From: a virus
Reading direction: 5' to 3' (one strand)
Length of the DNA stretch: 64,000 nucleotides
IMG/VR virus record: IMGVR_UViG_3300037042_004723
Location: 124,001 to 188,000 of that record
Below, piece after piece: positions 1 through 64,000 of this stretch. The notes below the pieces were generated by a model. The model did no database searches. It was not told the DNA's origin and worked only from the letters and a program-made list of their open reading frames with translations. The translations under genes were made by a program, and so were the position numbers. The first letter of the stretch is position 1. Each line of letters begins with the position of its first letter.

Positions 1-102
1 AAGTATGGGAAGCTCACGGAGATTAGGGTGAAGAAAGTGGAATTTTTTCACGATATTGACAATGACGAACAAGGAGCATTAGATGCCGGACAAGAAGACT
101 GA
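1..102 (+). CDS. C-terminal end of an unidentified upstream gene (partial)
   Basis: Frame 1 is open from the first base to a TGA at 100-102, giving 33 residues that end in an acidic tail (DNDEQGALDAGQED). The next gene starts inside it at 83, in the overlapping style seen throughout this window. Too little is visible to assign a function. It could also be a chance open frame. Confidence 0.45.
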   Translation, partial: KYGKLTEIRVKKVEFFHDIDNDEQGALDAGQED

Positions 103-229
103 AAAGAAGACCGAGAGATCGGGGTGCGGGTCTTGTGGTGATAGCCGCGTGCTCCTTTCTGAGGAGCGAGACTCTCCCCCAAAGTGCGCCGGCTGTGGTA
201 AGGCTGTCAACCGGCCTAAGACGAACTAA
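83..229 (+). CDS. Small zinc-ribbon protein, 48 aa
   Basis: A 48-residue basic protein with two CxxC knuckles (CGSC near residue 15 and CAGC near residue 36), the spacing of a treble-clef or zinc-ribbon fold. AAGGAG at 71-76 lies six bases before the ATG. It overlaps the end of the upstream frame. Such mini zinc ribbons often bind nucleic acid or a protein partner, but nothing here identifies the target. It is a real-looking gene despite its size because of its RBS, paired cysteines and position just before the next RBS. Confidence 0.6.
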   Translation: MPDKKTEKKTERSGCGSCGDSRVLLSEERDSPPKCAGCGKAVNRPKTN

Positions 230-247
230 TTCGCAGGGAGAATTCAA

Positions 248-1213
248 ATGGGAACGACGCTTCGCATAGTTGGCAATGGCGAGAAGAAGATTGTTGGGTC
301 GAGCACCCAGAAGGTGTCCGAGGAAGATCTTCTGAAAGCAGAGAATCAACTGCGGAGCGAGGCCAAGACGCTTGTTCGGGAGATCTCTCATAAGTACTGG
401 GATCTTGGCAGGGTTCTCTATGATGTGTACGACGGCGTTCCTGGTGGGTATCGCGGCCTCATGGTTGGTGATGGTTCGATTAGGGATCGGACGGCGTTGT
501 TCACGAAGTGGGGATATAAGAATTTTGGTGAGTACTGCGAGCAGGAGGTTGGTCTTCAGAAGAGGACCGGTGAAAACCTCCGGTTTGCCTACTACTGGTT
601 CACGATCCAGCAGCCGATGCCTGAGTCGGTCATTGACGAGTTGATGGCAATTGGTCGGTCGAAGGTCTATTTGCTGTCAGGTATCGCCACCCGAGACAGC
701 ATTGGGATCTGGATGGAGAAGGCCAAGGAGCTGACCTTCGAGGAGCTAAAGAAGGCGATCAAGACGTCCAAGGCTGTTTCCGCTGGGAGGAACGTTGATA
801 ACGAAGAGAGGGAGATGCCGGACGAGGCTCCTTCTGCCTTCATTCCTACTGCCGATGCCGGTGGCGGCAGTGGCGGATCCAAGCAGCTGCAGAAGCCAGA
901 GGCTCTTCATACGAGGCAGGTTGGCCTATATGACGCCCAGCTTGAGACCTGGGACACGGCCCTCAGCAGGGCTCAGGGTTTGACTGGGTCTGAAAAGATT
1001 GGCCACAACATGGAGCTGATCTGCCAGGACTTCTTGGCCAACAATGATTTCTCGAAGGCCAAGGACAAGGATAAGAGCGGCTACATCTCTAAGATGGAGC
1101 GTCGTCTTGGGGTTCTGATCATTGCAATCGATCCCAACAGCGGCAAGCCGGTCCATGGGCGCGACCTCCTTTGGCGGATGATCAGCGAGTCTAAGGAGCA
1201 GACGGAGTCGTAG
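248..1213 (+). CDS. Conserved phage-type protein of unknown function, 321 aa
   Basis: GGGAG lies just ahead of the ATG. The central part (residues about 45-175) is rich in aromatic and helical segments, including KYWDLGRVLYDVYDGVPGGY and FGEYCEQEVGLQKRTGENL. The second segment resembles the helix-turn-helix-like stretch found in many phage and plasmid DNA-binding proteins. A Gly/Ser-rich linker (GGGSGGS, about 203-209) separates a C-terminal helical part that contains KDKDKSGYISKMERRLG. No catalytic motif is visible. It is followed without a gap by the next gene, so the two are probably co-translated. A DNA-binding role is only an inference. Confidence 0.65.
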   Translation: MGTTLRIVGNGEKKIVGSSTQKVSEEDLLKAENQLRSEAKTLVREISHKYWDLGRVLYDVYDGVPGGYRGLMVGDGSIRDRTALFTKWGYKNFGEYCEQEVGLQKRTGENLRFAYYWFTIQQPMPESVIDELMAIGRSKVYLLSGIATRDSIGIWMEKAKELTFEELKKAIKTSKAVSAGRNVDNEEREMPDEAPSAFIPTADAGGGSGGSKQLQKPEALHTRQVGLYDAQLETWDTALSRAQGLTGSEKIGHNMELICQDFLANNDFSKAKDKDKSGYISKMERRLGVLIIAIDPNSGKPVHGRDLLWRMISESKEQTES

Positions 1214-1687
1214 ATGGGTTTCGGCAAGAAGAAGCGACAGATCCGAGAGGCGCTTGCGAAGTGGGATTGCTTTGGTCACCTTGGCTATGGTCAGGGACGA
1301 GCGGTGGCTCAGTTCGGCGAGCGTGATCTGCATGGCAGGTCTGCGTGCTTGGACGTCTGTACCCGCGCAAGCGCTTGCAGGGCTTTGCATCGTGACAGGA
1401 TGAATGAGCGGTATCCCCAGCTTGGGCAGCTCGTTGAATCGACATCCAGGCTGGCTCAGGCACGTGGCCTTGATGTCGTTACTGAAGTGGTGTCGGCGAT
1501 GGGGCACGCCGCCGAGCTTGGTCTTGATGAGGCTGTCGATGTCAGGAGAATCCTTGGCCTATTCAAGGTCGACGAGATGACAGACCATTACCGCTGCGGT
1601 CAATTTGAAAACATCCAGGATGGCCTCAGTAAGGCGCTGCCAGGTTCGCGTGTCGCTCTCGATGAGGCCAAGAAGAAGGCTTCCTAG
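1214..1687 (+). CDS. Hypothetical protein with a cysteine cluster, 157 aa
   Basis: The ATG directly follows the TAG of the previous gene, suggesting coupled translation. The N-terminal third has a CLDVCTRASACRALH segment whose three cysteines could bind metal or an Fe-S centre. The rest is predicted to be helical. A GCGCAAGCGCTTGC palindrome lies inside the gene at 1365-1378 and resembles intergenic palindromes elsewhere in the window. I do not recognise the family. Confidence 0.55.
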   Translation: MGFGKKKRQIREALAKWDCFGHLGYGQGRAVAQFGERDLHGRSACLDVCTRASACRALHRDRMNERYPQLGQLVESTSRLAQARGLDVVTEVVSAMGHAAELGLDEAVDVRRILGLFKVDEMTDHYRCGQFENIQDGLSKALPGSRVALDEAKKKAS

Positions 1688-1715
1688 TTCGTAGTCAACA
1701 CTGATGGAGATGATG

Positions 1716-2303
1716 ATGTCGTCGTTGCTAGGCCCAGATGGATTTCCGGTAGGTCAGGTTGGCAGGAGCCAACGCCCAGATCGCCCTGATGGCGAGAAGA
1801 AGGGAATTGACCCAATTGCGATGGAACGTCTCTATGAGATGGTCCAGCAGAGCATGAAGTCCCAAGATGGCCATGCAGTCATCGAGAAGCGCGTGTCGGT
1901 ACATGCTCGAAAGATTGAGCAGGCGCTGCTGTTTTGGAAGCCAATCTATTTCGGTCACTCCAGAGAGGGCCGGCTGCTCAACGGTATTGAGGCGTTTGAG
2001 CTGGGCGACGAGAATCGGACTCCTGACTCTTGCTGGGACAAGGCACCCTACATCGCCATGTGCAACCTTATGGCGCTGGAGGCTATCAAGATGATGGGCA
2101 ACCAGATGCCCACGTCGGAGAAGGGGATCCTCCTCGCTTACGCCTCGGACCGGGAGAAGGGAATCGCCGACTTCTGGAAGAGGATGTTCGCTCCCACAGA
2201 GTTCCAGGCGGAGTGGGCCTGGAAGGCGGTCCTGGCGGTCCTCGCCGGCAACCCTGCTGCATCAGCCGAACTTCTGGATAACTACAGACAGCAGCTGCCG
2301 TAA
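1716..2303 (+). CDS. Hypothetical protein, 195 aa
   Basis: Several in-frame ATGs occur at 1704, 1710, 1713 and 1716. I choose 1716 because GGAG at 1706-1709 then sits six bases upstream; the protein starts MSSLLGPDG. It is soluble and mixed helical, with no recognisable motif apart from a conserved-looking tryptophan-rich C-terminal half (residues 145-180). It is the last gene before a strong terminator, so it ends the first transcription unit. Confidence 0.6.
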   Translation: MSSLLGPDGFPVGQVGRSQRPDRPDGEKKGIDPIAMERLYEMVQQSMKSQDGHAVIEKRVSVHARKIEQALLFWKPIYFGHSREGRLLNGIEAFELGDENRTPDSCWDKAPYIAMCNLMALEAIKMMGNQMPTSEKGILLAYASDREKGIADFWKRMFAPTEFQAEWAWKAVLAVLAGNPAASAELLDNYRQQLP

Positions 2304-2331
2304 TCTGAATTAACCAGCAATATCAGTTAAC

Positions 2332-2359
2332 AAGCCCGCGCTCATGCGGGCTTTGTTTT
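2332..2359 (+). terminator. Intrinsic terminator after the first gene block
   Basis: A perfect 8-bp stem (AAGCCCGC / GCGGGCTT) with a six-base loop is followed by a T-rich run (TGTTTTG). It lies between the 195-aa gene and a new promoter, so it separates two transcription units. Confidence 0.85.
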
Positions 2360-2381
2360 GTCCAGATCTTTGCGTAAAAAT

Positions 2382-2410
2382 TTGCGCGTTTGATCTGTTG
2401 GCAATAGTAT
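2382..2410 (+). promoter_or_regulatory. Sigma70-like promoter, probably giving a leaderless mRNA
   Basis: TTGCGC (2382-2387), 17 bases, then TAGTAT (2405-2410). The ATG of the next gene is only eight bases after the -10 box. The transcript would therefore begin at or within a base or two of the start codon, and no Shine-Dalgarno sequence is present. Confidence 0.6.
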
Positions 2411-2418
2411 CCGACGGT

Positions 2419-4293
2419 ATGGCAGACGCTATCCCTGGAAAGAAGTCTCGGTGGACCTCTGAACAGGAGGATCTATTGCGTAAGCTATGGGGAACGCAGC
2501 GAGATATCGAACTTGCTAATGTCCTGGGCAAGACGATCAAATCGGTGCGGTCCAAGGCGACCGAGATGAACATTCGCGCCGAGAAGGGCCTCAGGACAGC
2601 ATGCAGGTCTGGTCGCGTATCTTATCCGTGGAGGGCAGACGAAGACCTTGTTCTTGTTAAGAATGTCGGGCACCTCAGCATATTCGAGTTGATGAACCTG
2701 TTGCCTCGCAGGAATCGCTTGGCCATCGAACGCCGTTGCTATGAGCTTGGCTTCTCTCCGACGCAGGGTACTCACACGCGCCTCCAGATAGAACGAGAGA
2801 CCGGATACGACTGGAGACAGATCCAGCGGGCCCGGGACGCTCTGGGTCAGGCTTGGAAGCGATACGGCACCCGCAAGTACATGATAACCTTTGATCAAGT
2901 TCAGGATATCATTGAGTATTTGCGGACCGAGACGAGAAAGTGGTCTCTCCACTACGACTTAGATCGGTGCATTCTTTGTGGAGTCTCTGGAGCTGAAGAG
3001 CGAACCAGGCATTCCGGCGATGGGCTTTGCAAACGATGCGTGAGTGGAGACACCAGGATTATGGTCCGGGGGCGCGGCCTTTTGCGCATTGATGAGATGA
3101 CTGACAGTGGAGAGTTCGAGGTGTGGTCAGGTAAGGCATGGAGGACTACTACGGCGGTGGAGTCTGGCGTTCAACCAGTCGTTGAGGTTCTATTGAATAA
3201 TGGTTCGAGGATCAAACTTACTGGCGATCATCCGATTTTGACTGATTCTGGAATGATTCACGCCCACGTAATCGATAACGAAAGACTTCCATTAGAATTG
3301 CCATCCGATGTCTGCTTTCCGGAAGTTGCCATGATTTCAAGCGTTAATTGGCATAGTGGTGGTCCGCATGAACAATTCCCACGTGAGTGGACTCGTGACG
3401 TAGGAATGTTCCTTGGTGTCGTCCTTGGTGATGGAGCAATGTCAGGTGGAGAATATCCAACGATTATAATTGGCCTCGGCCGGCAGGACAGAGACGACTT
3501 GATTCATCTCCGAGATGTCGTGGGTGGATGGTGCGGATCAAAGTCTCAAGTTGTTGATTTTGAAAGCAGTCCTAACAAATTTTGCGATGAGCATAGGCCG
3601 ATGTCACGCATTCAGTGGAGGGTCAAGTCTCTGATTGAATTCGTTGGGCAGCTTGGATTAGACAAAAGTCTGCCCATCGAGGAACGTCGGGTTCCTTCTT
3701 CTATTTGGACCGCCAGCGCATCAGGCGTTTCCGGTTTCTTGGCAGGACTGTTTGGTACCGACGGTGCTGTCAGTGTTAACGGTGCTGGCAAGATCGAGAT
3801 ATCAATGTCCTCCGTGAGCGCAGGATTGTTGGAAGACGTTCAAAATCTCTTATGTGCTTTTGGGATCAAATCATCGATGTGGTCGTACCCGAAGAAAGAG
3901 CAATATAAGCAACTATTTGCACTTAGTGTCTTTGGTAAGAAGAACGTTGATTTATTTACACGGCGTATAGGCTTTTCTTGTCGGAGGAAGCGGGATGCCT
4001 TGGCGAAGGCGATCTCGGAATCGACCATCGTTGGTCGAGGTAACCGCCATCTCTCCGTTGAGAGTGTTAGGGATGTTGGAGTCGAAAAGGTCTACGATCT
4101 TGTTAACGTGGGGGATGAGCGACAGTTCGTTGCTAACGGTATAAGTGTTTCAAATTGCTGGGATTTCCGTAGGCATGGTCGGGTCCAAGTGCTCGATGCC
4201 CTGCGGAAGGGAAGGGTGATGATTCTGACTGAGGAGATTTGGCACGCTTACATACGCGACGAACCAGAAGTGCGAATCGTTTCTGCAGTTTAG
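2419..4293 (+). CDS. Myb/SANT-like, zinc-ribbon DNA-binding protein interrupted by an intein
   Basis: The precursor is 624 aa and the spliced product would be about 251 aa. The first two extein segments (from RWTSEQEDLLRKLWG and from YPWRADEDLVLVKN) look like tandem Myb/SANT-type helix-turn-helix units ending in arginine-rich recognition helices. They are followed by a cysteine knuckle, CILC...CKRC. The intein begins at the last of these cysteines, and the downstream extein restores it (KR then CWDFRRHGR), so the zinc ribbon forms only after splicing. I chose ATG 2419, not the upstream frame extension, because of the promoter spacing. Its role is probably DNA binding or regulation; the target is unknown. 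Confidence 0.75.
   Translation: MADAIPGKKSRWTSEQEDLLRKLWGTQRDIELANVLGKTIKSVRSKATEMNIRAEKGLRTACRSGRVSYPWRADEDLVLVKNVGHLSIFELMNLLPRRNRLAIERRCYELGFSPTQGTHTRLQIERETGYDWRQIQRARDALGQAWKRYGTRKYMITFDQVQDIIEYLRTETRKWSLHYDLDRCILCGVSGAEERTRHSGDGLCKRCVSGDTRIMVRGRGLLRIDEMTDSGEFEVWSGKAWRTTTAVESGVQPVVEVLLNNGSRIKLTGDHPILTDSGMIHAHVIDNERLPLELPSDVCFPEVAMISSVNWHSGGPHEQFPREWTRDVGMFLGVVLGDGAMSGGEYPTIIIGLGRQDRDDLIHLRDVVGGWCGSKSQVVDFESSPNKFCDEHRPMSRIQWRVKSLIEFVGQLGLDKSLPIEERRVPSSIWTASASGVSGFLAGLFGTDGAVSVNGAGKIEISMSSVSAGLLEDVQNLLCAFGIKSSMWSYPKKEQYKQLFALSVFGKKNVDLFTRRIGFSCRRKRDALAKAISESTIVGRGNRHLSVESVRDVGVEKVYDLVNVGDERQFVANGISVSNCWDFRRHGRVQVLDALRKGRVMILTEEIWHAYIRDEPEVRIVSAV
3037..4155 (+). mobile_element. LAGLIDADG intein in the Myb-like protein, 373 aa
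   Basis: The N-terminal splice block starts CVSGDTRIMV and block B contains TGDH. Two LAGLIDADG-type endonuclease helices are visible (LGVVLGDGA and LAGLFGTDGA). The C-terminal end is VANGISVSN followed by an extein Cys. The penultimate residue is Ser where most inteins have His. Base composition is visibly more AT-rich than in the flanking exteins, which fits horizontal acquisition. Splicing is inferred because both extein halves are needed to complete the CxxC pair. Confidence 0.88.
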
Positions 4294-4295
4294 AT

Positions 4296-4331
4296 CTGGC
4301 ATCGTCCAGTCGTGGTAGATAGGATGCCAGC
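4296..4331 (+). promoter_or_regulatory. Leaderless-type -10 box inside an 8-bp inverted repeat
   Basis: TAGGAT (4320-4325) ends six bases before the ATG at 4332. It overlaps the right arm of an inverted repeat, CTGGCATC (4296-4303) and GATGCCAG (4323-4330). No good -35 is seen. The repeat could be an operator or a hairpin that limits read-through. Confidence 0.4.
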
Positions 4332-4547
4332 ATGTCGATGCGAATCAGGCCAGATACACTTCGTTCGGAGATCGAGCAGGTAGTCTCGATTCTGTCCAGC
4401 TGGCAGGATAGGCTTGCCCAGGGCGTCCCCGGAGACGAAGCTCCGGCCAACGATCTGAACGCTGAGATTTTTCAATTCCAGCTTAGAGGCGAGGTGCAGC
4501 TCGCAGCCGAGAGGCTGATGGCCCTCGTTGAGGTGCTTGAGGTATGA
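4332..4547 (+). CDS. Small helical hypothetical protein, 71 aa
   Basis: A short acidic, leucine-rich helical protein. It overlaps the ParB-like gene by the sequence ATGAG, indicating translational coupling. A TAGGAT box six bases ahead suggests it is the first gene of its transcript. No motif is recognised. It may be a partner of the downstream ParB-like protein, purely on position. Confidence 0.55.
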   Translation: MSMRIRPDTLRSEIEQVVSILSSWQDRLAQGVPGDEAPANDLNAEIFQFQLRGEVQLAAERLMALVEVLEV

Positions 4548-5314
4548 GGTCTGCGGATAAGCTAACTGACATTTCTCGGGTCGAGCTTGATCCGAATGTT
4601 CTCATTGGCGCCGAGTGGAACCCCAATGAGATGGCCATCGAGGATTTCAATTTGCTCAAGGAGCAAATCAGCGAGATTGGCTTCATCGATCCTCCAACCG
4701 TAGTTGAGGTAGAGGATTCGAGCGGCAAGCCATTCTATCGCATCATCGGCGGGCATCATCGAGTAGCTGCGGCCAAGGAGCTTAAGCTTCGCAAGATCCC
4801 GGTTGACGTTCTTCAGGGCGACAGATGGAAAGACGAGGACCTATGCAAGATGCAGACTGTTCGCCTAAACGTCTTGCACGGAAAAATGAACCCGGAAAAA
4901 ATGGTCTCTCTCTATAATGAGATGGCCGGCAAGTACGGAGACTCGGTGACCAAGATGCTTGGTTACGCAAGCGACGCTGGGCTGAAGAAGATGATCAAGC
5001 AGGTCCAGGGAGACCTTGCTAAGACGCTGGAGCCAGAGCTTGCCAAGCAGTTTCAGGAGCAGGCCAAGGAGGCCAAGACTGTTGGAGATCTGGAGAAGAT
5101 CATCCAGAGACTAATGTCCGACAGTGGAGGCACGGCCAAGCACGGCTTTGTGGTGTTTTCGTGGGGCGGCAAGGAGCACATCTACGTGGCGATGTCTGAC
5201 AAAACCCGAGAAGCCATGAAGAGGATCGTCCGCGCGTCCAGGGACAACAAGGTCGACGTTAATGAGATCATCGAGGAGGCGGTCGTCGACGCCGCAAGAG
5301 GGCTGGAGTCTTAG
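4544..5314 (+). CDS. ParB/sulfiredoxin-fold protein, 256 aa
   Basis: The N-terminal 90 residues match the ParB N-terminal fold: a segment binding position and strand (DFNLLKEQISEIGFIDPP), then the signature IIGGHHRVAAAKELKL, which corresponds to the GxxRxxA nucleotide-binding box with His replacing Arg. A helical middle part follows, then a C-terminal beta segment (GFVVFSWGGKEHIYVAM). Phage ParB-like proteins act as nucleases, methylation-linked factors or CTPase switches; no methylase lies next to this one. Its position after a DNA-binding protein and before the kinase-like module gives no clear pathway. Confidence 0.8.
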   Translation: MRSADKLTDISRVELDPNVLIGAEWNPNEMAIEDFNLLKEQISEIGFIDPPTVVEVEDSSGKPFYRIIGGHHRVAAAKELKLRKIPVDVLQGDRWKDEDLCKMQTVRLNVLHGKMNPEKMVSLYNEMAGKYGDSVTKMLGYASDAGLKKMIKQVQGDLAKTLEPELAKQFQEQAKEAKTVGDLEKIIQRLMSDSGGTAKHGFVVFSWGGKEHIYVAMSDKTREAMKRIVRASRDNKVDVNEIIEEAVVDAARGLES

Positions 5315-5316
5315 AT

Positions 5317-5619
5317 ATGGCGCCCAAGGTCGACAAGCCGTCGCTACTCCCTGATGACATCGTTGGGGATGCCCGCAGGATTAGGATGATTAGCATCGAC
5401 CCGGCTACCGGCGACGACAAGTCGATCGTTGGAGAGGCGTGGCAGGATGCGACCGGCAAGCTGCATGGCACCGGCATCGCTGGCGTGATGTTGTTTGAGC
5501 CAGTATCGATGGCCAAGTATCGCATGGCGTCTATTGCTAAGGATTTGTCTCCTCTTTCTATCTTCTATTCCAGGATAGCTAGAAGTTCATTTATCAGAGT
5601 TGAGCTGGTGAAAAAGTGA
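5317..5619 (+). CDS. Small partner protein of kinase-like unit 1, 100 aa
   Basis: It begins two bases after the ParB-like stop and overlaps the next gene by GTGA. Its core (RRIRMISI, AWQDATGKLHGTGI) aligns with the 84-aa protein at 7255 (RRLRISMI, AWQEADGTLSVSGI). The two are therefore related, and each directly precedes a large kinase-fold protein. It is predicted to be a small alpha-beta protein with no catalytic residues in evidence. A regulator or adaptor for the adjacent kinase-like protein is a position-based inference. Confidence 0.65.
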   Translation: MAPKVDKPSLLPDDIVGDARRIRMISIDPATGDDKSIVGEAWQDATGKLHGTGIAGVMLFEPVSMAKYRMASIAKDLSPLSIFYSRIARSSFIRVELVKK

Positions 5620-7265
5620 CCAGAGAACTTGATGAAAAGTTTGGCTCCCAATTGACCAGGGTGCTGAAGAAGGTTAATCGCAAGGACGGGGACGGCGGAA
5701 CCAAGACGGTTGACCAGGCGTTCCATGTCCGCAAGGCTGCTCCAGGCGATCGGTATGCAGCATTCAAGACTCTTGAGTCAAGGACGGCCGAAGGACCAGG
5801 CGCAGCAGGTGCTGAAATGTCAAATCCGGAAGAACAGCCCGCAGATCAGGCAGACGGCTCGCAAGATCCCACGCAGCAGCCAGACGAGTCGCAGGAACCT
5901 GTGCAGCCGGCGCCCGTTGTCAGAATAATGGTTAGGCGTCTCGATATTCCATGGCTCAAGAAGGGTGACAAAGCCAGGGAGAAGGCTAAGGCCCTGGCCA
6001 GGGATCCAATTTCGCCAGAATTGAGGCAGCGTTTCAAGAAGGGCAGCGGTTCGATTGCTATGTCGAACCCGGCCGTCACCGGCCTTCCGATCACCACGGT
6101 TGTGCCGACAGACAGGATCTTCTGGGGGGCTGACGAGCCTGGCTTGCTTGTGTCGCTGCGTTCCGGGACCATCAGGAAGATGCGCTTGGTCGGTGGCAGT
6201 AATGGCTTGATGATAATCAAGATCGAGGCCATCGGAGGCGGGTCCTTCTACGGGTATATGTGGATGGAGTCCTTGCGATGCTCTCTCCTGAAGCAAATCT
6301 GGGGAGATATCATAGATTTTTCTGATCCAGATGGCCCGCTTTCCAAGAGGGCTGCATGTTCGTATGAAACCGCTAAGGCTTGCGGATTGGACGATCTAAC
6401 TCCGCCGACCGTTCATCGCGTGGACGACGATGGCGACATCAGATCTATGCTTCCGGATTCTCTTATCGAGCAAGCCAACGAATGGGTGTCCACGACGTCC
6501 GGCATTGATCCTGATGCGGTCAAGAGCGGCATCAGCGGTCATGCGACCGTCCAGCTCGTTCGTGGTGAGCCATGGCCAATTGAATCAGAGGAGTGGTTCA
6601 GGGACCTATTTGGAAGCGGCGATCCGTCGGCCCTGAATGACATATGGTCGTCTATGCCTCCGGATCGCAGGATCGGCTTGTTGCGGTTGGCTGCACTCGA
6701 TTTCGTTACCGGGTCACTGGATAGGTCTTTCGGCGATCTGGTGTTTTCGGATGATCCAAGACATCCAGTTGTTGCGTATGGCGGCGAGATGTCAATCCCC
6801 TGTCCAAGGACGATTGGGATGGCGTATGCCAGCGGAGGTTACGCTGGATATCTGGATAACGAGTCTGCCAATCTACCGCTTTTCTGGAGCGAAGCGTCGA
6901 CCATGCTGGCGGTTCGTGGCGGAGATCGGGAGATTGACGACTACGAGTTGATCGGGATAGCAATCGCGTCGCGGATGAAAGAAAACCGAGCCGTAGAATT
7001 GGCGAGGTCACTTCATGACCACAAGCTAACTGCGCTCCAAATCTCTGGGATTTTGAGTCGCATCTGGATGATGAATACTCATTCAAGGGACATCGCCAAG
7101 GATCCGTACCTGGCGGCCAGGTATTACGCATCGATTGTTTCCGGGCAGGCCGATCCATTGATGGACGGAGTGAAGGACTTTGTAAACAATACAATGCGGC
7201 AGGTCCTGGTCGGAAAATTTGACTTCTATAAGGTCATGAAGTCGGGGGCAGAGGATGCTGCTTGA
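5616..7265 (+). CDS. Kinase-fold (PI3/4-kinase or HipA-like) protein, probably inactive, unit 1, 549 aa
   Basis: GTG start overlapping the previous stop. A Pro/Gln/Glu-rich N-terminal region (about residues 60-110) precedes the fold. The N-lobe has a candidate lysine in LMIIKIEA and the helix AACSYETAKACGLDDLTPPT, typical of PI3/4-kinase-like and HipA-like families. The catalytic region reads GSLDRSFGD (residues 366-374), aligned with GNQDGHHEN in the intact paralogue at 7509. The Asp is kept, the Asn is replaced, and the later metal-binding Asp is lost (VVAYGG). It is probably a pseudokinase or a scaffold. Confidence 0.6.
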   Translation: MTRELDEKFGSQLTRVLKKVNRKDGDGGTKTVDQAFHVRKAAPGDRYAAFKTLESRTAEGPGAAGAEMSNPEEQPADQADGSQDPTQQPDESQEPVQPAPVVRIMVRRLDIPWLKKGDKAREKAKALARDPISPELRQRFKKGSGSIAMSNPAVTGLPITTVVPTDRIFWGADEPGLLVSLRSGTIRKMRLVGGSNGLMIIKIEAIGGGSFYGYMWMESLRCSLLKQIWGDIIDFSDPDGPLSKRAACSYETAKACGLDDLTPPTVHRVDDDGDIRSMLPDSLIEQANEWVSTTSGIDPDAVKSGISGHATVQLVRGEPWPIESEEWFRDLFGSGDPSALNDIWSSMPPDRRIGLLRLAALDFVTGSLDRSFGDLVFSDDPRHPVVAYGGEMSIPCPRTIGMAYASGGYAGYLDNESANLPLFWSEASTMLAVRGGDREIDDYELIGIAIASRMKENRAVELARSLHDHKLTALQISGILSRIWMMNTHSRDIAKDPYLAARYYASIVSGQADPLMDGVKDFVNNTMRQVLVGKFDFYKVMKSGAEDAA

Positions 7266-7509
7266 TAATCGCAGGCTTCGGATCAGCATGATCAACATGG
7301 TGAACGGCGACATGGTCTCGACTCATGCTGCCGATGCATGGCAGGAGGCGGACGGAACGCTTTCTGTGAGTGGTATTTGGAGTGATTTGATTCCTGCCTC
7401 CAAGGAAGACCACGTTCTCATGGCCGAAGCCGCCGGTGTGTCATCGCTGGAATGGCTCCGTCGTCGTTTGCTTACATGTCCAATGATAGCTATGGAGATC
7501 TTTGATTAA
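7255..7509 (+). CDS. Small partner protein of kinase-like unit 2, 84 aa
   Basis: It overlaps the end of the preceding large gene and shares TAATG with the next one. It is homologous to the 100-aa protein at 5317 through the RRLRISMI and AWQEADGTL segments, so a gene pair was probably duplicated. It ends in a hydrophobic strand (PMIAMEIFD). Function unknown; a kinase partner is inferred only from its repeated position. Confidence 0.65.
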   Translation: MLLDNRRLRISMINMVNGDMVSTHAADAWQEADGTLSVSGIWSDLIPASKEDHVLMAEAAGVSSLEWLRRRLLTCPMIAMEIFD

Positions 7510-9158
7510 TGTTGAAAAGAAATTCATGGATTGACACGGTCCAGCTGCTGCGTGCCGGTCAATTGAAGGAGATCATGCTGGAGACGACCGAACTGGCGAG
7601 GCCTGGCAATATTGGCCAAGCTGCTCTTGCCCAGCAGGCCGCTCAGGCCGCTCCAGCCCCGCAGGCCGCTCCAGACCCGCGCCTGGCTATGCCGTCACCA
7701 GGCGCCCCAGATCCACTGGCCGCCCAGGCGCCGCCAGCGCAGCAGCAACCGGCTTGGGCCAAGTGGGGGGCTGTTCCGGGGAAGACCGAGCTGCATAGTA
7801 CCGAACCAAGCTTGGCGTCGAGAACCAGGCCGGACTTGGCCCAACCAGCCGAGCGTCACTCGTCTTTTCATAAGGCATATCACGACAAGGCAGCGACTAA
7901 TAAGTCACTGGCCAGACTCATGTCCGCCGGCAACGTCAATCTCGTTTATCATGGACAATTAGACAGCGGGCACAATTATATAGCTAAGCCAGTATCCGGC
8001 ATGTGGCACCGTCACCAAAAGACTGGCCAGATGGATCCGTATACTCTGAATCAGTACACGCAAGATCAGCCGAACATGGCCAATCGCCATGACGCGACAT
8101 ACGAATTGATGTCGGCCATGGGGGCTCATCATATGGTTACGCCAGGCATGCAGACGAATATGCATCAGCGTCATCAGTTTGGAGGCCCGGATCCGGACCC
8201 GAATGCGGATAAATTTCAGCGCAGGGAAATGGCCAGCGGCGTTGCTGGCGAATCTGCTCACGTAAATGAGTTCGTGCCCGGACTGGTGATGGCGGGAAAA
8301 TCTTCTAGTGGAGAGCTAGGCAAAGTTGACGCAGAGCATCGTCTTCATGGAATGGTTGCCCATTTGCTTTTTGGTAATCAGGATGGACACCATGAAAATG
8401 TGATGATTCATCAGAAGACCGGCCACCCGGTACTGATCGACCACGACATGGCGCTGGATTCCGTCAATTCCCGTGGAAACATGATGAGGTACGGCGCTCA
8501 CTCGGTTAAGTCAGTATTCTCGCCGGGGGGCATCCTTGACTATCAGGCTAAATTGCCCAGGGATAGTAACGGTCAAATAATTCCAGTTGGGAAAAATTAT
8601 CCGCCCAGGATGAGAGAGGTGCTCGATAGAGTTGCCGACGGCTATTATACCGAGGGGCCTGGTAAGTTAAACCTGTCACCGGGAGATCACGCAGACCTCC
8701 AGCATCACGCCCGCGACTTGCTGACCCATGGCCTTGAGGACACCCTTGATAGAAGAGTTGACATTTACAACCCGCATAAGGCGAAGAAGGCCGCTCCGGC
8801 GAAGAAGGCCGCTCCGGCGGCAGTAGCTCCGGCGAAGAAGGCCGCTCCGGCGGCAGTAGCTCCGGCGAAGAAGGCCGCTCCGGCGGCAGTAGCTCCGGCG
8901 AAGAAGGCCGCTCCGGCGGCAGTAGCTCCGGCGGCAGTAGCTCCGGCGGCAGCCGCTAAGGCTCTTAAGCAGCGTAAGAAGCCGGAGCCGCGAAAGCGTC
9001 CCCCGGTGACAGAGAAACCGGCAGCACAAGCCAAGGCGCCGTTGCACCACGGGTCGGTTCAGCGAGCACTTGACGATATCAGGGTTAAGCCGGACAATTC
9101 TGTTCAGAGGGCGCTCAAGGGCATCAGGTTCAGCGCGCCTGGCAAGGGGAAAAAGTAG
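7509..9158 (+). CDS. PI3/4-kinase or HipA-like protein with a histone-like tail, 549 aa
   Basis: The order is an N-terminal Ala/Pro/Gln-rich linker (residues 35-85), a kinase-like fold, then a basic Ala/Lys/Pro tail. The fold has a candidate ATP lysine (YIAKPVSG). It also has a catalytic loop GNQDGHHEN (289-297) followed by VLIDHD (308-313). These keep the Asp, Asn and metal-binding Asp expected of an active PI3/4-kinase-like or HipA-like enzyme. The tail holds four AKKAAPAAVAP repeats resembling histone H1 tails, then QRKKPEPRKRPP, so nucleic-acid binding is likely. The substrate is unknown. It is the only member of the three that looks catalytically complete. Confidence 0.7.
   Translation: MLKRNSWIDTVQLLRAGQLKEIMLETTELARPGNIGQAALAQQAAQAAPAPQAAPDPRLAMPSPGAPDPLAAQAPPAQQQPAWAKWGAVPGKTELHSTEPSLASRTRPDLAQPAERHSSFHKAYHDKAATNKSLARLMSAGNVNLVYHGQLDSGHNYIAKPVSGMWHRHQKTGQMDPYTLNQYTQDQPNMANRHDATYELMSAMGAHHMVTPGMQTNMHQRHQFGGPDPDPNADKFQRREMASGVAGESAHVNEFVPGLVMAGKSSSGELGKVDAEHRLHGMVAHLLFGNQDGHHENVMIHQKTGHPVLIDHDMALDSVNSRGNMMRYGAHSVKSVFSPGGILDYQAKLPRDSNGQIIPVGKNYPPRMREVLDRVADGYYTEGPGKLNLSPGDHADLQHHARDLLTHGLEDTLDRRVDIYNPHKAKKAAPAKKAAPAAVAPAKKAAPAAVAPAKKAAPAAVAPAKKAAPAAVAPAAVAPAAAAKALKQRKKPEPRKRPPVTEKPAAQAKAPLHHGSVQRALDDIRVKPDNSVQRALKGIRFSAPGKGKK
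8781..8951 (+). repeat. 33-base tandem repeat encoding AKKAAPAAVAP
   Basis: A partial unit at 8781-8798 is followed by four exact 33-base copies (8799-8930) and then shorter AAVAP repeats. It lies in frame inside the kinase-like gene. The copies look identical at the DNA level, so the array is recent or homogenised and may vary in copy number between isolates. Confidence 0.95.
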
Positions 9159-9464
9159 ATGAAATTTTTGATTACGTCATCGGTTGAGACGGGCAGGGTT
9201 GATCAGATTCTGTGGAAGGAAGGGGATATCGTCGTGTCCAAGACGCTGTACAGAGACGGCACCCAAGAAAAGAGGACAACCTATCACGCTACGTTGTTTG
9301 ATGCCGCCGGAGAAATGGGCAACGGGTACAGCAGCTCTCGCCTTGTGGATGTTGCTGATGTTAGGTCTGCGGAGAAGTATCTAGGCAAGTCGTCCGACTT
9401 GGTCAATGCATTGCCGGAGCAGGACATTTATGCCCCCGACGAGCCAAGCATCAACGCTTCGTAG
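9159..9464 (+). CDS. Small protein of kinase-like unit 3, 101 aa
   Basis: It starts directly after the TAG of the 549-aa gene and overlaps the next gene by about 35 bases. It is similar in size and position to the small proteins at 5317 and 7255, but I see only weak sequence resemblance (a WKEGD..SKTLYRDG segment). It is predicted to be an alpha-beta protein with an acidic C-terminus. It could be a diverged paralogue or an unrelated gene in the equivalent slot. Confidence 0.6.
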   Translation: MKFLITSSVETGRVDQILWKEGDIVVSKTLYRDGTQEKRTTYHATLFDAAGEMGNGYSSSRLVDVADVRSAEKYLGKSSDLVNALPEQDIYAPDEPSINAS

Positions 9465-10767
9465 TGTATTCGGGGCCCTTTCCCAAAATCCGCCAGGCCT
9501 GTCAGCGCGACTAAACGACAAGCCTTCCATAGACGATACAACACCAGCTCTCGACGAGCTTCCGGCAACCCCTGTTCTTCATGAGAAGACCGGGGTTGTC
9601 TTGTTGCCGGCCGCCAGGATCGATGGCTCGGTTACCGATTCGTCATGGAGCATCGGTGAGCCAGCCCTCTGGACTTGGCTACGCACGGCTCCAATTGAGC
9701 ATCTTGAGGAGCGAGTACAGGATGGACTAGGTGGGTCGTTTTGGGTTCGATGTCGGAACCAAGAAGGAGAGCTGCGAAGTGCTGTTCTTCGTTTTGATAC
9801 CGTTGGATTTGATACGATTTATGAGGCATGGGGCCAGGAATATGGCCTTTCCGTCGAGAACCATGACGTCCTAAGACGCGAGCAGGCTGCTTACGAGATT
9901 GCCAAGGGGATCGGATGCGAAGATCTGCTGCCTCCGATAGCCATCAGAGAGGCGAATCTTGTTCCTTTGATTTCCGATGCAGTCAGGGACAAGGTTGCCG
10001 CCGAGCTTGGTATCGATCAGATACTCGTGGACGAGACGTTTGGCGTCATTGCCGCACTGCAGGCGACTCCGTTAAACGCCCGCAATTTTGTCGAGTACTG
10101 GGCGACCCTGGGGCCAGATGCCACCAACAGGTGGGCGAGGTCGTCAAGCGCACTCAGGCACGGCCTTTATCGAATGATTGCTTTGGACTTTGTGCTCGGA
10201 ACTGGAAATCGATCGCTGGCCGACTTTCTCTTCAATGAGGCTTCCGGGTCGGTGGTTGCCTATGGATTTGGTGTAACCCTGCCAAGTCCGACTGCTACAG
10301 CGGATGGATATCTTGCCCATAGAGCGCGCGGATGGGGCAGGCGACTCGCTGGTCCACTCGAAGAGCCAGCCCCTGGTTCCCCACCGTTTGGATCTGACAC
10401 GTCATTCCTGATTCATGGATTTGGCGATCGTGAGCGGGCCGAATGCTTGATGACGTTCAAGCAGATGTCCAAGGCTGCCGACGAGACGATCGTAGGACTT
10501 TTGTGTCGAATCATGATCGAGGTCGGCGTTCCGGTTGAACACGTTGCGGGCTTTGTCGCTAGGCTTTCCTTCCTTCAGGAAGATCCAGAGTCGGTTATCA
10601 GTAACCAATTCGACTTCGTCAGAAGCATCCTGGTTCCGATGCGGCGTGGTTACGGATTTGAGGCTGGGCGCAACGCCAAGATGGTCGAAACCGTCAATCA
10701 GATCATGACGACGGCATCCGGCCAGGAGTACGACTTCGCTTCTGCGATGCAGGCCCAGCAGGGATAG
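9430..10767 (+). CDS. Kinase-fold pseudokinase-like protein, unit 3, 445 aa
   Basis: I chose ATG 9430 because AGGA at 9421-9424 fits it; an in-frame ATG also exists at 9406. The N-lobe helix RREQAAYEIAKGIGCEDLLP is the segment that recalls PI3/4-kinase-like families. The candidate lysine is replaced (SAVLRFD). The catalytic loop reads GTGNRSLAD (residues 257-265 from this start), with Asp changed to Asn, and the following VVAYGF lacks the metal Asp. It aligns well with the protein at 5616 (ALDFV.G..RS..D, VVAYG). It is most likely catalytically dead. Confidence 0.6.
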   Translation: MPPTSQASTLRSVFGALSQNPPGLSARLNDKPSIDDTTPALDELPATPVLHEKTGVVLLPAARIDGSVTDSSWSIGEPALWTWLRTAPIEHLEERVQDGLGGSFWVRCRNQEGELRSAVLRFDTVGFDTIYEAWGQEYGLSVENHDVLRREQAAYEIAKGIGCEDLLPPIAIREANLVPLISDAVRDKVAAELGIDQILVDETFGVIAALQATPLNARNFVEYWATLGPDATNRWARSSSALRHGLYRMIALDFVLGTGNRSLADFLFNEASGSVVAYGFGVTLPSPTATADGYLAHRARGWGRRLAGPLEEPAPGSPPFGSDTSFLIHGFGDRERAECLMTFKQMSKAADETIVGLLCRIMIEVGVPVEHVAGFVARLSFLQEDPESVISNQFDFVRSILVPMRRGYGFEAGRNAKMVETVNQIMTTASGQEYDFASAMQAQQG

Positions 10768-10769
10768 CT

Positions 10770-10785
10770 GCGCAAACACTTGCGC
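10770..10785 (+). terminator. Short hairpin after the kinase-like module
   Basis: GCGCAA, loop ACAC, TTGCGC, just after the stop codon at 10767. There is no clear T-run. The same 16-base palindrome, with one base changed, occurs at 45920-45935. It may be a weak terminator or a protein-binding site. Confidence 0.4.
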
Positions 10786-10812
10786 TGGTGTCTATTGCAA
10801 CATCATCTGCAA

Positions 10813-10852
10813 TTGAGCTGGATTGCGTTTTTAGCTAAGATCTTGGTAGGTT
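10813..10852 (+). promoter_or_regulatory. Promoter region for the terminase block
   Basis: Two overlapping sigma70-like arrangements are visible: TTGAGC (10813-10818), 17 bases, TAAGAT (10836-10841); and TTGCGT (10823-10828), 18 bases, TAGGTT (10847-10852). The first coding ATG is about 50 bases downstream, so this transcript would have a leader. Confidence 0.5.
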
Positions 10853-10901
10853 CTGTGACCATCAATGATGTGGTCAGGTAAACTTTTACCAAGGTATGGT
10901 G

Positions 10902-11666
10902 ATGTCCAACAACGGCACTCGTAGACCGTCTATTCGACCAGTAAGCCGTGAGCCGAAGAAGGCTGCGTCCGCGCTTCAGGATTGCCGGTGCTTTGAGGAA
11001 GTTGAGCGCAGGACCAGGATGGGATGGCCATCCTCGGATCTGGCCAAATTTATCCAAGAAGATAGCCAGGAGCTAGTTCACCTGAGCCAGTCATACGTCA
11101 GGAAGATGGTGGACGACTTCAGGAAGACCATCCCACCAGCCGAGCTGTTGCTGACGACGCAGAACACGACCGTAGCGATGCATTCGGCCCAGAAGGTTGC
11201 GAACGGCATGGAGGAGCTGGCTAAGCTTAGCGAGCTGTATGACCTCCAGATGGATCGCATCAAGATCGACGTTGAGAACGAGAAGAAGATCAATAAGCTC
11301 TTCCAGACGACGGGCCGAGAGATCTTCTATGCGATGAAGATTCTCAAGCAGACGTCAGACCTGAAGATGGATCTGGGTCTGGCCAAGCGGCAACTTGGAG
11401 AGGTGTCCGTGTCCGGGCAGGCGGCTGTTCAGATTGGTGATCGATACACTGATGGGGTCGGCAGGGTGATGGCTGATCCGGACAGTCGGCGGAAGGTGCT
11501 TGGCATGGTGGAGACGCTCATGTCTCTAGGTGCCAAGGCCAACCTAGACGCCACCGAGATTGTCAGAAGCGCAACCACGTTTGTGGCCGATGACGTCATT
11601 GACATCGAACCTTCAGCATCCGCTGAGTTGCCAAATGATGAGCAGCCAGAGGGCGCAGAAGAGTAG
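10902..11666 (+). CDS. Probable small terminase subunit, 254 aa
   Basis: It lies immediately upstream of the large terminase with a two-base gap, the usual place for TerS. Residues about 30-70 form a helix-turn-helix-like segment (RMGWPSSDLAKFIQED, SQSYVRKMVDDFRK). A long charged helical region follows (about 100-165) that could form the oligomerising coiled coil, then an acidic tail. TerS recognises the packaging site and stimulates TerL. AAGG at 10891-10894 favours ATG 10902 over ATG 10896. The call rests mainly on position and architecture; no family signature is certain. Confidence 0.55.
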   Translation: MSNNGTRRPSIRPVSREPKKAASALQDCRCFEEVERRTRMGWPSSDLAKFIQEDSQELVHLSQSYVRKMVDDFRKTIPPAELLLTTQNTTVAMHSAQKVANGMEELAKLSELYDLQMDRIKIDVENEKKINKLFQTTGREIFYAMKILKQTSDLKMDLGLAKRQLGEVSVSGQAAVQIGDRYTDGVGRVMADPDSRRKVLGMVETLMSLGAKANLDATEIVRSATTFVADDVIDIEPSASAELPNDEQPEGAEE

Positions 11667-11668
11667 TC

Positions 11669-14600
11669 ATGGCCATCAGGGATCTTGGTGGGAGAGTTCG
11701 CAGCGAGCAGACGAAGGACGAGGTGCTTCGTCTGCTGAGGACTGAATTTGCGAACCTGAGCGACGAAGAAAAGCAGGCGGTGATGCTCTGCCTGAAGGAG
11801 CTTGATGACCCGGCGTTCAACGACATGGAGGCCAATGGGGAGGTCGCCCCTACGAGGATCTACGATGTCTTGACCGAGGCTGAATATATTCGCAAGCCAG
11901 TCGACATCGAGACGTTCGTCAGAGATCCATATTATCTCGGGAAGACCTGCGATGTTCTCTATCCGAAGCTTCTCGACGATATGAAGGAGCTGTTTGGCGG
12001 TCACTACCGAGAGACCATCCTGAGCGGTAGCATCGGTTGGGGGAAGTGCCTGGATTCATTGACAGAACTATATAACACGAAGACCGGGAGGCGAGAGCTT
12101 ATTTCCGACGTATCGGACCTTGGCGTCGCCTCGATGGTCGACGGGGGCGGAATAGAGCCCAGGGATGCGTCCTGCTTCAAGTCGGGCAGGAAGCGGTGCG
12201 TCAGGGTTGCGCTGGCCGACGGGAAGTCGATCGTTGCCAGCAACGACCACAGAATCTTCACTGCGCGAGGGTGGGTGGGGGCGTCTAAGCTTGGCTGTGA
12301 CGACTTGGTCGCCACTCCAAGGAAGCTGCCAGATCCGGACTCAACAACCGACGTTGCCGATTCCGTTGTGAAGCTGGTGGCGTACCTGTTGGCCGACGGA
12401 GGGTGTACCGGGCCGACGACGTTCACCAACGCCTGCGAGGATGTACTTGTTGAGTTCTGTGAGCTTGTCAACGAGCTTGGCGACAGCTCTCAGTATGACA
12501 AGTGGCACCGGCACATAGAGACTGGTGTTGCCATCGTCGATGATGGCAACAGCGGGATGGCCCTGACACTGAGGGCTAGTGGGGTCAGGCACCTGGTTAC
12601 AAGGTACGGGTGTGACAAGAAGTCGATCGACAAGCGTATTCCTGCCGAGTTCTATGGGTTGCCAAGGAACCAGGTTGCTCTCTTTTTGAACCGATTCTGG
12701 GCGTGCGACGGGTCGTTTTCCGTGGCATCGCCCAGGAAGGTTGAGATTGGGCTGGGATCCGAGGGGCTCGTAGATGACTTGATGTTCTTGTTGCTTCGCC
12801 TTGGGATTCAGTCGCGCAAGTACTACAAGAAAAAATCTTGCACTTACAAGGGAGAGAAGAAGTGGTTCGACTCGTGGTGCCTTACGGTAACGGACAGGGA
12901 TGGCATCATTAGCTTTCTGGACGCCGTTGGACCAGTGGTTGGCAAGGTCGATAAGTGCATGGCGCTGCGTGCGGCGTGCGAGGCCGTCAAGTCGAATCCG
13001 AACTGCGATGTTGTTCCGGTTGGCAATGCGGAGCTGCTTGAGATAAGGTCTGAGCTTGGCTCTCGTGGCGGAGGGCTTTCCGCTAGGTTTGGATGTCCAG
13101 AGGGGCAGCTGTTCTCTCGCCAGCGATTTGAGAAGCTTTGTTCTGAGTATGAGTACGTCGGCAAGTATTCGTGGCTGGCCGGGTCGGATATCTACTGGTC
13201 GAAGATCAAGGAGGTCGTCGATGTTGGAGACCGCGATGTCTACGACCTGACGGTCCCAGGTACCGAGAATTTTGTTGCGAACAACATAGTGGTTCACAAC
13301 AGTTTCTTTGCGTCCATCGCAGCCTGTCGGATCATCTACGAGCTGTCGTGCATGCGAGATCCGCACAAGAGCTTCGGCATCGGTAAGGGCACCGACATCA
13401 CGATGGTCGTTCTTTCTGTCAAGGAAGACCTAGCGATCAAGGTCGCCTTCGAAAACATCGCAAATAAGATCAAGGAAAGCGATTATTTCAAGGAGAACTT
13501 CCCCTTCAAGCCGATGAAGAAGGAGATCATCTTCCCCAGTAAGATCCAGATCGCAGCTCGTGCCTCAACGGATAGCGCAGCACTCGGTCTCAACGTCTTC
13601 GCGGCTTGGATTGACGAGTCCAACTTCATGCAGCCCATGAAGAAGAAGGGCGGGATCGAAAGTCGCGTCGGGAACATGGATCGAGCCCAGTTCCTCTACG
13701 ACCAGCTTATTCGTCGTATGAAGTCTCGCTTCCAGCGCCACGGCAAGTTGCCAGGCATGATGATCGTGGTGTCGTCGAAGCAGACGCGCGATGACTTCAC
13801 GGCCAAGCGGATCAAGGACTCCAAGGACGACCCAACCGTCTTCGTTCGCGACTATGCAACCTGGCACGTGAAGCCGGATGGGATTTACTCCAAGGAGACG
13901 TTTTATGTCCTCGTGGGAAACGACTTGGTCCCGTCTAAGGTCCTCACACCTGAGGAGATCGACGTCACCAGGGATAAGCTACAGGACGGGATGCTCATCA
14001 TTGATGTCCCTATCGACTTCAAGAACGATTTCACGAGCAATATCGAAGACTCCATTCGAGACATTGCCGGCGTCGAGACGGTTTCGGTGTCGCCGTTTAT
14101 CCAGCAGCGAGATCTGATCATCCCGTGCATCGACGTTAATCGTCAGCATCCGTTTACCGTTGAGGAGTGGGTCCCCACCGAGCACGGAAAGTTCGTGTGG
14201 TCGAGGCTGGCCAGACAGGTGGAAGTCCGCGACGGCGCTTCGATTAGTCGAGAATGGCAGCCGTTGTTTCACCAGGGCGCCGCCAGGCATATTCACATCG
14301 ATCCATCGCTCAACTCCGATGCGACCGGGTTCGCTGTTGGCTGTGTCACTGGGTACAAGACGGTCGTTCGCCGTGACGAGGAGACGCGCGAGCAGTACAC
14401 AGAGCGAGCCCCTGAGATCTGGGTAGACTTCATGCTTCGCATCAAGCCTCCCATTGGGGGCGAGATTGATCACGGTCTTGTTCGGTCGCTCGTCTATCAG
14501 ATGCAGGCTAAGGGGTTTTCGATCAGCCTAATCACGATGGACCAGTTCAATTGCCTAGTTGCCGGTACGATGGTGCCTACGGCACGCGGGATACTGCCGA

Positions 14601-16060
14601 TCGAGCAGGTCGTTGTCGGGGACATCGTTCAGTCGCGCATCGGTCCTCGTCCGGTCGAGAACACCTGGAACTACGGGGAGAGGGAGACGATCAAGATCGT
14701 CACTCAGGATGGCGATGTTCTTGAGGGGACGCCGAATCACAGGATTGAGATCCAGGTTGGGTGGACCAAGGAGCACCAGAACGAGTACGGGTGGACGAGG
14801 GACCCTGTCTGGGAGTGGAAAACGCTGTCCGAGCTGTCGGTGGGCGATGTGGTCCACATGGCCGATCAGCCGGTCTCCCTTGACCCGCCGGACGTAGAGC
14901 TGAGCGGGTGCAAGGAAGACTTCGGGTGGACGAGTCCGCGTGGCCTGATCGGCAACTGGACGCTGCCGTCAAAGATGACGCCTGAATTGGCCGAGTTCCT
15001 TGGCCTGCTGTGGGGCGACGGCGACGTCTCTGACAAGCTGATCAGGCTGACGTTCCACGTGGACGACACGGAGGACGTCCAAGCGAAGTTCATTGGCCTT
15101 TTCGGTGAATGCCCAGCTGTCGAGGTTAGTCGTCTGACGGACAAATGCGCGTCCGTTCGTTTTGGATCCACGTGGGTGTGCCGATGGATGGCGCACAACG
15201 GCCTGGTCAAGCCGACGATCCCTGATGCCGTCATGCGTTCAAGCAAGGCAGTCAAGTCGGCGTTCCTAAGGGGACTTTTCTCTGCCGACGGCGCGGTCAG
15301 CAAGATTGACGGAGAGATCTCTCTGGGAACGTCGGTGAGATGCCTCGCTGAGCAGGTGCGGCTAATTCTCCGCGCCGACTTTGGGATTGAGAGCTGCCTG
15401 GTGACCACGGAGAAGAAGTACAAGAGCCAGCAGGCGATGCCAGGGTGGCACGGTGGGCTTCACTACGTAGTGTCCGTTCGTGGCCCCAGGAGGCGGTTCC
15501 AGGAGAGAGTCGGGTTCTGCTATCGGGGCAAGTCAGAGATGCTGGCGAGACATGTCGAGGTGAATGGGCGCCGCAAGTTCTCGAAGATTGTCGACATCGA
15601 GCATGGGTTCGGAGAGGTGTTCGACATTCAGGTTGCAGACGACCCGTCGTACATCGCGAATGGGTTCGTTTCGCACAATTCGGCAAGCTCTCTGCAGACA
15701 TTTGCCACTAAGGGAATTACGGCCGAGCGCCTGTCCGTAGATAAGCCGATGGATGCGTACGATATCCTTAAGACAGCTATCTACGAGAACAGGCTCAGCT
15801 TCTACGGATACAATCCGTTGCTTGAAGAGTTGCGGTGGATCCAGAAAGACAACATCCGCAACAAGGTGGACCACCCACAGGGCAAATCCAAGGATCTCGC
15901 GGACGCCCTGGCTGGTATCGTCTTCTCGTTGACGACGATGTATCACGGCCCCCCGATGGGGGTGTACAAGGGGATATCGCAGTTCAATGACCCGGTAGCC
16001 GAGGAACAGCGAGAGATCGTAGAAGAGGACTTCCCCCTGCTACCTTTTCTGCAAGGATGA
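11669..16060 (+). CDS. terL: Large terminase subunit with two inteins, 1463-aa precursor
   Basis: Removing both inteins leaves about 669 aa, normal for TerL. The ATPase Walker A motif is GSIGWGK joined to Ser only after intein 1 is excised. Walker B is AAWIDES (Asp649-Glu650 of the precursor). The RNase H-like nuclease domain shows HIDPSLNSDATG, then TMDQFN joined to SASS across intein 2, and finally GKSKDLADALAG with the last catalytic Asp. TerL cuts concatemeric DNA and pumps it into the prohead through the portal encoded at 18551. Both activities depend on splicing. It ends in an overlap with the next gene. Confidence 0.93.
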   Translation: MAIRDLGGRVRSEQTKDEVLRLLRTEFANLSDEEKQAVMLCLKELDDPAFNDMEANGEVAPTRIYDVLTEAEYIRKPVDIETFVRDPYYLGKTCDVLYPKLLDDMKELFGGHYRETILSGSIGWGKCLDSLTELYNTKTGRRELISDVSDLGVASMVDGGGIEPRDASCFKSGRKRCVRVALADGKSIVASNDHRIFTARGWVGASKLGCDDLVATPRKLPDPDSTTDVADSVVKLVAYLLADGGCTGPTTFTNACEDVLVEFCELVNELGDSSQYDKWHRHIETGVAIVDDGNSGMALTLRASGVRHLVTRYGCDKKSIDKRIPAEFYGLPRNQVALFLNRFWACDGSFSVASPRKVEIGLGSEGLVDDLMFLLLRLGIQSRKYYKKKSCTYKGEKKWFDSWCLTVTDRDGIISFLDAVGPVVGKVDKCMALRAACEAVKSNPNCDVVPVGNAELLEIRSELGSRGGGLSARFGCPEGQLFSRQRFEKLCSEYEYVGKYSWLAGSDIYWSKIKEVVDVGDRDVYDLTVPGTENFVANNIVVHNSFFASIAACRIIYELSCMRDPHKSFGIGKGTDITMVVLSVKEDLAIKVAFENIANKIKESDYFKENFPFKPMKKEIIFPSKIQIAARASTDSAALGLNVFAAWIDESNFMQPMKKKGGIESRVGNMDRAQFLYDQLIRRMKSRFQRHGKLPGMMIVVSSKQTRDDFTAKRIKDSKDDPTVFVRDYATWHVKPDGIYSKETFYVLVGNDLVPSKVLTPEEIDVTRDKLQDGMLIIDVPIDFKNDFTSNIEDSIRDIAGVETVSVSPFIQQRDLIIPCIDVNRQHPFTVEEWVPTEHGKFVWSRLARQVEVRDGASISREWQPLFHQGAARHIHIDPSLNSDATGFAVGCVTGYKTVVRRDEETREQYTERAPEIWVDFMLRIKPPIGGEIDHGLVRSLVYQMQAKGFSISLITMDQFNCLVAGTMVPTARGILPIEQVVVGDIVQSRIGPRPVENTWNYGERETIKIVTQDGDVLEGTPNHRIEIQVGWTKEHQNEYGWTRDPVWEWKTLSELSVGDVVHMADQPVSLDPPDVELSGCKEDFGWTSPRGLIGNWTLPSKMTPELAEFLGLLWGDGDVSDKLIRLTFHVDDTEDVQAKFIGLFGECPAVEVSRLTDKCASVRFGSTWVCRWMAHNGLVKPTIPDAVMRSSKAVKSAFLRGLFSADGAVSKIDGEISLGTSVRCLAEQVRLILRADFGIESCLVTTEKKYKSQQAMPGWHGGLHYVVSVRGPRRRFQERVGFCYRGKSEMLARHVEVNGRRKFSKIVDIEHGFGEVFDIQVADDPSYIANGFVSHNSASSLQTFATKGITAERLSVDKPMDAYDILKTAIYENRLSFYGYNPLLEELRWIQKDNIRNKVDHPQGKSKDLADALAGIVFSLTTMYHGPPMGVYKGISQFNDPVAEEQREIVEEDFPLLPFLQG
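12047..13300 (+). mobile_element. TerL intein 1, LAGLIDADG type, 418 aa, inside Walker A
   Basis: It begins CLDSLTELYNTKTG directly after the P-loop lysine and ends FVANNIVVHN before an extein Ser. Block B has SNDH in place of the common TxxH. Endonuclease helices are LVAYLLADGG and LFLNRFWACDG. The extein junction reconstitutes GSIGWGKS, so the insertion is at the most conserved point of the ATPase, a typical homing-site choice. Confidence 0.93.
14552..15679 (+). mobile_element. TerL intein 2, LAGLIDADG type, 376 aa, in the nuclease domain
   Basis: It begins CLVAGTMVPTARGILPIEQV and ends IANGFVSHN before an extein Ser. Block B has TPNH. Endonuclease helices are LAEFLGLLWGDGDV and FLRGLFSADGAV. 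The site follows ITMDQFN in the RNase H-like nuclease domain, close to a predicted catalytic Asp. All canonical splice residues are present (Cys1, His-Asn end, Ser+1). Confidence 0.93.
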
Positions 16061-16062
16061 TC

Positions 16063-16704
16063 ATGACGGAACGAAAAAAGCACAGGAAACGCAAGAAGCG
16101 AGAGCGTGCTTTGTCAGTATTTCCAGTGCTTTACCCGTCGAGTATGGGTACTCCGTTCGGCTACCGCCCTGGATCTGCGAACGATTCAGGTGGAACGCCT
16201 CCGGCGCCTCCTCCAGGCGACGGCGGGGCGGGCGGCGGTGGAGGTGAGTCTGTATTTATTCGGCCGACCAGAGCCAGGGTTCTGCATGAGATGAGACGTG
16301 CCTTTGGGCTTATTGAGTATTTCAATGATGCGCCCAACGTCGCTATGGGCGGGTTCTCCATGCCCAGCTTCGCGGCGGCTTCAATGCGTGCCGGCGGTCC
16401 AGTAATCGGTGGTCCTGGTTTCGAGTACAACGGCGATGGCGAGGGCGGGAAGTACGACTTCAAGAAGTCTCCCGGGCTTGGGTTTCGTACCGAGATAGCT
16501 TGGAGGATTTGGGAAAAGGCGATGGAAGTCGTTAGTCAAGACAAGACGCTTCCCAAGCACTCGGTTTTGCTTAGGGCGATGGCCAAGGCTGGCGTACATC
16601 GAGGCCAGATGGATCCGGCTGAGTTCCGCCTGCTTGAGATGGGTATCGAGTGGTACCTGAGCGCCGCTGGTGCTCTGGCGGCTGGCAGGAATGTATTTTA
16701 CTAG
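16063..16704 (+). CDS. Hypothetical basic/Gly-rich protein, 213 aa
   Basis: It overlaps or abuts the terL stop. AAGGA at 16053-16057 fits ATG 16063 better than ATG 16057. The N-terminus is strongly basic (TERKKHRKRKKRERA), followed by a Pro/Gly linker with GGAGGGGG around residues 45-60, then a compact helical C-terminal domain. It sits between terminase and portal genes, so a packaging or head role is possible. No family is recognised. Confidence 0.6.
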   Translation: MTERKKHRKRKKRERALSVFPVLYPSSMGTPFGYRPGSANDSGGTPPAPPPGDGGAGGGGGESVFIRPTRARVLHEMRRAFGLIEYFNDAPNVAMGGFSMPSFAAASMRAGGPVIGGPGFEYNGDGEGGKYDFKKSPGLGFRTEIAWRIWEKAMEVVSQDKTLPKHSVLLRAMAKAGVHRGQMDPAEFRLLEMGIEWYLSAAGALAAGRNVFY

Positions 16705-16708
16705 ATAG

Positions 16709-16990
16709 ATGAGTAAAATGAACAGGATACGGCCAGAGCCCAAGAATGATATCTCCCACGCCTTGGGAGACGCCCCGGAGGAGGAGTACACGTTCCTTCT
16801 GGTTCCCGTAGCTGTGTATTCGTTGGTATCTCAACTGGCCAGAAAAGAAGGATGTTCTGTCGGGGAGGTGTTCCAGAGATCTCTTTTGCAGTATCTTCAG
16901 GCCGCTGAGTCGTCCGGCGGTAGGCCGGCAGAGCAGAGACAAGACAGGCCTGAGCCTGATATCGCCGTTCGAAGGAAAAGGAGTCCATGA
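16709..16990 (+). CDS. Small protein with a ribbon-helix-helix-like segment, 93 aa
   Basis: The core VPVAVYSLVSQLARKEGCS followed by VGEVFQRSLLQYLQ has the strand-helix-helix pattern of RHH/CopG-type proteins. The tail is charged and disordered. The gene overlaps the holin-like gene by ATGATG. RHH proteins usually bind DNA as dimers, so an operon regulator is possible. The motif is short, so this stays tentative. Confidence 0.5.
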   Translation: MSKMNRIRPEPKNDISHALGDAPEEEYTFLLVPVAVYSLVSQLARKEGCSVGEVFQRSLLQYLQAAESSGGRPAEQRQDRPEPDIAVRRKRSP

Positions 16991-17430
16991 TGTGGCAGAC
17001 GGTTTTAGAGAATCTTATCCCGACGATCTTTGTGATCATCACCCCGGTGATCACCCTGTTCGTCAGCATGTTGCTGCGTCGTCTGGCCAAGAAGTGGCAC
17101 CTGGAGGGCGCGCTTAAGTATGATGAGAAGGTCGACGAGCTGATCCTCAAGGGCATCAAGGCCGTCGAGCAGAAGAGCTTGTCTGCCGTCAGGAAGGGCG
17201 GGGAAATGACTCCCGGCCAGAAGAAGCTCGACGAGGCGATGAAGTTCGTTAACGCGCAGCTGATGGCGATGAAGCTTCCCGAGAAGGCGGCCTCCGAACT
17301 GTCGATGCTCATTGAGTCGAAGCTGTTCGATGGAGCCAAGGGCAAGGAGATTGCCGGAGCCGTGGCAGCGAAGCCAGATGAAGCGGTTAAGGCGGAGATC
17401 GCTGCCGCAACCACCACCCCAGCGGCCTAA
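16987..17430 (+). CDS. LLH-type holin-like membrane protein, 147 aa
   Basis: AAAAGGAG just upstream gives a strong RBS. One hydrophobic N-terminal helix (LIPTIFVIITPVITLFVSML) is followed by a basic and helical cytoplasmic part with GIKAVEQKS and LDEAMKFVNAQL, the layout of the phage holin LLH family. Holins permeabilise the inner membrane to start lysis. No endolysin is adjacent, so the lysis role rests on family resemblance alone. Confidence 0.65.
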   Translation: MMWQTVLENLIPTIFVIITPVITLFVSMLLRRLAKKWHLEGALKYDEKVDELILKGIKAVEQKSLSAVRKGGEMTPGQKKLDEAMKFVNAQLMAMKLPEKAASELSMLIESKLFDGAKGKEIAGAVAAKPDEAVKAEIAAATTTPAA

Positions 17431-17444
17431 GGTAGGATTACAAC

Positions 17445-17774
17445 ATGGGCGTTCTAGCTCCAGCATTTCCGGCGCCGAATCCGTCGAATATCAAGTCGAT
17501 CCGGTTCTACGAGACCGGAGTGGCGACCGCGAACTTCACGGATAGCAAGTGGCCGTTCGAGCGGGTAGATCCTGCTGATCCTGCGGTACCGGAGCAGGGG
17601 TGGTCATATTCGATTGAGGTAAGGGCGGTCGGCGGCGACCTTCAGATCTCGTTTGACGGCACCAATGTTCACGGGTTCGTTCTTGCTGGGACGACCAAGC
17701 AGTACGAAAAGCGTCACGAAGGCGGGATTTCAGTTCGTGGAATTGGCGTGACGTATCATGTCGAGGCTTGGTAG
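17445..17774 (+). CDS. Small beta-rich hypothetical protein, 109 aa
   Basis: It appears to be beta-strand rich throughout, with strands such as YSIEVRAVGGDLQISFDG and VRGIGVTYHVEAW, similar in style to small phage decoration proteins. A TAGGAT box at 17433-17438 ends six bases before the ATG, so it may have its own leaderless transcript. An overlapping AAGG could instead act as an RBS. Function unknown. Confidence 0.55.
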   Translation: MGVLAPAFPAPNPSNIKSIRFYETGVATANFTDSKWPFERVDPADPAVPEQGWSYSIEVRAVGGDLQISFDGTNVHGFVLAGTTKQYEKRHEGGISVRGIGVTYHVEAW

Positions 17775-17808
17775 TTAGGTTTCAGCCCCTTGTGATAGGC
17801 TGCCCGTC

Positions 17809-18114
17809 ATGATCGACGAGAGCAGCCCATCGATGGCCGCAGACCGTGTTTCGCCCAGTGTTGGCGATGACATGGAATGCGGCCTTGCTGTTTCTGCTGC
17901 CGGGGATGAAGCGGAAACGCAGAAACCCCATAGATCTCGCATGGAAGAAGATCTAGTGCGGAACGCTTTGTCTTTCATGAAAAGCACTGAGACCAAGTGG
18001 TGTGATGCTCGTGGCCAGAGCGGCCCGAGCCCAGCCGACTTTGGCGAGCACGATCCAATTCCGGTCGATGCGATTTGCGCATCGGTCGTGGTTTCTACCA
18101 ACAAGGAGAGCTAG
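17809..18114 (+). CDS. Hypothetical acidic protein, 101 aa
   Basis: TGATAGGCT (extended -10, 17793-17801) lies seven bases before the ATG, another leaderless arrangement. The first 45 residues are low-complexity Ser/Asp/Glu-rich. Residues 45-101 look folded and contain FMKSTETKWCDARG. No family is recognised. Confidence 0.5.
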   Translation: MIDESSPSMAADRVSPSVGDDMECGLAVSAAGDEAETQKPHRSRMEEDLVRNALSFMKSTETKWCDARGQSGPSPADFGEHDPIPVDAICASVVVSTNKES

Positions 18115-18116
18115 AT

Positions 18117-18191
18117 ATGGCATTGCAAATAGTCCCCCGCAGGAGGATGCTCCGCCCCGTTCGTCACTGTAAAGCCGGCTGCTTACTTTAG
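18117..18191 (+). CDS. Possible 24-aa basic peptide gene
   Basis: AAGGAG at 18104-18109 precedes an ATG at 18117 with good spacing. The short frame encodes a peptide rich in Arg and Cys (VPRRRMLRPVRHCK). It ends just before a GC-rich hairpin (GCCGGG/CCCGGC, 18191-18214). It may be a true small peptide, a leader for the downstream membrane protein, or chance. Confidence 0.3.
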   Translation: MALQIVPRRRMLRPVRHCKAGCLL

Positions 18192-18224
18192 CCGGGCCTT
18201 GCGCGGGACCCGGCATCAGTTGAT

Positions 18225-18521
18225 ATGACTATACTAATTTGCTTTATCCTTTCTTGCTATGGAGTTACGAACATCGTAACTAGCGGAAAGATCTTCCAAT
18301 GGCTCAGGGACCTGCTTCGGCCGGTCCCTGGCCTTGGGTATTGGATCTCCTGTCCAATGTGCATGGGGGTTCCGGTTGGAGTTGGATGGTTCCTCCTCGG
18401 GCTCCAGCCGGAAATGCAGGCATCGTTCTGGGTGACAGCGGCTGCCTGCGGAATGATCTCAAGCGGATCTTGCTGGATTATCCGAGTGGTCCTTAATCAT
18501 TTTGGAGAGGACGCACTCTGA
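18225..18521 (+). CDS. DUF1360-like membrane protein, 98 aa
   Basis: Two or three hydrophobic helices surround the motif TSGKIFQWLRDLLRP and then LGYWISCPMCMGVPVGVGW. This combination (GKIF, then CPMC in a membrane segment) matches DUF1360-type proteins found in phages and Firmicutes. The CPMC could be redox or metal active. Its place between holin-like and portal genes suggests an envelope or lysis-linked task, but none is established. Confidence 0.7.
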   Translation: MTILICFILSCYGVTNIVTSGKIFQWLRDLLRPVPGLGYWISCPMCMGVPVGVGWFLLGLQPEMQASFWVTAAACGMISSGSCWIIRVVLNHFGEDAL

Positions 18522-18550
18522 TGTTGATCACGCGGAAGGTATCGTAAGTC

Positions 18551-21500
18551 ATGGGATTTTGGGGACAAGTCGGAGACCGCGTTCGCGGTTTATTGCGTTT
18601 CGATAAAGAGCAGGTAGTCCTTAATCTTGCCAAGGGCGGGTCTGCCTCTGGCTATCCGCAGACTGGGTTTGATCTCCTCCAGTCGTACGGCCAGGACGTC
18701 CTCAGCGACTACCTCAAGCTCGAACATGACCTGATGGCCAGGTTCGTTGACTACGAGGAGATGGACGACTATCCGGAGCTGGCGTGCCTAGACGGGGACA
18801 CTCTCGTTTTCACACTGGAATACGGGTGGGAGGCGATCCGTAGCCTCGCCGCGAGAGGTGGAGACTTTCACGTTCTCGCCTATGACCGTGAGAGCAAGTC
18901 CCTGGTTCCGGCGATGGCGCGGAACGCTCGTGCCACGGGTGCGGCTGGGCACAGCAAGCAGATGGTCAGAGTTGTCATGGACAACGGGCAGGCAATCGTT
19001 TGCACGGCTGATCATATGTTCTTCTCCAAGGAGGAGAACTGGATTCAGGCTTCTGGCTTGCGGGCCGGGCAGAGGCTAATGCCGGGGGTTCTTCGGTCAA
19101 GGAGCCTGAACGGTGACTCGGATGGCTCCTACTGGGAGGTTCACCAGCCGAATAGCGACTCGGTTATCAGAACTTCCGATGGGAAGCGCTGGACGTGGGT
19201 TCATCGCCTGGTGGGAGAGATGATGCTGGGAGCCGGGCGCGGAGATATCGTCCATCACAAGGATGAGAATTCCCTTAACAACGCCCCAGACAATCTGAGC
19301 GTGGAAACATACAGCAGCCATGCTGGCGTCCATATCGCCAGGATCAACAATTCATCATATCTGCCTGAATGGAATGACGAGCGCAAGAGAGCTAAGTCAT
19401 TGGCGATGCTTGGCAATTCGCATAGAATTGGCAAGCGCGACAGCGCGGAGACTCGCGCTAAAAAGTCGGCGGCTCGTGCAGGTCGGCCGCTCACGGATGA
19501 TCATCGCCGAAAAATTGGCGACGCTCACCGGGTTAGCTTTACTCGTGAGCAAGTGGAGTCGGCCTACAGGAGTGGCGGGTCTGTCGCCGAGGCGGCGAGG
19601 ATTCTGGGCGTGTCGTGGGGTACGGCTCGCCGGAACCTTGATCGCTATGACCTAATTGTTGACGATGGGAATCACCGCGTAGTTCGCGTTGAGTTCCTCG
19701 ATGATCGTCCCGAGATTTTCGATCTTGAGGTTCCTGGCTATCACAACTTTGTCTGCAATGGCGTTGTTGTTCATAATTCAGCCATCGATATTTATGCCGA
19801 CGACGCGACGCAAACGGAGTCGCTTCAGAACAAGGTCGTTTGGATCGATAGTCCAGACAAGACCGTTCAGATGATTCTGGAAGATCTTCTCTGGAAGAGA
19901 CTTCGCATCGACGAGGAGGTCTGGGAGATCACCCGGACCCTGGTCAAGTACGGCAACGACTACGAGGAGCTTCTCGTAACCGGTGACGGTCTGGTTGGCC
20001 TCAATTTCCTGCCTCCTCCCACGATGCGTCGAATCGAAGGCCGGCGTGGGGAGTTGTTTGGATTCGTCCAGGACTACAAGGGGCGCTTCGGATACAGCCC
20101 TGAGGAGTTCAAGCAGCTATTGACCCAGCGTGCGGCTGGTGGGAATAGCCCGCAGAACAAGTATGCCGCCCTTGAGGATTGGGAGGTCTCCCACTTCAGG
20201 CTGAGGTCGAAGCATCGTCGGTCGATCTATGGGTACTCGGTCCTTGAGCCAGCTCGTTGGATCTGGAAGCGCCTTATGCTTCTTGAGGATGCAGCGATGG
20301 TCTATCGACTGCAGCGCGCTCCGCAGCGGTACGCCTTCTATATTGACGTTGGCGATATGCCGCCGAAGGAAGCGATGGGCTTCCTTCATAAGATGCGTCA
20401 GCAGTACAAGAAGACTAAGTTTTACAATCCGCAGTGCCTGACCGGCGAAACCTGCGTGACGTTGCTGGATGGCACCGACAAGAGCATGTCGGAGCTTGTT
20501 CGCGACTACGCTGACAAGACGTTCGACGTGTTCTCCTACGATTTGGAGACCGGTCGCGTGGTGCCGGGCAAGGCCAGAAACCCTCGCCTGACCCATGAGC
20601 AGGCGCCGATCTGGCGGGTGGTGTTGGATAACGGTTCCGTCGTGCGCTGCACGGGGAATCACCCGTTCCTGATGAGGGACGGTGAGTACAAGGCTGCCAA
20701 TACGCTCGCGTCCGGCGATTCCCTGATGCCGCTGTACATGTCACGCGGGTCGAAGGGCACGCATGGCTACTGGATGTATCAGGAGCCTGGAACCGGCCAG
20801 CGCAAGCATGTCCATCGGATGGTCGCGGAGGCTGTATGGCCAGATATGGCTGCGGCGAATATGCAGGTTCATCACGTTGATCACAACAAGGCCAATAACG
20901 CCCCCGGGAACCTGCAGTGGCTGACCGCGTCCGAGCATGCGCTGCATCATCCTGAGCGCCATCAGGCCGCGCGAGCTGCCTACGTCAAGCGCGTCAAGAA
21001 TGATGAGGCGTTCAGGCGCGAAATCGCAGGGCGAATCTCCAACTGGCGCAAGACAAAGCCTGACGAGGCGTTCGCGGCGACGTCGAGCCACAGCAAGCAG
21101 ATCATGGCCGACCGGGTGGCTTCGGCCAAGCCGGCTCACGATGCCATGATGGTCATCATCGAGGGCGAGGTCGTTAGAGATCCGCTCGTGGTTATCGAGG
21201 AACTCGCCGACCGGCTCAACGCGAACGATGAGTTCGCTAAGCTCTACGCTGACCTTCCAACCACAAAGAATTCGACAATCACAGGCGGATGCCTGCACGC
21301 ATTCTTGCGTCGTCATGGTTTTGACGGCTTCAAGGACTTCAAGAACAAGAAGACCAATCAGGCTCGGTGGAGAAATCGCACATACGGCAAGGAGGTCACC
21401 GAAGGCACGGAGGCGCACAACCATAAGGTCGTTAGCGTTTCATTCGAAGGATACGAGGACGTCTATAATATGGACGTCGAAAAGTATCATAATTTTGCCC

Positions 21501-23689
21501 TTACAAATGGCGTATTCGTCCATAATACCGGCAAGTTAGATCTCAAGTACAACCCGCTCTCGCAGGACGAGGATTTCTTCGTTCCCGTGCGCAAGGGTGT
21601 CCAGGCGACCAAGATTGACGTCGTGGGCTCGCCATCATGGCAGCACATGGAGGACATCGAATACTTCAAGCTGAAGCTCTACGCGGCGATCAAAGTTCCC
21701 AAGGTCTACCTCGGGTCTGAGGCACCGCGAGCCAAGGGCGTGCTGTGCTTGACTGGCGACACGCAGGTACCGCTGCTTGATGGTCGGCAGATTGCGCTCA
21801 AAGATCTTGCCGCAGAGCACGGCGCCGACGGCACCTTCTACGTTTACTCCTGTGACAAGGATGGCAACGTTGTGCCCGGTGAGGCCGTTGGCTGCCAGAT
21901 GACCAGGCCCGACGCTGAAGTCTGGGAGGTCGAACTGGACGATGGCTCTAAGGTTCGCGGGACGGCAGACCATCCGTTCTTGATGCGTGATGGGACTTAT
22001 TGTGAACTTGGGTCCCTCAAGCCAGGCGATTCCCTGATGCCGCTCTACCGCAAGGAGGCAAGTGGCACGGGGCGCGGCGAGAAGCTGGCCGGATACGAGA
22101 TGGTCCAGCATCCGTCTACTGGCAACTGGGAGTACACACATCAGGCGGTCAGCCGGGATGCGTGGGGTGATGCCTGGTACATGCTCGATGGCAAGCAGGC
22201 CGTCTGTCACCATGCCTCATTCGACAAGAGGAATAACGATCCTCGCTCCTTGGTGCGCCTGACCAAGGAAGATCACATCCTCCTGCACGCAGATCACGCA
22301 GAAAAGACCCTGCAGCGTCCAGATGTTGTTGAGGCCAGACGCAAAGGGGTCAAGGCATGGACCGACACCGAGAGGTGTAAGGACATCGCCAGGGGTAACC
22401 TGGCTGCCGTGAAGGCAGATCCGGACTCCGCCTGGTGGGCCTGGCAGCAGTCTGACGAGCATCGCGCCGCCAAGTCATCACAGATGACAGTCCAGTGGAG
22501 CGACGACTCGTCTCTGATGCGAAGCTCTCATCAGACGGATGAGTTCAGAGAGACGATGAGCGCGGCTGCGTCCAACAACTGGGACGATCCAGACTATCGG
22601 TCGCAGCGCGAAGGAGCCAATAACTCCAGATGGAGAGGCGACGTCAACCTTCAGCACCTGATTAACATCGCTGATAGTTATCGGTGCCGTAATCGGGACG
22701 AGCTGATCAAGTGGTCGAAGTGCTCGTGGTCGCTGATTGCCAGGATCTTTCGCGATAACGAGACCTCGTACGCCGAATTCGCTGCCAAATATATGGTCGG
22801 CGGATACAGGCTGTGCGCGAAGGGCGTTGGGCCGGTCATGACTCCGGACATCTTGACCAACAACTTGCCTGCACCCGTTAATCACTCGGTTGTCGCAGTT
22901 CGATTTGTTGGCCGCGAGGATTGCTACGACATCACGGTCAAGCAGCATCACAACTTCGCCGTGGCGGCCGGTGGCGTAAGCGGTGTTTTTGTTCATAATT
23001 CGCAGGAAGACGTACGTTTTGCCAGAACCGTCCTGCGTATCCAGCGTGAAGTGAGGAACGGCATCAAGAAGATGTGCCGCGTCCACTTGGCTGCTCTCGG
23101 CATCAATCCGAGCCAGGTCGACTTCGAGGTCTACATGACGACCCCGAGTTCGATCTTCGAATTGGCTCAGCTAGAGGTCAGAAATGCGAAGGCGGACTTT
23201 GCTGGCCGCATGAGCCAGTTTGTTTCCTTGCACTGGATTCTCCAGAAGGTATTTGGACTTAGCGAGGAAGAGATCGAGTACATCATCAAGGAGCGCCATC
23301 AGGAGCAACTTGCTGATGCCGAGGTTCAGTCGAAGGCCATGGGCCTCACCGTGGACGTGCAGAATACGGCCGCCCTGAAGCAGCAGGCTGCGACGACCAG
23401 TCTCCAGCAGCAGATGGCAACGGCTCAGCCGAACACGCAGGCATCCGAGGACCTGCGCAAGCACATGCGCGCCTCAGGCAGCCTGTCTCATATGTGGCCA
23501 CAAATGAGACAAAACCTTGGCTATCGCCCGATATCCGAACAAGAGCTATTCCACGGCAATCGTGAGCACGAGAAACTTGTTGGGGACAATCTGGAGAAGA
23601 TCCTGGAGTCCAATACGTCTTTAGCCAGGAGACTCGCTGAGTTGGGTCAATTGGTTAACGAATTGAAGATGAGCATGCCTGGTCGCTAG
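18551..23689 (+). CDS. T4 gp20-like portal protein with three inteins, 1712-aa precursor
   Basis: The spliced product would be about 599 aa. Extein landmarks match T4-type portals: SAIDIYADDATQ near the N-terminus, LPPPTMRRIEG, FYNPQ joined to TGKLDLKYNPLSQDEDFFVP, and a C-terminal helical crown with Gln-rich segments. The portal forms the dodecameric vertex through which TerL pumps DNA and to which the neck attaches. Three HNH inteins interrupt it at residues 79, 629 and 1066 of the precursor. GGAAGG lies upstream of the ATG. No functional portal can form without three separate splicing events. Confidence 0.93.
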   Translation: MGFWGQVGDRVRGLLRFDKEQVVLNLAKGGSASGYPQTGFDLLQSYGQDVLSDYLKLEHDLMARFVDYEEMDDYPELACLDGDTLVFTLEYGWEAIRSLAARGGDFHVLAYDRESKSLVPAMARNARATGAAGHSKQMVRVVMDNGQAIVCTADHMFFSKEENWIQASGLRAGQRLMPGVLRSRSLNGDSDGSYWEVHQPNSDSVIRTSDGKRWTWVHRLVGEMMLGAGRGDIVHHKDENSLNNAPDNLSVETYSSHAGVHIARINNSSYLPEWNDERKRAKSLAMLGNSHRIGKRDSAETRAKKSAARAGRPLTDDHRRKIGDAHRVSFTREQVESAYRSGGSVAEAARILGVSWGTARRNLDRYDLIVDDGNHRVVRVEFLDDRPEIFDLEVPGYHNFVCNGVVVHNSAIDIYADDATQTESLQNKVVWIDSPDKTVQMILEDLLWKRLRIDEEVWEITRTLVKYGNDYEELLVTGDGLVGLNFLPPPTMRRIEGRRGELFGFVQDYKGRFGYSPEEFKQLLTQRAAGGNSPQNKYAALEDWEVSHFRLRSKHRRSIYGYSVLEPARWIWKRLMLLEDAAMVYRLQRAPQRYAFYIDVGDMPPKEAMGFLHKMRQQYKKTKFYNPQCLTGETCVTLLDGTDKSMSELVRDYADKTFDVFSYDLETGRVVPGKARNPRLTHEQAPIWRVVLDNGSVVRCTGNHPFLMRDGEYKAANTLASGDSLMPLYMSRGSKGTHGYWMYQEPGTGQRKHVHRMVAEAVWPDMAAANMQVHHVDHNKANNAPGNLQWLTASEHALHHPERHQAARAAYVKRVKNDEAFRREIAGRISNWRKTKPDEAFAATSSHSKQIMADRVASAKPAHDAMMVIIEGEVVRDPLVVIEELADRLNANDEFAKLYADLPTTKNSTITGGCLHAFLRRHGFDGFKDFKNKKTNQARWRNRTYGKEVTEGTEAHNHKVVSVSFEGYEDVYNMDVEKYHNFALTNGVFVHNTGKLDLKYNPLSQDEDFFVPVRKGVQATKIDVVGSPSWQHMEDIEYFKLKLYAAIKVPKVYLGSEAPRAKGVLCLTGDTQVPLLDGRQIALKDLAAEHGADGTFYVYSCDKDGNVVPGEAVGCQMTRPDAEVWEVELDDGSKVRGTADHPFLMRDGTYCELGSLKPGDSLMPLYRKEASGTGRGEKLAGYEMVQHPSTGNWEYTHQAVSRDAWGDAWYMLDGKQAVCHHASFDKRNNDPRSLVRLTKEDHILLHADHAEKTLQRPDVVEARRKGVKAWTDTERCKDIARGNLAAVKADPDSAWWAWQQSDEHRAAKSSQMTVQWSDDSSLMRSSHQTDEFRETMSAAASNNWDDPDYRSQREGANNSRWRGDVNLQHLINIADSYRCRNRDELIKWSKCSWSLIARIFRDNETSYAEFAAKYMVGGYRLCAKGVGPVMTPDILTNNLPAPVNHSVVAVRFVGREDCYDITVKQHHNFAVAAGGVSGVFVHNSQEDVRFARTVLRIQREVRNGIKKMCRVHLAALGINPSQVDFEVYMTTPSSIFELAQLEVRNAKADFAGRMSQFVSLHWILQKVFGLSEEEIEYIIKERHQEQLADAEVQSKAMGLTVDVQNTAALKQQAATTSLQQQMATAQPNTQASEDLRKHMRASGSLSHMWPQMRQNLGYRPISEQELFHGNREHEKLVGDNLEKILESNTSLARRLAELGQLVNELKMSMPGR
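18785..19777 (+). mobile_element. Portal intein 1 with HNH endonuclease, 331 aa
   Basis: It begins CLDGDTLVFTLEYGW and ends FVCNGVVVHN before an extein Ser. Block B has TADH. The endonuclease is HNH type (VHHKDENSLNNAPDNL) followed by a NUMOD3-like stretch (SAETRAKKSAARAGRPLTDD) and a helix-turn-helix (GSVAEAARILGVSWGTARRN) that probably reads the target DNA. Confidence 0.92.
20435..21526 (+). mobile_element. Portal intein 2 with HNH endonuclease, 364 aa
   Basis: It begins CLTGETCVTLLDG and ends FALTNGVFVHN before an extein Thr. Block B is TGNHPFLMRDGEY. The HNH core is VHHVDHNKANNAPGNLQWLT with flanking His residues. The splicing domain closely resembles that of portal intein 3 (shared HPFLMRDG and GDSLMPLY), pointing to a common ancestor that invaded the same gene twice. 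Confidence 0.92.
21746..22999 (+). mobile_element. Portal intein 3 with degenerate HNH-like domain, 418 aa
   Basis: It begins CLTGDTQVPLLDG and ends GGVSGVFVHN before an extein Ser. Block B is TADHPFLMRDGTY. The endonuclease region VCHHASFDKRNNDPRSLVRL resembles HNH but departs from the usual HHxDxxxxNN pattern, so DNA cleavage may be lost. Splicing residues are intact. A middle section has repeated basic helices (ARRKGVKAW, DEHRAAKS) typical of DNA-binding NUMOD regions. Confidence 0.9.
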
Positions 23690-23713
23690 ATTCATTTTCT
23701 AAATGGATCTAGC
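23685..23713 (+). terminator. Hairpin over the portal stop codon
   Basis: A 13-bp stem (GCTAGAT..CATTT / AAATG..ATCTAGC with one T-G wobble) and a TCT loop include the portal TAG. There is no T-run after it, so it may be an RNA-stability hairpin or attenuator, not a classical terminator. Confidence 0.45.
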
Positions 23714-23718
23714 CATGC

Positions 23719-23747
23719 TTGACACACGCAATCATTTGCAGCAGGAT
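23719..23747 (+). promoter_or_regulatory. Sigma70-like promoter before the post-portal genes
   Basis: A perfect TTGACA (23719-23724), 17 bases, then CAGGAT (23742-23747). The GTG start lies 23 bases downstream with AAAGG in between. It probably drives the scaffold, protease and capsid genes. Confidence 0.55.
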
Positions 23748-23770
23748 CCCTCACACAAAGGTCTGAACTG

Positions 23771-24730
23771 GTGGCAAATAATCAAACATCGACTGCGAGG
23801 ATTGTTTCTCTCGATGCGATTAAGACCCTCGTTGAGGGCTCTCATGAGCATCTTGGCTTCGTTTTAGACGAGGCCCTGCTTGATGGCAGAGATATCTTTA
23901 CCGCTGGCCGGTCTGTCGACGTGACCAGGATGGCCACGTTCAGCGATTATATGGTTGTCGGGACGTCTGATGGCCAGTACTTCAATGTGAAGTTCGAGCA
24001 CTCCGATGGAGGAGTTGTACTCCTCGCTCCGACGAAGGTTGCTGTGCCAGTCGTTACCTCGTCGAACGCGACCAAGTCCGTAAAGGATTTTACTCTTAGC
24101 GCCGTTGACGCGCTGATGTCTGAGGGATCCCCGGGTGTGGTTGGTCGGATTTTGGCCCTGGCAGATCTCCAGGAGCAGCGTCAGGTGTGGGGGGCCAGGG
24201 ACTATCCTGCGGAGGCGGTTGCGGCCGTTTCCGATGGAAGGCCATGGCGTCAGGCGCTCGCTGCTCAGTGGGGCGAGATCAGCAGACAGGTAGTCGATAA
24301 GCTTGAATCGATCAGGGGCGTTGCCCTTGAGGCGAAGTACAAGCCGATGTATGAGTCTGACGATATCCCAGAGGAGAAGTTCGAGACTTATCGGCCTCTC
24401 GCTGAGGCAGATCTCAACGTCCTCGCTGGACGACTCCAGTCCATCCACGAGGCTGTCGAGTCAGTCTATCTTCCGTTCAGGGACTCCCTAAGTAAGAGCG
24501 ACCTGGATGAGTCGGAAGAGGACGTCCTGTCCCACTTCTGTTTCTTCTCCGAGGACCTGATTGCGGATCTCAGCGAGATCAGGTCGTTGGTGGCGGACAC
24601 TCTCGAAAACGAGCAGTGTGTTATGTGCCTTGGACAGGTCTACGACACGATCGCTGAGTCGCTTACGGATTGCGAGATCGCCGGTAGCTTTGTCCAGCGT
24701 ATGGCTGGCGCACTAGACGATGCGGCGTAG
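23771..24730 (+). CDS. Hypothetical head-region protein, 319 aa
   Basis: GTG start, preceded by AAAGG. It is acidic and largely helical beyond residue 100, with an N-terminal mixed domain. It ends with a Cys-containing helix (CVMCLGQVYDTIAESLTDC). It lies in the slot between portal and prohead protease, where T4 keeps its prohead core genes 67 and 68, so a prohead core component is plausible. I see no sequence match to support that. Confidence 0.55.
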   Translation: MANNQTSTARIVSLDAIKTLVEGSHEHLGFVLDEALLDGRDIFTAGRSVDVTRMATFSDYMVVGTSDGQYFNVKFEHSDGGVVLLAPTKVAVPVVTSSNATKSVKDFTLSAVDALMSEGSPGVVGRILALADLQEQRQVWGARDYPAEAVAAVSDGRPWRQALAAQWGEISRQVVDKLESIRGVALEAKYKPMYESDDIPEEKFETYRPLAEADLNVLAGRLQSIHEAVESVYLPFRDSLSKSDLDESEEDVLSHFCFFSEDLIADLSEIRSLVADTLENEQCVMCLGQVYDTIAESLTDCEIAGSFVQRMAGALDDAA

Positions 24731-24763
24731 GCCAGGAACCTCGACGACCACAGGAGAAGCAAG

Positions 24764-25786
24764 ATGATTCACAACAGGTATCCAGTCCAGCTTACGACCC
24801 TCGAAGAGGATTTCCGCGCTATCGGCCTGCTCCCCCAGCGTGAGCTGTCGGAGTCCGACGATTCGGCGGTGCCGCGCGATATTCCCTCCCCGGCCCCGGA
24901 GACGAATACCGGCAGCGACATGCAGGCGATGCCCGCCCGGCACAAGTACGCCAAGCAGCCGAAGCCAAAGATGGCCCCGGACGATACCAACGATCATGAC
25001 GATCCGTTGGAGGCTGGCGCAACTCAGCGCAGGAAGGGCTCCGGCTCGTACAGGACAGTCTCCGGTGGCAAGGAAGCCAGCCTTGGTCGCATGGAGTCCG
25101 CTGAGCCCAAGGGCTATCAGCTACTCAAGAATAAGATCATGAAGGGCGCCAAGGACAACGGCAGGGAGCCGTCTATCGCCAGAGGCCTTGCCCCCGTCAA
25201 CAAGCACGCCGGAATGATCAAGAAGGAGTCGGCCAACATCAGCCGCGCTTCTGAGCTTGTGAATGAGGTCGAGGCGCTCATCAACGGCTCGCAGGTCAGC
25301 GAGGACTATAACAACCTCGCCCACGGGTTCTCGCTCATTGGCGAGAACTGTGCGCTGCTTGCCGATCGCCTGGTCGATCTCGCCGAGCACTACAACGTGG
25401 ATCGTGCAATTTCGGCCATGGAGTCTCTCTACAACAACGCCATCGAGGCGGCTCAGATTGTCGAGATGAAGGCCAAGAAGAAGGACAAGGACGACGATTC
25501 GGACGACGATGACGATGATGATTCGGACGCCGACGAGGCGCTTGAGTCCATCAAGGAAGCCTTCCGTCTCATGACCCTTCAGCTGATGGATGCGGTTGAG
25601 GCGTACGACGCCACCATCACCAAGGACGACGATTCGGACGACGACGACGACGACGACGATGACGACGATGATGACGATGATGACGACGATGATGACGACG
25701 ATGACGATGACGATGACGAGGGTGGCATTGCTGCTCGGATGGCTAAGCTGAGGGCAGGTAAGGGCAAGGGCCCTTTCGGCAAGTAG
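24764..25786 (+). CDS. Poly-aspartate protein, candidate prohead core component, 340 aa
   Basis: A disordered N-terminal half rich in Ser/Asp/Pro is followed by a helical domain (residues 160-235). Then come two Asp-rich runs, the second with 27 consecutive Asp residues (25637-25717). A short basic tail (ARMAKLRAGKGKGPFGK) ends it. Its position just before the protease-scaffold gene and its extreme negative charge recall the acidic core proteins of T4 heads, which fill the prohead before DNA entry. Mixed GAC/GAT codons argue that the Asp run is selected and is not simple slippage. Confidence 0.6.
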   Translation: MIHNRYPVQLTTLEEDFRAIGLLPQRELSESDDSAVPRDIPSPAPETNTGSDMQAMPARHKYAKQPKPKMAPDDTNDHDDPLEAGATQRRKGSGSYRTVSGGKEASLGRMESAEPKGYQLLKNKIMKGAKDNGREPSIARGLAPVNKHAGMIKKESANISRASELVNEVEALINGSQVSEDYNNLAHGFSLIGENCALLADRLVDLAEHYNVDRAISAMESLYNNAIEAAQIVEMKAKKKDKDDDSDDDDDDDSDADEALESIKEAFRLMTLQLMDAVEAYDATITKDDDSDDDDDDDDDDDDDDDDDDDDDDDDDDDEGGIAARMAKLRAGKGKGPFGK

Positions 25787-25806
25787 GGCTCCAGACCGAG
25801 GAGCCC
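25786..25806 (+). terminator. Short GC hairpin after the poly-Asp gene
   Basis: GGGCTCC, seven-base loop, GGAGCCC, starting at the last base of the stop codon. No T-run follows. The next 200 bases up to the protease hold only a small doubtful frame and no convincing promoter. Confidence 0.35.
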
Positions 25807-25878
25807 AGGGCTAGGCGAACGGCCTACGCATCGGGACGCAAGGAATTGGCATTCGGTCTAGAGCCACGTGACGGCCCA

Positions 25879-26010
25879 ATGGGCAAATCAACAAGGAGTC
25901 CAAAGCGGAGAAAAAGCAGTTCAGATCTATCGCTTTGTTACGATGTGAGTTTCAAGTCGCCCGTAATTAAAAGATCTGAATTCAGTTTCCCATTTTGGTC
26001 AAAAGGCTAA
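25879..26010 (+). CDS. Possible 43-aa basic peptide coupled to the protease gene
   Basis: A short frame starting MGKSTRSPKRRKSSSD ends in TAATG, the A of the stop also being the A of the protease ATG. This resembles the coupling seen elsewhere in the window. No good RBS lies before its ATG, so it may be only a chance frame. Confidence 0.3.
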   Translation: MGKSTRSPKRRKSSSDLSLCYDVSFKSPVIKRSEFSFPFWSKG

Positions 26011-27608
26011 TGTCCAACGAAAAACAACTACTTGTTGACACGTTTTCCTTCAGGGCTACCGTCCTGGAGGAAAGCAAGTCAGGTCCCGGCGAGTACATCG
26101 CCAAGGGCGAGTTTGCTCGTTCGGATAGACCAACCGAGAACAAGCGACTATATCCAGCGACCCTCTGGGAGCGCGAGATCGGACGCCTGTCTAAGCAGAT
26201 GAAGGAAATGAAGGTCTACGGCGAGCTGGATCATCCGATGGATGGTCGGACGCAGCTCAAGCGCGTATCCCACATTATTTCCGACCTCCACATGGAGGGC
26301 AACATTGTCGTCGGTACGGCTCGCATCCTCAACACGACTGAGGGCAGAAACCTCAAGGCAATCATTGAGGCAGGCGGAGCAGTTGGTGTTTCGTCTCGTG
26401 GATTTGGTACTACCAAGCCAAACCTTCAGGGAGAAGAGGTTGTTCAGCCGGATTATCGGTTGATGACTTTCGATTTTGTCGCTGAGCCAGCGCAGCAGAG
26501 CGCCTATCCGAAAATTAGCATCGAGAGCACTAATGCTCATCGAAAGATGGAGGCAGCAATGGATGAGAGTATGACATTTAATGAGTTCAAGAGGACTCAT
26601 CCTGAGCTGGCCGAGCACTTTGCTGACGACGCTCAGCGTGAGTACGAGAAGCGTGGCGCTGAGATTTGGGCCAAGAAGATTCTTGGCACCAAAACTGAGG
26701 TCGCCACGAATCTCCGTGCCGAGTTCGCCGAGAAGCTTGAGGCGGCCGTCGCTGAGGCCAAGAAGGAGATGGAGAAGTCCGTCACCGAGCGCCTCATGAA
26801 TGACCCCTCGGTTGCCCTTGCCAAGAAGGCGATGAGCGAGCTGAAGGACGTCCTTCGTCCGTTCGTTATTCCTTCCGACGTGGAGTCGGTCGTCAGGTCA
26901 AAGGAAGAGGTCATCGGCCAGCTTGAGAACAAGCTGGCGGAGAAGGATCTCGAAATTGCTAACCTGATCAGCGAGAATGACAAGCTTGCGAAGATCGCCA
27001 AGGAAGCTGGCTACAGGTATCACCTGGAGCAGCGCCTGAACGATATCGGTAACGCGGACGAGATCCGCTCTCTGGTTGGTGATGTGAAGCGGTACAGGAC
27101 CCTAAGGGATATGGACAAGCAGATCGTTCAGATCGCTGAGTCCATCGCCCTCAGAGATACTGAGGAGTCGAGGCGCGATGAGCGCGTCGCTCAACTTGAG
27201 GAAGAGGTTGCCACGCAGAAGCTGATCGCCGAGAAGGCGCTTGAGGCTAGCAAGCACCTCGCTGCCCAGGTCTACCTGGAGCAGCGCCTCGCAAATCACC
27301 CCAATCAGGAGTACGCGCGTACTCTCACTGAGTCTCGTCAGCCCGCGACCAAGGAACAGGTCGATGCGCTGATGGCGAAGTCACTGCCCCGGGTATCCGT
27401 TACTGAGGATATCGAAGCAGCTCGGGCCCGCGTTCGTCAGTTGACGAACAGCGGTACTCGTGAGTATCTGCAGGAGCAGGAAGAGGGCAAGGGATCTATG
27501 GGTGGTAACCATGATGGTGCCACTCGCGATTACAACGGGCTCGGAGCGAATCTCAACGAGATCCGTGCCCTATCGGGGCTGCCAGGCAAGGGCACTCAGA
27601 GCAACTAA
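26010..27608 (+). CDS. Prohead protease fused to a scaffold-like coiled coil, 532 aa
   Basis: Residues 1-175 match T4 gp21-type prohead proteases (family S80): RLYPATLWEREI, catalytic His in GELDHPMD (His75), and the Ser in GVSSRG (126-131). The remaining 350 residues are a charged helical coiled coil (for example KSVTERLMND, EKDLEIANLISENDKLAKIA), like the gp22 scaffold core. In T4 these are separate proteins; here they look like one chain that would cleave itself during head maturation. AAAAGG fits ATG 26010 better than the TTG at 25995. Confidence 0.85.
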   Translation: MSNEKQLLVDTFSFRATVLEESKSGPGEYIAKGEFARSDRPTENKRLYPATLWEREIGRLSKQMKEMKVYGELDHPMDGRTQLKRVSHIISDLHMEGNIVVGTARILNTTEGRNLKAIIEAGGAVGVSSRGFGTTKPNLQGEEVVQPDYRLMTFDFVAEPAQQSAYPKISIESTNAHRKMEAAMDESMTFNEFKRTHPELAEHFADDAQREYEKRGAEIWAKKILGTKTEVATNLRAEFAEKLEAAVAEAKKEMEKSVTERLMNDPSVALAKKAMSELKDVLRPFVIPSDVESVVRSKEEVIGQLENKLAEKDLEIANLISENDKLAKIAKEAGYRYHLEQRLNDIGNADEIRSLVGDVKRYRTLRDMDKQIVQIAESIALRDTEESRRDERVAQLEEEVATQKLIAEKALEASKHLAAQVYLEQRLANHPNQEYARTLTESRQPATKEQVDALMAKSLPRVSVTEDIEAARARVRQLTNSGTREYLQEQEEGKGSMGGNHDGATRDYNGLGANLNEIRALSGLPGKGTQSN

Positions 27609-27626
27609 AGGCACGGAGGAGATTTT

Positions 27627-29108
27627 ATGGAAGCGAGACAGCTAATGTTGACTGAGTCCAAGCGGTCCATCGCCGACAAGGGGTTTATCCAATCCCTTAT
27701 CGGTAAGTGGGGCGAGCTGCTTGAGGGGATCGAAAATCCCTACACTCGTGGTGTCACTGCGATGCTCATGGAAAATGAGTCGCAGTGGCTTCAGAACCTG
27801 GAAGAGGAGACCAAGACGATCAACGTCGGTTCCTTTACCAAGTTCATCTTTCCGGTTCTCCGGAGGGTGTTCCCGAACCTGATTGCCAACGAGATTGTGT
27901 CGGTTCAGCCGATGACAGCCCCGATTGGCGCAGTTTTCTTCTTCGACTACAAGTACGGGTCCAACAAGGGCTCGACTCAGGCTGGCGCGGTGTTCCCGCG
28001 CGACTTCGACAGGGACTACTCTTCGGAGTTCGTCCGTGACGAGCAGCTTGCGGTTGGTGACGGCGCCTCCTTTGGCGGTGTTGGTGCGGCGCTTGCGGCG
28101 GTCATGTCGTGGACCCCGGTTCGCCCGTTGAACGCAGCCCTGGGCTTCTCGGTCCAGATCATCGAAGTCAATGCGGCCACTGGCACGGTCATTCAGACCG
28201 GTACGGACAACGGCACTGGTGGCTTCACCGGCGCGGTTACCGCTGGCGCCATCAACTACGGCTCGGGCGCGGTTACCGCGTTTAAGTTCACGGTTGCTCC
28301 GCTGATCACCAGCAAGATCGTCGCTCGTTACTTCTATGACGGCGAGCTGAACACCAAGATTCCCCAGGTCAACCTGGACATCACCAAGCAGCCCATCGAA
28401 GCGATTCCGCGTCGCCTCAAGGCTCTTTGGTCGTCTGAGGCGGCCGAGGATCTCCGTGCATTCCACGGCCTCGATGCGGAGACCGAGCTGGTTTCCGGTA
28501 TCGCTCAGGAGATCGCTCTTGAGATCGACCGTGAGATCATCAACGACCTGTTCGTGACCTCGGCGTCGGGTCGTACTGACACCTTCTCGCTTACGCCGCC
28601 CGCCGGCATCAGCGAGATCGACCACCTTCGGTCGATGATCACGAAGATCAGCTCGATCTCGAACTTCATCCACAAGGACACTCTCCGGGCTCCGGCGAAC
28701 TTCCTTGTGACGTCGCCCGAGATCTCGGCTCGTCTGTCGCAGCTGACCACGCACGGCGACTTCCGGCCCCTTTGGGTGTCGGGTGGCGCGAGCCCGTACG
28801 GCCCGGCTGATATGCCGCGCCCGCTGACTCAGCATGGCCAGTTCGGTATCTACAAGGTCGGCACCCTGATGAACAAGTGGGTCGTCTATGAGGATCCCTT
28901 CTTCGACAGCGACAAGATGCTCATCGGCCTCAAGGGCGCGAGCTTCCTGGATGCCGGCTACGTGTGGGCGCCGTACATCCCGCTGCAGGTCACCCCGACG
29001 TTCCTCGATCCGGCTGACTTCTCGTTCCGTAAGGGCCTGAGGACCCGCTACGGAAAGAAGGTCCTTAGATCCGAATATTACGGTAGGATCACCTTCACTG
29101 GCCTGTAA
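27627..29108 (+). CDS. Major capsid protein, T4 gp23-like, 493 aa
   Basis: GGAGG precedes the ATG. The gp23 signature is clear: LRRVFPNLIANEIVSVQPM, then PIGAVFFFDYKYGSNKG and, later, EAIPRRLKALWSSEAAEDL. The N-terminal 50 residues are probably removed by the upstream protease. An inserted beta segment at about residues 165-245 (TDNGTGGFTG, AGAINYGSGAVT) resembles domains in the tail sheath of this phage and may be surface exposed. It forms the hexameric shell. The gene closes its transcript at a strong terminator. Confidence 0.92.
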   Translation: MEARQLMLTESKRSIADKGFIQSLIGKWGELLEGIENPYTRGVTAMLMENESQWLQNLEEETKTINVGSFTKFIFPVLRRVFPNLIANEIVSVQPMTAPIGAVFFFDYKYGSNKGSTQAGAVFPRDFDRDYSSEFVRDEQLAVGDGASFGGVGAALAAVMSWTPVRPLNAALGFSVQIIEVNAATGTVIQTGTDNGTGGFTGAVTAGAINYGSGAVTAFKFTVAPLITSKIVARYFYDGELNTKIPQVNLDITKQPIEAIPRRLKALWSSEAAEDLRAFHGLDAETELVSGIAQEIALEIDREIINDLFVTSASGRTDTFSLTPPAGISEIDHLRSMITKISSISNFIHKDTLRAPANFLVTSPEISARLSQLTTHGDFRPLWVSGGASPYGPADMPRPLTQHGQFGIYKVGTLMNKWVVYEDPFFDSDKMLIGLKGASFLDAGYVWAPYIPLQVTPTFLDPADFSFRKGLRTRYGKKVLRSEYYGRITFTGL

Positions 29109-29133
29109 TAGGTCAATAAAGTGAAGTAGATAC

Positions 29134-29167
29134 GAGGCTCCGAGCGAAAGCTCGGAGCCTCTTTTTT
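29134..29167 (+). terminator. Strong intrinsic terminator after the capsid gene
   Basis: A perfect 12-bp stem (GAGGCTCCGAGC / GCTCGGAGCCTC) with a GAAA tetraloop is followed by TTTTTT. This is the clearest terminator in the window. Confidence 0.95.
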
Positions 29168-29170
29168 ATC

Positions 29171-29199
29171 TTGATTGTCTAGATCTATAGTAAGATACT
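29171..29199 (+). promoter_or_regulatory. Leaderless-type promoter of a homing endonuclease gene
   Basis: TTGATT (29171-29176), 17 bases, GATACT (29194-29199), then seven bases to the ATG at 29207. No RBS is present, so the mRNA should start at the coding sequence. Confidence 0.6.
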
Positions 29200-29206
29200 A
29201 TGGCTC

Positions 29207-30067
29207 ATGACCAAGGATGTTAAGTTTGATCTTCTGGATGGATGGTCACAGGAGAAGGCTTGGTGGTTGGGAGCTACTTACGGTGACGGCAATATCTATG
29301 GACGAAGCGACAAAGGGGCATACCGGGTTTCCATTGTTTGCAATCTCAGCACAGTTCAGCAATGGACGGCCCTGATCTGCCCAGACGCCGGTATTGAGCA
29401 GAGGACGCCAAATGCCTGGGAGGGTTATATCTACTCAAAGCGCCTGGTTGAGTGGTTTGCTGCCCGTGATCTGGTAGGCAAGAAATCGCATCGACTGGTG
29501 TGGCCAGAAGATCTTCCGGCTCAGTTCTATCCAGACTTCTTGCGTGGCCTTTGGGACACAGACGGAAGCGTCAAGATCGAGAAGCGGCGCCTTAAGCAAG
29601 GCAACGACACTCTGCGAGCCATGTTTTGCGCTCAGAACGAGAGCTTCGCGCAGCGAGTTCAGGATGAGGTTGTTGCTGGGTCGAAGGTCCAGCCTGGGAA
29701 GTTGATTCGTCAGGAGAAGATCTTGTCCGGCAAGTCCCATAGCTGGAGCACCTTCAAGCATACCGGCGCCCCAGCCGTCCTGGTCTGCGACTACCTCTAC
29801 GGCGATGCGCCGGCTCACATCCGTGGCGAGAGCCGGTATCAGGTCTATCGGGACTACGTTGATTCGCGTCCAGAAGGCTCATGCCGATGTGGTGGCGAGG
29901 CCTGGACTGAGGCAATGTGTCGCACCTGTTGGTGGACCAAGCGTCGGGTCGACACTCCTAAGAAGATTTGCCAATGCGGGCGCGATGTTGTCGCTAAGGG
30001 CATGTGCCTGAACTGCTATAAGCGAGCGGCGCGCAAGCATGATAGTGTCATCACGTCTGGTTCTTGA
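29207..30067 (+). CDS. Freestanding LAGLIDADG homing endonuclease, 286 aa
   Basis: Two LAGLIDADG helices are visible: WWLGATYGDG (residues about 19-28) and FLRGLWDTDG (111-120). Both Asp residues are kept, so it may be active. The C-terminal part carries two cysteine knuckle pairs (CRCGG...CRTC, and CQCGR...CLNC) forming likely zinc ribbons for DNA binding. It sits between the capsid gene and head-completion genes with its own promoter and terminator boundary. This is typical of a mobile endonuclease that tolerates any late-region site. Confidence 0.88.
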   Translation: MTKDVKFDLLDGWSQEKAWWLGATYGDGNIYGRSDKGAYRVSIVCNLSTVQQWTALICPDAGIEQRTPNAWEGYIYSKRLVEWFAARDLVGKKSHRLVWPEDLPAQFYPDFLRGLWDTDGSVKIEKRRLKQGNDTLRAMFCAQNESFAQRVQDEVVAGSKVQPGKLIRQEKILSGKSHSWSTFKHTGAPAVLVCDYLYGDAPAHIRGESRYQVYRDYVDSRPEGSCRCGGEAWTEAMCRTCWWTKRRVDTPKKICQCGRDVVAKGMCLNCYKRAARKHDSVITSGS

Positions 30068-30137
30068 TACCAAGGATATGCTGAACGCTTTCCTTTGGAT
30101 AATTTGCAATGTCAAACAGTTACCCAAGGAGATGATG

Positions 30138-30407
30138 ATGTCCGCTTCCCCTGATGCGCTTGCTGAGATTCAGATGTTTGGCCTGGACGACAGCGAGCAC
30201 GTGGGTCCGAGTGCCCCAGCTAAGCGAAACGGCATCAATAGTGAGCAGGATGACATCGAAAACGACCGTCGGGCGATTCTTGAGATCTCCAGGATGGCTG
30301 ATCGAATGAGTTCTCTGCTACAAGAGACTCGCAACATAAATGTGGAGACAGACGAACGTCTTCGCAGACTTGAAGCGGATCTCAGTCTAATCGCCTCGGA
30401 GAAATGA
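30138..30407 (+). CDS. Small coiled-coil protein, 89 aa
   Basis: AAGGAG at 30126-30131 sits six bases before ATG 30138; upstream in-frame ATGs lack this spacing. A flexible N-terminus is followed by a heptad-like helix (MADRMSSLLQETRNINVETD) to the end. It overlaps or abuts the next gene by ATGA. It is probably a head or neck accessory protein; no family is recognised. Confidence 0.55.
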   Translation: MSASPDALAEIQMFGLDDSEHVGPSAPAKRNGINSEQDDIENDRRAILEISRMADRMSSLLQETRNINVETDERLRRLEADLSLIASEK

Positions 30408-30409
30408 TC

Positions 30410-30739
30410 ATGGCTAAGTATCAGAAGGTAGAGAACTGCGGTCCCGTCCCGTATCCAGATCAGTCTGGCAAGCTTCTCGTTGCAGGGGAGACTGCCGAGG
30501 GCGACGAGTGGGAGCCTCTGGTTGCTCTTGGATTCGTAGTCAAGGTTGCCGAGGTCGCTGCGGCGCCGGTCAAGGTTGCTCCACCCAAGGAGGAACCGAA
30601 GGCTGCTATCCTCAAAGAAGAGCCTGAGGGGGTAATCGATGTCGTGCCGACTAATGACGGAACCACAGCTGAAGGCGTGGCAGAGAAGGCTGAGCCGGCA
30701 TTCAATAGGGAACGCGGATCAGGCAGAAAAAACAAGTAA
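30410..30739 (+). CDS. Hypothetical head-region protein, 109 aa
   Basis: GGAG at 30398-30401 fits ATG 30410 better than ATG 30404. Residues 1-45 form a small folded part (VPYPDQSGKLLVAGETAEGD, LGFVVKV). The rest is Pro/Ala/Glu/Lys-rich and disordered. Small proteins with this N-terminal pattern occur next to phage capsid genes, but I cannot name one. Its stop codon lies in the arm of a 13-bp hairpin. Confidence 0.5.
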   Translation: MAKYQKVENCGPVPYPDQSGKLLVAGETAEGDEWEPLVALGFVVKVAEVAAAPVKVAPPKEEPKAAILKEEPEGVIDVVPTNDGTTAEGVAEKAEPAFNRERGSGRKNK

Positions 30740-30767
30740 GATCATCGGGTCAGGCCGACGATCTTAC
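30736..30767 (+). terminator. Hairpin between a head gene and an HNH gene
   Basis: GTAAGATC-a-TCGG and CCGA-c-GATCTTAC pair over 13 positions with one mismatch and a six-base loop. No T-run follows. It may mark the original gene boundary before the HNH gene arrived. Confidence 0.45.
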
Positions 30768-30826
30768 GTTGATGCCTGCAATGATCATCGTTGACACCGA
30801 CGGATTGTCCGAGGTCGAGCGGCATC

Positions 30827-31753
30827 GTGGCGCAGCCTAAAGCAAGAGAACAATGGGCCCCTGACTGCGGGCGCTCTCCTGACATCGCTCTTCGCGATTG
30901 CAGCGAGTGTCTCAAGGCTCGCCCATCGTCTGAATTCAAGCGCAAAAGTGCCAAGTGTCGAGATTGTCGTAATGCGTATAAGCGAAAGCATTACAAAAAA
31001 CACGCTGCCAAGCACAGCGATCAGGTTAAGCAGTACAGAAAAGACAACCCAGACAAGGTTCAGTCTGTTCGCATTGCATACAAGGAAGCCAAAAACAGGC
31101 TAGCTCGCGAGAAATACAGAAAGACCACCGAGCTTCTCAATGGCATAAAGAGTTCTCCATGCGCAGACTGCGGAGGTGAGTTCCCTCCGGAATGCATGGA
31201 CTTTGATCACGTTAATGGGATCAAGATCGACTGCGTGGGCAGCCTAAAGCTCAATCCCGGCAAGATGTTAGAGGAGATATCTAAAACCGAGCTTGTATGT
31301 GCATGCTGCCATAGGATTCGAACCAAAAGCAGGCGGCCGGAGAAGCCTTTGCTGGCTGTTGCTCAATCTGATTCGAAGCCGCAAGATCCTGATGACGATG
31401 ACAAAAGTAAGGCCTGGTTTCGGGATTACTACATACGGAACAAGGATCGGCTGCTCAAGCTCGGCAGAGATCGCCGGATGGCGAACAAAGCTTTTATAGA
31501 TGAAAAAAAGGCGTCGCCTTGTGCCGATTGCGGCAAGACGTTCCCTCCCGTGTGCATGGATTTTGATCACGTTAGAGGAGAAAAGATTAATGATATAAGT
31601 CAGATGACGTCCAATAGAATCGATCTAATCAGAGAAGAGATCGATAAAACGGAAGTTGTCTGCGCCTGCTGTCACAGGACAAGGACATCCAAAAGAGGCT
31701 ACAACGCCGTAGGCTTACAGGAAGTGGTGGCCAGTGCCGAAGTTAATGAATGA
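30827..31753 (+). CDS. Freestanding endonuclease with two tandem HNH domains, 308 aa
   Basis: The two halves repeat the same zinc HNH pattern. The first is SPCADCGGEFPPECMDFDHV then CACCHRIRT. The second is SPCADCGKTFPPVCMDFDHV then CACCHRTRT. An N-terminal cysteine knuckle (CSECLKARPSSEF...CRDC) precedes them. I chose GTG 30827 over the TTG at 30791. A TTGACA at 30791 with 17-base spacing points to the same leaderless geometry, but the -10 hexamer GTCGAG is poor. It is a probable homing endonuclease related to the one at 42954, and its end overlaps the next structural gene. Confidence 0.8.
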   Translation: MAQPKAREQWAPDCGRSPDIALRDCSECLKARPSSEFKRKSAKCRDCRNAYKRKHYKKHAAKHSDQVKQYRKDNPDKVQSVRIAYKEAKNRLAREKYRKTTELLNGIKSSPCADCGGEFPPECMDFDHVNGIKIDCVGSLKLNPGKMLEEISKTELVCACCHRIRTKSRRPEKPLLAVAQSDSKPQDPDDDDKSKAWFRDYYIRNKDRLLKLGRDRRMANKAFIDEKKASPCADCGKTFPPVCMDFDHVRGEKINDISQMTSNRIDLIREEIDKTEVVCACCHRTRTSKRGYNAVGLQEVVASAEVNE

Positions 31754-32465
31754 AAGCGAGCTTCGTCATTGGATCCTCCGAAGATTGGGGAGTCCAGTGA
31801 CGAAGGTCTGTCTGGACGCACTGCAACTAGACGACGCCGTTGAAGAGGCGATTCGCTGGTTCGCAGCGAAGAAGGGCGTAGACAAGGACGTCACCATTGA
31901 CTTGTTTGCCGGGCAGGTGGAGTACCGCATGCCCGACGATTGCGACATGGTCTTGGATGTCGCGTTCCAGGTGAGTCCGCTTGATATCTCTCTGATTTTT
32001 GCGCCTTACAACGTCGCGCAAGACTCAAAGGTACCGTACAGCGCCTTTACGGCTGGAGCTTCAGGTGGGCTCTATAGTTCGCTTTTGCAGTCTCTGCAGT
32101 ACGTGGAGATGGCCAAGAGGATGATCAATGCCGAGAGGAACTGGATCTATTTTCAACACAAGAACATTCTCCTGCTGTTGCCTGATCCAAAGGGCGGCGG
32201 CAAGGTGTTCATCGAGTACAAGAGCTGCGAGAGCACGCTGGAGCAGCTCCCTGAGAGAGATCACCAGCTGGTTCGTCGCTATGCCTTGGCGTGGGCCAAG
32301 CAGGACCTTGGGATGATCTACTCGAAGTACAGCACCTGGCCGACTGCACAGGGCAACGTGTCGCTCAACGGCGATCAGCTCATGTCTCAGGCGAAGGCCG
32401 AGATGGACAAGCTGGAGGATGAGATCTACGAGAGCGCCAAGCCGATGGCGTTCTTTACCCAGTGA
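31734..32465 (+). CDS. Putative neck or head-completion protein, 243 aa
   Basis: AGGAAG at 31719-31724 supports the GTG start, although an in-frame ATG lies at 31746. The N-terminal pattern LRHWILRRLGSPV, LDDAVEEAIRWF, then GQVEYRMPDDCDMVLDVAF is the one seen in phage structural proteins of the head-tail connector region. The C-terminus is helical. It follows capsid genes and precedes tail genes, fitting a neck role. The exact T4 counterpart is uncertain. Confidence 0.65.
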   Translation: MPKLMNESELRHWILRRLGSPVTKVCLDALQLDDAVEEAIRWFAAKKGVDKDVTIDLFAGQVEYRMPDDCDMVLDVAFQVSPLDISLIFAPYNVAQDSKVPYSAFTAGASGGLYSSLLQSLQYVEMAKRMINAERNWIYFQHKNILLLLPDPKGGGKVFIEYKSCESTLEQLPERDHQLVRRYALAWAKQDLGMIYSKYSTWPTAQGNVSLNGDQLMSQAKAEMDKLEDEIYESAKPMAFFTQ

Positions 32466-32513
32466 TTCCCATGCTTGTAGCATTTCGCATAGTTGTGATA
32501 TCAAGGCTTTCCC

Positions 32514-33032
32514 ATGGGTAAGGTCCTTGACGGCAGCGAGCTTGCGCTGTTTGACTGTATCAATCAGGACATGATTGAGCTGACGGGCGAGGAGATCAAC
32601 TATTACTCCTACGATCAGTCAAGCATCCAGAACCGGTCGAGGGTAGATCCTCTCTACGGAGAGACGACCAGCCGAGTCTTTGGTAACGGCGCCGGCACCG
32701 GTGCCGCCAGGATTATGGCCCTGGTCAAATACCCAGAGTACGACCCAATGTCCGAGGAGTCGGGATTCTCTCGTGAATGGGACGCTACCGTCACGATCAG
32801 TCGATCAATCCTCGACGAGAAACATCTCCCATATCCCAGCGAGGCAGACGTCATTGAGATGTGGCGAACGCCGTATCATGACGCTTGGTCGATGGGTAAG
32901 GGGCTTTACTTTGATGTTCTCAAATCGAAGCCGGATGGCTACCTGAATGATTCGCCATCATTTACGCAGTTTATACTTACGGTCAAGAGAAGGTCTCAGT
33001 TCGGCGCCGAGCGGAGAATCACCCAGCCGTAG
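32514..33032 (+). CDS. Putative neck protein, 172 aa
   Basis: The N-terminal helix and YYSYDQSSIQNRSRVDPLYG are reminiscent of T4-like neck proteins that contain a VDPLYGE-type segment. The remainder is beta-rich. It lies 48 bases after the preceding neck candidate, in the head-tail joining region. Naming it gp13 or gp14 would go beyond the evidence. Confidence 0.6.
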   Translation: MGKVLDGSELALFDCINQDMIELTGEEINYYSYDQSSIQNRSRVDPLYGETTSRVFGNGAGTGAARIMALVKYPEYDPMSEESGFSREWDATVTISRSILDEKHLPYPSEADVIEMWRTPYHDAWSMGKGLYFDVLKSKPDGYLNDSPSFTQFILTVKRRSQFGAERRITQP

Positions 33033-33048
33033 TCTTCAGGAGATTATT

Positions 33049-35493
33049 ATGCCCGGACATCACACGAAAAAAGAGAAGCGCCAAGCCCGACATATCGTTG
33101 CTGGCTATGAGAGGCGTGGCGCTCCCAAGAAGAAGGCCACGAGCATTGCCTGGGCAACGGTAACCAAGCAACAGAACGAGTCTTGGATGTTCAATGGAGC
33201 CGGGCAGCCGGTGTTCATGGGCAACCAGGGCAACGTGAGCCAGTTCAACCCAGGCGGGTCGGTGTCTCCTGGTCAGAGCTACATTCCTGACGAGGTTGCC
33301 AAGATGCTCGTCAAGGAAAGCGGCCTCCGCAAGATGGATACGGTCTCCAAGAGGGTCATCGAGGGGTACCTGGAGTCCATGCGGCTATCCAAGGGGCTGG
33401 CGGTCGATGTGGCCAAGGTGCTGCGTGACGTCTACGGGATCACGCCGACGTTCGACGAGTCGACGCTCTATGCTCGGTCCGGGGCGCTCATCGAGGAGCT
33501 GACCGGCGTGGTCAGCGAGAGCTTCCCGATGCCGTTCGCTGTCGACGACGAGCCCAAGCAGCTAACGGAGGCGGATGTCTTCGCGCTCGCTATCCAGAGC
33601 GAGTTCATGAAGTCGACCGACGAGAACTACGATCTGGTTCTCGGTCATCTGGCTGCGATGTCCCCACGGGACCTCCGCGACGTAGCGAATTTCTATGAAT
33701 GGGTCGGGCCCGAGGTTTTCGATTACATCGAGTCGATTGCCGTCAGTGGTCCAGATGGGGCTGCCGAGTACATTGTTGAGGGATTGTGCTGGCCTCATCG
33801 CGTTCAGTTCATGCCTGAGCACATCCAGGCATTGTTCGATGCGGAGATGGTTGAGGACAATGCTGAGGCCATTCGCAATAAGGCGATAGCCACGATGCAT
33901 GGCATTACGCCTGAGAAGCATGATGCCTTTAAGGTGAAGGCTGCTCCAAGTCCGGAGCATAAGGCGTTTGGGGCGAAGGTTAAGGCTGATTGGGCCAAGG
34001 GCGATCAGCAGGCCAAGCAGAAGGCCGGTAGGGCCGATAAGGAGCTTGGCAAGGACCTTCGCGGCGCCCAGAAAAGGGCGAAGGCGGCGGCAGATGCACC
34101 GACAGCAAATGTGCGGAGGCGGATGGCAGACCGCTGGCAAGATAAGACAGCGCCGGACAAGCTGACGCCACATCAGAAGATCGCGGCGCTTAGGAAATCA
34201 CGCGGAGACAGCGAAAAGGCCGCCGAGAGTCCTAGCCGCACGGCCGCCGAGAGTCCTAGCCGCATGAAGCGGGCCGGCGGCAAGGCCGTTGAGCTGATGA
34301 AGAAGGTTGGTGGCGGTCTCGTTACGACTGCCGCGCACGTCGCTCATCATGCCATGGACATCGCTGGCGCAGGAGCTTTTGGCTTCAAGAAGGGATACAA
34401 CCGTTTCAACAAGGATGTTGATGCGAAGGTTGCCAATATCCACGCCCATGGATCAACCAAAGATCCGGAGCCTGGGTCCGAGGGCTATGCCGAGAAGCAA
34501 AGGCAGGCTAAGGCCAGGGAAGCCTCCGCCGGAGAGCGCAAGCCTGGACTGATCAGTCGAGCCCTTAGTCACGTCGGGAAATTTATCTCGAACAGATACA
34601 AGGAAGCTCAGCAAAGGATCAAAGATTCCACGCCAGGCCATCAGGCGTCCAAGGCTAACGCAGGTGAGCCTGCCCCCATCAAGGGACCCGATGATCCGCC
34701 TGCGAAGCAGCGGGTCGCCAATTCTGGGGTTGGCGCCAGCGAGTCGGTGCTCAGGAGCGGTTCACTTCTGAATGAGGTGGAGGCCGCTTTCATGGGGGTT
34801 CAGCCGGAAGAAGATCCGGAAGACCCTGAGCTAACTCCAGCCGACGTCGTCAATGAACTCGATGCCACGACCATCGTCGATATGGCTGCACTTGAGGCCA
34901 TTGGCGAGATGGACTGGAACGGCGTCGCCGGGATCGCCGGATTCATGATGCTCGAACCGGAGAGGTTCCTGGGGCTTATCCAGTCCTTCAAGGAGAGCAC
35001 CAGCGCATTCAGGGCCGAGTGGAGCGGCCTCGTGGAGAGTGGCAGCAAGCCGAGATGGATGAACGTCGGTTCCTTTGTTGCGCTGGCCAACCTATCCGTG
35101 GATGAGGGCGTCATTCCGCGACTGGTGTATTGGGCTGCCAGGACGCTTCAGGGCGCCGACGAGAGAGTCTCGTCTTACGTGTCCGAGGCATACCCGGAGC
35201 TTGGGAAGACGGTCTACGGACCGGCAGGAGACCCCAAAGAGGGTCCTCGGATGGCCAAGTCGTTCATGACGCCTCATCCGGCCGGGACGATGAAGCCAAC
35301 GGATGGCGATTGCACGACCAGAATGTTCTCTGACCCGGATGATCGGGAAAAGGAGCGCAAGTCTAAGCTGGCTGACGTCATGACCGCCCTGGATGGCATG
35401 CGTAAGCAGGCTGCTGCTGCCGGAGTCCCGCCCGAGGGCATGTTTCTGAATCTGTATACATCCCTTCATACACAGAAGATCAGATACAGCTGA
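33049..35493 (+). CDS. Large structural-region protein of unknown function, 814 aa
   Basis: AGGAG precedes ATG 33049. The N-terminal 40 residues (KEKRQARHIVAGYERRG, then AWATVTKQQ) match a short basic domain common in phage proteins. A helical region, a long Lys/Ala/Glu-rich middle (300-420) with a duplicated AAESPSR, and a semi-hydrophobic stretch (GGGLVTTAAHVAHHAMDIAG) follow. After residue 585 there is an acidic helical domain. It could be an internal or ejected virion protein; no enzymatic motif is visible. The gene ends overlapping an endonuclease remnant. Confidence 0.6.
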   Translation: MPGHHTKKEKRQARHIVAGYERRGAPKKKATSIAWATVTKQQNESWMFNGAGQPVFMGNQGNVSQFNPGGSVSPGQSYIPDEVAKMLVKESGLRKMDTVSKRVIEGYLESMRLSKGLAVDVAKVLRDVYGITPTFDESTLYARSGALIEELTGVVSESFPMPFAVDDEPKQLTEADVFALAIQSEFMKSTDENYDLVLGHLAAMSPRDLRDVANFYEWVGPEVFDYIESIAVSGPDGAAEYIVEGLCWPHRVQFMPEHIQALFDAEMVEDNAEAIRNKAIATMHGITPEKHDAFKVKAAPSPEHKAFGAKVKADWAKGDQQAKQKAGRADKELGKDLRGAQKRAKAAADAPTANVRRRMADRWQDKTAPDKLTPHQKIAALRKSRGDSEKAAESPSRTAAESPSRMKRAGGKAVELMKKVGGGLVTTAAHVAHHAMDIAGAGAFGFKKGYNRFNKDVDAKVANIHAHGSTKDPEPGSEGYAEKQRQAKAREASAGERKPGLISRALSHVGKFISNRYKEAQQRIKDSTPGHQASKANAGEPAPIKGPDDPPAKQRVANSGVGASESVLRSGSLLNEVEAAFMGVQPEEDPEDPELTPADVVNELDATTIVDMAALEAIGEMDWNGVAGIAGFMMLEPERFLGLIQSFKESTSAFRAEWSGLVESGSKPRWMNVGSFVALANLSVDEGVIPRLVYWAARTLQGADERVSSYVSEAYPELGKTVYGPAGDPKEGPRMAKSFMTPHPAGTMKPTDGDCTTRMFSDPDDREKERKSKLADVMTALDGMRKQAAAAGVPPEGMFLNLYTSLHTQKIRYS
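34218..34264 (+). repeat. 24-base tandem duplication inside the 814-aa gene
   Basis: Two adjacent copies of a unit starting GGCCGCCGAGAGTCC encode the duplicated AAESPSR. The second copy differs at its last base. It keeps the reading frame. Confidence 0.9.
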
Positions 35494-35690
35494 TGCCCTA
35501 CGCAGATCCTGAAAAACAAAAAGCGCACAACAAGGCGTATCAGGAAATAAATCGTAAGAAAATCAGCGATCACAAAGTCGGCTTAATTCGTGGACTTCTG
35601 TGTGACAAGTGCAATCTAGGGCTTGGCATGTTCATGGATGATTCAAATTCTATTCATCGGGCTTTGTTGTATATAAGAGAGCACAGCTAA
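35493..35690 (+). CDS. Truncated endonuclease VII-like protein, 65 aa
   Basis: It starts MPYADPEKQKAHNKAY and continues to SDHKVGLIRGLLCDKCNLGL, then GMFMDDSNSIHRALLYI. This is the start and end of the recombination endonuclease VII family. The middle, which normally carries the first CxxC and the L.VDHDH core, appears to be missing between NRKK and SDHK. It overlaps its neighbours by TGATG and TAATG and is more AT-rich than they are. It is probably a shrunken homing remnant that is still translated. Confidence 0.7.
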   Translation: MPYADPEKQKAHNKAYQEINRKKISDHKVGLIRGLLCDKCNLGLGMFMDDSNSIHRALLYIREHS

Positions 35691-36121
35691 TGCCGATGGA
35701 TGCAGTCAAGATAGCTGCCGCTGTGTCTGGCGGGCTCTCGATCGTTTGCGCCACTTGTGAAAAGTACTGGGAGGCCAGGGACAGGAATGTTCCTGACGAT
35801 CTGTGCTTGGCCGTTGACGGCTGTGGATCGCCGATAGCTGGCGATGTGTTTCACGAATATCGTGGGCCCATGACGCAGTTCGATAGCTTTTGCTTCGTCT
35901 GCGGAAACAGGGCGACGCACGCGGTCAGGGTAGATGGCAATGTTCGTGTGATTGGCGTTTGCGCTGGGCACATGGAGTTGGTCAAGACGTTGAAGCCGGA
36001 GGGCAAGCGTGCTCCCAATGTTGTTGTCATTTCGAAAGATGGCGAGAAACGGATTTCCGAAGATGACGCACCCGAGAAGCGCACCCCACTGATTAAATTC
36101 AGGGGGTCCTCCAGTGGGTAA
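35690..36121 (+). CDS. Hypothetical zinc-binding protein, 143 aa
   Basis: It starts in a TAATG overlap. Cysteine pairs CATCEKYWEARD, CGS and CFVCGNRATHAV, followed by a VIGVCAGHM helix, look like two zinc knuckles (one C2-C, one C2-CH). The C-terminus is charged and flexible. It lies among head-tail joining genes, but nothing indicates a structural role. A gene displaced along with the endonuclease remnant is possible. Confidence 0.55.
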   Translation: MPMDAVKIAAAVSGGLSIVCATCEKYWEARDRNVPDDLCLAVDGCGSPIAGDVFHEYRGPMTQFDSFCFVCGNRATHAVRVDGNVRVIGVCAGHMELVKTLKPEGKRAPNVVVISKDGEKRISEDDAPEKRTPLIKFRGSSSG

Positions 36122-36956
36122 GTTCGATCGGTTCATCGACATCCAGCAGTCGCCTGCCACCAGGAACAATTGGCGGTTGGCGATCGATGAGCTGAAGGAG
36201 CGCGGCGAGGCGCTTCCTCGGATGATTTCTTATGCGATTGCCAAGGAAGCCTTCGAGGCTCTCTTGCGCGAGATCCCATCAAGAAATGACTACAAAGAGC
36301 TAAGGAATTCGCTGAGGTTGGTCGAGGTCGGTGGCCCCAAAAAGGGCAAGGAATCGGCCTTTGCGATTCATATCCCGACCAAGGGTCGAAAGATCAATAA
36401 GCTCGATGTGAGCAAGACGATCATTACCATTCACGCCAAGCGTGGCATGACCGCGCCAGCTGGCGATGTCCTTCTTTTAGAGACGGAGGGGCCGTGGACT
36501 GCAGACACGATTCCTTTCTGGCCGGAAAACAGCGAAGCGGTCGTTACGCAACGTAAAGTTACCAAGAGTGAAACCGACAAGCTTGCCAAGGAACAGAAGA
36601 AGAAGATTCCTAAGCTGCTGCGTCAGTTCAAGGAATTTGGACGAAATATAAAGCCGTACAAGCCTGGATCCCCTGGGCGGCTGAAGCGGAATGCTAAGGC
36701 GATTCCGGACTTGGCAATGCAGGCGCTGAGCCTTGAGTTCGGCGGCAGCGGGGTAAGGTCAAAGCCCGTTTTTCGCAAGGTTTTTAGATCAATCAGCAAG
36801 TCCATCGCTGGATTGCCGGACAGGTTTTCCGAGATTGCCGATGCGATGTCTGAGCCAAATTCAAAGAAGTACAAGAACTGGCCCAAGCGGATAGATCGGA
36901 TCTCATCCGGCGAGGCTGGTAAGTTCATTGGGTTCCAGAGGAGGCTCGGTTTCTAA
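36114..36956 (+). CDS. Putative head-tail joining or tail-completion protein, 280 aa
   Basis: GTG start after a GGGGG run. It is basic and alpha-beta, with LAIDELKERGEALPRMISY AIAKEAF at the N-terminus, and two long basic stretches toward the end (about 160-210). The helical start resembles phage minor tail/neck proteins of the HK97-gp10 or Neck1 type, but this is weak. Overlaps on both sides (GTG and TAATG) tie it to its structural neighbours. Confidence 0.5.
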   Translation: MGKFDRFIDIQQSPATRNNWRLAIDELKERGEALPRMISYAIAKEAFEALLREIPSRNDYKELRNSLRLVEVGGPKKGKESAFAIHIPTKGRKINKLDVSKTIITIHAKRGMTAPAGDVLLLETEGPWTADTIPFWPENSEAVVTQRKVTKSETDKLAKEQKKKIPKLLRQFKEFGRNIKPYKPGSPGRLKRNAKAIPDLAMQALSLEFGGSGVRSKPVFRKVFRSISKSIAGLPDRFSEIADAMSEPNSKKYKNWPKRIDRISSGEAGKFIGFQRRLGF

Positions 36957-37708
36957 TGGCTCAAAACACCCAAGACGGACTCGATGGGAAGCTGCTGTCT
37001 CGCTACAACGAGCGAAACGGAGATGTCTGGCTAACTGATTTTGACCGAGGGATGCTGACGTCGCTTGGCGCCGCCGTTAATGCGGTAGGAGATATGTACG
37101 TTATCAACGTTCCGGGAGTCTCTGCTCCTCCGCCATCTGGTGGGGTCAATTTCGAGGGTATTCCGGTTTATTTTGCGTTCCCCGACGAGGCCATTGACCC
37201 GAAGATCCTCCCATCGTTCGTTATTCGCAGGGATGACATCACTCCGGCCATGAGCCGATGGCACCTAGGCGCGCAGCAGTACAACGTTCCAGCTGCGGGC
37301 GCCCACGCCGTCACCCTCACCAACCCGAGGACTGGCGATGTGATGGCTACTGGGTTTGATGCCTACGAGGACAAGGCTCAGGCAGTCCCGTTCGACATTC
37401 TCTACACGATTCAGATTCGTGCAAAGTATCGCAACAATCTCAAGGTGGAGGCGATGCAGATGCTTCGCTTTGCCATGAAGCGGTTCCCTCCGTATTCGAC
37501 CGTCTATGTAAGGGATAGCTTGGGCGATCTGCGAAGCTATACGGCCTTCATGGAGAGTCCTTCGGCGCTGGATACGAAACCGGATGTGGCTGGCCGGGAA
37601 ACAAACTTTAATCTCTCGATCCGAGTCGAGGCTGAGCTTGACCTGAACGATCCAGTGGTTCACCGGGCGATGACTAGCCTTCCGATCATTGGATACAGTG
37701 TTCCGTAG
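36956..37708 (+). CDS. Putative tail terminator or completion protein, 250 aa
   Basis: TAATG start. The middle is a beta-rich domain with FDILYTIQIRAKYRNN, then MLRFAMKRFPPYSTVYVRDS and a C-terminal strand (FNLSIRVEAELD). This order (strand, helix pair around a PP, strand) is typical of phage tail-terminator folds that cap the tube at the neck. It lies just before the sheath gene. The specific T4 equivalent (gp15 or gp3) is not settled. Confidence 0.55.
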   Translation: MAQNTQDGLDGKLLSRYNERNGDVWLTDFDRGMLTSLGAAVNAVGDMYVINVPGVSAPPPSGGVNFEGIPVYFAFPDEAIDPKILPSFVIRRDDITPAMSRWHLGAQQYNVPAAGAHAVTLTNPRTGDVMATGFDAYEDKAQAVPFDILYTIQIRAKYRNNLKVEAMQMLRFAMKRFPPYSTVYVRDSLGDLRSYTAFMESPSALDTKPDVAGRETNFNLSIRVEAELDLNDPVVHRAMTSLPIIGYSVP

Positions 37709-37729
37709 TAATTTGAAGGGTATGCAAAG

Positions 37730-38188
37730 ATGCCGTGGCTTTATAATGCGACCAGAGATGTGCATCCAGTAGAGCTTGCTGATGGCACTGCGTACGGGTT
37801 CCTTCCGCGCAAGAAGGTCTTCGTGGCGCTCTCCAACATGAGCGCGGCTGTATGGCGTCTGATCCAAGTTGGGAAGCTGGCCAACCAGGGCGGAGATCCA
37901 GTCGTCGTTGCGCCTATCACGCTGCCCCAGGCGCCTGCTCCGGATGTCGTGATTGGGCAAGTTCATCCTGAGAAGTTAGATACTTCCAGCAGTCATCATC
38001 AGTCGGATGGTAGGGTCGCGGTCGACTCATCAAGTGCTCTTGACGGTAAAAAAGAATCGAAAGCCGTTAAAAAGCAGGACGATGATCTAGAAAAAGCACC
38101 TTCCGGTGGTCCGGAAGTGATTTCGCAGAGCAACGACACCAGCAAAAAGACCGAAAAACGAAGTGGAAGCTCTCGCAAGAGAACGTAA
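37730..38188 (+). CDS. Hypothetical protein with a disordered tail, 152 aa
   Basis: GAAGGG precedes the ATG. The first 70 residues are folded and hydrophobic (PWLYNATRDVHPVELADG, VFVALSNMSAAVW). The rest is Ser/Lys/Asp-rich, ending in RSGSSRKRT. It may be a small neck-tail adaptor placed ahead of the sheath gene. No family is recognised. Confidence 0.5.
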   Translation: MPWLYNATRDVHPVELADGTAYGFLPRKKVFVALSNMSAAVWRLIQVGKLANQGGDPVVVAPITLPQAPAPDVVIGQVHPEKLDTSSSHHQSDGRVAVDSSSALDGKKESKAVKKQDDDLEKAPSGGPEVISQSNDTSKKTEKRSGSSRKRT

Positions 38189-38234
38189 GCATCGTTCGCA
38201 GTCTGACTTCGGATAAAGGTAAGGGAGAACAAAG

Positions 38235-41060
38235 ATGGCCGAATATCTATCGCCAGGAATCTTTATCGAGGAAGTCAACACCGGCGGCCAGCAGGTGGAC
38301 TCCATCGGCACGTCGACCATGTCTACGGTCGGATGGTTGGAAAGAGGCCCCGTCGATACGGCTATTGTCGTTACGAGCATCGACGACTTCCAGCGGAAGT
38401 TCGGCGAGTACACCAACGCCTCGCGCGTGCCCATTACGGTGCAGGCGTTCTTTGCCAACGGCGGCTCGCGTGCCTACGTGGTTCGTGTCGTCCCGACCGA
38501 TTCGGCGACCGGTGAGTCGTGCGTGACCGATCAGATCCTGGCCTCTCCCCTGGCTCCGGTCGGCACTGGTGGAGCTACTACCTCTACGGCCACGCTGGCC
38601 AACATTCCGGTCCAGAAGCTATCGGCTGTGGTCAGCTGGCGTAATAACCCAGCAGGCACCATCGTCGCCGAGAACCCGGTGTTTGCTCCGGCCGAAAGCG
38701 AAGCCGCTGTTGGCCCCTCGCTGGCAACACTGCTGAATACGCCGCTAATCAGCGCGCCGCTAACGCTGAACTGGATGGAGGCGATCCAGGCGATTGGTAC
38801 GCTGACCTTCGGTGGTATTCCGCTCAATACTGAGACGGTTACGATCGGCGCGAAGACCTACACGTTCCAGACGGTCCTGACGAATGTTGACGGAAACGTC
38901 CTCATCGGTGTGTCGGCTGCGGCCTCGATCAGCAACCTGTTCGCTGCTATCACCCTGGGTGCAGGCGCCGGTGTGTCCTACGCGGCGGCTACCACGGCGC
39001 ATCCGACGGCCTCGGCCTCTACGCCGATCGGCGCCACGATGGTCGCGTATGCGCTGGTTGGCGGCCTTGCGGGCAACGCAATTGTCTCCACGAGCACCGT
39101 TACGCTTGGAACCTGGGGTGCCGCGACCCTGCTTGGCGGCACCGCTGCTGCAGCCAAGACGACCACGCTGACCAGTCCGACTACTGTCGTTGGCGGTAAT
39201 GCGGCCCGCATCTCGGCTGCATCGATCAATCTGCTGACCGGTGCGCTGAGCATCACGTTCGCTGCCAGGATCATTGGTACCGACAACGGTCCGGTGGCCA
39301 ACTCGATCACCGTCGATTACGACGCTGGCGGCGCCCTCCAGACTGTTACGGACAACGGTGCCGGTCTGTTCGCTCTTACTACGGGCACCGGAACCGTCGT
39401 TGCTGGAACAATCGACTACGTAACTGGGGCCGTCTCGGTTTCGTGGAGCGCAGCCGGTACAGATCAGCCGTACCTCGGCAATATTACCGCCGTCGATTAC
39501 AAGCACTGCCAGTGGGAGCTTGATGCTTCCGATCAGGGTGCCTGGGCTGGTCGGCTGAAGATGAGGGTGTCGGGTAATGCCAGCTTCTTCACCTATGGCA
39601 CGCAGGCAACCGTTGGGGCTGGTGAGTACTCGAAGTTCAATGTGACGGTTCTCCTGCAGAACACGATCACCGGCGAGTACGAGGTCAAGGAGACCTACGA
39701 AGAGGTCGTGTTCAACGACGTTGACGACGCGCTGTATTTTGCCGACGTTCTCAACGACAACTCCGATTTCATCGACGTCACGGACTCGGGAACCCTCGAT
39801 GTTCCGGCGACGTTCAAGGGGATCGACCGTAACCAGGTGATGGGGACCGGCAACGGCACCCAGACGCTGTTTACGGGCGTGCTGGCGAACTTTCCGATCG
39901 TCAAGACGTCGACCGTGATCACCTATACCCCGGTGGCTACCGGCCTTCGTACTCTCGTTGCGGACGTGAATGGCAACATCACCGGCACCGGCTTGGATAC
40001 CACCAAGACCAACAGCGTGAACTACACCACGGGTGCGTTCACGCTGAACTTTTTGACGACGCCGAACTGCCCGGCCAATGCCGCGACGATTGATGCGCTG
40101 TATATTTCGATGCCGGCGACGAGCTTTGTGGACTACGTGTTCACGGGTGGCTCGGACGGCACGCTGACCGGTGTCACCTTCGACCGTGGCCAGTTCACGA
40201 GCCCGGTTCTGACGGCGTCCAAGCGTGGCATGTACGCGCTCAGCCGCATTGACGAGGTTATGCAGCTGGTCATCCCGGATTTCGCAGGCGACGCGACGGT
40301 CGCTGGCGACCAGCTTGACTATGCGGAGAGCCGGATGGACGTCTTCGTCATCCTGACCACTCCGCGAAACTTCGACTCTCAGGCGGCTGCGGACTATCGC
40401 TCGGTCACCTTCAACCGGAAGTCTAAGTTCGCGGCGATGTACTGGCCGTGGATCAAGGTTACCGATCCACTCAACTCGCTGAAGACTCTAACAATTCCTG
40501 GTCTCGGCTGGGTGGCGGGCGTCTACGCTCGGACCGATCAGACCAGAAACGTTGGCAAGGCTCCAGGCGGTACGATCGATGGTGCCATGCGCTTCCTGAC
40601 GGGCCTTGAGACGAATCCGGACAAGGGCGACCGCGACCTGGTCTACCCGCTGCGGATTAACCCGTTCATCAACACTACGCAGACCGGTCTTGCGGTCTGG
40701 GGTGTTCGGACGCTGTCGCCGACCAACGACGTGCTCCGGTACGTCAACGCGGTTCGCCTGTTCCAGTTCGTGGAGAAGTCAATCTTCAACTCGACGTTCG
40801 GGTTTGTCTTCGAGTCGATCACGGCAAACCTGTATGGCCAGATCAAGAACGCCTGCGACGGGTTCCTGCTTGGTCTCTACTCGACCGGCCACTTTGCTGG
40901 AAACAACCCTACGCAGGCGTTCTTTGTCGTCTGCGACGAGACGAACAATCCTCCGGAGGTTGCGAACGCCGGACAGGTGGTTGTGGATATCGGAATCGCT
41001 CCTAATCGCCCTGGTGAATTTATTAGGTTCAGGTTCAGCCAAAAAACCCTGACGGCGTAG
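38235..41060 (+). CDS. Tail sheath protein with inserted beta domains, 941 aa
   Basis: AAGGGAG precedes the ATG. The N-terminal signature LSPGIFIEEVNTGGQQVDSI and FGEYTNASRVPITVQAFFAN, and the C-terminal VRLFQFVEKSIFNSTFGFVF, identify a contractile sheath. At 941 aa it is longer than the roughly 660 aa of T4. Extra beta domains occur at about residues 190-310 (TVTIGAKTYTFQTVL, AHPTASAS), 330-420 and 530-640 (each with a TGAV or TGAF strand). These are probably surface decorations of the sheath. The sheath surrounds the tube encoded at 41648. Confidence 0.9.
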   Translation: MAEYLSPGIFIEEVNTGGQQVDSIGTSTMSTVGWLERGPVDTAIVVTSIDDFQRKFGEYTNASRVPITVQAFFANGGSRAYVVRVVPTDSATGESCVTDQILASPLAPVGTGGATTSTATLANIPVQKLSAVVSWRNNPAGTIVAENPVFAPAESEAAVGPSLATLLNTPLISAPLTLNWMEAIQAIGTLTFGGIPLNTETVTIGAKTYTFQTVLTNVDGNVLIGVSAAASISNLFAAITLGAGAGVSYAAATTAHPTASASTPIGATMVAYALVGGLAGNAIVSTSTVTLGTWGAATLLGGTAAAAKTTTLTSPTTVVGGNAARISAASINLLTGALSITFAARIIGTDNGPVANSITVDYDAGGALQTVTDNGAGLFALTTGTGTVVAGTIDYVTGAVSVSWSAAGTDQPYLGNITAVDYKHCQWELDASDQGAWAGRLKMRVSGNASFFTYGTQATVGAGEYSKFNVTVLLQNTITGEYEVKETYEEVVFNDVDDALYFADVLNDNSDFIDVTDSGTLDVPATFKGIDRNQVMGTGNGTQTLFTGVLANFPIVKTSTVITYTPVATGLRTLVADVNGNITGTGLDTTKTNSVNYTTGAFTLNFLTTPNCPANAATIDALYISMPATSFVDYVFTGGSDGTLTGVTFDRGQFTSPVLTASKRGMYALSRIDEVMQLVIPDFAGDATVAGDQLDYAESRMDVFVILTTPRNFDSQAAADYRSVTFNRKSKFAAMYWPWIKVTDPLNSLKTLTIPGLGWVAGVYARTDQTRNVGKAPGGTIDGAMRFLTGLETNPDKGDRDLVYPLRINPFINTTQTGLAVWGVRTLSPTNDVLRYVNAVRLFQFVEKSIFNSTFGFVFESITANLYGQIKNACDGFLLGLYSTGHFAGNNPTQAFFVVCDETNNPPEVANAGQVVVDIGIAPNRPGEFIRFRFSQKTLTA

Positions 41061-41107
41061 TTCGCGTCCCATCAATCATCAAAATCAGGTAACTCGGAGG
41101 CAGGAAC

Positions 41108-41590
41108 ATGTCGGTATCAGTCGTTATTACGAATCTTACGGCCAGCCCGGTCAACATCAGCGAGATGTACACCAAGCTTGGCGCGGCCGGGTCGGCTACG
41201 GAGGCTGTTACGATCTCGCGCTCCGTCGCAGAGCTGGACTCGATGAACGAGACCAAGGCGCTGCTGGATGCAGGGACCATCAGCGTTGTCGCGACTCAGT
41301 CGGCCAACAACGAAGATATCCTCAGCCTGGCCCTGGAGCAGCACGGCGTCAGCACGCCTATGAGCGTTGCCGCCGCCGCTGAGGTGCTGCTGCCTGTTGT
41401 GTTCGCTAAGCCCTTCCCGGTTAGCGTTGTGCCCGTCGTGAATCTCACCGTTAACAAGAGCCTTGGGCTTTTGTCTCGCAGCACGGTGTACGCCCAGTCC
41501 ATCACGAATGCTGGATTCACCATTGCTCTTGACGTGACGGTGTCAGAGGCCGCCTCTACGGTTGCGGTTAACTGGAAAGCCACTTACTAA
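41108..41590 (+). CDS. H-type-lectin-like protein in the tail operon, 160 aa
   Basis: GGAGG before the ATG is strong. The C-terminal 65 residues (FAKPFPVSVVPVVNLTVNKS, ITNAGFTIALDV, VAVNWKAT) follow the pattern of the H-type lectin domain: FxxPF..PPxV, later GFT and a WxA end. The N-terminal half is an extended acidic part. A carbohydrate-binding or sheath-decoration role between sheath and tube genes is an inference. Confidence 0.6.
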   Translation: MSVSVVITNLTASPVNISEMYTKLGAAGSATEAVTISRSVAELDSMNETKALLDAGTISVVATQSANNEDILSLALEQHGVSTPMSVAAAAEVLLPVVFAKPFPVSVVPVVNLTVNKSLGLLSRSTVYAQSITNAGFTIALDVTVSEAASTVAVNWKATY

Positions 41591-41614
41591 CCGGCATCTA
41601 TATCTTCAGCGTGA

Positions 41615-41620
41615 TATAGT
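41615..41620 (+). promoter_or_regulatory. Extended -10 promoter candidate before the tube gene
   Basis: TGATATAGT gives a TGn-extended -10 (TATAGT) with no clear -35. The tube ATG is 27 bases downstream and has its own AGAGG. Confidence 0.4.
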
Positions 41621-41647
41621 AGATCCGTAACCGAATAAGAGGCGATC

Positions 41648-42187
41648 ATGGCCAGCAGAGCAAAAGTAAGCGACTATCTTCACAACTTCCGGTTTCATGT
41701 CATCGTCACTGGATTCGGTCCGTTTTCCGACGCGAAGCTTATACCTGGCAACAGTGAAGTAAGCGCTGGATTCAATGCATGCTCAGTTCCCGAGGCAACT
41801 CAGCCGGCGGTTGAGTATCGCGAAGGTCATTATATTTATACGAGGAAGTACAGCGGACTTCCGTCCATTAGCGATATTGCGCTGTCGCGTGGAGTTGCCA
41901 AAAACGATGGCACGTTCTGGCAGTGGATGAAGTCGGTCATTGAAGGCAACGAGGAGTATCGCGCCGACTTGCGGATCTTTCATTACCATCGTGACTCAAA
42001 GCCGCAGACGACTTCTCCGCCGAGCGCGGAGATGCCGACCAATGAAATTGGATCCATCGAGTACAAGTGCCATCAGGCCTTCCCGATCAGGCATAAGGTG
42101 TCGTCAGATCTGGACGCTACCGGCAGCGAAGTTTCGATCCAGGAACTGGATTTGGCTATCGAGTACTTCGAAGTCAAACAGAATTAG
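41648..42187 (+). CDS. Tail tube protein, T4 gp19-like, 179 aa
   Basis: AGAGG lies seven bases upstream of the ATG. Length and pattern match gp19-type tube monomers: FRFHVIVTGFGPFSDAKLIP, then YIYTRKYSGLPSISDIALSR, FWQWMKSVIEGN and a C-terminal SIQELDLAIEYFEV. It polymerises into hexameric rings inside the sheath. A promoter and RBS of its own fit the high copy number it needs. Confidence 0.92.
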   Translation: MASRAKVSDYLHNFRFHVIVTGFGPFSDAKLIPGNSEVSAGFNACSVPEATQPAVEYREGHYIYTRKYSGLPSISDIALSRGVAKNDGTFWQWMKSVIEGNEEYRADLRIFHYHRDSKPQTTSPPSAEMPTNEIGSIEYKCHQAFPIRHKVSSDLDATGSEVSIQELDLAIEYFEVKQN

Positions 42188-42219
42188 CAATTCTCTCGAT
42201 AACTTGGTAAGTTAGCCTC

Positions 42220-42951
42220 GTGTCGAGGACTAGACTTGCCGACTTTCTACAGAGCCACCTGTTTTGGGCGTTCGATGCGTCCAGCGCAGGTGTTCCTGTT
42301 TTTAACCCTCTCTTTGGGTTTTCCAAGATCTCAGCGCCTGAGATTAGCGCTGAGCTTGAGACGTTCAAGGATGGGACGTTCGTCTATAACCGGTCGGTCG
42401 TTAAAGGTGGGTCGGTTTCTCCGGTCGTATTTGAACGAGCGGCCTCGATGTTCGATGTCGACTTCTACGACTGGATCATGTTCACGTTGCACGGGAACAA
42501 GGATTTCGAAGACGGCGGGACGCTCGGTAAGATTGGATCTGAAATATCCAACTTTCTAGGTGGCACACCTCCTAGTCCTCGTCGGAATCTGTTGATTGTT
42601 CAGTTCTCAAGCCTCAATCTTGCCGCGTTAGCCCCTACTGATGAAGGCTCATCAGGGCTTAGAATCACTGGATCGGTTGCACTTGGCGCCCTTGCAGGAA
42701 TAGCGGCCGGTGCCTCCAATAAGGCAGTTTTCGGTGGAGCGGCATTCGGAGCAGGAGCAGCGTTAGCTGGTGTTGGCCCATTTGCATTTGCCATGAGGCT
42801 GCCAGCTCGCGCCTGGATGCTGCACAACTGCCTTCCGGTTCGCTACAAGAGTGCGTCTGATTTTGACGCGAGTTCGCCGAACATCTCGCTCCAGGAGCTT
42901 GAGGTACAGCCGGAGTATATTGAGGAATTTTCTTTAGGACAAAAACCTTAA
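42220..42951 (+). CDS. Tail tube paralogue with hydrophobic insert, 243 aa
   Basis: GTG start; a TAAGTT box six bases before it may give a leaderless mRNA. The fold elements resemble the gp19 tube: FVYNRSVVKGGSVSPVVFER, DFYDWIMFTLHG, and a C-terminal SLQELEVQPEYIEEFSLG. Between the last two parts lies a Gly/Ala-rich insert (ALGALAGIAAGASN, AAFGAGAALAGVGPFAFAM). Its probable role is a specialised tube, hub-proximal or tip ring, as T4-like phages often encode a second tube-like protein. The insert is unusual. Confidence 0.7.
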   Translation: MSRTRLADFLQSHLFWAFDASSAGVPVFNPLFGFSKISAPEISAELETFKDGTFVYNRSVVKGGSVSPVVFERAASMFDVDFYDWIMFTLHGNKDFEDGGTLGKIGSEISNFLGGTPPSPRRNLLIVQFSSLNLAALAPTDEGSSGLRITGSVALGALAGIAAGASNKAVFGGAAFGAGAALAGVGPFAFAMRLPARAWMLHNCLPVRYKSASDFDASSPNISLQELEVQPEYIEEFSLGQKP

Positions 42952-42953
42952 CA

Positions 42954-43904
42954 ATGTCGGGTGCTTACACAAGCAAGCAGCGGTTGTACCCGTGTTCGAT
43001 TAGCCATCGGAAATTGATTCAGGACACTAAGGAAAACGGGTCATGCGCTGATTGCGGTGGCTCCCATGAGCACTACTGCATGGATTTTGATCACGTTCGA
43101 GGCGAGAAGCGTTTTTCGATTTCTAAAATGGTTGGCAGGAAGCGCTTGGATGTGCTGAAGGAGATCGAGAAGTGCGACGTAGTCTGCGTTCTTTGCCATC
43201 GGACCAGGACGCATAACCGCAAGTCTCATCCCGCTCCGGCTACCGAGAAGCAGGCGAAGCGAAGCCAGAAGAGGTTTGAGATCAAGAAGACTATCGAGAT
43301 CCTCAAGGCGGCCCCCTGTCTCGATTGCAGTAAGACGTTCCATCCGTGGCAGATGGACTTCGACCATCGTCCCGGCACTGAGAAGGTTGGCAGCATCGCT
43401 TTCCTTCTGGGGTCCATGAACAAGGACAAGGTCTTGGCTGAGATAGCCAAGTGCGACCTCGTTTGCGCTCTTTGTCATCGCCACCGCACGCATGTGCGTG
43501 GCGAGTACAGCAAAAGCACCAGGCCGGTGGCTAAGTCTGATGGCCGTGAGGCTTGGCGGGTCAATTACTCGATCCGCGAGCAGGACAAGGACGTTGCGGT
43601 TCAGATGTATCTTGCTGGGAAGACGGCCAAGGATGTGGCCAAGTTCTGTGGAGTGACTGATCCTGTCGTCAGGAAGCTCCTGGACGACCGTGGCATTCAA
43701 CGAAGAGGGCGAGATCATGGCCCGCAGAAGCTTCTGCCAGAACAGCAGAAACAGGCCATCTCACTCTACGCCGACGGCCTGGCCGCTCGGGTCATTGGGG
43801 AACGGTTTGGGGTATCTGAAGACGTCGTTCGTCTTTGTCTGAAGAGGCATGGGGTTGAGCGCAGGCGCCGCAGCGATCTCGTGTACAATCGCAAGGCTGC
43901 GTAG
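42954..43904 (+). CDS. Freestanding double-HNH endonuclease with HTH tail, 316 aa
   Basis: Two HNH zinc units are visible: CADCGGSHEHYCMDFDHVRG with CVLCHRTRT, and CLDCSKTFHPWQMDFDHRPG with CALCHRHRT. The C-terminal 120 residues hold two helix-turn-helix motifs (AGKTAKDVAKFCGVTDPVVR and LAARVIGERFGVSEDVVRLC). The arrangement resembles the enzyme at 30827 plus extra DNA-binding units. It lies three bases after the tube paralogue with a weak AGGA upstream. It is a probable mobile endonuclease in the tail operon. Confidence 0.82.
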   Translation: MSGAYTSKQRLYPCSISHRKLIQDTKENGSCADCGGSHEHYCMDFDHVRGEKRFSISKMVGRKRLDVLKEIEKCDVVCVLCHRTRTHNRKSHPAPATEKQAKRSQKRFEIKKTIEILKAAPCLDCSKTFHPWQMDFDHRPGTEKVGSIAFLLGSMNKDKVLAEIAKCDLVCALCHRHRTHVRGEYSKSTRPVAKSDGREAWRVNYSIREQDKDVAVQMYLAGKTAKDVAKFCGVTDPVVRKLLDDRGIQRRGRDHGPQKLLPEQQKQAISLYADGLAARVIGERFGVSEDVVRLCLKRHGVERRRRSDLVYNRKAA

Positions 43905-43912
43905 GAGCGACC

Positions 43913-44131
43913 ATGTCCAGGAACAACGATGAGATGCTTCAAATTCCTCTCAGTGACAACGAGAGCCTGGATATCATTCGCTTGGAGGACATGACCGTGC
44001 TGGTGGTGATCTCAGAGCGACGTGGGGTCCAGCGTCGGACGGTTGCTAAGATCGACGCTCAGTCCGCCATCAAAGTTGCTAAATTCATGGTCGGAATTCG
44101 TGGAGGAAAAGATGACTCCCAAGACTCCTGA
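43913..44131 (+). CDS. Small hypothetical protein, 72 aa
   Basis: GGAG lies seven bases before the ATG. It is an alpha-beta mini-protein (LQIPLSDNESLDIIRLED, TVLVVISERRGVQRR) with an acidic end. It overlaps the next frame. Its place in the tail region suggests an accessory structural role, but there is no motif to support it. Confidence 0.5.
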   Translation: MSRNNDEMLQIPLSDNESLDIIRLEDMTVLVVISERRGVQRRTVAKIDAQSAIKVAKFMVGIRGGKDDSQDS

Positions 44132-44348
44132 GAGTGATGAGTGGAGCACGGCGGACATCGCTGCCATGCTGACCGGGCGAGACGAGCGACAGGCTGCTGA
44201 GCCAAGCTATCAGGTTCAGCCGGTTGAACTTAGCTCTGGGTTCCATCCGGAAGAAGACTCTTATGTCATTGATCCCGACTACTTGGAAATTCTCGGGATC
44301 GACGACCCGGCCGATTTGATCCGCCGGAAGGATTCAATCTCAAGATAA
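44112..44348 (+). CDS. Small acidic hypothetical protein, 78 aa
   Basis: GGAGGAAAAG directly before ATG 44112 is one of the best RBSs in the window, so this start is preferred over the longer frame from 44022. It starts inside the end of the preceding gene. It is acidic and probably largely unstructured. Function unknown. Confidence 0.55.
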   Translation: MTPKTPESDEWSTADIAAMLTGRDERQAAEPSYQVQPVELSSGFHPEEDSYVIDPDYLEILGIDDPADLIRRKDSISR

Positions 44349-44360
44349 TCATAGCTGGGG

Positions 44361-44427
44361 TTGACGGGCGTAGCTTTGTAGAGGTATGAATGGTGCGTCG
44401 CCAGATCTAGATCTGGCTTGAGGCACC
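44361..44427 (+). promoter_or_regulatory. Promoter-like element with an 18-bp palindrome
   Basis: TTGACG (44361-44366), 18 bases, TATGAA (44385-44390). Ten bases later lies the perfect palindrome GCCAGATCTAGATCTGGC (44400-44417), flanked by GGTGC and GCACC. A palindrome just after a -10 box is the usual operator position; a hairpin-stem function is also possible. Confidence 0.45.
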
Positions 44428-44430
44428 TAA

Positions 44431-44994
44431 GTGGACGATCGAAAGCCAAGCTCATCCCCTGAGACAGCAAGCCTTCTGGCCTGGAAGGCCACAGTGCTTG
44501 CCAGGGACTCCAGTCAGTGCGTGAACTGCGGTGGCGAAGACAAGGTGGCCGCCTGCTTTGTTATCCCTGTCGAGGTTGGTGGCAATCTCCGGGTTGGCAA
44601 CGGCGTCACGGTATGCCGAGAGTGCAGGATCGCTGCAGAGAGCAGCCGGGTCCTCCCTCAGCGCATCGACAACAAGACGCCAATCAACTTCCTGATCAGC
44701 AGCGGCCTCCATAAGGTCGTCAATCAGTACGTCCATAATGGGTCGAAGTTCGGCAGTGTGTCGGCGCTGATGAGGTCGATGATCTCGTCGTACATCACGC
44801 AGCCAGAGCTGTACGAAGACCTTCAGAGCTGGCAGGACGCCGGGTCCGACGTGAAGATAAACGGCTGGACGAATGGGGTCCAATATACTTTGTTTAAGCA
44901 AATGTGCAGACACAAAGGACTGAGTTATACGGATGCCCTTAAGGGGCTGCTGTTAGTTGCAGTCGATGGCTATGAGCCAGCAGACAACCACTAG
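44431..44994 (+). CDS. Degenerate HNH-like protein with C-terminal RHH-like part, 187 aa
   Basis: GTG start. The first 75 residues have HNH spacing (WKATVLARDSSQCVNCGGED, VEVGGNLRVGNGVTVCRECR). However, the catalytic His expected in the A-x-H-I-x-P position is replaced (AACFVIP), so it is probably inactive as a nuclease. The C-terminal part (KFGSVSALMRSMISSYITQP, MCRHKGLSYTDALKG) is helical and may bind DNA. It could be a domesticated endonuclease acting as a repressor. Confidence 0.6.
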   Translation: MDDRKPSSSPETASLLAWKATVLARDSSQCVNCGGEDKVAACFVIPVEVGGNLRVGNGVTVCRECRIAAESSRVLPQRIDNKTPINFLISSGLHKVVNQYVHNGSKFGSVSALMRSMISSYITQPELYEDLQSWQDAGSDVKINGWTNGVQYTLFKQMCRHKGLSYTDALKGLLLVAVDGYEPADNH

Positions 44995-45003
44995 GGGATG
45001 AAA

Positions 45004-45780
45004 ATGGATCCGCAGATTGAAATTCCGAAGTCATCAGTCGATGCGTTCGAGCTACCGTGTGGCCACGTAGACGCAGAGGGCAACGTTCACACGTTGATCA
45101 CGGTCAGGGAAATGACCGGCGAGGATGAAGAGACGCTGGCTGCGCGCAACATGCCGACGACCAAGAAGATCAACAGGATCTTGACCCGTTGTACGGAGTC
45201 GATTGGCCCGTTCTCGGGGCAGCAGCTGAGCTTTATCATTCCCGATCTAACACAGGGCGACCGTATCTTCTTGCTGATGGCGATTCGTCGCGCTTCTCTG
45301 GGTGACGAGATGCCGTTTCAGACGACGTGTCCTTCGTGCAAGGAGGAGGCGCGGTTCATCATTGACCTCAAGGATCTTGAGACCAAGAAGATGCTGAACC
45401 CCGCGCTGCGGACCTACGATCTCGTGCTGCCGAAGTCGAAGCACAAGGTCCGCATGAAGGTGCTCACGGGGCGCGGCGAAGAGGCCATCTCGAAGGCGGC
45501 TGCCAAGGGGCAGGATGTCATCTCGACGGCTATCTTTGCTCGCATTGAGTCGTTCGACGACAAGCCGGTGACGATCAAGGACCTGAAGGACCTGCCCCTG
45601 GCCGATCGAAACTTCCTGCGCGGCGCATGGGAGGGTAACGAGGGCGGGGTGGATACCGAGATTCAGGTGGACTGCCCCAGCTGCGGTACCGCCTACGATA
45701 CGGAGTTGGATATCTCTCAGCAGGGTTTTTTCAACCCCTCGGCAACATTGATCAACTGGAAGAAGAAATATTCTTTCTGA
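45004..45780 (+). CDS. Tail assembly chaperone / gp26-like protein, 258 aa
   Basis: AGGGG at 44993-44997 fits ATG 45004 better than ATG 44998. The protein starts with an N-terminal domain (FELPCGHVDAEGN, VREMTGEDEETLAARNMPT), then LTRCTESIGPF and LLMAIRRASLGDEMPFQTTC. It has two CPSC zinc knuckles (CPSCKEE and CPSCGTA). This architecture is that of T4 gp26-type or tail-chaperone proteins that sit just before the tape measure. It ends in TGATG, coupled to the next small frame. Confidence 0.7.
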   Translation: MDPQIEIPKSSVDAFELPCGHVDAEGNVHTLITVREMTGEDEETLAARNMPTTKKINRILTRCTESIGPFSGQQLSFIIPDLTQGDRIFLLMAIRRASLGDEMPFQTTCPSCKEEARFIIDLKDLETKKMLNPALRTYDLVLPKSKHKVRMKVLTGRGEEAISKAAAKGQDVISTAIFARIESFDDKPVTIKDLKDLPLADRNFLRGAWEGNEGGVDTEIQVDCPSCGTAYDTELDISQQGFFNPSATLINWKKKYSF

Positions 45781-45917
45781 TGGAATGCTGGCGGGGGCTC
45801 TCCTACGAGTCGATCATGCGGATGCCCTCATCCCTGAGGGTTAGGATGATTCTCAAGAAGTCAGATCTGGAAAAAGAGAGACAGCGTAGAGAAGAGAGAG
45901 CCAACAGAAGAAGATAG
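45780..45917 (+). CDS. Small chaperone-partner peptide, 45 aa
   Basis: The ATG shares a base with the previous TGA (TGATG), so it is translated by termination-reinitiation or, less likely, by a -1 shift. CWRGLSYESIMRMPSSLRVR is reminiscent of the second chaperone frame found ahead of tape-measure genes in many phages. The end is highly charged (EKERQRREERANRRR). The stop codon is the first part of a 12-bp palindrome. Confidence 0.6.
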   Translation: MECWRGLSYESIMRMPSSLRVRMILKKSDLEKERQRREERANRRR

Positions 45918-45973
45918 CCGCGCAAGCACTTGCGCGGCTAAACGGGGCGCCGAGGACATCTCGACGCCCCGTT
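45915..45973 (+). terminator. Two adjacent strong hairpins before an endonuclease gene
   Basis: Hairpin A is TAGCCGCGCAAG, CA, CTTGCGCGGCTA (45915-45940), a perfect 12-bp inverted repeat that begins with the stop codon. Hairpin B is AACGGGGCG-c-CGAG, GACAT, CTCG-a-CGCCCCGTT (45941-45973), with one mismatch. No T-run follows either. They may terminate or slow transcription between chaperone and tape-measure genes, or stabilise the upstream message. Confidence 0.6.
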
Positions 45974-46011
45974 GGCTTATGTGGGCGGTGGTGCAAAGTC
46001 TGATATTTTTG

Positions 46012-46017
46012 TAGAGT
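46012..46017 (+). promoter_or_regulatory. -10-like box at an endonuclease start
   Basis: TAGAGT ends directly before ATG 46018 and six bases before the in-frame ATG 46024. This repeats the leaderless geometry, although no convincing -35 is present. Confidence 0.35.
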
Positions 46018-47061
46018 ATGGCGATGATGATGGCTGCAAGTAACCTGACCGAAGATCTTCGGCGATCGTACTGGCAGGATGGCCATACGATTGCCGAAAT
46101 CGCGCGTCAGCATGGCAAGCATCCGGACACGATGTACGACTGGTTCGTGAAGCTTGGCATCCCTAGGAAGAACCAGAAAGAGGCCTCAGCAAGCAAGTCG
46201 AGGGCTGTTACTCCCGCCGAAGTCCAGGAGATGATCTGCCTCTATGAGGATGGGAAGTCGTCCAATGACATCGGGAAGCAGCTGGGACGCGATGGCAGGC
46301 TGGTGAGGACGCATCTGAAGGCCGCTGGAGTGCTGCGCAAGCGAGTCGATGCTATGAGGCTGGCGGTCAGGCACGGAAAGATTCGTCAGCGTTCGCTGAA
46401 CGAGGCCTTTTTTGATGTACTGACGCCAGAAAGCGCATGGGTCCTTGGGTTGATTTACGGCGATGGGCACGTCGCTAACAACTCCAAGATCGGCCAGTAT
46501 CAAGTCACTCTTGCTGGAGCTAAAGGTGTTTGTGCGCAAGTACAGGCACTGTTGGGCCTGGACAAAGAAGCACGCCAGGCCAAGGAATCCAGGCCTGTAA
46601 AAAGCAATGGTAAATTGCTGAACTGTTGGATTCTCCAGTGGTCGTCTCGCGTAATGGTTAAGAAGCTTGGGGAGCATGGGCTGAAGGGCGGTAGCAAAGC
46701 GCGGACGATGATTTTCCCGTCCATTCCCAAGGAGCTGTTGTCACATTTTGTGCGTGGCTTGTGGGATTCGGATGGCGCCTGGAACAGGCGCGGTAACAGT
46801 GTTCGATCTGACTATGCCTGTTCCAGTTTGGCGTTTATCTCGATTCTGAAGAAGATCGTAGACGAAAAGACAGCAGACACTTCTCGGTTCTGTACGCATC
46901 AAGTTGAGTTGTGCGGAAAGATCTTCATTGGTCATCGAATAGAGTTGCGAACAAAAGCAACGAGCCTGCTCAGGAGCTGGGTCTACAATGACAGCTCCCC
47001 GGATATTCGTTGCGAGCGAAAATTCGGTATCTCTAATGGTTTCGGTGACTTATTTCTTTAA
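46018..47061 (+). CDS. Freestanding LAGLIDADG homing endonuclease with HTH N-terminus, 347 aa
   Basis: The start could be 46018, 46024, 46027 or 46030 (MAMMMAAS). Two helix-turn-helix units (IAEIARQHGKHPDTMYDWFV and SNDIGKQLGRDGRLVRTHL) lead into two LAGLIDADG helices, AWVLGLIYGDG and HFVRGLWDSDG. Both Asp residues are kept. It lies between the tail chaperone and the tape measure, and its last bases overlap the tape-measure frame. This is an insertion point that appears to have removed or altered the tape-measure start. Confidence 0.88.
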   Translation: MAMMMAASNLTEDLRRSYWQDGHTIAEIARQHGKHPDTMYDWFVKLGIPRKNQKEASASKSRAVTPAEVQEMICLYEDGKSSNDIGKQLGRDGRLVRTHLKAAGVLRKRVDAMRLAVRHGKIRQRSLNEAFFDVLTPESAWVLGLIYGDGHVANNSKIGQYQVTLAGAKGVCAQVQALLGLDKEARQAKESRPVKSNGKLLNCWILQWSSRVMVKKLGEHGLKGGSKARTMIFPSIPKELLSHFVRGLWDSDGAWNRRGNSVRSDYACSSLAFISILKKIVDEKTADTSRFCTHQVELCGKIFIGHRIELRTKATSLLRSWVYNDSSPDIRCERKFGISNGFGDLFL

Positions 47062-50000
47062 ACTTCCTCGGCCTTGGTTTTTCGCTTGGCGCGCAAGACA
47101 AGGGTCTGAGCACTGCCCTCAAGCAGACGTCGAGCGGCCTCGCGGACATCTCCAAGTCGATCGTTGGGATCGGGCTCGACTCGGCCAAGATGGTCTTCAA
47201 GACGCCCGACTTCGGCGCAGCGGCCGGTCACGTGAACCAGCTCGCTGGCGACGTCAAGCTGACCACGACCAGCCTGGAAGCTATGGGCGTTGCCTCATCG
47301 AAGGTGACAAGCGCTCAGCTATCTGGCTTGAACTTGACCAGCGCGGAATACAAGCGAGCGCAGAGCCAGATTGCCGGTCTCTCGGTCAAGTTGAATCTTG
47401 GCTCGGAGGCGCTGACGAAGTCATTCGTGGCAGCTCATCAGGCAGGCGTTGAATTCAGTGAGATGGGATTTTCTGGACTTGAAGAGTTTCAGCGAGTCAT
47501 GGAGGTAACCGGGACCGATTCTGCAAAGTTCGCTGCGTCCATGGGCAAGATGAAGCTCAAGATGGCGAAGGATCCGGCCCTGTTCAAGAGGATGACCGGC
47601 GAGATCTTCGCGATGGGCAAGGCGAACAACATCGGTCGCGAAGCTCTGGCCGGCATGGCAGGCACCATCGATATTCTCGATGCCAACATGACCAAATTGC
47701 CTGACACGTGGGACGAGAACGGCGTGTCGATGGGCCAGTTCCTCAAGGGAACCACGGCGGTGGCGGCGGCCTTCACGGCGGTGGGCCTGACCGGCGATGA
47801 AGCGATGAAGGCTTCGCAGGGCTTGACCGAGACGCTGGTTGGAAACAATACGGGCCTTGCGGCGATGTATTCCGGTCTTGCGGACGACTTCCCAGAGGCG
47901 TCCAAGTTCATGACCGAGCAGCTTGGAAATCATGATGAGGCGTTCAAGCTACTAGCCAAGAGTCCTGATGAGTTCATGCTGAAGATGGGCAAGGTGGTCG
48001 AGACGATTGCGACCATGAAGCCGCCCAAGGCAAATTCGTTGGATCGGTACAGGCTTGGATTTGAAAAGACCTTCGGCCCTGCTTCTCTGAAGATGATGGA
48101 AAAGGGCGGGTTCGCTAAAATGGCCCCGATTCTTGAGAAGGCGCAAGATCCAATGGACGCCCAGGGCGTCGCGATCAAGAATCTGTCCAAGAAGTATCAG
48201 GACGGTAGGACCTACGCTGACAGATTCGCCCTGGCCCAAGACAACATTCAGACTCAGCTGAAAAAAGTCCATAGGGTCATGAGCGACGGCACGTATCTGG
48301 CCGCATACAACAAGCAGTCGAAGGACTTTCTCAAGACAGTTAATCATCTTGCCGACAAGGGTGGCGCGCTTGGCAAGCTGACGACCTCGATGATCGAGAT
48401 CAAGAACCGTGGCTTCGGCGGGTTCCTTGCCTCACGCAGCAGCTTTGGCTTTGCGCTGAGCGAGGCCATTGGCCTGATTCAGCCGATGCTGCAGTACTTG
48501 CCGATGCTCAGGACGGCGTTTGGAGCGCTGCTGAGCCCCATTGGCGCCGTTGCCGCTGCGATCGGCGTGTTGGCCGACCTTGGCAGGGGCAAGGACAGCT
48601 TCATCAAGCCGTTCATCGATAACATCTCTAAGCAGGCTCCTGTCTTCTTCCAGAAGGTAAAGGAAGTCTTCTCCAAGGTGTTCTCGGCGGTGTTCGACGT
48701 TATTCAGTCAATCGACTGGGGCAAGGTTGGTCAATCAATTAGGGATGGGCTGACGTGGGCGTTCAACGGTATCTCTAAGGTATTTAACATGATCGACTGG
48801 GGGAAGGTCGGAGACTTCCTCGGCGATGCTCTTGGTAAAGTCGTTAATTTCGCCTTTACGATGGCGTTCGCGGCCGTCGACCTTCTCGGCAAGTTTCTGG
48901 ATTTTTTTATGGGGCTAGACTGGGGCAAGATCGGGAACAAGCTCGGACAGGTGATGACGGGCCTGGTCGCGTTGTCTGCCGATATTATCGTCACGGTCAT
49001 CAAGAGGATCCCAGAACTGGTCGTTGCCTTCGTGAAGCTCGGGGTCGGAATTCTCAGTGGCATCGAGGATGCCCTGAAGAATGCATTCCCGAAATGGGCT
49101 GGCGAAATCGGAGCGTTCTTTACTGTACTCAAGGCGGTCGCCATCCCGATTCTGGTTGCGTTGGCATTTCACTTCGGAGTCGTTGCAGCCAAGGCGGTTT
49201 ATTCTGCGATGACTACAGCTGCGGCATGGGTTAAGGCATCGTATATCGAGGTGAAGGCATCGATGGCCACGATGAAGGCCCATGCACTTGCAGGCGCCTC
49301 AGCGGTTAAAAGTGCAGCCTTTACAGTCAAGGGCTGGTTATCTTCCGCAGCCACAGCTGTGGCCAGCGGAGCGACGCAGGTTGGTCAGTATCTCGCTCTC
49401 AAGGCCGCCGCCCTGGCTCATGGTGTAGCCTCCGTGGCCATCTGGGCGAGGACGAGTGCCGCTGCTGTGGCGTCTCGAATTGTCCAGATGACTCAGTATG
49501 CAGCCCTGAGACTAGCTCAAATGGCCCAGAATGACTTGTTGATCGGCCCTGTCGTTAGATGGGCTAAGCAGGCCATAGCTGCCATAGCTGCTGGGACTAC
49601 TATTGTTGGTCAATATATTGCCATGAAGGCTGCTGCATTGGCCGAGAAACTGGCTGTAGTGGGTAGCTGGCTGGCCAAGGGCGCAGCATTAGCTGGTTAT
49701 TTGGTGTCCATGTTGGCTGCTGGGGCTGCGATAATTGGTCAATATTTGGGCATGGGAGTGGCGGCGGCTGCCTCTGCCGTAGCTTCGGCTGCCTCATTTG
49801 CCGTGATGATCGCCGGGTACGTGGCGGCTGGTCTTGCTGCAGCCGTTGGCGCTGCAGCTGTTGTTGGTGGGTGGCTCGCAATGGCAGCGGCGGCCGTTGC
49901 CAATGCAGCCGTCGTGGCCGCTGCATGGTTGGTCGCGTTCTTCCCGATAACCGCGATCTTGCTGGCAATCGCAGGGCTCGCGTTGGTGATTTATAAATTT

Positions 50001-51950
50001 GGAGACAAGATCAAGGCATTCTTTAGCGGCCTGTGGAATGGCATCAAGGATGTCGCAAAGGCTGTTTGGGACAAGATTATTTCGATTATCACGTCTCCGA
50101 TTGCGGCCGTGAAGGCAGCCTGGGGAGCTGTTAAGGGGTTCTTTGGTGGGCTCTGGGATGGCGTCAAAGGCGCTGCTGGCTCTGCCTGGGGTTGGATCAA
50201 GGGCAAGGTAACTGGCCTATGGGGTGAAACTAAAAAAGAAGTTTCAAGCATAAGCATTGTTGACGTTGTTCAAAAACAGCTCGATGAAGTTAAGCAAAAA
50301 GCAGCTCAAATACAAAAAGAGGTTGCCAGCAATGCTAAATCTACCATTCAAGAAACAAAGGACGCCTCAAACGGATTAGGCGGCATTGTGTCTACTGCGA
50401 TGGACGTGGCAGGGCGTGCGGCTTCATTGGCAAATAAGAAAGTTTCCGGATACATAGGAAGTTTTATTGAAAAGACAGATGGTCACTTAAAAAAGGCCAA
50501 CACCTTAGCATTTCCGAAATTAGGCGGGACTGAACTGCTTGATCAAATCCAAGCCTACAAGGATTCCGGTAAGGTTATTGGTCAGCTCAATGACCAGTGG
50601 GATGAATTTGAAGCCAAAAGAAAGAAATTGGCGATAGATCCAAAGGCATCCGATGAGCAGCGAGGCAAGGCCAAGGAAGCTGTTGAGGCGATCGAGCAGG
50701 AGAGGGATCGGGCGATTGCCGCGCAGAAAGCAATCGCCGATCAGTACCAAAGTACTCATGACGTAAAGCTTGATCTTGTCCTTTCTGAGGCAAGATTTGG
50801 ACTGGAAAAAATAGCTCAGCTTAAGACTGAGACTTACGGCATGGATAAGGTAACGAGAGATATTTTAAGAAAAAAAATTGATCGCGAAGGCAAGGCTTGG
50901 GCAGAGGAGCGATTGGAGATTGCACAGGCAAGGCAGGAGGCAGAAACCGACGCAGAGAGGGACAATATTCGGAAAAAGGCTGGCGCCCTGGATAAAAAGA
51001 TCCTAGAGGATGAGAAAAGGCTGCGAGCTGAAATAGTTGCCATAAAAGAAAAAGGGGCAAAGATTTCACAGGTAGATAGAGCAGCAGCCAGGGATCAGGT
51101 TTCCAATGCCAAGGATGTCTTCAAGCAGACTTCAAAAATAAGCGCTGACCGGGCAGCAAAGGAGTCTGCCAATGCTGCCATTGCACAGTCCGAATTCAAA
51201 GTGAGCGGAGAGAGAGCGGTTGAATTGGCGAGTCAGCTCGCTTCGATTAAGCCAGGTGCTTTCAAGAGCAGAATCGTAGAGGTCAAGAGAGAGCTGGGAG
51301 GCTTCCTTGAGGCGATGGATAAGGCATCTCAGACACTGATCAAAAATACGAACGCGAATGTAAATAAGTTTTTCGCGGACTCCAAGAAGGGCTGGGTCGA
51401 TCAGGAGGACCTAATCAAGACCTTCACGGACAAGGCTGTGGTCCACACCGAGAAGTACTGGACCAAGGTCATCGACGAGGCGACCAAGGCGACGGGGTCG
51501 TTCACTACGCTGTTCGGTACTATTCAGTCCAACCTGGCCTCGATGGCCCAGTCGGTCAACGTCATGGATCTGCTGGCATCTCCTAGCCAGATATCGCAGT
51601 GGGCAGCGTCCGTGGTGTCTGCTCTTGGTTATGCATTCAAGAACGGCGGCGCCGTTGATGCGCTAATCACGACGTCTTACCAGAAGGCGCTGGAGGCGAA
51701 CGCCACGTTGCAGGCGCAGTCCGGCTCGGCGACGCCCGACACGTCGGACATGGCGTCGCCTGCCTTGCCTGCCACCTCGGCGCAGGGAGCGCTTCTCAAT
51801 ACGATCAACAAGCCGACATGGGCTGGCCCCGATGGGGATATCCCCAAGGAGCTTAAGGCGATGAACAAGCAGCTCAAGGAGGCAGTTGAGCAGCTTCATG
51901 TTATTGCCCGGACCAAGCCGAAGTCAGGTGGAACTCTGAGCGATAAGTAA
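47052..51950 (+). CDS. Tape measure protein, about 1632 aa, apparent ATT start
   Basis: The typical N-terminus SLNFLGLGFSLGAQDKGLST is in frame but upstream of the first ATG (47190). The frame is closed by TGA at 47046, leaving ATT 47052 as the only start-like codon, with GGTGA at 47044-47048 before it. The protein is long and helical. It has an Ala/Gly-rich hydrophobic middle (about residues 480-990) with transmembrane-like segments (VAFFPITAILLAIAGLALVI) and a Lys/Glu coiled coil (about 1058-1440) encoded by AT-rich DNA. It sets tail length and is ejected into the cell envelope. I saw no peptidoglycan hydrolase motif. Confidence 0.85.
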   Translation: MSLNFLGLGFSLGAQDKGLSTALKQTSSGLADISKSIVGIGLDSAKMVFKTPDFGAAAGHVNQLAGDVKLTTTSLEAMGVASSKVTSAQLSGLNLTSAEYKRAQSQIAGLSVKLNLGSEALTKSFVAAHQAGVEFSEMGFSGLEEFQRVMEVTGTDSAKFAASMGKMKLKMAKDPALFKRMTGEIFAMGKANNIGREALAGMAGTIDILDANMTKLPDTWDENGVSMGQFLKGTTAVAAAFTAVGLTGDEAMKASQGLTETLVGNNTGLAAMYSGLADDFPEASKFMTEQLGNHDEAFKLLAKSPDEFMLKMGKVVETIATMKPPKANSLDRYRLGFEKTFGPASLKMMEKGGFAKMAPILEKAQDPMDAQGVAIKNLSKKYQDGRTYADRFALAQDNIQTQLKKVHRVMSDGTYLAAYNKQSKDFLKTVNHLADKGGALGKLTTSMIEIKNRGFGGFLASRSSFGFALSEAIGLIQPMLQYLPMLRTAFGALLSPIGAVAAAIGVLADLGRGKDSFIKPFIDNISKQAPVFFQKVKEVFSKVFSAVFDVIQSIDWGKVGQSIRDGLTWAFNGISKVFNMIDWGKVGDFLGDALGKVVNFAFTMAFAAVDLLGKFLDFFMGLDWGKIGNKLGQVMTGLVALSADIIVTVIKRIPELVVAFVKLGVGILSGIEDALKNAFPKWAGEIGAFFTVLKAVAIPILVALAFHFGVVAAKAVYSAMTTAAAWVKASYIEVKASMATMKAHALAGASAVKSAAFTVKGWLSSAATAVASGATQVGQYLALKAAALAHGVASVAIWARTSAAAVASRIVQMTQYAALRLAQMAQNDLLIGPVVRWAKQAIAAIAAGTTIVGQYIAMKAAALAEKLAVVGSWLAKGAALAGYLVSMLAAGAAIIGQYLGMGVAAAASAVASAASFAVMIAGYVAAGLAAAVGAAAVVGGWLAMAAAAVANAAVVAAAWLVAFFPITAILLAIAGLALVIYKFGDKIKAFFSGLWNGIKDVAKAVWDKIISIITSPIAAVKAAWGAVKGFFGGLWDGVKGAAGSAWGWIKGKVTGLWGETKKEVSSISIVDVVQKQLDEVKQKAAQIQKEVASNAKSTIQETKDASNGLGGIVSTAMDVAGRAASLANKKVSGYIGSFIEKTDGHLKKANTLAFPKLGGTELLDQIQAYKDSGKVIGQLNDQWDEFEAKRKKLAIDPKASDEQRGKAKEAVEAIEQERDRAIAAQKAIADQYQSTHDVKLDLVLSEARFGLEKIAQLKTETYGMDKVTRDILRKKIDREGKAWAEERLEIAQARQEAETDAERDNIRKKAGALDKKILEDEKRLRAEIVAIKEKGAKISQVDRAAARDQVSNAKDVFKQTSKISADRAAKESANAAIAQSEFKVSGERAVELASQLASIKPGAFKSRIVEVKRELGGFLEAMDKASQTLIKNTNANVNKFFADSKKGWVDQEDLIKTFTDKAVVHTEKYWTKVIDEATKATGSFTTLFGTIQSNLASMAQSVNVMDLLASPSQISQWAASVVSALGYAFKNGGAVDALITTSYQKALEANATLQAQSGSATPDTSDMASPALPATSAQGALLNTINKPTWAGPDGDIPKELKAMNKQLKEAVEQLHVIARTKPKSGGTLSDK

Positions 51951-51973
51951 TAAGCCATAAGAATTAGTGATCC

Positions 51974-52294
51974 ATGTCAATTAATGTAAAAAGCGCTTCT
52001 CGTCTCGCATTTGCGAGGCTGCTGGTCGTTGACGGTGTGGAGTTCTGGGACACCATGGTGATGCCTGATTCCATCCCTAGGCCGGACGATATCCAATATA
52101 TTGTCCGGGCTGGCGATCGGATCGATCTCTTGGCTGATGCCTTTTACCAAGACCCTGCGATGTGGTGGGTCTTGGCGTGGGCCAACAACCTGGAGATTCT
52201 CCCGACGGACCTGAAGGAGAACATGCAGATTCGAGTGCCCTCCAGGGATTTTGTTGTCAACGAGATGCTCCGCAATGCGACCCGGAGGGCCTGA
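51974..52294 (+). CDS. Baseplate wedge gp53/LysM-like protein, 106 aa
   Basis: The core IQYIVRAGDRIDLLADAFYQ and PAMWWVLAWANNLEILPTDL, followed by ENMQIRVPS, matches the LysM-like module of T4 gp53-type baseplate proteins. Such proteins connect wedges or bind peptidoglycan-like surfaces. It precedes the hub gene and overlaps it by TGATG. Confidence 0.75.
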   Translation: MSINVKSASRLAFARLLVVDGVEFWDTMVMPDSIPRPDDIQYIVRAGDRIDLLADAFYQDPAMWWVLAWANNLEILPTDLKENMQIRVPSRDFVVNEMLRNATRRA

Positions 52295-53856
52295 TGGCGA
52301 TCGATTTCTTTGGCGTCAAGCTCGAAGGCAGGATCTACCAGTTCGCCAAGGGCGACGCAGTGAAGAAGACTGCAGATGCCCGCAAGGTCATCGACCTGTG
52401 GCTCGCCCCTCAGACATCTGCGAACGTCGTTGATCTTGGCGTGCTGGCCTTCGTGTCCGAGATCAATGTTAAGTACAAGCTGGGCGAGAACGCCGAGATC
52501 AGCCTCGTGCTGACGCCTCCATTCGAGGAGGGGCTCGTATTTTTGCAGTCTGACATCATTCGCTTCGGCACCGGACGCCTTGAGGTGTTGCTGTCGTACT
52601 CCACGGGAAGCATCACAGGCGGCGGCGCTACGTCTAATTATGCTCTTCCGTTTTCCGGGTTTCTCCAAAAGCCGGACGTGAGCATCGGGAGCGATATCGT
52701 CATCACGCTTCACGCCCTGGGCGTTGGGTATCAGTTAAACATCGTCGGCAACGAAGGATCGGAGAAGGACTTCGAGTCTACTGATTCGTATGCCGAAGCC
52801 GTGAGAAAGACGCTCAAGAAATACACGCAAAAGGGCGCCGGTGAGGGGCTTAAGATTGATAACCTATACAAGTACATTGATGGGGATGATGAAGAGCGCA
52901 AGAAGAAGGACCCGTTTTTTAACGTCCCACAGGCTCCAACGGTTACCAATACCCAAACCAAAACCAAGTCAAATCCAAAGACCAAGAGTAAGTTTCCGGA
53001 TGTCGCAACCGTTCCGGGGGTCGTGATCAAGGGGCCTCGCAATGATTGGTGGTTCGTCAAGGAGACGGTTACTAACTTTGGATATGACCTGTTCATTAAG
53101 GGTGATGAGATCTTCATCTGCAGTAAGACCAAATGGATGGAGCAGGCTATTAACGGTGAGAACCAGGGGAGAAAGCAGTTCCTTTTGAGAGGGGTCGTTG
53201 ACCCGACCAGGAACATGTTTCCAATTCTCAGCTTCCAGTCCCCCACAACGGCCGTCTGGCTACAGCCTGGAATTGGCAAGCTGGTAGCTCGCGATGTTGA
53301 TGTGAACAAGCAGGATGATGCAGGGGTTAGCCATACTGCAGAAGACTCCACCGTAGGTATTACTCGTGCAAAGCGCGGGATGGATCCGTCGAAGTATCAA
53401 ACGGCGGACGGCTCCCCGGCAGCCGTCGGGATTGGTCCGGGAGATCCGGCCGATCCGGAAGTCCAGAAAAAGATCGAAGCTCACTGGACGGACATGAACA
53501 TGGATGCCGGCATCCAGGGCGTTTTTACGACGCTTGGCATCCCTGGATTGATACCCGGGGAGTCGGTTGACGTATCTGGATTCGAGCCGGTTGCATTCGC
53601 TCCAGGGGCCGTCACTGCTGAAGGGTTTGATCCAATCTTCAATGGCGTCTATGGAGTGATTGAGGTCAATCACAAGATTGGCGTAGGTGGCTGGGAGACT
53701 TCGTTTCTTGGATGTATGGGGTTCTTCCCTGAGAACCTCACGAACATCCGAGATAAGTCGAAGGCGAGCGTGCCTACTCCCAGCAAGGGGACGCTTGAGT
53801 CTCGCTCCCTTGGATCCCGAAGTGTGATTCCATCCTTCGATGATGGAGATTTCTGA
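52294..53856 (+). CDS. Baseplate hub protein, gp27/gpD-like, 520 aa
   Basis: The start overlaps the previous stop (TGATG). The order is two beta-barrel-like segments (VSEINVKYKLGENAEISLVL and DIVITLHALGVGYQLN), a helical linker with a Lys-rich run, then a C-terminal part (YGVIEVNHKIGVGGWETSFL). This resembles phage tail hub proteins that sit between tube and spike. The Thr/Lys/Ser-rich loop at about 222-240 is disordered. It is directly followed by the spike gene with an overlapping start, the standard hub-spike pairing. Confidence 0.75.
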   Translation: MAIDFFGVKLEGRIYQFAKGDAVKKTADARKVIDLWLAPQTSANVVDLGVLAFVSEINVKYKLGENAEISLVLTPPFEEGLVFLQSDIIRFGTGRLEVLLSYSTGSITGGGATSNYALPFSGFLQKPDVSIGSDIVITLHALGVGYQLNIVGNEGSEKDFESTDSYAEAVRKTLKKYTQKGAGEGLKIDNLYKYIDGDDEERKKKDPFFNVPQAPTVTNTQTKTKSNPKTKSKFPDVATVPGVVIKGPRNDWWFVKETVTNFGYDLFIKGDEIFICSKTKWMEQAINGENQGRKQFLLRGVVDPTRNMFPILSFQSPTTAVWLQPGIGKLVARDVDVNKQDDAGVSHTAEDSTVGITRAKRGMDPSKYQTADGSPAAVGIGPGDPADPEVQKKIEAHWTDMNMDAGIQGVFTTLGIPGLIPGESVDVSGFEPVAFAPGAVTAEGFDPIFNGVYGVIEVNHKIGVGGWETSFLGCMGFFPENLTNIRDKSKASVPTPSKGTLESRSLGSRSVIPSFDDGDF

Positions 53857-54512
53857 TGCCGTTCTTCGCAAGCAAGTTCGACGAGTTCATGGATTACCTG
53901 GTCCGATTCGGGCTTGAGTACTATCGCCGTTACTATGGTCCCTACCGCGCCAAGGTAATCAACAATAAGGACCCCGAAGGTCTTGGAAGGATCATCGTCG
54001 AGGTTCCACGTGCCAGGCTATCTGCGCGGAACTCAAAATGGGTTCTGCCGATGATGCATGGCGCCGGGAGGGAGCACGGTATTTTTTGGCCTCCAGAGGA
54101 AAAAGATTACGTTTTCGTGTTCTTTGACAACGGAGATCCAGAGCGACCGATTGGATACATGGGCGGCTGGTATGCGGAGGATGAGATCCACTCGGAGTTC
54201 ACTCAGCAGTCAGATGGGGCGCCCAAGAAACGTGGGTTCAGAACGCCAGGCGGACACCTAGTTGTTATGTCTGACGAAAGTGGCAAGGAGAAGGTGCTGA
54301 TCCGGCACAAGGACGGAACCATCGTGGAGTGGACGTCGGACAAGAAGGTCAAGGTTGGCAAGGAGGGCGGGTCATTCGAGCCCATGATGAAGGGCAGCAC
54401 TGTCAAGAAGTGGCTAGAGAGTCATACGCACGGGCACTCATGGGGGCCGACGGCGCCTCCCATCCAGCCGTTTCCTCCAAAAGGCCTCAGCGACGACGTC
54501 GAGGGTTCATGA
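53856..54512 (+). CDS. Baseplate spike protein with OB fold, gpV/gp5-like, 218 aa
   Basis: The OB-fold core YYGPYRAKVINNKDPEGLGR, then IIVEVP, FWPPEEKDYVFVFFDNGDPE and GGWY are typical of central tail spikes (P2 gpV, T4 gp5 N-terminus). The C-terminus has a beta repeat (VIVMSDESGKEK, IRHKDGTIVEWTSDKKVKV) and a His-rich end (SHTHGHSW), a likely iron-binding tip. It pierces the envelope. Its stop codon lies in a 17-base direct repeat that also flanks the next endonuclease gene. Confidence 0.82.
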   Translation: MPFFASKFDEFMDYLVRFGLEYYRRYYGPYRAKVINNKDPEGLGRIIVEVPRARLSARNSKWVLPMMHGAGREHGIFWPPEEKDYVFVFFDNGDPERPIGYMGGWYAEDEIHSEFTQQSDGAPKKRGFRTPGGHLVVMSDESGKEKVLIRHKDGTIVEWTSDKKVKVGKEGGSFEPMMKGSTVKKWLESHTHGHSWGPTAPPIQPFPPKGLSDDVEGS

Positions 54513-54517
54513 TGGCG
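54501..54517 (+). repeat. 17-base repeat, left copy, flanking the GIY-YIG insertion
   Basis: GAGGGTTCATGATGGCG here and GAGGGTTCCTGATGGCG at 55225-55241 differ at one base. Each ends an upstream frame with EGS and a TGA that overlaps the next ATG. The copies bracket the endonuclease region exactly. Confidence 0.9.
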
Positions 54518-55114
54518 GAGGCTAAAAATATTGTATATGGATTGAAAGATCCACGCACTGAAGAGGTCAGGTACATTGGCAAGTCAGTGCATGGCATACG
54601 TAGGGCTAAAGCACATCTGTGTCCCAGTAATTTATCCAAGGTCAACCATAAAAATCACTGGATCAAACAACTGATAGCAGAGAACCTAACGTATGAGATC
54701 GTTATACTTGAAACATGCCTGGATGAAGCTTCGGTGTTGGTAGCGGAAGTAAAATGGATAGCTATCGGTCGGGGCGCGGGATGGAAGCTAACAAACGCGA
54801 CCGACGGAGGAGAAGGTTGTTCTGGTCTTGTTGTTAGCGATGAAGGGCGAGCCAAGATGTCGGCGGCCCACGTTGGGAAAAAATGGACGGCCGAAAGCAT
54901 AGCCAGACGATCAGCTACTGTTCGCGGCAGGAAATGGAGTTCAGAACGCAGAGCCAAATCAGCAAACATTAAGGTCAGTGATGAAACCAGAGAAAAATTG
55001 CGCATTGCAAATTCTGGTAGGAAGTTGACCGAAGAGCACAAGGAGAAGCTTAGACAGGCGCATCTTGGTAAGACACTGAGTGTCGAACATAAGAAAAAAT
55101 TAGCGCCGCCATGA
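54512..55114 (+). CDS. GIY-YIG homing endonuclease, apparently frameshifted, 200 aa
   Basis: The N-terminal module (IVYGLKDPRTEEVRYIGKS) is the GIY-YIG core with Tyr, Gly and Tyr-Ile-Gly in a variant form, followed by an active-site region (AHLCPSNLSKVNHKNHWIKQ). From residue 105 on there are repeated NUMOD3 DNA-binding units (DEGRAKMSAAHVGKKWTAES, SERRAKSANIKV, EHKEKLRQAHLGKTLS). The frame stops after KKKLAPP, but the next frame (55111) continues with another NUMOD3 unit. The insertion between the spike and the next baseplate gene is typical of mobile endonucleases. Confidence 0.82.
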   Translation: MAEAKNIVYGLKDPRTEEVRYIGKSVHGIRRAKAHLCPSNLSKVNHKNHWIKQLIAENLTYEIVILETCLDEASVLVAEVKWIAIGRGAGWKLTNATDGGEGCSGLVVSDEGRAKMSAAHVGKKWTAESIARRSATVRGRKWSSERRAKSANIKVSDETREKLRIANSGRKLTEEHKEKLRQAHLGKTLSVEHKKKLAPP

Positions 55115-55236
55115 TGGGGAACAGGTATGGCGTTGGGAACAAAAACCATCTCGGAAAGAAACACGATCCGGCAACGCGAGAGAAGATAAGTGCGGCGGTC
55201 AAGGCCGCGCTTTCCAAACCGGCGGAGGGTTCCTGA
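55111..55236 (+). pseudogene. Out-of-frame C-terminal NUMOD3 piece of the GIY-YIG gene, 41 aa
   Basis: The frame starts inside the preceding stop (ATGATG at 55111) and encodes GNRYGVGNKNHLGKKHDPAT followed by REKISAAVKAAL, a clear NUMOD3 unit that belongs to the endonuclease. It is in the -1 frame relative to the main gene, so a one- or two-base indel near 55105 probably split the original protein. It may be translated by coupling. It ends EGS-TGA in the right copy of the flanking repeat. Confidence 0.7.
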
Positions 55237-55241
55237 TGGCG
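55225..55241 (+). repeat. 17-base repeat, right copy, flanking the GIY-YIG insertion
   Basis: GAGGGTTCCTGATGGCG, near-identical to 54501-54517. The next baseplate gene starts within it, as the endonuclease gene does in the left copy. Confidence 0.9.
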
Positions 55242-55697
55242 CTCAATATGGGACAGCTGAAGAATCAGATTCAGCGCGTTTTAGATCAGAAACTCGAAAG
55301 CATTCCTCAGATTGCCAGCAGGATAGCGCAGGCCTATCAGGCCTATGCTATGGCTGCACAGGCTCCTCCGGGAGCGCCGGTAATCCTTAAGGGGTCTGAG
55401 AGCCGCCTGTTTGAGACGGCGCTTACCGGCCTCATGCAGGGCCGTCTTCCAGCTCCTCAGGCGGCTCAGGCTCTTGGGAATGCCATCGTCGCCTTCTGGT
55501 TGGTCCCGCCGGTTCAGACCGGCGCTGGAGGGGTTTGTACGGCCGTCGTCCCCCAGGCGGCGGTTGCGAAGATGATGGCAACCAAGGTATCAGATTCGTC
55601 ACAGGCTGCGCTCTCCCTTGCGCAGTCGCTTGATCTGATGACGAGGACAGTGATCGTCACCAATCCTCCGCCTATCGCCCCAGGCCCATTGTTCTAG
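55236..55697 (+). CDS. Baseplate-region structural protein, 153 aa
   Basis: TGATG start. A helical N-terminus (MGQLKNQIQRVLDQKLESIP, QAYQAYAMAAQAPPGAPVIL) is followed by a compact alpha-beta part with ALGNAIVAFWLVPPVQTGAG. This combination (helix, PPGAP, then an Ala-rich AFW-PPV segment) is a conserved pattern in myovirus baseplate operons just before gp25, although the protein is usually unnamed. Its place between spike and gp25 supports a baseplate role. Confidence 0.65.
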   Translation: MALNMGQLKNQIQRVLDQKLESIPQIASRIAQAYQAYAMAAQAPPGAPVILKGSESRLFETALTGLMQGRLPAPQAAQALGNAIVAFWLVPPVQTGAGGVCTAVVPQAAVAKMMATKVSDSSQAALSLAQSLDLMTRTVIVTNPPPIAPGPLF

Positions 55698-55699
55698 TT

Positions 55700-56083
55700 A
55701 TGCCAGACCCAAGAATCAGATCTTTCGCGTTCCCCTTCCGGAAGGGTGATTTGGCGTTTCCTAAGTCGGCCACGGATACCGATGCGATCAAGGCGTCCGT
55801 GATACAGATCATCACGACGATGCGCGGAGAGCGGGTCATGCGGCCGGACTTTGGGTGCAACGCCTTCTCGTACGTATTCGAGAACAACAGTGACGAATTC
55901 AGATCGATTGCAGAGCGAGAAGTTCGACAGGCGCTTTCCAGGTGGGAGCAGCGCATCCGTGTTGATGGGGTCAATATTTCGTCTGACAACGACATCGAGC
56001 CAGGTCAGATTTTGATCGATATTTCTTACACGATTTTGTCAACCGGCGAGGTTATGACATCTACCGTGGCCGGAGGGGTCTGA
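55700..56083 (+). CDS. Baseplate wedge protein, gp25-like, 127 aa
   Basis: The family pattern is clear: RSFAFPFRKGDLAFPKSATD, IQIITTMRGERVMRPDFGCN, and the C-terminal ILIDISYTILSTGE. gp25-type proteins initiate sheath assembly at the baseplate; the fold is lysozyme-like in name only, with no enzymatic role established. The gene overlaps the next wedge gene at its stop. Confidence 0.88.
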   Translation: MPDPRIRSFAFPFRKGDLAFPKSATDTDAIKASVIQIITTMRGERVMRPDFGCNAFSYVFENNSDEFRSIAEREVRQALSRWEQRIRVDGVNISSDNDIEPGQILIDISYTILSTGEVMTSTVAGGV

Positions 56084-58245
56084 TGGCAACGAGCACGCTG
56101 ACACGAGTACGTTTTGCAGGATACGACTTCGATACGCATGAGGACGAGATCCTTACACGTCTTCAGGTCAAGTTTGCGTCGGTGTACAATGACTTTGCGG
56201 TCTCGTCACTCGGGATCATGCTTGTCGACATCTTTTCGTTCGGTCTCGATACGCTGTCATTTTATCTCGATCGACGCGCCACCGACAATTTTATGGTCAC
56301 GTCCAGAACAAGGGCTTCTGCGGCCCGGCTGGCGAGGCAACTTGGGTATCGGCCTGGACCGGCCAGCGCGTCCAGCGTTGACATGAACGTTTCCCTCAGT
56401 TCGGTGTATGCGTTTCCGATCACCGTCCCGGTTGGGTTTCAATTCAGGGGGCCCAACGGGCTGATCTTCGAAGCCCAGGAGTCCGTGACGTTTTCGCCGG
56501 GAGATCTTAGCGTCAAGACGCTTACGGCCGCAGAGGGCGAGACGCTGACGTCTTCGTATTTCTCGAACGCTGAAGCAAATCAGACGTTCGATATCGATAG
56601 CGTCCCTTCTGGCAAGTTCATCGTGGGCAAGGGGACGGCGGGGCAGTCAAGGACGATTGTCGAAGTCGATGGCGACACATGGACCGAGCAGGAGTTCTTG
56701 CAGTTCGGTGATACGAATCAATTCGAGATGGGGTACGTCGACGCCCCTCCGACGGTCCGGTTTGGTGATGGTATTGCCGGCAAGATACCGGATGGCGGAG
56801 CCGAGATAAGGGTGACGTATTTTGCGTCAACCGGCGTCAACGGGGCTGCCACGGCTGGCACGATCACCAATACGGTCGCACCCCTCGTGGTTAGCTTTCA
56901 GCAAATCAACCTGTTCGTCAATAACCCACAGGGAACCAGCGGCGGGGCGGACCCTGAATCTCTTTCCAGCATCAAGGCAAATGCGCCCGTAGTCTTCAAG
57001 AGCCGTGGCGTTAACGTCACGCTGGAGGACTACGAGGCGCGTGCGCAGTCGTTCGTAGATCCGGTCTTCGGCGCTATTGCCGTAGCCAGGGCTATCAACG
57101 TGCGCGGCGCGTCAGACGACGCCTATCTTGCGTCGAGGCTGACGACGATCAATTCTCAGTCGGACAGCTACCTGCCAACGGTTAACGCTGCGGTCGCGGA
57201 TATTTTGGAGGATTTGGTGGTGGTCGATGCGGCCGTAGCTGATGCTCAGACCAACGACACGACATTGCAGGCCAGCATCGCCACGATCGCCACCGAAGAG
57301 GTTAACGCCAGGACGGCGAACGAGTCCAATCGAACGGCAGCTGGCGTCACTCAGGCAAACGCATCTGGCATTGCTACCAATCTGGCGCTTCTTAACTCGA
57401 CGCTTCTCGGTTATGCCGTTGGCGCGACTCAGCTGTCCAACACAGATCTAGTTATACTACAGAATATCATAACCCAGGCCTCCGCCAAGGATAGCGAGAT
57501 CAGCGTGCAGGCCTCCACGGTTCTTTCCAATGTCACATCCGTGACCACGGCTCTCGACGCAATCAATACGCAGGCTGATTCCGCCGAGACCAGGCGCGCT
57601 CTGATTCGTACTGGAGTGGATTCAATAGAGACGCAGAGCGCTGCCGTTGCGACCAGCACGAACGATTTATCAGACGATGTTGAGGCAGTCGAAAATACGA
57701 TCACGACACTCACGGGCGAGGTCGAGGTCCACGTCGACTCGTTCTTGTCCAACGAGTGCAAGTCGAACCTGATCGAAGTTCCTGTGCTGACCCTCGACTC
57801 CGAGGGGTTCTACGTCGTGCCAACCAATGGCTTGCAGAAGAGTCTTCAGGCCTATCTTGACAACGCCAAGGAAGTGACCCAGGTCGTCAAGGTGACAGGC
57901 GTTGGCTTGCTCCTGGTCGCGGCCGACATTAGCGTGCTCGTCGGCGTGCTTACTGGCTACAATGAGGCAACGGTTCGCTCTCAGGTTGAGGCTGCCATTC
58001 TCAACGTTCTTCGAGGAAGGGCGTTTGGCAACAAGCTGCGTCTATCTGAGCTGTATGCTCCGACGGCCCCCGAGCCGAACAACATCCCCATCGAGGGCGT
58101 GGAGTACGTCAATATTGAGATTACGGGGCCGGTAGATCACCTCGATGTCGACGGCGGCTTAATCGCTTCCGAGTATGAGGTTGTGACCAGGGGGACGATT
58201 ACGACCACGTCCGAGGTGGTCAGGAAGTCCATCGTCGGGCAGTAG
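56083..58245 (+). CDS. Baseplate wedge protein, gp6/J-like, 720 aa
   Basis: It starts in an overlap with gp25, as in most phages. The N-terminus (FDTHEDEILTRLQVKFASVY, SSLGIMLVDIFSFGLD, ATDNFMVTSRTRASAARLAR) and the mid-part DAPPTVRFGDGIAGKIPDGG followed by NVTLEDYEARA are typical of the J/gp6 wedge family. A long helical, Ala/Thr-rich region (about residues 350-555) looks like an inserted coiled coil not common in the family. The C-terminal domain resumes at VDSFLSNECKSNLIEVPVLT. Confidence 0.88.
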   Translation: MATSTLTRVRFAGYDFDTHEDEILTRLQVKFASVYNDFAVSSLGIMLVDIFSFGLDTLSFYLDRRATDNFMVTSRTRASAARLARQLGYRPGPASASSVDMNVSLSSVYAFPITVPVGFQFRGPNGLIFEAQESVTFSPGDLSVKTLTAAEGETLTSSYFSNAEANQTFDIDSVPSGKFIVGKGTAGQSRTIVEVDGDTWTEQEFLQFGDTNQFEMGYVDAPPTVRFGDGIAGKIPDGGAEIRVTYFASTGVNGAATAGTITNTVAPLVVSFQQINLFVNNPQGTSGGADPESLSSIKANAPVVFKSRGVNVTLEDYEARAQSFVDPVFGAIAVARAINVRGASDDAYLASRLTTINSQSDSYLPTVNAAVADILEDLVVVDAAVADAQTNDTTLQASIATIATEEVNARTANESNRTAAGVTQANASGIATNLALLNSTLLGYAVGATQLSNTDLVILQNIITQASAKDSEISVQASTVLSNVTSVTTALDAINTQADSAETRRALIRTGVDSIETQSAAVATSTNDLSDDVEAVENTITTLTGEVEVHVDSFLSNECKSNLIEVPVLTLDSEGFYVVPTNGLQKSLQAYLDNAKEVTQVVKVTGVGLLLVAADISVLVGVLTGYNEATVRSQVEAAILNVLRGRAFGNKLRLSELYAPTAPEPNNIPIEGVEYVNIEITGPVDHLDVDGGLIASEYEVVTRGTITTTSEVVRKSIVGQ

Positions 58246-58253
58246 GAGTTGGT

Positions 58254-58673
58254 ATGGCGATATCTGGATCTAGCTCAAACATTACGAAGAGTTCTAATTC
58301 CGTCGATCTATACCAGGGGGAGTCGAAGGATCTCGACCTTGATATTGTCAAGGAGGTCAAGGACATCAATGGGGTGTTGGTCGAGGAGCCCGTCGATCTA
58401 ACTGGCTGCACGATTCACTTCTCGGTTCGCACCAAGACCAAGAGCCCCGACCTGCTCATCGGCAAGACTTCGACGAATGCCTTGGCCATCGAGGTTTTGG
58501 CGCCGTTGACGGGTGGCAAAGCGATCATCCACCTAACGTCTGACGATACCAAGCATATGGATCCGAGCGAGTACGTGTTCGATGTCTGGGTTACCCTGAG
58601 CAGCGGAAAAAATGTCCCTGTGGTAGAAGTGTCGGCGTTCATCGTGAATGCGGCTGTGACTAAGCTTCCGTAA
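58254..58673 (+). CDS. Baseplate/fibre-associated beta protein, 139 aa
   Basis: It starts nine bases after the gp6/J stop. A disordered start leads to a beta sandwich-like core (DLYQGESKDLDLDI, VDLTGCTIHFSVRTKTKS, YVFDVWVTLSSGKNVPVVEV). The strand order resembles the N-terminal domain of BppU-type baseplate proteins that anchor receptor-binding proteins. An adaptor between wedge and fibres is likely; the family assignment is tentative. Confidence 0.55.
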   Translation: MAISGSSSNITKSSNSVDLYQGESKDLDLDIVKEVKDINGVLVEEPVDLTGCTIHFSVRTKTKSPDLLIGKTSTNALAIEVLAPLTGGKAIIHLTSDDTKHMDPSEYVFDVWVTLSSGKNVPVVEVSAFIVNAAVTKLP

Positions 58674-58700
58674 CCACGAAAGTATTTTCGCAGGTGATCC

Positions 58701-59567
58701 ATGGCCAAGGCTTCCAGAGAATTCTTTGACAAGGTTGCCGAATCCATCGCGGCGGACCATCCATCTTTCAAGATCTACTACAAGAACGAGAGCCGGTTGA
58801 TGAGCCTGTTGGCTCTTCTGGCGTATCCGTTCAATGAGCAGTTTCAGGACGGCTACATCACGACGCTGGGGTCCAAGGTCTATTTCCCGAGCCGCGCCGA
58901 TGTTGAGTCGAATTACGACCACGCGGCCGACGTCCTGGCTCACGAGGGTGTTCACATCTTCGATGCCCAGAGGCATGGACTGTGGTTTACGATCAGCTAC
59001 GCACTGAACCAGGCGGCCATACTCCCTCTTCTGGTCCTCTACGCTGTCCTTGGTAGCTGGATTCCGGTTGCCGTCCTGACGGGCGGGGTAGCCTTGTCCT
59101 ATGGCTGCATTGCTATTGCCAGGAAGGCGTTCACTGGGTCGGTTGCCCGTGGGTTGTTCTTCGCGCTGGCCGGGCTCTCTGGGCTCTCCTATTTGGCCTT
59201 GGCCGTCTGGCTGTCAGGGTGGTGGGCGGCGCTGGCCGTTGATGTTTTTCTGCCTCTGTTGCCCGTTTCATCGCTTCTGAGGGCCAAGTGGGAGTACCGG
59301 GGGTACGCGATGGGGGTCGCCATCCAGTTCTGGCGCCATGGGATCGTTCCTGATTCCTTTCTGGCGGGGCGGGTTCAGACTTTCACGGGGCCGGACTACT
59401 ACTTCATGGACGGGGATGCCGCCAGGGTTCTGACCAAGCTGAAGGCGGTTAGGTCCAGTGTCACTGACGGATCTATTCTGATTGGTGCCGACGCTCGCCC
59501 GTATCAGCGAACCCTTGACCTTATGAAGAAGCTTGGTTTGGTGAAGTCTGGAGTAGCCGTTGCCTAA
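58701..59567 (+). CDS. Membrane-embedded zinc metalloprotease-like protein, 288 aa
   Basis: A HExxH motif (HEGVH, residues 81-85) is followed by four or five hydrophobic helices (for example AAILPLLVLYAVLGSWIPVA, GLFFALAGLSGLSYLALAVW) and then WEYRGYA, where Glu198 could be the third zinc ligand. This layout recalls M48/M50-like membrane peptidases. Such an enzyme is unusual in a baseplate-fibre operon. It might process a tail protein, act on a host envelope protein during entry, or serve host takeover. The start is 27 bases after the previous stop. Confidence 0.6.
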   Translation: MAKASREFFDKVAESIAADHPSFKIYYKNESRLMSLLALLAYPFNEQFQDGYITTLGSKVYFPSRADVESNYDHAADVLAHEGVHIFDAQRHGLWFTISYALNQAAILPLLVLYAVLGSWIPVAVLTGGVALSYGCIAIARKAFTGSVARGLFFALAGLSGLSYLALAVWLSGWWAALAVDVFLPLLPVSSLLRAKWEYRGYAMGVAIQFWRHGIVPDSFLAGRVQTFTGPDYYFMDGDAARVLTKLKAVRSSVTDGSILIGADARPYQRTLDLMKKLGLVKSGVAVA

Positions 59568-60744
59568 TACAGACAAAATGCTCTGGCCAATGCCAGCGAA
59601 AGACTCCGACCCGTGGTTTGATAATTTCGAGTCCATGGTCACGGCCATGGATTCTTCTGGCTATGCGGCCAGGGAAGATCGCAGCATCATCTTCGGAGGC
59701 GGCGGGGACGTCACCTGGGATGCCGGAACCGGCACGCTGACGTGGGTCAGCGACATCGTTTTGTATTCGATGATCGCTGGGTTCAGGTTGTCGATTCCGG
59801 CTGGCAGCATGATCGTGTCAGACACGCAGGTTTTGTATGTGGACGTCACCAGGTCGCCGATTGGCAACGCCACCATTGGTGTGACGGCGGCTGGCTCGGT
59901 CCCTAACACGAACTCAGCCATGGCGTTGGCGGTCCGCGTTGGAAGTACAATCTACTGGCGCTGGGGCTCCAAGATTGAAACCGGCGAGACGCTGAATCTA
60001 TTCGGTGTTCCGGGCTCTGGCGGAGCCTCTGATGTCTACGAGCGAGACGCCACGTTCGGCGTGCCGCTCGGTTCCTCTAGTGACGAGGCCACCCTTGGTC
60101 GGGTGCTTATTGCGGGTACGCTGCTTGGGCTATCTGCTGAGATTACCCTGCCGGTGACCGCCGGGACCGTGACGGTCAACGCGAAGGTGAATGGCATCGT
60201 CAAGCTGACGGTGGTTTTGTCCACGACAGACCCAACCGTGAAGCAGACGGTGGTGGCGCCAGGCGTTCACCCGCTGATGGCGGCGGACCAGATATCAATC
60301 GAAATTGTTGGCGTTGGCCATTCGAACGCTGGGGTTGTTCCGTCTGGGCTGACGGTTAACGCGGTTATTGGTGCAGGTCTTCAGCTGCCGATCGCAGGCG
60401 TTCCGGATGCGGCCGTTGGCACCAAGGGCGTGACGCAGATCTCGGTGGCGCCGGTATCGGCCACGTCTCCGATTGCCGTCGGCGATAACGATCCGAGGAT
60501 TTCGCAGAATCGGCGAATGATCCGGACCATCGTTCAGCCTGCTGACGGTAGCAACTTCAATGTTGTCATTTCCCCGGCGATGCCGTCGACGGCCTATATC
60601 GTGACGTACTCGCTCGGCACGGTGGCGTCGCACGTGACGCTGAATATTCCTACGGCGGGCAGGACGACGGCTCAGTTCAATGTGATCACGAGCGCCGCTC
60701 TGCTAAACGGAGAGACCATCTACTTCCACGTGGTGGAGATCTAG
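59560..60744 (+). CDS. Putative tail fibre or baseplate-proximal protein, 394 aa
   Basis: I use TTG 59560 because GGAG at 59549-59552 suits it and it overlaps the preceding stop; an ATG at 59578 has no RBS. The N-terminus KMLWPMPAKDSDPWFDNFES looks like a virion-attachment segment. The rest is beta-rich, with a C-terminal domain (VVISPAMPSTAYIVTYSLGT, GETIYFHVVEI) of the type seen at fibre tips. No enzyme motif is visible. Confidence 0.6.
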   Translation: MPNTDKMLWPMPAKDSDPWFDNFESMVTAMDSSGYAAREDRSIIFGGGGDVTWDAGTGTLTWVSDIVLYSMIAGFRLSIPAGSMIVSDTQVLYVDVTRSPIGNATIGVTAAGSVPNTNSAMALAVRVGSTIYWRWGSKIETGETLNLFGVPGSGGASDVYERDATFGVPLGSSSDEATLGRVLIAGTLLGLSAEITLPVTAGTVTVNAKVNGIVKLTVVLSTTDPTVKQTVVAPGVHPLMAADQISIEIVGVGHSNAGVVPSGLTVNAVIGAGLQLPIAGVPDAAVGTKGVTQISVAPVSATSPIAVGDNDPRISQNRRMIRTIVQPADGSNFNVVISPAMPSTAYIVTYSLGTVASHVTLNIPTAGRTTAQFNVITSAALLNGETIYFHVVEI

Positions 60745-60745
60745 C

Positions 60746-62194
60746 ATGTCGTCGCCATTCAAGACAGATGCGATCGAAGTTGTCAGCGGCGGCGCGGCTG
60801 ATCCGAAAATTGTTGCCGGCACGGCGGATCCTACGCTTGGATTTACTGGTCCCGAGGGATCTGTATACCTTCGTTACGGCGCAGGTATCGGCAGACTTTA
60901 TGTCAAGACTGGTCCAACTAACGTTGACTGGGGGCAGGCTACAATTGGCGGCGGTGGCGGCGGCTCGCTTGATACGGCATATGATTTTGGCGGCGCTGGC
61001 GCTGGTCGAGCGATCACCGCTGACAGCGGTTCCGTTCAGATTGATGCCACGACCAGCAATGGTCAGGCTGCGCTGACGGTCAACAGAACACCCGGCGGTG
61101 CGGCGGCGTCGATCGGCATCGATCTATCAATTGGCGCTAATTTTAATGCATCTGGCGTCGGTCTTCAGATTGCTGATGCTGGCTCAGGTACCAGCATTAA
61201 GGTTAGCAAGTCGAATCCCGGATCTGTCGTCCAGGCGAATCTAAGCAATGCTGGAGCGAAGGCGCTGGAGGTGGTTGTCACGGCGGCTCCGACGTCGGTT
61301 TCGCCTGTGTCAATTGTTGCGAATACGACGGGCACGACGGCGGACTTGCTGTCGATTTCCAAGATTCCGGGTGGGGCTACGGCCGGCAACGCCTTGTCTG
61401 TGTCGATGGGCGCTAACACGTCCGGCGCTGGTGTCTATGTGTCGAATGCCGGCAGTGGGGCTGCCATCGAGGTGGCGGCCGGGTCGATTGATTTCGCCGG
61501 CACGACGACCACATCCAGCACCACGCGCGCCCGACTGGTTGGTAAGCAGTGGCGCATGCTTCAGGGCGTCGGTGAAGAAACAAATTCTGGAATGTTCGAC
61601 AATGGAACATTCACCGCAGGCGCCCTGTCAATTGTCGGCAATGGCACAGTCGCAGGCCAGCGCCTGGTTAGGATCTGGGAGCAGCTTCAGATCGGTGTTG
61701 ATTCCGGCAGCTCTACCGGCGGCCTCATCATGCAGCAGGGGTCGGCGTTTCCCGTAAGTACTGCGAACTCCGGGAGAATTCGCTACAACGAATCGGGTCA
61801 GGTATTCGAGATCTCCAGGAACACGGCGGCCTATGAGCGCATGGCTTCGCTGGCCACGGCCCAGACGTATACCAAGAGCCAGAACGTGGCGCGCGTGGCG
61901 CTTGCGGACGGAGCAAATATCGTTACTGATGCCAGCCTTAGCAACGTCTTCAGCGTGACGCTGGCAGGTAATCGCACCCTCGATAACCCGACAAACCTCG
62001 TCGACGGAGGCACGTACTCGTGGATTATTACCCAGGACGGGACCGGCTCGTGGACGCTGGCCTACGGTGCGTTGTTCAAGTGGCCGGGTGGCACGGTTCC
62101 TGTCCTGTCGACGGCCATCGGCGCGGTTGATTTGATTACGGCGATCTACAACGGCACCATTCTGGCGGCGTCGATCAACAAGGCGTTCGCGTAG
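60746..62194 (+). CDS. Putative tail fibre protein, 482 aa
   Basis: The N-terminal part (ADPTLGFTGPEGSVYLRYGA, GRLYVKTGPTNVDWGQATIG) resembles the particle-binding domain of phage fibre proteins. A Gly/Ser/Ala-rich repetitive shaft follows (repeats with NASGVGLQIADAGSG and NTSGAGVYVSNAGSG), then a C-terminal globular head (SVTLAGNRTLDNPTNLVDGG, WIITQDGTGSWTLAYG). Likely a trimeric fibre. The shaft repeat at the DNA level is imperfect. Confidence 0.7.
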   Translation: MSSPFKTDAIEVVSGGAADPKIVAGTADPTLGFTGPEGSVYLRYGAGIGRLYVKTGPTNVDWGQATIGGGGGGSLDTAYDFGGAGAGRAITADSGSVQIDATTSNGQAALTVNRTPGGAAASIGIDLSIGANFNASGVGLQIADAGSGTSIKVSKSNPGSVVQANLSNAGAKALEVVVTAAPTSVSPVSIVANTTGTTADLLSISKIPGGATAGNALSVSMGANTSGAGVYVSNAGSGAAIEVAAGSIDFAGTTTTSSTTRARLVGKQWRMLQGVGEETNSGMFDNGTFTAGALSIVGNGTVAGQRLVRIWEQLQIGVDSGSSTGGLIMQQGSAFPVSTANSGRIRYNESGQVFEISRNTAAYERMASLATAQTYTKSQNVARVALADGANIVTDASLSNVFSVTLAGNRTLDNPTNLVDGGTYSWIITQDGTGSWTLAYGALFKWPGGTVPVLSTAIGAVDLITAIYNGTILAASINKAFA

Positions 62195-62196
62195 TC

Positions 62197-62916
62197 ATGG
62201 GATTTACGCTGCCAGTTGCTTTGATTCAGACGGGCCTGGGAGGAGGAGCCGCCGTTCCCGCCGCGTTTCGCTCGTCGTCATCGACTACATTGGCTAGCGG
62301 GAATAACTCCATGACCGTCACTAAGCCATCCGGCGTGGTGAGCGGCGACCTGCTGTTGTTCATCTTCTACCGGGACAACTCGCAGACGATGTCCTCCGTT
62401 CCGTCTGGGTGGACGCTGGATCACAACGGCGCAGCTACAATTGATGGCACGTTCAGCAGATACTACGTTAGTCACAAGGTTGCGGGCGGCGCTGAGCCCG
62501 CCGATTATACTTGGAATTTCAGTGGCGGGAGCGGAAATAAGATCGGCGTCATCTTGGCCTATCAGGACGGTCACCCTACGCAGATCGATACATCAGCTGT
62601 TACGGACCCCGCTGGCACCTCGGCTGCAGCGCAGGTATCGAATGCCATCACGACCGCACAGGACAGCGCGATGGTGGTAGTCGCCTGGATGATGAATCGG
62701 ACGGGCACACCGATCGGAAGCATTGCCAGCATCAGCGGCTCGATGGACCAACGGCACTTCTCAGACCTTGGAGCCTCTGCGGTCGACAAGGGCCTGGCGA
62801 TTTATGACAAGGTCAAGCCCACCGCTGGGTCTTTCGCGGCCCAGACGTTGACCATGACCAACACCGACGTCAGCTCAATCGCTATTGCGGTCGTGATCAG
62901 GGCGGCCGGTACATAA
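62197..62916 (+). CDS. Fibre-associated beta-sandwich protein, 239 aa
   Basis: It starts just after the fibre stop. It is beta-rich throughout, with a pattern (SGVVSGDLLLFIFYRDNSQT, SSVPSGWTLD, YYVSHKVAGGAEPADYTWNF) like phage and bacterial surface lectin-type jelly rolls. It may be a receptor-binding or fibre-cap protein. No closer assignment is possible. Confidence 0.55.
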   Translation: MGFTLPVALIQTGLGGGAAVPAAFRSSSSTTLASGNNSMTVTKPSGVVSGDLLLFIFYRDNSQTMSSVPSGWTLDHNGAATIDGTFSRYYVSHKVAGGAEPADYTWNFSGGSGNKIGVILAYQDGHPTQIDTSAVTDPAGTSAAAQVSNAITTAQDSAMVVVAWMMNRTGTPIGSIASISGSMDQRHFSDLGASAVDKGLAIYDKVKPTAGSFAAQTLTMTNTDVSSIAIAVVIRAAGT

Positions 62917-62918
62917 CC

Positions 62919-64000
62919 GTGTCTATTAATGTTCTTTCATGCATAGCCAATGGCCAGCCTGACGATTTGTTTGGCTGCTTGGATGGCTACGTCCAGAATG
63001 CCGGACGACACGGCCATGCTCCCAGGTTTGTCATTATCGACATGACGCTCGATGCGACGCGCAGGAACGCATCCAGAGATGTGGCAGATCGCGTTCACCG
63101 CAGCAGGAAGGTTGCCGTCGAGTGCATCACCGGCCGTGAAATAGATCGCTTCCTCGCTAGAGCGTCCAAGTATTCATGGGTAGACGCCCCGTCCATGACG
63201 TATGCGCTGATGGGTGACGGCCGGGTCGATTCAAATTACGGCGCAGCTTGCAATATTTCAGCGTTGCTGGCTGGCGCATCGAAATCGCTGGTGGTTAGTG
63301 CATCGACCAGGTGTGACGTAGTAGGGGCTCCGGGCGGAGTAAGCCGTCTTTGTCTTAATTCGCGGACCGGTTGCAGGAAGATTGATCCATTTTCGTCTGA
63401 TGTGGAAAGGCTGTTGTTTTTCGGTTCCATGGGCGAGGCCGATGCGAAACTTCATCATCTGCGCGACGAGGATGTTCTTGGCGATGTGGCCAGATTTCTT
63501 GGCGGGTGCCAGACAAAATGTGCGGCGACGCTTGGGACAAGTGGTCAGATTGGAACGGGCCATATCGGTGCGGTGTCGCTTGGGACCTGGGGTGACGTCG
63601 GGGTGGAGTCATCCAGGTTCTATCTGTTGTCCAGGCAGGCGCAGGCCATCGCCGAGGACGACGATGTCTACATTGCGAACAAGTCCAACAGGGTGACTGC
63701 AAGGATCGCCCAAGAGTGGATCACCGAGTCCGTTAATCTTCGTTTGGCAGCCTTCGGTCTGTCCGGTGATTCGGTTCCGTTTTTGCCGACGGAGAGTGTA
63801 AATGGCGGGATGGCCGGGCAGTCGCTGTCCGGCCTTCTGATGGGTTTTAGGTCTCAATCTGTACTGGCTTTGCCATTTGCAGTGAAGAGTTCTAGCCACG
63901 CGGTGCTTCGGCCGGTGACGTCGCTTACTGACCTGATTGCGGTTGCCGTCGACTCGTTCAGGCCTCGCCATAGCCTTGCCGAGATTGGTGCAGCCCTGGT
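62919..64000 (+). CDS. Partial gene, possible glycosyltransferase-like protein
   Basis: From GTG 62919 the frame is open to the end of the window with no stop, giving at least 360 residues. An early strand LSCIANGQPDDLFGCLDGYV and FVIIDMTLDATRRN suggest a nucleotide-sugar-type fold. Later segments, SNYGAACNISALLAGASKSL and then GAVSLGTWGDVG and AFGLSGDSVPFLPT, recall GT-A-like transferases that keep DxD-style sites, though no DxD is obvious. It follows fibre genes and may modify fibres or the host surface. The assignment is weak. Confidence 0.4.
   Translation, partial: MSINVLSCIANGQPDDLFGCLDGYVQNAGRHGHAPRFVIIDMTLDATRRNASRDVADRVHRSRKVAVECITGREIDRFLARASKYSWVDAPSMTYALMGDGRVDSNYGAACNISALLAGASKSLVVSASTRCDVVGAPGGVSRLCLNSRTGCRKIDPFSSDVERLLFFGSMGEADAKLHHLRDEDVLGDVARFLGGCQTKCAATLGTSGQIGTGHIGAVSLGTWGDVGVESSRFYLLSRQAQAIAEDDDVYIANKSNRVTARIAQEWITESVNLRLAAFGLSGDSVPFLPTESVNGGMAGQSLSGLLMGFRSQSVLALPFAVKSSSHAVLRPVTSLTDLIAVAVDSFRPRHSLAEIGAAL

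Follow-up and report, generated by a model that had tools for sequence, protein, structure and literature searches.

The six-gene cassette at positions 5317-10767 of the window (the whole 64,000-nucleotide stretch analysed here, which spans 124001-188000 in a virus record of 197,279 bp) appears to encode one intact atypical kinase, L2, and two degenerate, pseudokinase-like proteins, L1 and L3, each large protein being preceded by a small one (S1, S2 and S3). The combination of one intact and two degenerate members, which was proposed in a preliminary description of this DNA, is conserved in nine phages and is well supported by the pattern of catalytic residues. The source is a tailed phage that encodes a T4-type portal, prohead protease and head protein as well as a tail sheath.

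Gene organization

The cassette genes are arranged on one strand in the order S1-L1-S2-L2-S3-L3 between a ParB-like gene and the terminase genes (Table 1), with the reading frames and the three short catalytic motifs exactly where the preliminary description had placed them. Neighbouring cassette genes abut or overlap by 1-35 bp when the start of L3 is taken as 9430; an alternative L3 start at 9406 (453 aa) is possible, and 9430 is likelier and agrees with the related phage L001. Promoter- and terminator-like sites are no commoner in the cassette region than in shuffled sequence. Since the genes overlap or abut and such sites are not in excess, a single transcript is likely, and the six genes probably constitute an operon.

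Table 1. Coordinates of the cassette genes, their catalytic segments and the flanking genes in the window
Feature	Position	Strand	Basis
ParB-like protein, to the left of the cassette	4544..5314	+	phrog_26387, E 4e-50
S1, small protein, 100 aa, S2 paralogue	5317..5619	+	BLASTP; present in 9/9 phages
L1, pseudokinase-like, 549 aa, GTG start	5616..7265	+	L3 paralogue; residues; dN/dS ~0.1
L1 degenerate catalytic segment GSLDRSFGD	6711..6737	+	exact sequence
S2, small protein, 84 aa, S1 paralogue	7255..7509	+	BLASTP
L2, apparently active PI3/4-kinase-like, 549 aa	7509..9158	+	residues 9/9; weak PF00454; predicted fold
L2 intact catalytic loop GNQDGHHEN	8373..8399	+	exact sequence; orthologue alignment
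S3, small protein, 101 aa, sequence-unrelated to S1/S2	9159..9464	+	BLASTP; present in 9/9 phages
L3, pseudokinase-like, 445 aa	9430..10767	+	predicted PI3/4K-like fold; start matches L001
L3 degenerate catalytic segment GTGNRSLAD	10198..10224	+	exact sequence
Putative small terminase (TerS), right neighbour	10896..11666	+	named from place before TerL; conserved there in relatives
Terminase large subunit (TerL), two inteins	11669..16060	+	database matches

Relations among the six proteins

L1 and L3 are paralogues: BLASTP aligns them over 469 columns with an E value of 1e-19, a result matched by none of 300 shuffles, and comparison of the two families by hhalign gives an E value of 5e-25. The claimed homology of S1 and S2 is borne out as well (BLASTP E 2e-6; 0/300 shuffles as good), and S3 shows no BLASTP resemblance to either of them. 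Profile searches of the PDB with the small proteins were uninformative.

No similarity of L2 to L1 or to L3 was detected by pairwise BLASTP. At the profile level, a seven-member L2 profile matches the combined L1 and L3 profile across the kinase core with a score of 36.6 (E 7.5e-4, probability 25%), with the catalytic loops in register, and matches L3 alone with a score of 42.9 (E 9e-5). Chance likeness of the motifs is ruled out by the controls, in which 150 column shuffles reached a maximum of 27.3 and unrelated profiles scored 11-15.5; the earlier suggestion of a shared, aligned catalytic segment in the large proteins is thereby upheld. The L1 profile alone scores only 20.3 against L2, with no significant alignment, and so L1 is tied to L2 through L3. 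By these profile comparisons, L2 is a remote relative of L1 and L3.

A simple triplication is ruled out by the lack of relation of S3 to S1 and S2 and by the merely remote relation of L2 to L3. Judged from the alignments, the cassette is thus a pair of paralogous pseudokinases plus a kinase distant from them, with no fresh triplication. What stands of the three tandem units originally described is the set of six genes with alternating small and large products; the notion of one repeated unit does not.

Catalytic residues and selection

L2 keeps the loop residues D292 and N297, the metal Asp (D311/D313) and the beta-3 Lys K160 in 9/9 orthologues, the assignment of the Lys resting on the alignment and on a predicted strand at 156-161. 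The protein is therefore apparently catalytically competent, as far as its residues indicate. A low-complexity tail rich in Ala, Pro and Lys is found on L2 of the window and of L001 only.

The full four-residue set is present in none of the 18 L1 and L3 proteins. In L1, the Asn is gone in all nine phages and the loop Asp is retained in eight, with the Lys and the metal Asp mostly gone; the window's L1 has this loop Asp and has lost the Asn, the beta-3 Lys and the metal Asp. In L3, the loop Asp is gone in eight of the nine and the metal Asp is usually gone. The segment of the window's L3 had been described as having lost its Asp, which is correct but incomplete, since the Asn is gone too (Asp has become Asn, and Asn has become Asp); the beta-3 Lys and/or metal Asp is also lost in both L1 and L3 of the window. 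Lys, Asp and metal Asp are all retained in L3 of L016 (LLKF / VDR / YDN) and in L1 of L058 (LKI / GDR / RDN), probably as ancestral traces of the kind that a catalytic kinase as forebear would leave.

L1 and L3 are under purifying selection. Pairwise dN/dS, where dS could be estimated, is 0.08-0.13 for L1, 0.05-0.17 for L3 and 0.11-0.29 for L2, the ratios being rough because many dS values are near saturation. Since the values for L1 and L3 are well below 1, both are maintained proteins and not decaying copies, and together with reading frames that stay open in the nine phages this rules out decaying pseudogenes. Two matched stretches each contain a single TGA, which the open reading frame lists put at or beyond the gene ends.

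Predicted folds and family matches

The AlphaFold2 model of L2 has a mean pLDDT of 77, mostly 75-95 across the domain, and that of L3 a mean of 69. The catalytic loop is flanked by the same succession of elements in both: H275-288, loop, E298-301 and E307-309 in L2, and H240-256, loop, E266-269 and E274-277 in L3. Foldseek against the PDB returned VPS34 (E 5e-5, probability 1.00), PI3K and PI4KII-alpha for L3, and PI3K at the top (E 3e-4), followed by assorted kinases, for L2; among viral proteins, the best fold match to L3 comes from an uncultured Caudovirales phage and has a PI3/4-kinase domain. The models suggest a PI3/4-kinase-like fold for L2 and L3, an assignment that stops at the superfamily level because the TM-scores are low (0.2-0.45). 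L1 is probably kinase-like as well, judging from its homology to L3 and from one orthologue that matches PF00454 weakly. The kinase-like fold anticipated in the preliminary description is thus recovered for L2 and L3 by Foldseek and for L1 by homology. The two outcomes that it had named as speaking against its proposal, non-kinase folds and unrelated large proteins, did not appear, given the L2 and L3 folds, the L1-L3 homology and the L2-L3 profile match.

The matches to PF00454 are all below the gathering score of 27.1: 19.4 bits for the window's L2, weak matches in 7/7 L2 sequences scanned, and matches in three of 14 L1 and L3 sequences and in one L1 by a whole-record search. Members of this PI3/4-kinase-like superfamily, including PI3K-type proteins of uncultured Caudovirales such as A0A6J5MJB0, have a D-x-H-x-x-N loop followed by a metal Asp, as does L2, and have the fold common to L2 and L3. 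The cassette differs from them in its sub-threshold family matches and in that L2 has two degenerate paralogues beside it, along with three small proteins. A LanM dehydratase assignment (PF13575) was rejected at 15 bits against a cut-off of 29, and of the small proteins, as regards the Cys-bearing precursor peptide that such an enzyme would need, S1 has no Cys and S2 one.

Distribution among phages

Eight more distinct phages with the cassette (L001, L003, L008, L016, L017, L019, L058 and L060; L009 is near-identical to L008, and the pair is counted as one) were found in IMG/VR by means of kinase and terminase profiles. The preliminary description had suggested checking whether related phages keep three copies. 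They do: with the source of the window included, all six genes are found in identical order ahead of TerS and TerL in all nine, where the identity of L2 to that of the window goes down to 32%. The ParB-like gene lies upstream in all except L016, whose contig stops at S1. Whole-record searches of seven cassette-bearing records gave the same count in each, two genes of the L1/L3 type and one of the L2 type. The sole extra match in those records was weak, spanned 32 residues and lay within the L3 of one record. Because nine diverse phages keep the same order, it is suggested that the six genes work together.

In relatives with TerL identities of about 40% or less, none of the six proteins had a match in the stretches examined, some of them short; these relatives include L024, Stenotrophomonas phage DLP_5, Agrobacterium phage JP1 and Vibrio phage VHB1. 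The first of these, L024, has a ParB-like gene that overlaps TerS. Given its occurrence in the nine phages and its absence from relatives with distant TerL, the cassette looks like an insertion common to one phage clade, every sampled member of which carries it. The latter count is biased because most members were found via the cassette itself; the terminase search also recovered four, L016, L017, L019 and the L001/L003/L008 group. Neither tblastn of L1, L2 and L3 against 50,697 named phages nor a scan of 84,980 bacterial and archaeal genomes with an L2 pattern found anything, both being searches that would miss distant relatives. The L1 and L3 sequences diverge too much in their alignment to give a comparable pattern.

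Proposed function and alternatives

Allosteric kinase/pseudokinase signalling complexes are familiar mainly from eukaryotes, and to our knowledge few phage kinases have been studied. On balance, we lean towards a single functional cassette, co-expressed with the ParB-like and terminase genes, in which one active atypical kinase is regulated or scaffolded by two pseudokinases. L2 would be the catalytically competent member, a protein kinase of the predicted PI3/4-kinase-like superfamily. L1 and L3 would associate with L2 alone or with L2 and its substrate, serving to activate L2, position it or hold it in check, and S1-S3, produced by translational coupling, may serve as small folding or adaptor partners. 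Late in infection, and possibly from within the virion, L2 might phosphorylate either a host protein or one of the phage's own packaging or head proteins; late action on packaging or head proteins is suggested by the gene neighbourhood. Complex formation, regulation by the pseudokinases, L2 activity, its timing and substrate, and the small-protein role are inferences. The more specific picture of a phage kinase under allosteric control of two paralogous pseudokinases and small adaptors, and either linked to DNA packaging or injected into the host, is offered tentatively and with some doubt. The retention of a kinase with two pseudokinases by nine divergent phages would provide a compact genetic system in which to ask why dead kinases persist, and would reveal either that phage DNA packaging involves phosphorylation or that injected host-modifying enzymes include a new class.

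The closest precedent for such regulation is Fam20A, a pseudokinase that forms a complex with the kinase Fam20C and stimulates it (PMC4421793, PMC5413348). As in the cassette, an atypical kinase stands beside a paralogue missing a catalytic residue; however, Fam20A and Fam20C are eukaryotic secretory kinases, whereas the putative phage complex would include two pseudokinases, both of them distant relatives of L2. A FAM20A sequence hint in the cassette family (E 2) is not significant. In the open-licence literature we found no phage module of one kinase and two pseudokinases, and among the titles listed by searches combining pseudokinase with phage or bacteriophage, no phage pseudokinase; phage head modules with a single HipA- or PI3K-like kinase are already known.

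Among the alternatives, L2, perhaps with L1 and L3, could be packaged in the virion and ejected with the DNA like T4 Alt, modifying host proteins early. L2 starts with a short conserved peptide containing an invariant Trp (seven sequences aligned), followed to about residue 69 by a poorly conserved stretch modelled with low confidence; peptide and disordered linker would then target L2 to the capsid and be cleaved by the prohead protease, and the same phage does encode a T4-type prohead protease, portal and head protein. Since the peptide is set off by a disordered linker, virion packaging and action on the host are conceivable, and delivery of effector enzymes by the phage head, whether MuF-fused or otherwise, is established (PMC5512222). 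T4 Alt and the MuF-fused effectors are likewise host-modifying enzymes encoded with late or structural genes (PMC5512222), but they belong to other enzyme classes than L2, whose packaging is only putative. The peptide is followed by a Leu/Phe-x-Glu-type site that lacks strict conservation, L1 and L3 are without the peptide, and the cassette adjoins ParB and terminase genes and not head genes. We consider this reading unlikely.

A HipA-type toxin-antitoxin or superinfection-immunity module, with L2 as a toxic kinase restrained by its small or pseudokinase partners, seems very improbable. The preliminary description had allowed for either PI3/4-kinase-like or HipA-like enzymes, and the former is what the folds favour: L2 has no HipA match in Pfam or PHROGs or among its 50 best PDB fold matches listed, and S1-S3 match no HipB-type or DNA-binding antitoxin family in Pfam or PHROGs, so that a HipBA reading failed the family tests. 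The L2 loop of L008, NGDAHSAN, does look HipA-like. In the part of the account of 'Gratiaviridae' phages available to us, a HipA-family kinase identified by HHpred lies between the portal and major capsid genes, with a proposed role in immunity (PMC8008677); like L2, it is a kinase encoded within the late or structural region of a tailed phage, although it is described there as a single kinase, with no pseudokinase partners reported. It is about as doubtful that L1 and L3 have a structural or scaffolding role, reuse a kinase fold without any connection to L2 and were grouped with it by chance duplication and position. Their missing catalytic residues would fit, and some head-module proteins of phages, such as HHTV-1 gene 13, have a kinase-like fold without a kinase family match (the HHTV-1 protein R4T6E8, found by fold and without a Pfam kinase match, is taken from its length to be the gene 13 product). 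Against this stand the strict co-occurrence and order of the six genes in nine phages and their absence from outgroups.

Recombination bears on the favoured kinase-pseudokinase cassette in one respect. Between the window and L001, recombination has involved S2-L2-S3-L3 as a block but not S1-L1, a finding that either has no bearing on L1 as an obligate partner or speaks mildly against it.

Recombination within the cassette

Comparison of the window with L001, a related IMG/VR phage carrying the same six-gene cassette, reveals a sharp-edged block of high identity that spans S2-L2-S3-L3 (about 7280-10700). The identity is mostly 0.83-0.97 inside the block versus about 0.70 on both flanks, and dS is about 0.25-0.34 inside versus 1.6-2.6 outside. 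This pattern marks a recent recombination that transferred these four genes as a block, leaving out S1-L1. The C-terminal tail of the apparently active kinase-like L2 (about 8780-9155) contains repeated AKKAAPAAVAP units together with a duplicated SVQRALxxIR motif, a combination found in the window and L001 only.

The predicted (AlphaFold2) structure of the pseudokinase-like L3 was matched in the fold comparison by a protein of the archaeal tailed virus Halovirus HHTV-1, assigned by its length to gene 13 (9436-12738 of record L045). The 1100-aa product is unannotated, with no kinase match in Pfam, and its gene lies two genes ahead of a MuF-like gene.

Inteins and the neighbourhood of the head genes

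The phage of the window is intein-rich, and several of the inteins contain LAGLIDADG or HNH endonucleases. The terminases of L001 and two further cassette-bearing phages (L003 and L008) are free of inteins; that of L024, an outgroup phage without the cassette, has one.

Inteins and free-standing endonuclease-like genes in the window
Feature	Position	Remark
Putative regulator	2344-4293	1 intein
Large terminase	11669-16060	2 inteins
Portal	18551-23689	3 inteins
Free-standing endonuclease-like gene	29207-30067	near head genes; PHROG endonuclease/HNH matches
Free-standing endonuclease-like gene	30791-31753	near head genes; PHROG endonuclease/HNH matches

Directly ahead of the prohead protease gene, 24764-25786 encodes a 340-aa protein with a long Asp run close to its C-terminus, which is perhaps scaffold-related.
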